The notes beneath the pieces are model-generated. The model was not told the origin of the DNA and ran no database searches. It saw only the letters and a program-made list of their open reading frames with translations. The translations under genes and the position numbers were made by a program. From a virus: 24,880 nt of DNA. Positions 1-24,880 of this stretch are shown piece by piece; position 1 is the first letter of the stretch; every line of letters begins with the position of its first letter. The DNA lies in IMG/VR virus record IMGVR_UViG_3300022937_000136, positions 1-24,880 of that record. One strand, given 5' to 3'.

Positions 1-23
1 AACTTGGAGATGCCATTACACAC

Positions 24-61
24 AAAAAATCCCTTCTTACCTATTTAGGAAGAAGGGATTT
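24..61 (-). terminator. Rho-independent terminator closing the minus-strand unit
   Basis: Bases 27-38 and 50-61 are perfect 12-bp complementary arms. Inside them 40-42 pairs with 47-49 around the 4-base loop 43-46, with A39 as a single bulge. On the minus strand the stem is followed by six T residues (A24-A29 on the plus strand). The hairpin begins 5 bases after the stop of the 65-aa gene, so it terminates the transcript that carries the adhesin genes. The plus strand has only a short, broken T run after the hairpin, so termination is expected mainly for minus-strand transcription. Confidence 0.88.
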
Positions 62-66
62 AGTAT

Positions 67-255
67 TTATTCAGCAGGTGTTTCTTCTGCTGGTGCTTCT
101 GGCTCTTGCTCTAGAAGTCCGAGAGTTTCAAGACCACCTTGAAGTTTGATCTTGTATTCTTTTGCCTTGACTAGATTTTCTTCTAGTTCTTTGATTTGCT
201 TATCGGTAGTAGCGATTTGCTCTTCAAAATTTGCTTTCAGTTGTGCGGGATCCAT
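67..255 (-). CDS. Small coiled-coil protein with acidic Pro/Glu-rich tail
   Basis: This 62-aa protein (from the ATG at 255) is unrecognised beyond resembling small conserved cyanophage proteins. Its first 40 residues are a Gln/Lys/Glu-rich heptad-like segment (LKANFEEQI onward, then KQIKELEENLVKAKEY) that should form a coiled coil. A GGLETLGLL stretch follows, then a disordered tail rich in P, E and A. An in-frame GTG at 264 would add MIT, but MDPAQLK at 255 looks like the natural start. Neither start has a clear Shine-Dalgarno sequence. A late-type octamer at 283-290 lies 27 bases upstream of the ATG, and the terminator follows at once, so this is the last gene of the unit. The role could be structural or chaperone-like; no catalytic motif is visible. 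Confidence 0.8.
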   Translation of the reverse strand: MDPAQLKANFEEQIATTDKQIKELEENLVKAKEYKIKLQGGLETLGLLEQEPEAPAEETPAE

Positions 256-282
256 AGTTATCACAGTGAATGGTGTGTGTAT

Positions 283-290
283 TATTTATC
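283..290 (-). promoter_or_regulatory. T4-type late promoter octamer GATAAATA
   Basis: On the minus strand this reads GATAAATA, one base from the T4 late consensus TATAAATA. It lies 27 bases before the ATG at 255. The TAA in the octamer is also the stop codon of the 419-aa gene (288-286). T4-type late promoters need only this -10-like box, recognised by the phage late sigma factor and clamp. Confidence 0.6.
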
Positions 291-1545
291 TAATAAACAT
301 ATAGTTCATTCTTTTTCCTGGTCTATATCTATTACCCAAGTTGCTATTGCAGTGAGTTCCAATTGTTCTATCAGAAGAATAACCATATGATTGTTGAGAT
401 CCATCCGCAGAATACCATCCCCAGTTAACTGCAGGAGAGTTGTGACCAGTCAAGCTTCCTGTTTGGTTTGTTCCAGAACAGTATACACTACCTTCCCTAG
501 AACGGCAAGAGAACATATGATTACCGTCAAGAAAATCTTGTCTTAAAACTCTACCTGAGCTATCACTGTTACTATCAACGTTAGATGAGTTAGTCATAAT
601 ATAAGATTCTGATGGATTAGTAGCATCATCTCCTAGTTTATAGAAAACACCACCGCCATATGTAGCAATATCTGCTGTAACTTGATAATCTTGATATGTA
701 TTACCGCTACCTTGACCACTATTGGTAATGTTAGGACCTTCTGTATTCCATAACTGTGATGGATCTGCCTGCATATTTTTGTGGAACTGTGTAAACACAG
801 GGGAGATATTTAAGGATGTCGAAGATCCAGCGGATACACTAGCTCCAGTATATCCAGTAGATGAGAAGTTATGACCAGTATAATCTGCTCTTGTGACATT
901 TGATACTCCATTTGTGCAGCAGTGCATCATCCATCTACCGCCATAATTTCCAATGTTTCTATTAATATTAATCAAATCTCTAACATCTAGAGTTTCATAT
1001 AAACTACCATTTGGACTTAATGTACTCAATCCAGTATTGTTTGTATAAGTTCTTCCACCATCACGAGCTAATGAGAACAAACTACTTGTTGCTTGATCTC
1101 TATCATATTTAATTCCTAAGGTCCATCCACCTCCTTGAGTGGTCATATCACACCAAACCTGAAAAGCAGATGCTCCACTATTTGATCCAGAAAATTTTGC
1201 TGGGTTTAACCAAAGTGGACCTTCCAGTGCTTGAACATCTGCTGTTGTTCCGCCACTAGCAATGATATCAACTAAAATTGCCAAAGCAGAACTGTTAGCA
1301 TTCGCGGCACTAGTTCCATCCAAAACAGCAGCTGTACTTTGAACTTTACGCCAACCACTTCCGTCCCACAAGAGTAATATATTTTCATCTGAATCAAAAA
1401 TCATTAACCCAGCATCAGTAGATCCTAGGTTTGATGGGTAGTTGCCTTCGCCAGCAAATCCGACAAACCTAACCCCAACGGTTGTGCTAACCCTACCAAC
1501 ATCAATATTGCCAGAGTTGATTTGTGTTACGTTCAGTTCGGACAT
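286..1545 (-). CDS. Tail adhesin with C-terminal fibrinogen-like (FReD) domain
   Basis: This 419-aa protein is probably a virion-bound receptor-binding protein. Residues 1-70 form an N-terminal module that starts MSELNVTQI and includes GLMIFDSDENILLLWDGSGW. The same pattern opens the 588- and 321-aa proteins here and is likely the attachment part. From about residue 106 the protein resembles a fibrinogen-related domain: GPLWLNP, then AFQVWCDMTTQGGGWTL, the usual FReD opening with its first Cys, and it ends RPGKRMNYMFIR. The C-terminal part is rich in Ser, Asn, Gly and Tyr and has several Cys (WMMHCC, MFSCRS, THCNSN), unusual for a fibre made in the cytoplasm. The gene has its own late octamer at 1574-1581 and no strong ribosome-binding site. 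The FReD call is by hallmark motifs only; ligand specificity cannot be read. Confidence 0.85.
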   Translation of the reverse strand: MSELNVTQINSGNIDVGRVSTTVGVRFVGFAGEGNYPSNLGSTDAGLMIFDSDENILLLWDGSGWRKVQSTAAVLDGTSAANANSSALAILVDIIASGGTTADVQALEGPLWLNPAKFSGSNSGASAFQVWCDMTTQGGGWTLGIKYDRDQATSSLFSLARDGGRTYTNNTGLSTLSPNGSLYETLDVRDLININRNIGNYGGRWMMHCCTNGVSNVTRADYTGHNFSSTGYTGASVSAGSSTSLNISPVFTQFHKNMQADPSQLWNTEGPNITNSGQGSGNTYQDYQVTADIATYGGGVFYKLGDDATNPSESYIMTNSSNVDSNSDSSGRVLRQDFLDGNHMFSCRSREGSVYCSGTNQTGSLTGHNSPAVNWGWYSADGSQQSYGYSSDRTIGTHCNSNLGNRYRPGKRMNYMFIR

Positions 1546-1573
1546 TCTTCGATCTACTTATACTAAGCAAAAC

Positions 1574-1581
1574 TATTTATC
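1574..1581 (-). promoter_or_regulatory. T4-type late promoter octamer GATAAATA
   Basis: The minus strand reads GATAAATA, 28 bases upstream of the ATG of the 419-aa adhesin. The stop codon of the preceding oxygenase-like gene (1579-1577, TAA) lies inside the octamer, as in the copy at 283-290. The spacing suits a late promoter serving the adhesin. Confidence 0.65.
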
Positions 1582-2266
1582 CAGTAAAAGAAAAAGTCAT
1601 TCTCTTATGTTTTTTGAAAGTGTTTGCTTCTATAAAAGAATTGTGGAATAAGGAACCTTCGTAGAGATTTAGAGTATTAAACTCTACTGGAGACAAATGA
1701 TACATTTCATATCTATCATCTTCTTTTGGTGGAGCAAAATTATCTAACCTCAGATCAGGAGACGTAAATCCATACCTATGCTTTCTATACATACAACTAT
1801 TTGGGAAAAAACATTCTTCTCCAGTTTCTTTAAGTCTATAGAAAGCAGTTCCAGTTTCTCCATCAATTTCATCTTTGTAATTTAAAAACAAATTTCCAGC
1901 AATAGATTTTTGATCACAATGTGGATTGTTTGATTGTTTATAAACTTTTTTGTTCCCATCAATATACTGAAATGAAAAGTTGAAGTAGTCAACTTTATAT
2001 CCATAGTGTTCCCACATCAGAAATCTTAAACAATCTTCCATCATTTCAAAATTATACGTCAAATATAATTGAACCCCTGGATAAAATCCTCTTGGTGATT
2101 TTCCTTCTTTGATAGTTTCTTGTGTTGGTATGGACAAAAGAAACTCTCTAAAACTTTCTGGATATTTTAGGAAATTTTTTATACTAATTAATTTGTTTTT
2201 GTAATTACCAATATCAGTAACTAACAATTCAAAATTTCTATTTACCTCAAAAATACTATCGTTCAT
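1577..2266 (-). CDS. DUF6445-like protein, putative 2OG-Fe(II) oxygenase fold
   Basis: The start is set at ATG 2266, giving 229 aa. This ATG overlaps the upstream stop as ATGA and is preceded by GGAGGT at 3-4 bases, a strong ribosome-binding site; an ATG 18 bases further upstream is less likely. The protein shows the order I associate with DUF6445: GFYPGVQ (60-66), NNPHCD with H116 and D118, NLFLNY, then GETGTAFYRLKETG (137-150) and GSLFHNSF with H208, followed by KRMTFSF with R222. H116/D118/H208 would be the iron triad and R222 the 2-oxoglutarate contact. It is the last of five oxygenase-like genes in a row. Its substrate is unknown; a beta-jelly-roll protein without catalysis is possible. 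Confidence 0.72.
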   Translation of the reverse strand: MNDSIFEVNRNFELLVTDIGNYKNKLISIKNFLKYPESFREFLLSIPTQETIKEGKSPRGFYPGVQLYLTYNFEMMEDCLRFLMWEHYGYKVDYFNFSFQYIDGNKKVYKQSNNPHCDQKSIAGNLFLNYKDEIDGETGTAFYRLKETGEECFFPNSCMYRKHRYGFTSPDLRLDNFAPPKEDDRYEMYHLSPVEFNTLNLYEGSLFHNSFIEANTFKKHKRMTFSFTG

Positions 2267-2901
2267 TTTACCTCCAGAATACAACTAGGATTGCCACTCT
2301 TATTAAATTTTGGATTGATTTTTCCAGTGGGCATTGCATTGAAAGCAATAGACCATCGATCATAAACATCCTGGTGAGGAATTGTTCCATGCTCTATCCA
2401 GCTTGGGAATAAAACCAATTTACCTTCTTCTGCCGCAAATATAGATTGACGAATGTTTTCTTTACTATTGACTTCTAAACTATTATAAGTTCTATTAGTA
2501 ACTGGATCTAAAAAATATGTTGGAGATCCATTTGTAAGATAGTATATACCACTGATATAACTCATTTTATGAGTGTGGTTTTGTTGGTTACTTGCCGTAT
2601 ACTTTGGATATTTGTTTGCCCAACAAATGGTAATATCAAAACCATCACAGTCAAAATCTAGATTTTTTCTATGAGTTTCTAAACAGTCCTTTATAAAAGA
2701 TATAACTGGTAGATATTCTATTTTTTTATGAAGGTAATGATGTGTCTGATAGCACCTTGTCGTTGGATGTACATCATTACTGCCATTATTAATAAACTCT
2801 TCCTCTTCAAGAATTTTAATTATTTTTTGATTTATAGATTTATCTTCTATTTCATATTCATATAAATTGATTGGAAAAATTTGATATGATTTGCAATTCA
2901 T
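2263..2901 (-). CDS. Putative 2OG-Fe(II) oxygenase (2OG-FeII_Oxy_5-like)
   Basis: This 212-aa protein has the layout of the 2OG-FeII_Oxy_5 group found in marine phages and bacteria. Features include CWANKYPKY (93-101), the histidine pair NHTHKM (H109, H111), SGIYYLTNG (117-125), TYFLDPVTN (128-136), and a strong C-terminal block LVLFPSWIEHGTIPH with H171 then DRWSIAFNAMP with R182. H171 and R182 fit the distal metal His and the 2-oxoglutarate Arg. The usual HxD is HxH here (H109-T-H111), so the acidic ligand is not obvious. Start codon 2901 follows the previous gene with a 4-base ATGA overlap (2898-2901), implying translational coupling. The DNA is very AT-rich: 2821-2880 has 9 G/C in 60 bases. 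Substrate unknown. Confidence 0.78.
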   Translation of the reverse strand: MNCKSYQIFPINLYEYEIEDKSINQKIIKILEEEEFINNGSNDVHPTTRCYQTHHYLHKKIEYLPVISFIKDCLETHRKNLDFDCDGFDITICWANKYPKYTASNQQNHTHKMSYISGIYYLTNGSPTYFLDPVTNRTYNSLEVNSKENIRQSIFAAEEGKLVLFPSWIEHGTIPHQDVYDRWSIAFNAMPTGKINPKFNKSGNPSCILEVK

Positions 2902-3467
2902 AGTCTATCGTATGCATACTCTAAGTAATGTCCATCTGCTCTAACAAAATGAAAGAACACTTGGTGGTAATAAGATTTTTTAGATCCAACTAATGTCTGT
3001 CTCCAATGCTCTATATTCATACCCTTGTAAATTATAGCATCTCCAGAATCTGTTGGAATTCCATGAATGTCTTCGCCAACTTTAAAAAATAATGGCCAGT
3101 CATATTCCAAGTTAGTGCTAATATTCAAAGATACACTTATCTCACATGAGGGTCTATCTATGTGTGGTTTCAAATCACTGCCACGAAAATAAAATCTATC
3201 ATAGTAATATGTTGGATATAATTTTTCTCCAATTATTTTTTCTACCTTAGATTTGCATTCGTAATAAAGTGATTTATATTTGGGGTAATTGTATCTAGAG
3301 GAGCAGTTTGAAACAGATCCATATTCAATATCACCTTGACCATATTCGATAATTTTATTATCGACATACTTTATAAATTTTTTTTCTTTTGGTGGGTCTT
3401 CTATGAAGTTAGATACATCTAAAAAGTTTTTCTCATACATAAGACCCCAATTACTATTCACCGCCAT
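2898..3467 (-). CDS. Putative 2OG-Fe(II) oxygenase with HxD...H motif
   Basis: This is a 189-aa protein. The double-stranded beta-helix signature is clear: YYYDRFYFRG (87-96), KPHIDRPSCEISVSLNI with metal residues H102 and D104, WPLFFKVG (124-131), SGDAIIYKGMNIEHWR with distal H154, and YYHQVFFHFVRADG (167-179). It lacks an Arg exactly like that of its neighbours in the last strand, so the 2-oxoglutarate contact is uncertain. I recall very similar blocks in cyanophage proteins annotated as 2OG-Fe(II) oxygenases. The ATG at 3467 overlaps the upstream gene by 10 bases and has GAGGG six bases before it. A GTG two codons in, overlapping the upstream stop as GTGA, is a weaker alternative. It sits in a coupled run, which suggests co-expression with its neighbours. 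Confidence 0.82.
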   Translation of the reverse strand: MAVNSNWGLMYEKNFLDVSNFIEDPPKEKKFIKYVDNKIIEYGQGDIEYGSVSNCSSRYNYPKYKSLYYECKSKVEKIIGEKLYPTYYYDRFYFRGSDLKPHIDRPSCEISVSLNISTNLEYDWPLFFKVGEDIHGIPTDSGDAIIYKGMNIEHWRQTLVGSKKSYYHQVFFHFVRADGHYLEYAYDRL

Positions 3468-4015
3468 GCTGGACCCTCAACCCATCCTACTAAAGATTTT
3501 CTGCAACCTGATTTAACTTTCCTAACTCTATGTCGCAATCTACTGTCAAATACAATTAAAGAACCGCGAGACTTAGGAGCAAAATAAGAAATATTGTCGT
3601 CACTTAAAAATTGAAGTTCTCCTCCAGAATATTCATCTGGTGATGACAACTGCAAACTAAAGGAAAGCTTCCTCATGTAATCTGATTTTACGGCAAGGGA
3701 AGTATCTACGTGCCAGTTGTAATACTCTCCAGAAGAATATGATGTGTATTGTATTTCTTTGTCTCTAAACGAACAGATATCATAATTGAAATTTTGTTCA
3801 TTTGCTTTCAAAATGTAGTGATAACAAAAACCTGATATCCAGTGTTCATTTGTAATCCAAGAACACATACTTCTTCTAATGCTTTCATTTGGGTCATCAT
3901 CAGAACTAACTAAAGATTGTTCTAATTTTTTCTCAAAAGTTTCTTTCTCTTTTAAAAAACAATCAACTACATCTAGGGGAAGCTGTGTTTTGTACCATAA
4001 TAACTGATATGCCAT
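3458..4015 (-). CDS. PKHD/prolyl-4-hydroxylase-like 2OG-Fe(II) oxygenase
   Basis: From the ATG at 4015 the protein is 185 aa; a TTG 15 bases upstream would extend it but overlaps the previous gene. The signature is complete. YNWHVDTS gives H102 and D104, RKLSFSLQLSSPDEYSGGEL is the typical strand before the core loop, and SLIVFDSRLRHRV gives H162. GCRKSLVGWVEGPAWR gives R172 for 2-oxoglutarate and the characteristic GWVEGP ending of the PKHD-type group. That ending and the usual length make it the most confident oxygenase of the run. PKHD-type enzymes include prolyl hydroxylases, so hydroxylation of Pro, or of another side chain in a phage protein, is plausible but not shown. It begins one base after the stop of the 197-aa gene. 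Confidence 0.87.
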   Translation of the reverse strand: MAYQLLWYKTQLPLDVVDCFLKEKETFEKKLEQSLVSSDDDPNESIRRSMCSWITNEHWISGFCYHYILKANEQNFNYDICSFRDKEIQYTSYSSGEYYNWHVDTSLAVKSDYMRKLSFSLQLSSPDEYSGGELQFLSDDNISYFAPKSRGSLIVFDSRLRHRVRKVKSGCRKSLVGWVEGPAWR

Positions 4016-4016
4016 G

Positions 4017-4610
4017 TTAAGAAAACTCAAACCATCCTGTAATAATATACTTTGTTTGTGTAGGACTTACTTCCGACCGATGAAAATGTGTCCAGAAAGG
4101 TGGCCAAATAACCATCTTTCCTTTCTCTGCTTTAAAAGTTTTATCTTGAAAATAGAATTCGGTTCCTCCTTTATCAGTCACGGTATTTAAGTATAGCATC
4201 CATACTAATACCCTGGCAGAAAACTCCCGTGATCCACTCTCACAATGCCACTTCTTAAATCCCTGTCCTGGATAAAATCTTTGAATGTTTGCGTTTTGCT
4301 CAATCTGCCAAGCACGAAGACTATCAATTCCAATTTTATTTCCATCGGAAAATTTTTCTTTGTACTCATCAACAGAAGTTCCTATTGCTTTTACCAAAGA
4401 CGATAATACACTACTCCATTCGGTGTCATTAAATAGATCTTCATTTATAAGTATCTCAGTATCTTCTTTGATACTGGTGTCGATACGGTTATTAGCGCCA
4501 TTTGATGTTTGACCTTTATAATGAAGGTCTGTTCTTTTTTCAAATAAAGAAATAATACTATCGCAATCATCACCAGACATTGCATCTGGGATTTCCATCA
4601 TAAAATCCAT
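4017..4610 (-). CDS. 2OG-Fe(II) oxygenase with HxE metal motif
   Basis: This 197-aa protein carries NIQRFYPGQGFKKWHCESG (108-126) with H122 and E124, so the usual HxD is HxE. RVLVWMLYLNTVTDKGGTEF (133-152) follows, then GKMVIWPPFWTHFHRSE with H175 and H177, and finally TKYIITGWFEFS with K187 where many relatives have Arg or Lys. This matches the phage group in which the distal ligand lies in W-T-H-x-H and the chain ends YIITGW. The start ATG at 4610 lies three bases after the stop of the 114-aa gene; no clear Shine-Dalgarno is seen, so coupling is likely. It is the first of five consecutive oxygenase-like genes. The HxE variant is known among active enzymes of the superfamily, so activity is plausible; the substrate is unknown. 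Confidence 0.85.
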   Translation of the reverse strand: MDFMMEIPDAMSGDDCDSIISLFEKRTDLHYKGQTSNGANNRIDTSIKEDTEILINEDLFNDTEWSSVLSSLVKAIGTSVDEYKEKFSDGNKIGIDSLRAWQIEQNANIQRFYPGQGFKKWHCESGSREFSARVLVWMLYLNTVTDKGGTEFYFQDKTFKAEKGKMVIWPPFWTHFHRSEVSPTQTKYIITGWFEFS

Positions 4611-4613
4611 AAC

Positions 4614-4958
4614 TTAATCAATCATACATTCTGGACAATCATTTACTATTAACTCTACCCACTTCTGTAAATCTTCATCCCAAAAATGTTTTCCCTCGGG
4701 TTCATTTACTGGGGCATACCACTCCAAAGTTTTTGGATTTAACTTCCAACTTGGAAATGGTTGAGCATCATAAAATTTTGCTTTTTCTGGGTTATACAAC
4801 CCTCCTATTCTAGCACGACCAGATCCTTCTGTGATCTTTATCCACATTCCAGTCATGTTTGGTGTCTGTAAATACATTGCCATTTTATTAAAATCGGCAT
4901 CTTCACAAACAATAATGTTTTCAACAATCAAATCTTTTGACACATATGCATATTTCAT
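4614..4958 (-). CDS. Trp-rich phage protein, possibly fibre/tail assembly related
   Basis: This 114-aa protein has no assigned function. It has a small N-terminal fold (MKYAYVSKDLIVENIIVC), then a pattern common in phage proteins encoded next to tail fibres: ARIGGLYNPEKAKFY, PFPSWKLNPKTLEWYAPV and HFWDEDLQKWVEL (residues about 48-105). Five Trp are spaced through 114 residues. This W-x-L-N...W-x-A-P-V...W-D-E...W module recurs in many tailed phages, alone or attached to tail proteins. It starts one base after the stop of the 588-aa adhesin, so translation is probably coupled, which fits a partner or assembly factor of that adhesin. It ends in CPECMID; the two close Cys do not form an obvious metal site alone. 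Confidence 0.8.
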   Translation of the reverse strand: MKYAYVSKDLIVENIIVCEDADFNKMAMYLQTPNMTGMWIKITEGSGRARIGGLYNPEKAKFYDAQPFPSWKLNPKTLEWYAPVNEPEGKHFWDEDLQKWVELIVNDCPECMID

Positions 4959-4959
4959 T

Positions 4960-6726
4960 TTATCTTACCCATGTAGTATAACCTTGACAATCGGTGACGC
5001 TATTAGAACTATTGTACCATCCTTCGTAACTTCCTTCTGTAGATCCATGACCTAAGTAAGTTCCGCTGTTTGGATCACCATACTGACCTTGTGTTCCTAC
5101 GCCACCAACTGTTGATTGGTTTGCGTTGGCATTATAACTGTTATCTGCATGATAATCTTTCTGAACACCATCAACTGCAAAATATGCTGCACTTCCCGAT
5201 AGACTACTGTTTCCAGAAATATTAACAACAGATCTTGGTTGAACATCTAGCAATCTTTGTTTTCCTCCACCACAAACCAACCATTCTACAATAATATGTT
5301 CTCCTAGATTTGTCCAAGTATATGTTCCATTTGTAGAACCACGACCAAATCCAACTACTCTGGCATTTTGCCAAGTCAAACTATTTACCATACTTCCAAT
5401 GATATAGTCGTTATTTGGACTTGGACTTCCTAGTTCTCCAGTTCTATCAAGATGATATGATGAATTATTTCTTCCAGTACCACTAGCAAATGTAGATGAT
5501 GATGCGTTACTAGATGCAATCAGCATCCATCCTCCGCCAGACATATCGCACCATACCTGCTGCGCTCCACCCGAATAACCTTCTGGTTTAATCCAATAAA
5601 GACCGTCAGTTGCTGATGGATTTTCTTGGAGAATTTGATATGCATTAACTGCTGGATTTGTCGAGGATGATCCAATAGTTGGATCTGGAACATAGTCTGC
5701 AGTATATCTAAGAATTACAATGCCATCTCCACCATCTCCAGCTTTGGCTCTATAACTGTTGTTATATCCAGCGCCGCCACCACCGCCGCCGTAACCATTA
5801 CCACCATCAAAACCTTGACCTGATGAATAGTTAACTAGATTATAAGAACCACTATTTCCTCCACCACCTTTTCCGCCAATAATAAGACCATCATTTCTAC
5901 AAAGTGCTCCCGCACCACCGCCACCATAATATTGTGGAACACCATCAATATCATACACAAGACCATCTCCACCCTTGCCACCAACGTTAGCAGTTCCATC
6001 AACACCTTGCTCACCAGCGCCGCCACCACCGCCACCGCCCCATTGGGGGGATGAATTATTTCCTGCACCGCCGCCACTTCCAAATCCACCACTTGCTGAT
6101 GATGGTTGTAGACCAGTTGATCTAGGACCAGAGTATGGGTGACCACCGCCGCCACCAGATCCTCCATTAAGTCCTCTACCGCCATCAACGGCACCACCAG
6201 CGCCGCCACCACCGCCCCCTAAAGCGGTGTATCCGTAGAATGTAGTATTTCCACCAGTGTCTCCTTGCCTGTCAGTATTTTGATAACCGCTTCCTCCAGA
6301 ACCGATAACCACTGGGTAGGTTCCTTCTGTCATTTCAACCGAAGGTAGGTAGATAACTCCACCAGCACCACCACCACCATTACTGCAGTTTCCATCAGCA
6401 GCGCCGCCACCACCGCCGCCACCAACCAGGAGAACTTCCATGGTTTTTCCTTCAGAAACATTTCTGACGACAAATGATGTAGAAGACTTAAATTTATGGA
6501 TTGTGTAATTTCCAAAATTGTATTTTGTTCCACCCGACGCTGATACTGTTCCAGTGTCGTCTAAAGATCTCCAGTTAGTCCCATCATAATACTTTACCTC
6601 TTTGGTAGTAGTATCATATGCTAGAAATCCCGTAGAAATATCTGTAGTTGGGAGTTGAGATGTAGTAAAAGCGGGAAGTTGAACCCCAACAGATGCATTT
6701 AACTTCCCTACGTTTAGTGTTGACAT
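4960..6726 (-). CDS. Glycine-rich tail adhesin with FReD-like C-terminus
   Basis: This 588-aa protein has three parts. Residues 1-60 are the MSTLNVGKL anchor-like module with GFLAYDTTTKEVKYYDGTNW. Residues about 65-100 (TKYNFGNYTIHKF...MEVLLVGGGGGGG) open a Gly-rich domain of the type found in phage adhesins. It continues to about residue 335 with dense GGGG runs and ends GDGGDGIVILRYTADY; such stretches can pack as polyglycine-II sandwiches, as described for the S16 adhesin gp38. Residues about 356-588 resemble a fibrinogen-like domain (GLYWIKPEGYSGGAQQVWCD, then SGGGWMLIA) ending YTTWVR. A receptor-binding role at the fibre or baseplate tip is inferred. A variant late octamer lies at 6760-6767. 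The 114-aa gene and five oxygenase-like genes follow almost without gaps. Confidence 0.88.
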   Translation of the reverse strand: MSTLNVGKLNASVGVQLPAFTTSQLPTTDISTGFLAYDTTTKEVKYYDGTNWRSLDDTGTVSASGGTKYNFGNYTIHKFKSSTSFVVRNVSEGKTMEVLLVGGGGGGGAADGNCSNGGGGAGGVIYLPSVEMTEGTYPVVIGSGGSGYQNTDRQGDTGGNTTFYGYTALGGGGGGAGGAVDGGRGLNGGSGGGGGHPYSGPRSTGLQPSSASGGFGSGGGAGNNSSPQWGGGGGGGAGEQGVDGTANVGGKGGDGLVYDIDGVPQYYGGGGAGALCRNDGLIIGGKGGGGNSGSYNLVNYSSGQGFDGGNGYGGGGGGAGYNNSYRAKAGDGGDGIVILRYTADYVPDPTIGSSSTNPAVNAYQILQENPSATDGLYWIKPEGYSGGAQQVWCDMSGGGWMLIASSNASSSTFASGTGRNNSSYHLDRTGELGSPSPNNDYIIGSMVNSLTWQNARVVGFGRGSTNGTYTWTNLGEHIIVEWLVCGGGKQRLLDVQPRSVVNISGNSSLSGSAAYFAVDGVQKDYHADNSYNANANQSTVGGVGTQGQYGDPNSGTYLGHGSTEGSYEGWYNSSNSVTDCQGYTTWVR

Positions 6727-6759
6727 ATTATGATTGGGACTAGAACTACTGTTACTTAG

Positions 6760-6767
6760 TATTTAGT
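6760..6767 (-). promoter_or_regulatory. Variant late promoter box ACTAAATA
   Basis: The minus strand reads ACTAAATA, two bases from the T4 late consensus TATAAATA. It lies 33 bases upstream of the 588-aa adhesin ATG, in one of the few intergenic gaps. No other xATAAATA box is seen between here and 1574-1581, so this is the best candidate for driving the adhesin, the 114-aa gene and the five oxygenase-like genes. Confidence 0.4.
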
Positions 6768-6769
6768 CT

Positions 6770-7018
6770 TCAAATTTCAACCTCTTCGATTGTAATCTGA
6801 TCGATATTTAAACAACAAAGTTTTTTGTGTTCAATCATATCAGCAATATCGTATTGCTCTACTGGCAGATAGTATTCATTTGCCATAACTTTTATAATTT
6901 CTTTTATAACTAATGAATTTCCATTTCGCCATTCAAAGATATAGTTGAATGACTTGTCTCTATCCATCACTCTTTTGTTTTTTACGATCCTTAGAGTGTC
7001 GCAGTCTTTCTTAATCAT
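6770..7018 (-). CDS. Small hypothetical protein between two adhesin genes
   Basis: I place the start at ATG 7018, giving 82 aa. This ATG overlaps the stop of the 321-aa adhesin as ATGA, and GGAGG lies 12 bases before it, inside the last codons of that gene. A start 30 bases further upstream would overlap the adhesin out of frame and lacks such support. The product is charged, starting MIKKDCDTLRIVKNKRV, with no signal peptide, transmembrane segment or motif I recognise. FNYIFEWRNG and a helical stretch around LVIKEIIKVMANEYY suggest a small mixed alpha/beta fold, and there are two adjacent Cys (LCCLN) near the end. Its coupling to the adhesin and the exclusively structural context suggest a fibre-related accessory, but that is inference. 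Confidence 0.65.
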   Translation of the reverse strand: MIKKDCDTLRIVKNKRVMDRDKSFNYIFEWRNGNSLVIKEIIKVMANEYYLPVEQYDIADMIEHKKLCCLNIDQITIEEVEI

Positions 7019-7980
7019 TTTACGTATAAACCTCCATATTGGTGCCAATCACCACCAGAACCAGTCCAGAAAGTTGCTGGCTGATAACCAGATCCATTTC
7101 CACCCCAGAAATTTCCAGACCAGCAAGCACCATACCACCATGGTGCTCTGTTGTATAAGTTGGCGCAGTTAGAACCGTATACGTCCTGGTCTCTATCAGT
7201 AGTGGTGAAATTATAATTGTTAGCAATATGGTAAGTCCACATGCCAGGGTCTGGAGAACCTAGTTCTGTATTTAATCCAGATTCTCCTACCCAATCAAAG
7301 TTTGTTCCCCATCCAGTCCAATTCCACCTAGCTCTTTTTGTGTGTGATCCAATGGTGCCCAAAGGAACCTGAGAACTAGCAACATATAAGACAACACTTC
7401 TACCAAGGTTATTTGCAGATGCAATGGCATCCCATGCACGTAAACCTGCCCAAGCAGAGTATGTTTTTGGATCACCAGAACCCCATGTGGAAGTTGCATA
7501 CCAATCATAAGATTCTGCAGCTTGTGAATAGTTTAAAGATTGTAAATTCACACCGTATGGATGTGATCCAACCATAACCCATCCACCACCATCATATGTA
7601 TTATCAACCCAAACTTGTTTTGGTTGGTTGTTGATTTTCATCCAATACCAACCTGTTGGAGCGGATGGATTTGCTTCAAGAATTTCAGTAGATCTATCTA
7701 CTGCTTTGTCCTGAGATAATCCATCATTTTTAGTTTCTCCAATCCCAACCCAACCATTTTCAGTTCCAGTATATACTTCTGCTTGTGATTCATCAGTATT
7801 AAAACCAATAGATCCAACTACAGGATTTGATGGTCTTGTGTTAGTAGTCCAAGTGGGAACATGTAAAGTTCCATTTGCAACTAGTTCTCCATATACCTCG
7901 AAATTGTGACCGTCTGGAATTCTTACGGTGTTGTTGTAGGCAGCAATGCCTTTAATATCGTGAACATTTAAGATACTCAT
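7015..7980 (-). CDS. Tail adhesin with calcium-site-bearing fibrinogen-like domain
   Basis: This 321-aa protein has the clearest FReD of the three. Residues 1-80 are the MSILNVHDI anchor-like module with GSIGFNTDESQAEVYTGTENGW. The FReD opens at about residue 95 with TGWYWMKI, KQVWVDN and DGGGWVMVG. It later shows FTTTDRDQD with D262, D264 and D266, matching the FReD calcium loop. C272-A and C286 fit the C-terminal disulfide, and APWWYGACWSGNFWGG matches the WWY..C...N-x-G ligand pocket of ficolin and fibrinogen. The first conserved Cys is Val here (VWVDN), unlike the VWCD of the other two adhesins. Glycan or acetyl-group recognition is known for animal FReDs; here a host surface glycan is only a guess. 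The ATG at 7980 abuts the stop of the giant fibre, with TGGAG ten bases upstream of the stop. Confidence 0.9.
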   Translation of the reverse strand: MSILNVHDIKGIAAYNNTVRIPDGHNFEVYGELVANGTLHVPTWTTNTRPSNPVVGSIGFNTDESQAEVYTGTENGWVGIGETKNDGLSQDKAVDRSTEILEANPSAPTGWYWMKINNQPKQVWVDNTYDGGGWVMVGSHPYGVNLQSLNYSQAAESYDWYATSTWGSGDPKTYSAWAGLRAWDAIASANNLGRSVVLYVASSQVPLGTIGSHTKRARWNWTGWGTNFDWVGESGLNTELGSPDPGMWTYHIANNYNFTTTDRDQDVYGSNCANLYNRAPWWYGACWSGNFWGGNGSGYQPATFWTGSGGDWHQYGGLYVK

Positions 7981-10900
7981 TTATACAATGCTCCAGGACG
8001 CTCCATTTTCAATAGTAATCGTGATGTTATTATTTATCGTGATTGGACCAGCTGACATAGCATTAACATTTGCTGGAACATCAACGTCTTCGGAAATAGT
8101 ATTTCTATTACATTTGAAGATGCCGTATGTATCCAACCACTGTTTGTCGCCATTTGCATATAACTCCTCAGTTAGATTTGCAGTTCCTTCAACATCAAGA
8201 CCATACAGAGGATCTCTATTTGAACTAAATCCAATACCAACTCTAGATGCTCTATAGATATCTGTGCCATTTGGAGATTCTGTCCATCTAGAAGTAACAA
8301 ACTCAGAATTGTTTTGATATAGAGTTCCATTAAAGTTTACATCACCTTCAATATTAAGTTGATAATTTCTGTTGACGTTAGTTTCTGGATCAGTTCCCGA
8401 AGTTTGGAATGTGTTGATAGAAACTCTATTTGTAGAACCATCAATGGAGAAAGCTGGTGTCGAATTCCATGTAGTTCCACCACCCGCAGTAGATGCCTGA
8501 ATAGTGAATAGATTGTTATCAACAATCTGATTGCCAACTTGGAAGTTTCTGTAGGAAGAAGAACCTAAGAATTGAATTGGAGCTCCAGAGTTGTCGGCAG
8601 CATTATCAACGCGGAGAGTACCGCGAACTCTACCATCTCCAGCAACATCTAGTGGATATGCTGGATCATCAGTTTGAATGCCTAGTCTATCAGTAATATA
8701 AACTTCAGCAGGAGACGCTGTGGATCCAAACTTGACACCCATGTTAGATTCTGTGCTATCAAAGATGAAGTATGATGCTCTTGAAGCATTTGCAATTGTC
8801 GCATCAGCGTGATAGAAACTGAGGAATCCTTTTTGTCCGTAGGTGCCTATTTGATCACTGAATGTAATCTTAGCACCAACAGCATTTGTTAATGAATAGA
8901 TACCGAGACCAGAATCTCCACGAACGTCTAAAGTATATGCGGGTGAGACGCCAGCATTAATACCAACCTCATTGGAAGAAGCATCAACAAACAGAACGCC
9001 ACTATCAACATTCAGGTCATCGACCATGGTAACAACACCAGTTAGTGTTGATGTGCCCTGAACACTGAAGTTTGATGCAGCACCAGTGATTGTCAATGTG
9101 CCAGTCATCGTATCACCAGCTCTCAATACGTTATTGGATGCTGTTCCTGTTAGGTTTGCTGTAATTGTTCCTGCAGAGAAATTGCCAGAAGCATCGCGGA
9201 TAACACCAGTTGAAACAACATTTGCCGACTGGAATGTGATATTTCCAGCGTTCCAAATTGTGTTGCCATTGATGCTAAATCCGTTAGCATTTGCAACCTG
9301 CGCGTTCAGCGTTCCAGAACCATCAGTAGCATTACCACCAGAAGCAATAATTGCTGCGTTGTAGTTTGCTGCTAACTGAGAAGAGTTGAAGTATATACCA
9401 GGAGAAGATTGAACTCCATCTGCTCTTCCCAATCTGAGGTTTGCAGTTCCACTATCACTTTCCAATTCAGCAACTGTAATAGTGTTGCTGTCCATGATTG
9501 TGAAGTCTTGGAACTCCTCTCTATTGGAAGCAGTACCAATTGTTAGAGCACCAATAAAGTTACCAGTAGTTAGTCTACCTTCAATGATGGTATAATCATT
9601 GAAGTTATCAACGGTGTCATTGTTCGTGATAATATTGTCAATTGCAATTTGACCCGTTGCCTGGGAGTTAGCATTATAAAGGTTTACTGAATTACCAGGA
9701 ACAAATGGTGATGTTGTTAAAAGTCTTCCAGAAATATAAATTTGATATTTTGGATCTCCGTTAAAAGCTTTAATTTGTAGACTATCTCTTACAGCATGAG
9801 CACTAATGAAGTCTGGAAGTCTATTATCAGATAACGTTCCGTAGTTAATATTCAGTGCATTCTGATACCAAGATCCTTGCTTATTATCCAGTCTATCCGC
9901 GTCAAGACCAGAATCAATACCATCGTTAAGTGAGCTCCAAACTCTTGCCCAAGATCCAAATGATGTAACTCCAGATCCAGAACCACGGATATACATGCTA
10001 TCATCATTGGCGAAAGCAAGTTGTCTAACGCCACCTGCGGATGCGTCTAGACCAGAAGCACCATTCCTGAAAGTAACAACTAAATGTTTGGTTCCGCCGC
10101 CAGCGCCAACAGATGGATATGCTGTATCCAATCCATTTGAATTATTGTTTACAGTGTTGGAAACAATACCTGCTTGGAAAGAGTTTGGCGATGGGTTTGA
10201 AGTTGGGTTATTCTCACCTGTTAATAGTCTTAGTGTATTTGCGGACTGACCAGAAATTGCAATGTTGTATGTACCTGCTAGGCGATCAGTTGGCAGCGTT
10301 CCTGAACTTTGATTGCTGGAATTTAGATAGAATGAACCTTGAGCGCCGTCCAAAAGGTCAGCATCAAGACCACTATCTGGACCAGTCTTGAGTTCAATAG
10401 ATCCATTACCAGCAGTTCCAATATTGAACTGCGATTTCTTAAATCTAGAAACACCAATTGTTCCATAGAGATCGGAAGAAATTGTTAGATTGGTAACTCT
10501 CTGAACGTCAAGAGATACGTTAGCATATTGTCTGTTAACAGTAGACAGTTTTGCTTCTAAAACCATACCAGAACCAGTTCCCAGTTCTAGAGGTTCTACT
10601 GTAATTGAGAAGTCTGAGTTGTATCCAGAACCACCATCTGTTACGGAAATTTCTGTAATTGTGTTGTTTGAAACAACGATGTTCGCTCTCAGACCTGTTC
10701 CAGTTCCTCCTTGAAGTTCAACATCAAAGTATTGACCGTTTGTAAAACCAACACCACCGTTTGAGATAATGATGTCATCAATAAATCCACCTTGGGTGTA
10801 TGAAGATTCAAACACCATCGGTGAAGCACCACGCTCAAATTCGACAATTGTGCCAGCAGCAATTGTTTGAGTAATTGGGTTGTTTAATGAAATCGTTGTT

Positions 10901-13900
10901 AGTCCAGCAGCAGTAATAACACCAGTAATATTTGTATTTGCTTGAATACCAGCAACATTGTTTAAAACCTCGTGTCCAATAAGAACATCTGAGTTAGTCG
11001 CAAAAATTAACTGACTGGAACCACTATTTGCTTGACTGTATAACTTATCGAAGTATCTGTTTTCAGCACCCTTGATAGATTGAACAGCAAGCGCCCAGTT
11101 TTGATCTCCTCTTAAGAAAGTAAACGAACTTGCAGCACCACCAGTAGCAAGACGATCCGTTTCAATAACACCAGAAGTAATGTCAGTTGCGGCAATCTGA
11201 TTAGATGATAAAGATACCCAGTTATTGCTATCGGAAGCAGAAGTATTTTGAACTCTGTTAACAGCAACAGTTACAGCTGGTACATCGCTACTATCAATAT
11301 TATCATTTTCTGTGAGGGAAATTCTATTTACGATATCTCCATACAATCTACTTTCTAGTAGAGCAACACCAGTCGCTTGTGTTCCACCGCCAGCTGGTGC
11401 GGAGAAAGTTACAGTTGGTGTTGTTGTATATCCAAGACCACCCTTATAATTATTAAAGGTGACGATAGTTACAGTAACAACTTCGCCATTGGCAATAGTA
11501 CATGTTGCGGCGGCTTGAACCGCACCAAGACCAGGATTACCACCAGAGATTGTAATAGTTGGTGGTTGAGTATATCCAGAACCCCCATCTGTAATATTGA
11601 TCTGATAAACTACACCTTCTCTGTATTCGGTTGCTTGAATTCTACCGCCACTTACACTACCAGTAAAGATGTCTCCAATGGTAAATTGTAGTGTTGGATC
11701 AACAGCAAATCCAAGGAAGAGACTATCTAGATCGTTGTTTAGGATGAACGAGGTAGAAGTATCTTGTTGAATTGCAATATCGCCAGCAAGTGCTCCTTCT
11801 AAGGAAAGTCTTTCTGTCTGATTAGCAACAGTATAGACACTAAATGGTCTTAATGCTGGAATTTGGTCAATAGAAATCTTACCACTGTCAGTAAGTTCAA
11901 CCAGTGCTCTAGGAACAGCGTTCGTGGAGTATGGTTTGTTGATGTAAGGTCCAAGGTTGTTGGTGATATAATCCTTAACTGCCTTCTGAGTAGGTAGTTT
12001 AGAATCAGTGGAGTTAGCACCACCTAGTGTGTTGGATGCGTCGAAACCAGTAACAACAACATCGCCACCCTTCAGTTTCAGGAATTCAACTTCCGAGATG
12101 GTAACCGTTCCAGTAAAGGTAATAGCACCAGTTCTGTTTTCAATTCTAGCAAATGTACCAACTTTGAAGTCACCTAGTTCGTCAGTACCTGAGACATACA
12201 CACGACCATAGTCTTCAGAGACTTGCTCATTTGCCTCAATCTTAGTACCACCGTTTTCTGGTAGTGCAAGATAATTTGTACCAGAACCTGCAAATTCCCA
12301 AGTATGGGACGAAGAGTTAACAATAGAAGGTCTGTGTAGATTGATAGTTGATCCTACAAGACTTCCAACTGAAATTGGGTTGCCAGTTGCAACTGATGTA
12401 AGGTCCATGGCACCACCAGTGCCATCATCGATTGTCAATTGAGCTGAGAAAGGAGGTCCAACAGTTACAGAACCAACTGCATCAATGAAGTATTCTGTTC
12501 CATCAGCAGCAGTAGTGTTTGTTGTTCCATCAATCTTAACAACATAGTGCTCTAGGGGTTCTCTGCCAAGTCCATTGACTGTGAGAATAGTTCTTCCAGT
12601 TGGAGTTGACGAAACATTTGTAATAGTTCCAATGTCAAACTCATATGGATCTCTTCTGTATCCAATGCCTCTGAGAGCAAACTGACCGAAGTTGGTAGCG
12701 GAGTTAGTAATCGAACAATAACCACCACTTTCTGCTAGGACACCATCAGCACAGAAGATAACGAAGACCGAAACCAACTGAGTGTATCCATCTTCGATAA
12801 CCTTGTATCCCGTACCACCAAAGGAGACAATGGTGAATGCGGATGCAACCATCGACTTGCCCTGGTTGGGGAAAGTTGCTGTGCCGTCTAGTTCTAGACC
12901 AGGGAAAGGACAGTTAGGTTGCTTGACCTTAGAACCATCAACTAGAGCACCTCCACCGCCTAGGAAGGAGATAACAGAGGAGTTTTGAGTATATGGAGAT
13001 GCTTCAATGATTGGGTAATCATCATAGTCACCACGAATTGCCATCCTGATGTTGTTTTCATCATAGATGTATGAATCTGGATATGAGATGATTAATGAAG
13101 TATCATATAAAGTTCCTGTTGTGATCGTTGTTGCACCAGGAAGAATAGTTCCATCAAGAATATCTTCCAACAATCCCATTGAAGTGTCGATGGTGGAAGC
13201 AACGTTTGCACAAAGTGGATTGCTTCCATAAAGAAGAATATTCCAATCTTCAAATTGTGGAATTGGTGAAGACGTTGTTACTGGATCATAAATGAGTATA
13301 GTTCCGTCTGTTTTTGCGCTAACAAATGTATGCGCTACACCAGCAGCTGAACCTGCATTTGGAACGGTAACTGTGACAGTCGTGTTTCCGCCAGCAGAAG
13401 AAACATTTGTGATGGCATAACTTTTTCCAAAGTTAGAATCAAATCTACCAGGACTTGCCAAATCTCCGCCACCATTTGAGGCACAGTTAAATGTCAATGC
13501 TTCTTCAGTGAAAGCTAACCTGTCGCTCGTGGTAGGAGCAGTTGCAGGATCTGGGAATGTTACAGTTACAACTCCACTTGTAGAATCGTAAGTTGCATTT
13601 GTTGGAGTTACTGCATCAGCAGTTCCATCAGTCCAGTTACGAATTGCATTCTTTGCATATTCTGTAGTCCTTTGGAAAGCGTAGATTGTTTCATCTCTTT
13701 GTGCTTCAGGAATTCCTGTTAAAGCAGTACCAGTGAAATACGTTTCTGCGTTTGTTACAATTCCACTGTTGCCACCAAGAACAAGGTCTCTAATAAGTCC
13801 AGAAAGAATAAAGTTAATGTCTCTACGACATTTTCTTTGATTGACATCAGAGAGACCTAGTGATGGGAATTGAATTTCTGTATCAATCAGTGCTTGATCA

Positions 13901-16900
13901 GCAATTAGATCCCTGTTCCTTGCAATTAAATATGCCGCATCAAGATATGTGCCAGTTGCATTGTTTGCAATAACATCTACCCAAAGATACGATAGGGTAT
14001 CGATAGCAGATCTTACATCATCACATGCATATCCACTGTTGTTATTAGATCCATCAGCATTTAGAAGTGCTGTGGAGGTAATTACCGTGTCATCAAAGTA
14101 TCTTGTCAGTGAAGAGTATTCTGGAGCATAAACAGGTTCACCAGCAGTTCTTTTTCCAGTTCTCCAGTTACACATAGCATAGATTGCTAGTTCTCTGGCA
14201 TACTCAATAGCACGAACAGTTTGAATAATTTCGTTTTCTACATAGGCGATTTTAGCGCCAACAATATATTTCTCTGCCGCTTCAATGATATTATGGTTCG
14301 AACCAAATTCAAGGTCTCTTATAAGAGCATTGAGGAAGTGAACAACGTCTTGCTTACATTGCTCATCGCTTACTGGAATATTAAAACTTGGATATACCTT
14401 TGTTCCGTTATCACAAGTTACTTCCAAATCAGCAAGTCTTACGATACTATCCTCAACAAGACCAGCTAAAGGATTAGCAAGAGTTACAGTAGCAACACCA
14501 GTTACAGCAGTATCATATATAAAGTTAGTAATATTTTGTGTACTACCGTTGAATGTTACCGTTCCAGTTGGATTGTTGGAATCATATGTGTGCTCAAATC
14601 TAGAAGTTCCTAGGAAAATATCAAAAGAATTGCCACTAATATTATAGACAGCAAAATATTCTTTCTTGAATTCATCATTAATTCTACCTACAACTTCATC
14701 CGCAATAAAATCTCTGTTGTTGCGGATAAATGTGCAAGCATCTTGATATCTCCTCTCTACTGGAGTTGAGATAGAAAAACTGTTTGGAGAGTTTAATAGA
14801 GATAATGTAATTACTTTGGAGTAAGATTTCGCTACAGCGAATTGACCTGGATCGAAATCTGCATCTGTAATTGATGGAACTTTCTTTGGAATAACAAATC
14901 TTCTAGCACGACCATCAGCATCTTCTAAAACTTTGTAAATTCTCTGTTTACCATTCAAGAATGATAAATCTGGACTTGAAGTTGGAAGACCACTAATTTC
15001 AATTTCCTGACCTTCTTTAAACTCGTGTGTATTAGTTCTACCAACCAGTTCGCTGGTGTAGAATACAATACCACCAAGGTCTTCTGCATTACCAAACTGT
15101 TCAGATTGGAAACCACCAGTTGCAATACTTGGATCTCCCTGTAGAGAGAAGTCAAGTCTTACAATTGGAGTTGTTGCAGTGACATTATCATCAATTGATA
15201 CAACTTCACCTTCTGCTCGAATTGATTCCAGAGAAACGGAATCAAACGATTCAATATTTACCGTAGCATCATTCGCTGAGACAGTAGCGGATTGTTCTGA
15301 ATTCCATGCTTGTGCTCCCAATACAGGAACAAACTGAACGTCCCAATATGTCGGAGCATTTGTTTCATCGGTATCTACAACTTGATAGAAACCGTTAAAA
15401 GCACTTCCCGTTGATGGAGTTACTGAAAGATATACATATTTGCCATCAGTAAATACTGCTGTTGGATCTGATGTAAACCTAAGGAAATTAGATCCAGAAA
15501 GCGCAGTTGCTACAGGACTTGTAATAGCGGATCCTTGATTACCAGAAGTAATGTAATCGAAAACTTCGCCCTCGATTACAGAACCACTTGTGAGAGTAAC
15601 ATCAATAGTACCACTTACATATGCACTAGCTCCTTGGGTTGTGGTAAAATCAACTCCAGTAATATCTAATCTACCACCTTGGTTCTGACCTACAATTTCT
15701 AATCCAGATACAAGAGAAGAAAGACCAGTGTTGTTTTGGAAACCAATCCTATATTGTTGTGGTCCAAATACTTGATGACCAATTGGGAAACTTACACCAA
15801 AGTCACCATTTACTTCATTATCAACAATAATTCTTTGCTTATCGTCAAAGACCATAGCAAAGTCCCAAGTATGAACGGGATCTCCATTAGAATCAACAAA
15901 GTCTCTGTATGTTACGCCAATAACATAGTTCTTGTCACCAAACTTGACGATATGTTTGCCAGGGTTAGCGGGTCTGATGATTACCAAACGAAGGTTATCA
16001 CCAACAATAGAACAATCTGGTGGTAGTGAAATTGGGTTATCTTCTACATAGTCACCACCAGAAACGATAATAGTTTCTTTAACACCAGGAGTTGCCCACG
16101 CTAACTGAGCTGCCTTCTTAATTGTACGAACAGGGTTTACAGCAGAACGACCGTCATTTAGGTCACTACCAATCTGCTGTGAAACATAGATACGACCACC
16201 AACATCATTCGTTGCGAGGTTGAGGACGTACTCAGTAGTAGCAATCTTGTCGGATCTATCACCTAATAGCGGTGTGATAGAGCGAGGGAAGATACCAGCA
16301 TCGCCAGTTTGATTATAAGCAAATGCATTTTGGTCAACTACACGGAAACCAATATGTTTGAAATTAACTTCTCCGTTAGCAACAACACCATCGGTATGTT
16401 CTGGAGCTAGATCTCCAGTTTGTCCCGTGTTTAATGCTTGATATACGTTAGAACCAAAATATCTATAGGTATCTTTCTGAATAATAACATTAGCAGACCA
16501 TGGAGTTCCTGTGTTATTGATGAAGGTTTTTAAATTGGGAGCTCTAAAGTTTGCGTCTGGAGTAACAAAGTTATCGATATCCAGGTTTAGAATTCTAGCA
16601 GTATCGGAAATGATAGACGTAGAAGTTCTAATAGCACCGTTGATATCAAGTTCGTAGTCAACAGTATCTAGGAAAGCTGTGGCAATAGCACCATTTCCGT
16701 TTCCACCAGTGATAGTTACATTTGGAGTTGAAGTGTAACCACTACCAGGATTATTGATGGCGATGTTAATAACTCTGCCATTAAAGATAAAAGCAGATGC
16801 TAGAGCTTGCACTCCACCAGCAGATGTTGGTGGATCAATAGTTACAGTTGGAACAACAGTGTAACCAGAACCACCCGCATCAATTTCAATATTGTTAACT

Positions 16901-17079
16901 CGCTGCCCAGTTCGGTTAATACCAACACGAGGGAGTTGAGTGTCAGCGTCTAACTGAACTCGAAGAACTTCTTTCTCATCAGCGGAAATGCCACTTCTGA
17001 TAGTAACTTCATTATCACCGATAATCTGCGGTCTAGAACCTCTGATTTTTTCTTTATCGGAATTAATGTTAAAACTCAT
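7981..17079 (-). CDS. Giant modular tail fibre / virion structural protein
   Basis: This 3032-aa fibre has no frameshift. Modules in order: GSGYT..P.VTI repeats at about 62-125; a W...Y...G.xGxxxPxHTxG module at 192-244; DKIATTEYV (278-285); and a pectin-lyase-like beta-helix opening at about 295-400 (GGRIYVSQQIGSDLNDG). Two related helical modules follow (about 778-972, interrupted, and 1049-1153), then a beta-rich part, and DSKLPTQKAVKDYI at about 1692. More GSGYT repeats lie at about 1830, 1880, 2108 and 2148. Two SGLDAD.LD repeats at about 2233 and 2389 resemble T4 long-fibre shafts. Three VGI...P.Y.LDV.G repeats (about 2705, 2797, 2945) precede the MSAGPITIN...ASWSIV ending, which I recall from many cyanophage fibres. 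It is probably a trimeric fibre or baseplate-peripheral protein. No protease or depolymerase site is evident. AGGGAG precedes the ATG at 17079. Confidence 0.9.
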   Translation of the reverse strand: MSFNINSDKEKIRGSRPQIIGDNEVTIRSGISADEKEVLRVQLDADTQLPRVGINRTGQRVNNIEIDAGGSGYTVVPTVTIDPPTSAGGVQALASAFIFNGRVINIAINNPGSGYTSTPNVTITGGNGNGAIATAFLDTVDYELDINGAIRTSTSIISDTARILNLDIDNFVTPDANFRAPNLKTFINNTGTPWSANVIIQKDTYRYFGSNVYQALNTGQTGDLAPEHTDGVVANGEVNFKHIGFRVVDQNAFAYNQTGDAGIFPRSITPLLGDRSDKIATTEYVLNLATNDVGGRIYVSQQIGSDLNDGRSAVNPVRTIKKAAQLAWATPGVKETIIVSGGDYVEDNPISLPPDCSIVGDNLRLVIIRPANPGKHIVKFGDKNYVIGVTYRDFVDSNGDPVHTWDFAMVFDDKQRIIVDNEVNGDFGVSFPIGHQVFGPQQYRIGFQNNTGLSSLVSGLEIVGQNQGGRLDITGVDFTTTQGASAYVSGTIDVTLTSGSVIEGEVFDYITSGNQGSAITSPVATALSGSNFLRFTSDPTAVFTDGKYVYLSVTPSTGSAFNGFYQVVDTDETNAPTYWDVQFVPVLGAQAWNSEQSATVSANDATVNIESFDSVSLESIRAEGEVVSIDDNVTATTPIVRLDFSLQGDPSIATGGFQSEQFGNAEDLGGIVFYTSELVGRTNTHEFKEGQEIEISGLPTSSPDLSFLNGKQRIYKVLEDADGRARRFVIPKKVPSITDADFDPGQFAVAKSYSKVITLSLLNSPNSFSISTPVERRYQDACTFIRNNRDFIADEVVGRINDEFKKEYFAVYNISGNSFDIFLGTSRFEHTYDSNNPTGTVTFNGSTQNITNFIYDTAVTGVATVTLANPLAGLVEDSIVRLADLEVTCDNGTKVYPSFNIPVSDEQCKQDVVHFLNALIRDLEFGSNHNIIEAAEKYIVGAKIAYVENEIIQTVRAIEYARELAIYAMCNWRTGKRTAGEPVYAPEYSSLTRYFDDTVITSTALLNADGSNNNSGYACDDVRSAIDTLSYLWVDVIANNATGTYLDAAYLIARNRDLIADQALIDTEIQFPSLGLSDVNQRKCRRDINFILSGLIRDLVLGGNSGIVTNAETYFTGTALTGIPEAQRDETIYAFQRTTEYAKNAIRNWTDGTADAVTPTNATYDSTSGVVTVTFPDPATAPTTSDRLAFTEEALTFNCASNGGGDLASPGRFDSNFGKSYAITNVSSAGGNTTVTVTVPNAGSAAGVAHTFVSAKTDGTILIYDPVTTSSPIPQFEDWNILLYGSNPLCANVASTIDTSMGLLEDILDGTILPGATTITTGTLYDTSLIISYPDSYIYDENNIRMAIRGDYDDYPIIEASPYTQNSSVISFLGGGGALVDGSKVKQPNCPFPGLELDGTATFPNQGKSMVASAFTIVSFGGTGYKVIEDGYTQLVSVFVIFCADGVLAESGGYCSITNSATNFGQFALRGIGYRRDPYEFDIGTITNVSSTPTGRTILTVNGLGREPLEHYVVKIDGTTNTTAADGTEYFIDAVGSVTVGPPFSAQLTIDDGTGGAMDLTSVATGNPISVGSLVGSTINLHRPSIVNSSSHTWEFAGSGTNYLALPENGGTKIEANEQVSEDYGRVYVSGTDELGDFKVGTFARIENRTGAITFTGTVTISEVEFLKLKGGDVVVTGFDASNTLGGANSTDSKLPTQKAVKDYITNNLGPYINKPYSTNAVPRALVELTDSGKISIDQIPALRPFSVYTVANQTERLSLEGALAGDIAIQQDTSTSFILNNDLDSLFLGFAVDPTLQFTIGDIFTGSVSGGRIQATEYREGVVYQINITDGGSGYTQPPTITISGGNPGLGAVQAAATCTIANGEVVTVTIVTFNNYKGGLGYTTTPTVTFSAPAGGGTQATGVALLESRLYGDIVNRISLTENDNIDSSDVPAVTVAVNRVQNTSASDSNNWVSLSSNQIAATDITSGVIETDRLATGGAASSFTFLRGDQNWALAVQSIKGAENRYFDKLYSQANSGSSQLIFATNSDVLIGHEVLNNVAGIQANTNITGVITAAGLTTISLNNPITQTIAAGTIVEFERGASPMVFESSYTQGGFIDDIIISNGGVGFTNGQYFDVELQGGTGTGLRANIVVSNNTITEISVTDGGSGYNSDFSITVEPLELGTGSGMVLEAKLSTVNRQYANVSLDVQRVTNLTISSDLYGTIGVSRFKKSQFNIGTAGNGSIELKTGPDSGLDADLLDGAQGSFYLNSSNQSSGTLPTDRLAGTYNIAISGQSANTLRLLTGENNPTSNPSPNSFQAGIVSNTVNNNSNGLDTAYPSVGAGGGTKHLVVTFRNGASGLDASAGGVRQLAFANDDSMYIRGSGSGVTSFGSWARVWSSLNDGIDSGLDADRLDNKQGSWYQNALNINYGTLSDNRLPDFISAHAVRDSLQIKAFNGDPKYQIYISGRLLTTSPFVPGNSVNLYNANSQATGQIAIDNIITNNDTVDNFNDYTIIEGRLTTGNFIGALTIGTASNREEFQDFTIMDSNTITVAELESDSGTANLRLGRADGVQSSPGIYFNSSQLAANYNAAIIASGGNATDGSGTLNAQVANANGFSINGNTIWNAGNITFQSANVVSTGVIRDASGNFSAGTITANLTGTASNNVLRAGDTMTGTLTITGAASNFSVQGTSTLTGVVTMVDDLNVDSGVLFVDASSNEVGINAGVSPAYTLDVRGDSGLGIYSLTNAVGAKITFSDQIGTYGQKGFLSFYHADATIANASRASYFIFDSTESNMGVKFGSTASPAEVYITDRLGIQTDDPAYPLDVAGDGRVRGTLRVDNAADNSGAPIQFLGSSSYRNFQVGNQIVDNNLFTIQASTAGGGTTWNSTPAFSIDGSTNRVSINTFQTSGTDPETNVNRNYQLNIEGDVNFNGTLYQNNSEFVTSRWTESPNGTDIYRASRVGIGFSSNRDPLYGLDVEGTANLTEELYANGDKQWLDTYGIFKCNRNTISEDVDVPANVNAMSAGPITINNNITITIENGASWSIV
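8031..8038 (-). promoter_or_regulatory. Late promoter octamer GATAAATA inside the giant fibre gene
   Basis: The minus strand reads GATAAATA within codons for ITINNN near the C-terminus of the 3032-aa protein, 50 bases upstream of the 321-aa adhesin ATG. It matches the octamers at 283 and 1574 exactly. The AT-rich Asn codons make a chance match possible, so support is moderate. Confidence 0.45.
16348..16506 (-). repeat. W-module, copy in the giant fibre
   Basis: Residues 192-244 of the 3032-aa protein follow the pattern W-S-A...Y-R-Y...N-V-Y-Q...G-Q-T-G...P-E-H-T-D-G...N-G-E-V. The 1785-aa protein has the same order at 18681-18858 (W-V-A...Y-L-K-Y...N-L-Y-E-V...G-V-T-G...P-T-H-T-T-G...N-G-S-A). 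This layout recalls short carbohydrate-binding modules, but that assignment is tentative. Confidence 0.6.
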
Positions 17080-17116
17080 GGTGCCTACTAGCTCCCTGCC
17101 CGTTTATCCTCTTTTA

Positions 17117-17124
17117 TATTTAGC
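17117..17124 (-). promoter_or_regulatory. Variant late promoter box GCTAAATA
   Basis: The minus strand reads GCTAAATA in the 46-base gap before the giant fibre, 37 bases from its ATG and two bases past the TGA of the 166-aa gene. It shares CTAAATA with the box at 6760-6767. The similar placement of the two boxes supports a real variant. Confidence 0.42.
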
Positions 17125-17125
17125 A

Positions 17126-17626
17126 TCACTGCCACGCGATGCTAATCACTTCGGTAGAAGCAATCCACTTAATATTGTTAGTAGTTCCAGCTCTAGTAGT
17201 TGTGTAACTAAAAAGATTTGTAGATCCTAATGGTTGAATATCCCATGTCTGTCCAACGGGGATATCATCTTTAATAATAGTAGTCATGCTGGATAAAACT
17301 GAAGTTGCTCCAGCAGCATCACAAAATAGAGTGCTTTCGATTTTGGTCGAATAAACAACACCAGTTGGATTGACAGCAATGATACGACCTGTAATAAAAT
17401 TCAATGTGTTGGAATCGATTGGGATCTGTGTTCCAATGTCGTCAAGTTGAAGAACCGCAGTGTTTAAACCTCGTAAGATATAACTAGAAGTTTTGCTGTC
17501 TGAGTAAAATGAGTTCTTGATTTCAAGAGTATTCAGATCTTTTGCATTTCTAAGTTCATCAACAATGACTGTTTTATCGATGGAAAATCCACCTGTGGAA
17601 TCAAACTTTTCTTTTGTAGTTGCCAT
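17126..17626 (-). CDS. Virion structural protein between two fibre genes
   Basis: This 166-aa protein has no function I can name. It starts MATTKEKFDSTGGFSIDKTV, an opening typical of small cyanophage virion proteins found next to fibres. It continues with alternating beta-type segments and a fairly hydrophobic end (NNIKWIASTEVISIAWQ). One Cys is present (FCDAAG). There is no signal peptide, membrane segment or catalytic motif. The ATG at 17626 follows the stop of the 1785-aa gene by two bases, so translation is probably coupled. The next gene, the 3032-aa fibre, begins 46 bases later behind a possible late box. The context suggests a linker or connector between the two giant proteins. Confidence 0.82.
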   Translation of the reverse strand: MATTKEKFDSTGGFSIDKTVIVDELRNAKDLNTLEIKNSFYSDSKTSSYILRGLNTAVLQLDDIGTQIPIDSNTLNFITGRIIAVNPTGVVYSTKIESTLFCDAAGATSVLSSMTTIIKDDIPVGQTWDIQPLGSTNLFSYTTTRAGTTNNIKWIASTEVISIAWQ

Positions 17627-17628
17627 TT

Positions 17629-20600
17629 TTATTTCTTAGTAACGTTTGACACGAAAGTAATGTTTACAGTCTCTGTTGGGTTAACATTCGCACCTAGTTC
17701 GATGTTAAGTCTCACTTCATTTTGTGGAGTAACTTCAAATGTTGGAATAATTAATTGAACTCCTGTTCTGGAATTTCCATATTCTGTGTGGAATACATCA
17801 GTTCCATTATCTATAATACCAAATTCAATAAACTCTTTATCACCACTGGTTGGATTTTCAGCAACAACAATTGTTTTGGATCCAAGGTTTGTTGCTGTCT
17901 CGTAAATAATAGAGTTTCCAGTATTAGTAGTTCCTTTAACCAGAGAAATTTTCTCTGTCAGAATTTTAACATCGGCAAGTTCAAACTCTTTTAAGTCTCC
18001 ATCAAATACTTTGACCCCAGTAAATACTCCTGTTCCAAATCCTGTATTGAAATATACATCTCCCTGATCATCCAATCTGAGAACAGGATCAACGGTAACA
18101 CCAGCAGAAAGACCAAGGTCAAAATATTGCTTGGATGTGTGTAAGAAAGTTTTGTCAACAGCAGTATTATCAAGTGTTGTTTCTGCATTATTGAATGTCA
18201 TCAACGAAGCAGTAATCTCAAACTCTGCAGAAATCTGAGACCTAATAGTATCTACACTATAAAAATCTAGAGCAAGAGTAGTTAACTGTAACGTGTTATT
18301 GTTATCATTGTAGAAGTATAAAACATTTTCATTTGCACCAGGAGAAGTTTCTGGAATAATATATGTGTTCTGATCAACGTCTTTAACTCCGCCAAGAGAA
18401 CCCCAGTTTGTTCCGTCATAACCCTCAAATTGAGAAGCAGTTGTATTGAAACGAATAGAACCCTGAATAGCAGAACCACGATCTAACTCAGATCCTGCAG
18501 GAATAGCAAGAGTTGATGTTGTATCAATAACAACTTTCTTGCCAGAGTTTGGTCTCAAAATCAAATCACTGACATCTGTAGAGATTGTATTTTGGGAAAG
18601 TCTTAGTTCGGAATTGATTACTAAATCCAATCCACCAAGTGGTCCAATTCTAAATTCTTCAATATCCTCGAATGTTAGTGGTCCCACAGCAAGACCCCAG
18701 AAAGTCAATTCTGCAGATCCATTAGATAGAGTGCCAGTTGTATGAGTTGGTTCACTTCCAGACGTTCCAGTAACACCAGCTAATGTTACTTCATACAAAT
18801 TGTTCTTATACTTTAGATAGTCTCCAAGAGATACGGGAGCATTAGCAACCCAATTTGTATACGCTGGGGCATTAATGTTTGAAGATCTGATAGATTTTTG
18901 ATTTACAAACTCCAAATGAGTTGGGGTAAATTTTACGGTATTGATATTGTCATTAATAAACCACAATGTATTATCATTTGATCCAATAGATTCTTCCGCT
19001 AAAATGTATGTATTGCCATCTAAGTCTCTAACTCCACCAAGAGAAGACCATGCACCAGCAGTTGAACTATATCCTTCGTACTGGTTTGTATCTGTGTTGA
19101 ATCTAATCGATCCATCAGAAACAATACCAATAGATGGTCTCGCATTTGTGTCTCCCACTGGAATATTGAGAGCAGTTGTCGCATTAACTTTTACTACTCT
19201 ATTTGTATCTGGTTGGAGAACTAAATCATTTGCAGATGAAGTCGAAATTACATTAGCATCGATAGTTGTTATGTCGTCAACAATTAAAGATCCAGTAGTC
19301 TTTAACTCACCAGAAGTTAGAATTTGTGCTGATGAAGCATTGAATAAAATTCCATTACCAACAGAGATAGATCCACTAAAAGTATTATTATCTGCGGTAT
19401 AATCAATTGAAGTTACTCCAGATGGAGCATTAATGGATCTTGTGTTGATAGAAGTTGCATCTACTAATGCTGTCGTTACGCTTGAAGTGGAATTGACAGT
19501 TGTGCAATCAATAGAACCAGTTGATAATGCTAGAGAAGTAATACCACCAGTTTCAATATCTAAAGTGATAACATCTGTAGAATCTAAATCAATTACTTGT
19601 GCTTGAAAACCAGAACCAAAAGTTTTTGGATTATTTGGATCAATCGTAACTGTAGCTTCTTGATTATCAACACCCGCAATATTTTCTACTTCGGAAACAT
19701 AGTAGTAGAGTGTTGCTGGTGTTTGATCCGATACTTCAAATCTCAGAGAACTAGAAAGTCTTGAGATGCCCTCACTGTATTCAATGCCAACAAAAGTCAA
19801 AATTACAGGACCAGCAGTTACTGGTGTAGAACTCAATGTCAAAGTAGTGGCGTTATCTACACTTTGAACAACAGTTCCACTTTCTAGTACACCAGTTCCA
19901 CTTTCAATGTTTATTGACATACCAGCGAGAATGCCTGTGGTATCTGCAACATTAATTTGTGCGGTCGATGATGATAATGTAGTAGAAATAGACGAGATCA
20001 AACTTGGTGAATGTACACCATCTCTAAATTCAGAGAACCCAAAGGTTTTACCACTCATTGAAGAATCTGAGAGGTTAAAATTATAATTGTTACCTACATA
20101 AAGATTTAAATTTGGATGAATAACTTCTCCTGTTCCATCAGTATCGATGAACAATCTTTCAACATCAGTTCCTGCGGTATTGATCGTGTATGTTGTCGGG
20201 GATCCTGGTAATGGTTCATCAAATAGTTCTTCTCCAGCAACAAATGCTCTAGATTCAACAAGAATACTTGTGATGTTTCCACCAGAAGAATTGATTGCCC
20301 AGATAACAGTAGCACTTTCGGCACTTACAGCATCAACATTGATTGTAATATTATTTGCTGGAGTAGATCCTCCAATGTCACCACCAGCAATTGTTAGAAC
20401 ATCTCCAGTAGCGTGCCTGTATCCAGCATCGTTAATAGCAGCTCCTGTGATAGCACCAGTATCATCTCTAGTAATATCTAAAGTTCCACCAATACCAGAA
20501 CCACTACTTGTAAAAGATACCGCAGTATACGATGCAGTTAGATCTTCTGTAAACGACAAATTAGCAGCTCCATCTCCAGATGGAGCAGAACTCAATGTTA

Positions 20601-22986
20601 ATACTGTGCCACTATCGACACTTACAACTGTAGTATCTGGAGAAATAAATCCAACATCTCCAGGTTCCTGCGTAACAAACATTCCAGCAACAATTCCAGT
20701 AGTGCTTGAAACAGTAATTTGAGTGGAAGCCGTGCTTAATGTTGTGGAAAGTGGTCCAATAACAGTTGGACTAATGGAGTAGTTTGTAAGATCAAGTAAT
20801 GAAATTTGCGTAAGGAGACCGTCTTTCTTCTTTAACTGATCTCCAACGCTCCAAGTCCCATCTGGGTATGTTGAAGTAAAATCAAGTTCTTGTAATTGTT
20901 TTGAATATACGGCATATTCAATATCTGTAGTTAAAGTTGATGGATCTACTGTTAGAATATCATCAATAGAATATCCATTTCCTCCGTCTGAAATAGTGAT
21001 ACTTTCTATTTCACCAAGATTATCGATAGTATACGAAAATGGTGTTGTGGGAGTTCCAAATGCTCTTTCAAAAGAAACAACTATATTGCCAGGAGCAAGA
21101 GCGGGCGAAGAAATACTTACTACTAAATTAGTATCATCAATAGAACTTACAGTTGTGTTGGCATCTAAAACACCATCACCAGAAACTTTTGTTACTAAAT
21201 CTCCAACAATAATTCCAGCAACTGAACTGACATTCATATCAGTTGTAGAATCAAAACTTTCAAATGTCAGAGTTGCAGCACCAGAACTTGTTGGTGTTAA
21301 ATCTAAGGTTAATGTTGTTGCATTATCAACACTTTGAACAAGAGTTCCTGAAGCAAGTTGACCAGGGTCAGCAAGATCTTGTGTTACTCTCATTCCTGCT
21401 AAAATGCCAGCAGTGCTTGTTAGAGTAATTTGATTACTTCCTGTGCTTAAAGTAGTAGATAAATCACTAACAGTGCCATTCAAAGATGCTGATACGTTAG
21501 ATGCAGCTGTTGGAAGTGTTAATACATCTCCAACTTGATAGTTTGTTCCTCTATCAATCCATGTAAGATTATCTATTCTACCTGGATTTGATGAAACACT
21601 AAACTGGAATCCAGATCCACCTCCACCACCAACATCTGCATCATTTATACCGAGAATGTCTCCATTGACGTAATCTTGACCAGCAAATGTTGGTGTGCAT
21701 CCAGTTACTACTCCAGTGTAGCTAATAGAGGATAGAGTAAATGCAGCACCGCTACCAGTTCCACCAATATTGTTTGGATCTACCTCAAATGTATCGCCAA
21801 CTTTGTAATTAGTTCCAGAAGTAGTTACTGTGACTACTGTTACTTGCTGAGATGAAACATCAATTTCAATGTCTGCTAATAATCCAAAACCAGAAACTCC
21901 AGCAGGACCAGTTGTAATATTTGCAGATCCACCCATTCCATCATGAATTGAGCAATCATACTCAATAGTTTGATTGGCAACATTTGCTGCTACAACAATC
22001 TCGACAAAAGATCCTGCTAAACCTTCCGTTCCGTATCTTGTAATTTGAAATTCTGGAGCTGATAAAATTAATCCTTGACTGTCATAAAATTCAATTGGGT
22101 GCCCAGAAGTAGAAGCATCTGAAATGTCAAATCTATAAGTATTTCCTTTGATTAAACTGATCGTTGGTTGATTTGATCCATTTAATTGATAGATGTTGTC
22201 TGGAGGTGGGGTTCCTGGATTTGAAACCACAGTTACAACATATGTTGCTGTTGGTGTATTTAAAAGACTAGTTGATGAATATACTCCTCCTGTATATCCA
22301 CTTCCTGGATTAGTGACAGAAATTCCTGTAACTGTGTCACCATCAATAGTAATATCTGCAGTAGCATTTGTACCGCTTCCTCCAGTGAGAGGAACCGATC
22401 CATAAATTCCTGGAATATATGCACTTCCTGCAGATAGAATTGATCCTTCTAAATCTTCTACTTCAAAAGCAATAGACGCATTTGACCCATTACCACCATC
22501 TAGAGGAATATCTGAATAACTTCCTGGAGTATAATTTACCCCTAAGTTGTATACACCATTGTGTGCAATAACTTGGAAGTCTGCTGTTCCTCCTGTTCCA
22601 GTTCCTCCCAAAAGAGGAACTCCAGAAAATGTTCCTGCATCATAATTTGTTCCATTGGCAATAATGGATGTTCCAGAATCTGTTAAAACATTTCTCTGAA
22701 TAATTAAGTCTTTATAACTGGTAACAGAAATTAAACTGAAATCAATTAACTTTGCTCCTGAGGAAACATATCCAAATGTTCCCGATGCAGGTTTGTAAAC
22801 TCCAAGCGAAGTGTCACTAGAAAATGCTAAAGATGGAGCAATTCTTGTTCCATCACCAAGTCTCAAATTTCCTGTTGAGAGATCGCTTCCACCAGAAGTA
22901 ACACTGAACAATGTGTCACTGATTTGATTGATTTTGACCCTTTGCTGCTCAAAGGTATCGGTTCTTGCTACATTAATTGCTGGCAT
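17629..22986 (-). CDS. Large repeat-rich fibre/structural protein with cupredoxin-like domains
   Basis: This 1785-aa protein starts MPAINVARTDTFEQQRVKIN, a cyanophage fibre-type N-terminus. Residues about 115-260 hold Y.PG.Y..VPL.GG repeats. Residues about 264-360 form a cupredoxin-like domain with H296, C345, H348 and M351, spaced as in type-1 copper proteins. Residues 509-1066 hold four copies of a 60-70-aa STTL...G-I-x-x-G-M repeat. A second cupredoxin-like domain (about 955-1115) is split by the last copy, and its ligand positions are K980, V1097, V1100 and I1103. Residues about 1251-1584 carry a duplicated unit (GSIRFNT...YEGY...SLGG, NTYI). The C-terminal part is beta-rich and ends NVTKK. 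It overlaps the 68-aa gene by 14 bases, with GAGAG upstream of the ATG. A long-fibre or baseplate-decorating role is inferred. Confidence 0.88.
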   Translation of the reverse strand: MPAINVARTDTFEQQRVKINQISDTLFSVTSGGSDLSTGNLRLGDGTRIAPSLAFSSDTSLGVYKPASGTFGYVSSGAKLIDFSLISVTSYKDLIIQRNVLTDSGTSIIANGTNYDAGTFSGVPLLGGTGTGGTADFQVIAHNGVYNLGVNYTPGSYSDIPLDGGNGSNASIAFEVEDLEGSILSAGSAYIPGIYGSVPLTGGSGTNATADITIDGDTVTGISVTNPGSGYTGGVYSSTSLLNTPTATYVVTVVSNPGTPPPDNIYQLNGSNQPTISLIKGNTYRFDISDASTSGHPIEFYDSQGLILSAPEFQITRYGTEGLAGSFVEIVVAANVANQTIEYDCSIHDGMGGSANITTGPAGVSGFGLLADIEIDVSSQQVTVVTVTTSGTNYKVGDTFEVDPNNIGGTGSGAAFTLSSISYTGVVTGCTPTFAGQDYVNGDILGINDADVGGGGGSGFQFSVSSNPGRIDNLTWIDRGTNYQVGDVLTLPTAASNVSASLNGTVSDLSTTLSTGSNQITLTSTAGILAGMRVTQDLADPGQLASGTLVQSVDNATTLTLDLTPTSSGAATLTFESFDSTTDMNVSSVAGIIVGDLVTKVSGDGVLDANTTVSSIDDTNLVVSISSPALAPGNIVVSFERAFGTPTTPFSYTIDNLGEIESITISDGGNGYSIDDILTVDPSTLTTDIEYAVYSKQLQELDFTSTYPDGTWSVGDQLKKKDGLLTQISLLDLTNYSISPTVIGPLSTTLSTASTQITVSSTTGIVAGMFVTQEPGDVGFISPDTTVVSVDSGTVLTLSSAPSGDGAANLSFTEDLTASYTAVSFTSSGSGIGGTLDITRDDTGAITGAAINDAGYRHATGDVLTIAGGDIGGSTPANNITINVDAVSAESATVIWAINSSGGNITSILVESRAFVAGEELFDEPLPGSPTTYTINTAGTDVERLFIDTDGTGEVIHPNLNLYVGNNYNFNLSDSSMSGKTFGFSEFRDGVHSPSLISSISTTLSSSTAQINVADTTGILAGMSINIESGTGVLESGTVVQSVDNATTLTLSSTPVTAGPVILTFVGIEYSEGISRLSSSLRFEVSDQTPATLYYYVSEVENIAGVDNQEATVTIDPNNPKTFGSGFQAQVIDLDSTDVITLDIETGGITSLALSTGSIDCTTVNSTSSVTTALVDATSINTRSINAPSGVTSIDYTADNNTFSGSISVGNGILFNASSAQILTSGELKTTGSLIVDDITTIDANVISTSSANDLVLQPDTNRVVKVNATTALNIPVGDTNARPSIGIVSDGSIRFNTDTNQYEGYSSTAGAWSSLGGVRDLDGNTYILAEESIGSNDNTLWFINDNINTVKFTPTHLEFVNQKSIRSSNINAPAYTNWVANAPVSLGDYLKYKNNLYEVTLAGVTGTSGSEPTHTTGTLSNGSAELTFWGLAVGPLTFEDIEEFRIGPLGGLDLVINSELRLSQNTISTDVSDLILRPNSGKKVVIDTTSTLAIPAGSELDRGSAIQGSIRFNTTASQFEGYDGTNWGSLGGVKDVDQNTYIIPETSPGANENVLYFYNDNNNTLQLTTLALDFYSVDTIRSQISAEFEITASLMTFNNAETTLDNTAVDKTFLHTSKQYFDLGLSAGVTVDPVLRLDDQGDVYFNTGFGTGVFTGVKVFDGDLKEFELADVKILTEKISLVKGTTNTGNSIIYETATNLGSKTIVVAENPTSGDKEFIEFGIIDNGTDVFHTEYGNSRTGVQLIIPTFEVTPQNEVRLNIELGANVNPTETVNITFVSNVTKK
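18235..18561 (-). repeat. Duplicated fibre unit, second copy
   Basis: Residues about 1476-1584 of the 1785-aa protein contain, in order, RPNSGKKVVID, IPAG, GSIRFNTTASQFEGYDG, SLGGVKDVDQNTYI, NENVLYFYNDNNNTLQ and DTIRSQIS. The same order occurs at 18868-19236. It is an old internal duplication, well diverged at base level. Confidence 0.7.
18681..18858 (-). repeat. W-module, copy in the 1785-aa protein
   Basis: This starts near W1379 and has the order W...Y-L-K-Y...N-L-Y-E-V...G-V-T-G...P-T-H-T-T-G...N-G-S-A-E-L-T-F-W-G. It is the counterpart of 16348-16506 and lies between the two copies of the duplicated unit. Confidence 0.6.
18868..19236 (-). repeat. Duplicated fibre unit, first copy
   Basis: Residues about 1251-1373 contain QPDTNRVVKV, IPVG, GSIRFNTDTNQYEGYSS, SLGGVRDLDGNTYI, NDNTLWFINDNINTVK and KSIRSSNI, aligning throughout with the copy at 18235-18561. 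Confidence 0.7.
19642..20124 (-). other. Degenerate cupredoxin-like domain, split by an inserted repeat
   Basis: NLYVGNNYNFNLSDSSMSGK (to K980) aligns with SLIKGNTYRFDISDASTSGH of the intact domain, so the first ligand His is Lys. YYVSEVENIAG (1096-1105 region) aligns with YDCSIHDGMGG, so Cys, His and Met are Val, Val and Ile. A STTL repeat copy (19792-19989) lies between the two halves. The fold may persist as a structural element without copper. Confidence 0.6.
19792..19989 (-). repeat. STTL repeat, copy D
   Basis: Residues 1000-1065 begin ISTTLSSSTAQINVADTTGI and include LAGM and GTVVQSVDNATTLTL. It is close to copy A, sharing VQSVDNATTLTL exactly. It sits inside the second cupredoxin-like domain. 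Confidence 0.75.
20551..20751 (-). repeat. STTL repeat, copy C
   Basis: Residues from 746 begin LSTTLSTASTQITVSSTTGI and include VAGMFVTQEPGD and VVSVDSGTVLTLSS, ending LSF. The opening nearly matches copy A. Confidence 0.75.
21070..21252 (-). repeat. STTL repeat, copy B (divergent)
   Basis: This follows copy A directly (residues 579-639) with STTDMNVSSVAGIIVGDLV, then TTVSSIDDTNLVVSI and VVSFE. It is shorter and more diverged than A, C and D. Confidence 0.6.
21253..21462 (-). repeat. STTL repeat, copy A
   Basis: Residues 509-578 begin LSTTLSTGSNQITLTSTAGI and include LAGMRVTQDLADPG, GTLVQSVDNATTLTL and TLTFESF. This is the reference copy of four. Confidence 0.75.
21907..22197 (-). other. 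Cupredoxin-like domain with complete type-1 copper ligand set
   Basis: Residues about 264-360 of the 1785-aa protein contain GNTYRFDISDASTSGH with H296, then PIEFYD, a middle strand, and IEYDCSIHDGMGGSANI with C345, H348 and M351. The C-x-x-H-x-x-M order, 49 residues after the first His, is that of blue copper proteins (plastocyanin has 47 between its first His and Cys). Similar CxxHxxMGG blocks occur in other marine phage structural proteins as I recall them. Copper binding is a prediction. Confidence 0.65.
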
Positions 22987-23179
22987 TTTTGATTAACTCT
23001 CGCAGTAAGGTTTTGATCTCAGATACTTCATCCTTCAACATATTTATGTCATCTAACGCGGAATTCAAGCGTTTCATTTTACGGCGAGCTTCAATAGCAG
23101 AATCGTTGTAATTCAAGATGGCACCTGTGGTCTCGTCTCTAACAAGACCATCATGCCCTTCAACTTTGATATAAGACAT
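22973..23179 (-). CDS. Small conserved virion-cluster protein with coiled-coil tail
   Basis: This is a 68-aa protein. The N-terminal part MSYIKVEGHDGLVRDETTGAI is a pattern I recall from T4-like cyanophage proteins in the structural cluster, where its function is unassigned. Residues about 28-65 (IEARRKMKRLNSALDDI onward, then VSEIKTLLRELIKNAS) have heptad-like hydrophobic spacing and should form a coiled coil. The ATG at 23179 lies nine bases after the upstream stop and has no clear Shine-Dalgarno, so it may depend on coupling. The gene overlaps the 1785-aa gene by 14 bases. It could be a small oligomeric linker in the baseplate or fibre base. Confidence 0.82.
   Translation of the reverse strand: MSYIKVEGHDGLVRDETTGAILNYNDSAIEARRKMKRLNSALDDINMLKDEVSEIKTLLRELIKNASN
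23041..23048 (-). promoter_or_regulatory. Possible late promoter octamer CATAAATA inside the 68-aa gene
   Basis: The minus strand reads CATAAATA, 54 bases upstream of the 1785-aa gene ATG and within codons for DINM. It matches seven of eight late consensus bases. Its coding position and longer spacing make it weaker than those at 283 and 1574. Confidence 0.4.
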
Positions 23180-23188
23180 ACGCGGAAA

Positions 23189-24880
23189 TTAGAACGATGC
23201 TACTGCTCTGATATCTTGAACCTTAGGAGCGAATGCTGGGTCAACAGTCTTCATCACAATCTTGACAGCAAAAGAAGAGAACTCGGGGAGATCTGCAACG
23301 CTATACTTCAGTTCTTGATATGAAGATTGCTTCTCAACAGTTCCAGAAATGCTGTTCTCACTGGATGCAATCTCTAAATTGTCAGGACCTCCATCAGTGT
23401 TGAAGTATTCCCAATCAATATCTTCGAAGTTTTCTTGACTGGATGCCTTCTTAAATCTGTAGAGAACTCTGATGTTTGAGATATCCTTGATGTTAGCGGT
23501 AAGTCTTACATCAATGGATGTTCCAGGATTGCCAATTGCAACCTCCTTAGTTACATACTTAGCAACTGCGGAACTATTCTTAGAAGAATCTTCGGAAACA
23601 AAATCAATACCGTTGGAATATGTAATGCTTCCGACTTCCAGATAAGATGCTTCGACATCATCCTGAGACGCATACTTGACATAATCTCCAACACGGAAGA
23701 TGTCAGAAACTTGCTCAGAAGTCTGAGCATTTCTCGCAAATGCTACATTATCAATAATTCTTCCAGTGAAGTCATTATTAATTGGTTGAGTGTCGGTTCT
23801 TAGGATTAACTCTTGTGTTTTGTTATTCCAAAGAACTGCTTTACCAGTAATCTTATTGTCATATGTCTCAAGAATTACTGATGGGTTACGAGCAACAATA
23901 GTTGCACCATCAGCAATATCAAAGAATAGTTCAACAGGATTTGAATCTACGGTAACACTAGTGAGTGATGCTTGATTACCAAGTGAAACAGTTTCTCCGA
24001 TCTGGAAGAACTGTGCTGTCTTAACTCTTACATAAACAACAGAACCATTTACTCTAGCAATAGTTCCAGATGCTTTTGTAGTTACTCCCTTGATAGTTTG
24101 ACCTGCTTGGATTTCAGTTCCACCGTTTCCTGCAAGTTGGAATTGATAAACTGGGTAGAACTTGATAATTTGATCTCTTCTACCAAATCTATCTTCCTGA
24201 CCGCTTGCGTTTTCAACTCTGGAAGTAGATGTCTTAACAGATGCTGAAGATAAATCAATCAGTGGTGATAGATGTGAGACTGTAGAAGTCATCACCATTT
24301 TATATGTTAATGACTGATTTAAACTATTGAGGGTCTCATTAATCTCGGACGCGATTAACTTTTGATTGGTAAAGTATTGTGGTTCATTCAAGAAAGTTCT
24401 TTCGTAGTCTGTCTGAGAATATGAAGTATAATTTGTTGTTGCCGAATCAACAGGAACTACATTAGTAGTCTTGACATAATTTTCAAGTTTTGTTCCAGTG
24501 AATGAAAGGTAGTTGACTTGAGGATATAGAGTTTCAAACTTTCTATTATGTGATGCATAGACATTCGTTCCACCACCAAATGCATTACTAGAAGCGTTTG
24601 CAGTAGAAGTGATGTTGTATGTGTCAATACCACTGTTTGAAATCTTAAACAGGTTGCTGTTCAAGATGTCAGAGGTAACACCGCCTGTCTCTTGTGCAGT
24701 TCTGTAGAAGACATACGACTTACCAGATGTCTCAAATCCATGGTCTCTGTGTGAAACCTTAACGATAGCATTGTTATTCTTGAATAGTTTTGAGGTAGCG
24801 TTAGTGTTTGCACTAGCATTAGTTTCAAATGGATTGTAGTCAAGAAGTTCATAACCCAAGTTATCATTCTTAAGTAGAAG
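23189..24880 (-). CDS. Virion structural protein, C-terminal part (5' end outside window)
   Basis: The frame is open to the window edge: seven sense codons (LLLKNDN) precede the TTG at 24859, so the gene almost certainly starts outside and that TTG is not the start. About 563 residues are visible. They begin LGYELLDYNPFETN, include HRDHGFETSGKSYVFYRTAQ and a Ser/Thr/Asn-rich middle, then DRFGRRDQIIKFYPVYQFQL and beta-rich segments (IQAGQTIKGV, GETVSLGNQA), ending APKVQDIRAVASF. I recognise this as the end of a large cyanophage structural protein encoded near baseplate genes and upstream of fibre genes; its exact T4 counterpart is not clear to me. It is probably part of the baseplate periphery. 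The small 68-aa gene follows after nine bases. Confidence 0.8.
   Translation of the reverse strand, partial: LLLKNDNLGYELLDYNPFETNASANTNATSKLFKNNNAIVKVSHRDHGFETSGKSYVFYRTAQETGGVTSDILNSNLFKISNSGIDTYNITSTANASSNAFGGGTNVYASHNRKFETLYPQVNYLSFTGTKLENYVKTTNVVPVDSATTNYTSYSQTDYERTFLNEPQYFTNQKLIASEINETLNSLNQSLTYKMVMTSTVSHLSPLIDLSSASVKTSTSRVENASGQEDRFGRRDQIIKFYPVYQFQLAGNGGTEIQAGQTIKGVTTKASGTIARVNGSVVYVRVKTAQFFQIGETVSLGNQASLTSVTVDSNPVELFFDIADGATIVARNPSVILETYDNKITGKAVLWNNKTQELILRTDTQPINNDFTGRIIDNVAFARNAQTSEQVSDIFRVGDYVKYASQDDVEASYLEVGSITYSNGIDFVSEDSSKNSSAVAKYVTKEVAIGNPGTSIDVRLTANIKDISNIRVLYRFKKASSQENFEDIDWEYFNTDGGPDNLEIASSENSISGTVEKQSSYQELKYSVADLPEFSSFAVKIVMKTVDPAFAPKVQDIRAVASF

Follow-up and report, generated by a model that had tools for sequence, protein, structure and literature searches.

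Five Adjacent, Divergent 2OG-Fe(II) Oxygenase Genes in a Predicted Late Adhesin Unit of a Marine T4-like Cyanophage, with Adhesins as Candidate Substrates

The DNA analyzed here (the window; 24,880 nucleotides of IMG/VR record IMGVR_UViG_3300022937_000136) comes from a marine T4-like phage of cyanobacteria that is a relative of Synechococcus phage S-WAM2. Five adjacent oxygenase genes on the minus strand, A-B-F-D-U, were found at positions 4610–1577 (Table 1). The first-pass annotation had recognized five neighboring, divergent oxygenase-like genes here, and all five carry metal triads that are conserved throughout their families. The genes are tightly packed: A and B are separated by a single nucleotide, B and F overlap by 10 nucleotides, and the F/D and D/U junctions are overlaps of 4 nucleotides. 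The start of B was assigned to the ATG at position 4015 (the listed start at 4030 is a TTG) and that of U to the ATG at 2266. The array had been placed between the 588-aa and 419-aa adhesins; it does not directly adjoin the former, since a gene for a 114-aa protein separates A from the 588-aa adhesin. The latter was identified with the Gly_rich_2 profile PF21722 at 82 bits (cut-off 24.3). A search of Rfam gave no match.

Table 1. Coordinates of the genes, predicted late promoters, and exchanged interval within the window.
Feature	Position	Strand	Family or assignment	Metal site; 2OG anchor	Remarks
Exchanged cassette, adhesins and oxygenases	293..7980	-			long fiber gene to conserved c65/gp13 junction; no nucleotide match to S-WAM2
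Late promoter motif ATAAATA	8031..8037	-			57 nt upstream of the 321-aa adhesin
321-aa FReD-type adhesin	7015..7980	-	Fibrinogen_C over cut-off		
Late promoter variant CTAAATA	6760..6766	-			40 nt before the 588-aa adhesin; predicted to head the adhesin-s114-A-B-F-D-U unit
588-aa adhesin	4960..6726	-	Gly_rich_2 domain (PF21722)		C-terminal FReD-like part
114-aa small gene	4614..4958	-	phrog_7759 (label: function unknown)		between the 588-aa adhesin and A
A, 2OG-Fe(II) oxygenase	4017..4610	-	PF13640, phrog_61	H122-x-E124...H177; K187	
B, PKHD-like 2OG-Fe(II) oxygenase	3458..4015	-	PF13640, phrog_61	H102-x-D104...H162; R172	
F, prolyl-hydroxylase-like 2OG fold	2898..3467	-	phrog_2954 (label: ferrochelatase)	H102-x-D104...H154	
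D, 2OG-Fe(II) oxygenase	2263..2901	-	PF13759, phrog_81	H109-x-H111...H171; R182	
U, lysyl/prolyl-hydroxylase-like fold	1577..2266	-	DUF6445, phrog_1644 (label: minor coat protein)	H116-x-D118...H208; R222	
Late promoter motif ATAAATA	1574..1580	-			overlaps the U stop codon and precedes the 419-aa adhesin by 35 nt; predicted to open the next late unit
419-aa adhesin/fiber protein	286..1545	-			downstream of the array

The genes A, B, D, and U were assigned to Pfam families over the curated cut-offs, U matching DUF6445 (PF20043) with 40.8 bits against a cut-off of 24, and a Pfam search of F returned no match. The first pair of metal ligands is H-x-E in 23 and H-x-D in 14 of the 37 members of the A family, and it is H-x-D in all members of the B, F, and U families (41/41 in each). 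The H-x-H of gene D had been described as a variant; it is the usual motif among the PF13759 relatives (15/15). The distal histidine is invariant in each of the five families. The Arg or Lys of strand VIII that anchors 2OG is present in A, B, D, and U, and in the B family the complete set of H-x-D...H...R residues is found in 41 of 41 members. F lacks the usual anchor, having an invariant Y/Q/H at this position and invariant R91 and R156 instead. The matches of B to 3dkq (E 5e-8) and PiuC (E 0.002) relate it to the PKHD-type and prolyl hydroxylases. As judged from their sequences, the five genes thus encode five different 2OG-Fe(II) oxygenases with complete metal triads, which would be catalytically active. 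Decay to pseudoenzymes was rejected, since the metal residues are nearly invariant and the differences in motif are family-wide. Recent tandem duplication was also rejected, since the pairwise similarity scores among the five proteins equal those of shuffled controls. Close relatives of A or D, in single-protein scans of viral contigs, came almost only from the same virus.

In AlphaFold predictions (mean pLDDT of 91), both F and U adopt double-stranded beta-helix (jelly-roll) folds that resemble 2OG hydroxylases; A, B, and D are assigned by their Pfam profiles. A jelly-roll-like signature had been noted for all five in the first pass. The best solved matches are the prolyl-4-hydroxylase of P. 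putida (Z 15.3, 2.9 Å over 158) and PHD2 for F, and OGFOD1 (Z 14.7, 2.7 Å over 174) and the mimivirus and human collagen lysyl hydroxylases for U. Most of the top fold matches of both proteins are protein hydroxylases. The solved matches of F, among the matches listed, are 2OG oxygenases, AlkB being a weaker one. A function of the AlkB/TET type, in the repair or modification of DNA or RNA, has been proposed for Syn9 genes (as quoted in PMC2984593). It is very improbable for the array, as protein hydroxylases are the better fold matches and the genes lie in a predicted late adhesin unit, not beside genes for replication or repair. For U, which carries the phrog_1644 label minor coat protein, the predicted fold is enzyme-like and the metal site is conserved; a literature search found no paper on DUF6445.

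The database label of F has entered the literature. A phage ferrochelatase labeled by PHROGs has been read as the partner of a neighboring 2OG oxygenase (PMC9599517), and in work on marine viromes a phage “ferrochelatase” has been included among the seasonal auxiliary genes (PMC11561400). The ferrochelatase profile PF00762 matched neither F nor any of 34 relatives of F, and it had no match in 10 phage records; as a control, it was found in 8 cellular genomes. Conversely, the phrog_2954 profile had no match in any of 14 control genomes. The identity of F as a ferrochelatase is rejected by the PF00762 profile and contradicted by the predicted fold, whose listed matches are 2OG oxygenases. The phrog_2954 label thus calls for correction: F is predicted to have the fold of a 2OG-type oxygenase, and it keeps company with a second one. 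That F supplies heme or iron chemistry to the adjacent oxygenase, for which the label and the genes for heme oxygenase and bilin reductase beside the array of phage Mosig could be cited, has a negligible probability. B and F are direct neighbors in 47 of 56 cases. The two enzymes probably work together, since they also occur naturally fused in a single F-B protein. Apart from this probable pairing, no support was found for the earlier suggestion that the five enzymes act in sequence.

The published late promoter of S-PM2 is NATAAATA (PMC2984593). The window holds eight T4-type late promoter motifs (ATAAATA or CTAAATA), all of them on the coding strand. Six are located 31–61 nucleotides before genes for fibers, adhesins, or c65, and two precede the gene beyond the window edge. 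Because the motifs stand before both adhesins and before none of the window's oxygenase genes, the array appears to form the distal part of a late adhesin unit. The five oxygenases are thus predicted to be expressed late and together with the 588-aa adhesin, in agreement with the first-pass annotation. In a second viral lineage (L057), CTAAATA is found 37 nucleotides upstream of the orthologous adhesin, the next motif is 28 nucleotides before the gene that follows U, and the motif is absent from the other strand. A scan for sigma-70-type promoters gave no more sites than chance. Across a wider set of 47 arrays with gene F, a late motif lies within 80 nucleotides of the first oxygenase gene in only 4, and 22 have no late motif within 2.5 kb upstream; L059 has two late motifs inside its array. 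Late read-through is therefore well drawn only for the loci that were read by hand.

The predicted late expression with virion genes bears on a metabolic explanation, in which the enzymes lower or redirect the 2-oxoglutarate of the host and so steer NtcA and the energy supply. Such a role has been proposed for cyanophage 2OG oxygenases (PMC3037559) and would suit the many 2OG genes per genome. It is improbable for this array, given the timing and given that the mere consumption of 2OG needs no five divergent active sites.

The order of adhesin, small gene, A-B-F-2OG-U, and late promoter recurs in L057. The oxygenases of the two lineages are 41–55% identical, the 588-aa adhesin is 60% identical over 268 aa to the adhesin that heads the L057 array, and the 114-aa protein is 27% identical to its counterpart in the same place; gene 4 (D) is replaced by another oxygenase. 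In the SAR11 phages Mosig and HTVC008M, arrays of a similar kind have a Gly-rich adhesin on one side and neck genes on the other, and the PF21722 domain was found over the cut-off in L057, Mosig, HTVC008M, P-RSM4, and 023Pt_psg01. Such an array beside Gly-rich or FReD adhesins, for which the first-pass annotation had proposed a search, thus exists in other phages, with an exchanged gene 4 in L057 and with other oxygenase subfamilies in most places in Mosig. It had also been argued that the five genes are separate acquisitions and not recent copies. The absence of pairwise similarity above shuffled controls argues against recent copies, but the five are not independent arrivals in this phage, because the A-B-F-(2OG)-U order is kept in the second lineage and B and F are so frequently adjacent. 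Compared with S-WAM2, positions 22939–24880 are 92% identical and positions 1–292 are 77% identical, and positions 293–7980, which hold the adhesins and oxygenases, have no nucleotide match (Table 1); S-WAM2 has an array of two genes. By this comparison, the adhesins and oxygenases of the interval have been replaced together while the flanks stay similar.

The clustering of 2OG genes exceeds chance. Adjacent pairs numbered 30 against 8.9 expected in 11 whole phage records and 12 against 3.6 expected in 8 more genomes picked regardless of these genes. A Gly-rich adhesin lies within four genes of an oxygenase in 8 of 10 genomes (2.4 expected) and, among 8 genomes chosen by means of a backbone gene, in 5 (2.0 expected, p 0.024). 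The link of oxygenases to fiber-like genes in general (40 against 24.5 expected, and 24 against 16.7 in the second set) was not adopted; it is only moderate and is absent in single genomes such as syn9, and the link to Gly-rich adhesins is tighter. Many oxygenases in these genomes lie at a distance from all adhesins, so an adhesin need not be the target of each. There are also Gly-rich adhesins with no oxygenase nearby, at distances of 22–34 genes in Melnitz-2, 8 in S-WAM2, and 6 in MED4-213, and the best Gly-rich adhesin of syn9 is 9 genes from an oxygenase. Both observations argue against a universal rule. No fusion of an oxygenase to an adhesin or fiber was found, the only 2OG reading frame longer than 300 aa in the whole genomes being one of 328 aa in Melnitz, and a comparison of amino acid composition between Gly-rich proteins close to oxygenases and those distant from them gave no usable signal.

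These distributions could also arise if the interval between the long fiber gene and gp13 were a recombination hotspot that collects genes with no functional tie to the adhesins. These genomes have many oxygenases at scattered positions, adjacency can reflect a hotspot, gene 4 has been swapped between lineages, and the array genes are AT-richer (GC of 0.29–0.35) than the adhesins (0.39–0.44). We consider this explanation quite unlikely, since the A-B-F-2OG-U order and its place behind an orthologous adhesin are kept at 41–55% oxygenase identity, the association is specifically with Gly-rich adhesins, and similar arrays occur in SAR11 phages.

The anatomy of the array is well supported, and it suggests that the host-binding proteins of the virus receive a chemical finish from enzymes of its own. 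We tentatively propose that the locus could well be a cassette for host recognition, in which the oxygenases hydroxylate adhesins or fibers during assembly. One late unit would yield the five 2OG-Fe(II) oxygenases along with a small protein and a Gly-rich/FReD adhesin. The oxygenases would hydroxylate Pro, Lys, Asn, or Asp side chains of the adhesins or fibers in the infected cell, during virion assembly, with B and F probably acting as a pair. Hydroxylation may alter the stability or the receptor binding of the adhesin, and the oxygenase set would be exchanged between phages together with the adhesins. With somewhat less assurance, we suggest that cyanobacterial and SAR11 marine phages may carry exchangeable cassettes of adhesins plus hydroxylases, such that a phage hydroxylates its own receptor-binding proteins and the oxygenase set is inherited and swapped with the adhesin. 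In the literature collection that was searched, nothing relevant to the hydroxylation of phage tail proteins was found.

The pairing with adhesins would also follow from a shared receptor if the oxygenases instead tailored a host-surface glycan, a lipid, a small molecule, or the receptor of a competing phage late in infection, for example so that virions, once released, do not adhere to debris, or so that superinfection is blocked. Several neighbors of related arrays would suit such chemistry: a carbamoyltransferase in P-RSM4, which fits the tailoring of sugars or small molecules, an aminotransferase-like gene in L059, and a tryptophan halogenase beside a PhyH gene in HTVC008M. Nevertheless, we regard surface tailoring as unlikely. 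Among solved structures, those nearest in fold to F and U are for the most part protein hydroxylases, there is no glycosyltransferase within the window's array, and late expression would leave little time for remodeling a surface.

Among the unexplained genes of marine phages, those for 2OG oxygenases are relatively common, and they are usually classed as auxiliary metabolism. That they close predicted late adhesin units and are exchanged with adhesins points to chemistry on virion proteins, and the long-open question of what they do becomes testable with existing mass spectrometry data on virions. If hydroxylation of the adhesins is confirmed, host recognition would gain a chemical layer through receptor-binding proteins hydroxylated by the phage.

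A, B, and D belong to the same families as the 2OG-Fe(II) oxygenases of the marine T4-like Kyanoviridae (PF13640, PF13759, PF05721; phrog_61, phrog_81), of which S-SCSM1 carries 24 genes (PMC9602691). The Kyanoviridae oxygenases are usually listed as scattered auxiliary metabolic genes, whereas the window has five different ones together, closing a predicted late adhesin unit. The published pair of phrog_2954 and phrog_61 (PMC9599517, PMC11561400) corresponds to the B-F pair of the window; its supposed ferrochelatase is by profile not a ferrochelatase and by predicted fold a second 2OG-type oxygenase. The arrays of HTVC008M and Mosig likewise have five or six neighboring oxygenase genes, including F and B types, but other oxygenase subfamilies occupy most places. 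Like the adhesin that precedes the array in the window, which has the Gly-rich domain PF21722, the S16 tail adhesin gp38 is Gly-rich; to our knowledge, no oxygenase accompanies gp38. Among viral hydroxylases, mimivirus L230 is a fold neighbor of U, and the prolyl hydroxylase of chlorella virus PBCV-1 is a fold neighbor of F. Both are from viruses of eukaryotes and have no close sequence relation to the genes of the window, and their substrates are collagen-like or peptide sequences.

The window, 24,880 bases, is the whole viral record, and its genes in reading order are listed below. With its counterpart in Synechococcus phage S-WAM2 the 556-aa structural protein shares 98.7% identity, which makes Synechococcus the probable host. 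The first-pass annotation gave correct coordinates for the five-gene array; small corrections are needed, as genes 2 and 5 have different start codons and a 114-aa gene separates the 588-aa adhesin from the array. The GC content of the oxygenase genes (0.29-0.35) is lower than that of the adhesins (0.39-0.44), declines towards the array end, and is also below that of the backbone.

Genes of the adhesin-oxygenase locus, in reading order
Feature	Coordinates	Strand	Position
556-aa VrlC-type structural protein		minus	first
Two long fibre genes (1785 and 3032 aa)		minus	after the 556-aa protein
321-aa FReD adhesin		minus	after the long fibres
588-aa Gly-rich/FReD adhesin		minus	after the 321-aa adhesin
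114-aa protein		minus	between the 588-aa adhesin and A
Oxygenase genes A, B, F, D, U	1577-4610	minus	after the 114-aa gene
419-aa adhesin		minus	after U
65-aa gene		minus	after the 419-aa adhesin

Four of the proteins matched Pfam profiles above the curated cut-offs (A, PF13640, E 5e-9; B, PF13640, E 6e-15; D, PF13759, E 2e-16; U, DUF6445, E 3e-10). No Pfam family was matched by F, which was assigned to phrog_2954 by its PHROG profile (E 2e-55). Structure models of F and U, built from alignments of viral relatives, had mean pLDDT values of 91.1 and 91.3, respectively. The check by structure prediction proposed earlier returned known hydroxylases for both: the best alignments of F were to a Pseudomonas prolyl-4-hydroxylase (158 residues at 2.9 A, Z 15.3) and to human PHD2, those of U to human OGFOD1 (174 residues at 2.7 A, Z 14.7) and to two lysyl hydroxylases, L230 of mimivirus and LH3 of human. 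The same lysyl hydroxylases were found for U, with weak E-values, in an independent profile search. Among up to 40 relatives per family, the metal residues were nearly invariant in all five families, and the active-site sets were H-x-E or D/H/K (A), H-x-D/H/R (B), H-x-D/H (F), H-x-H/H/R (D), and H-x-D/H/R (U). F has no Arg or Lys at the position where the other four hold 2-oxoglutarate (2OG); R91 and R156 are invariant in F and may serve as the anchor. Pairwise alignment found the five proteins unrelated to one another. The earlier claims of five 2OG-type genes that are not recent copies are thus upheld.

F is the gene called ferrochelatase in public annotation. In pelagiphages a 2OG oxygenase is reported always to adjoin the "ferrochelatase" (PMC9599517), and phrog_2954 and phrog_61 have been counted as co-occurring seasonal auxiliary genes (PMC11561400). 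A true ferrochelatase profile, which detects 8 of 14 control genomes, matched none of ten phage records, and the phrog_2954 profile matched none of the 14 controls; by profile, this function is rejected for F. In 47 of 56 cases the gene immediately before F is B, and in cyanophage ACG-2014f a protein annotated as "ferrochelatase" joins an F domain to a PF13640 domain in one chain. Judged from sequence and models, the B-F pair is two oxygenases. Two more PHROG labels, "DNA endonuclease V" for phrog_274 and "minor coat protein" for phrog_1644, likewise take in 2OG-type proteins. "DNA endonuclease V" proteins of phrog_274 and phrog_2297, such as P-SSM7 denV (L328, 3720-4298), exceed the PF13640 cut-off; they resemble 2OG oxygenases, and the label seems wrong. 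In S-H9-1 a DUF6445 gene lies directly behind the major capsid gene (L054, 9983-10693), which may be the origin of the "minor coat protein" label. DUF6445-type genes occur as tandem doublets in many marine viral contigs, including L089, L093, L097, L100, L115, and L121.

One further contig (L003) is the same virus as the window (99.98% identity over 5,068 bases). The gene order beside an adhesin, which was to be sought elsewhere, is kept in L055-L057, which are one species, and in L058. Identities to the window are 60-61% over 268 aa for the adhesin, 27-28% for the small gene, 48-51% for A, 49-50% for B, 41-43% for F, and 52-55% for U, with a different oxygenase at the D position. In L057 an unassigned 577-aa protein (1856-3589) immediately precedes the adhesin unit. 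Contig L059 carries relatives of U (50%) and D (45%) and further oxygenases behind three adhesins; an aminotransferase-class-III-like gene (11793-12995) adjoins this array. The window is 92% (22939-24880) and 77% (1-292) identical to S-WAM2 in nucleotide sequence, but nothing in the adhesin-oxygenase interval matches at nucleotide level. At this place S-WAM2 carries different fibres together with a single PF13759 oxygenase and a DUF6445 that has diverged; the oxygenase set therefore changes along with the adhesins.

In 8 of 10 whole genomes (2.4 expected), a Gly-rich protein was no more than four genes away from an oxygenase. Since these had been found through F or U, the count was repeated on 8 further genomes selected by the VrlC gene, with 5 positive (2.0 expected, p 0.024). 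Melnitz-2, MED4-213, S-WAM2, and syn9 are clear exceptions. Oxygenase genes were clumped above chance in both sets. All these counts are approximate, because gene calls were open frames and the profiles used to detect oxygenases were derived from the families present in the window.

For S-PM2 the late promoter has been published as NATAAATA (PMC2984593). Eight ATAAATA/CTAAATA motifs occur in the window, each of them on the coding strand. Six stand 31-61 nt upstream of a gene, namely the two long fibres, the 321-, 588-, and 419-aa adhesins, and the 65-aa gene; the other two precede a gene beyond the window's end. None precedes the 114-aa gene or any oxygenase gene of the window. By count alone, ATAAATA matches in the window do not exceed chance, and the evidence is the strand and position of the motifs. 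In L057 the orthologous adhesin has a motif 37 nt ahead of it, and the next motif is 28 nt ahead of the gene after U. No opposite-strand motif was found in S-WAM2, Mosig, or L059; in S-WAM2 and Mosig a motif precedes the small gene heading the array. Because of this strand and placement, the adhesin, small gene, and oxygenases are predicted to form a single late unit, both in the window and in L057, as the proposed late co-expression with adhesins would have it; the reading of motifs by hand covered a minority of the arrays in the wider set.

The simplest reading is that adhesins or fibres would be modified during assembly by these late, adhesin-linked, adhesin-swapped, protein-hydroxylase-like enzymes, with B and F acting as partners. 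With the substrate included, we put this at slightly under an even chance; the sequence-level anatomy alone is very probable. The rival explanations are surface tailoring, cargo, metabolism, and a nucleic-acid role. In the part of the S-SCSM1 virion proteome report consulted, 2OG oxygenases are not named among the virion proteins (PMC9602691), which would fit enzymes acting before release.

That marine phages abound in such genes is already known, as are the enzyme families themselves. A limited literature search found no papers linking phage oxygenases to tail proteins, and no description of oxygenases forming the downstream end of a late adhesin unit that is exchanged together with the adhesins, or of the phage "ferrochelatase" as a partner oxygenase. 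In HTVC008M the terminase genes are separated by genes for a tryptophan halogenase and a PhyH oxygenase (L050, 86-2045), and in Mosig a haem oxygenase and a phycocyanobilin:ferredoxin-oxidoreductase-like gene separate the oxygenase array from the neck genes (L325, 3651-4887). In both of these SAR11 phages, an array of five or six oxygenases, F among them, has a Gly_rich_2 adhesin on one side and the neck genes on the other.
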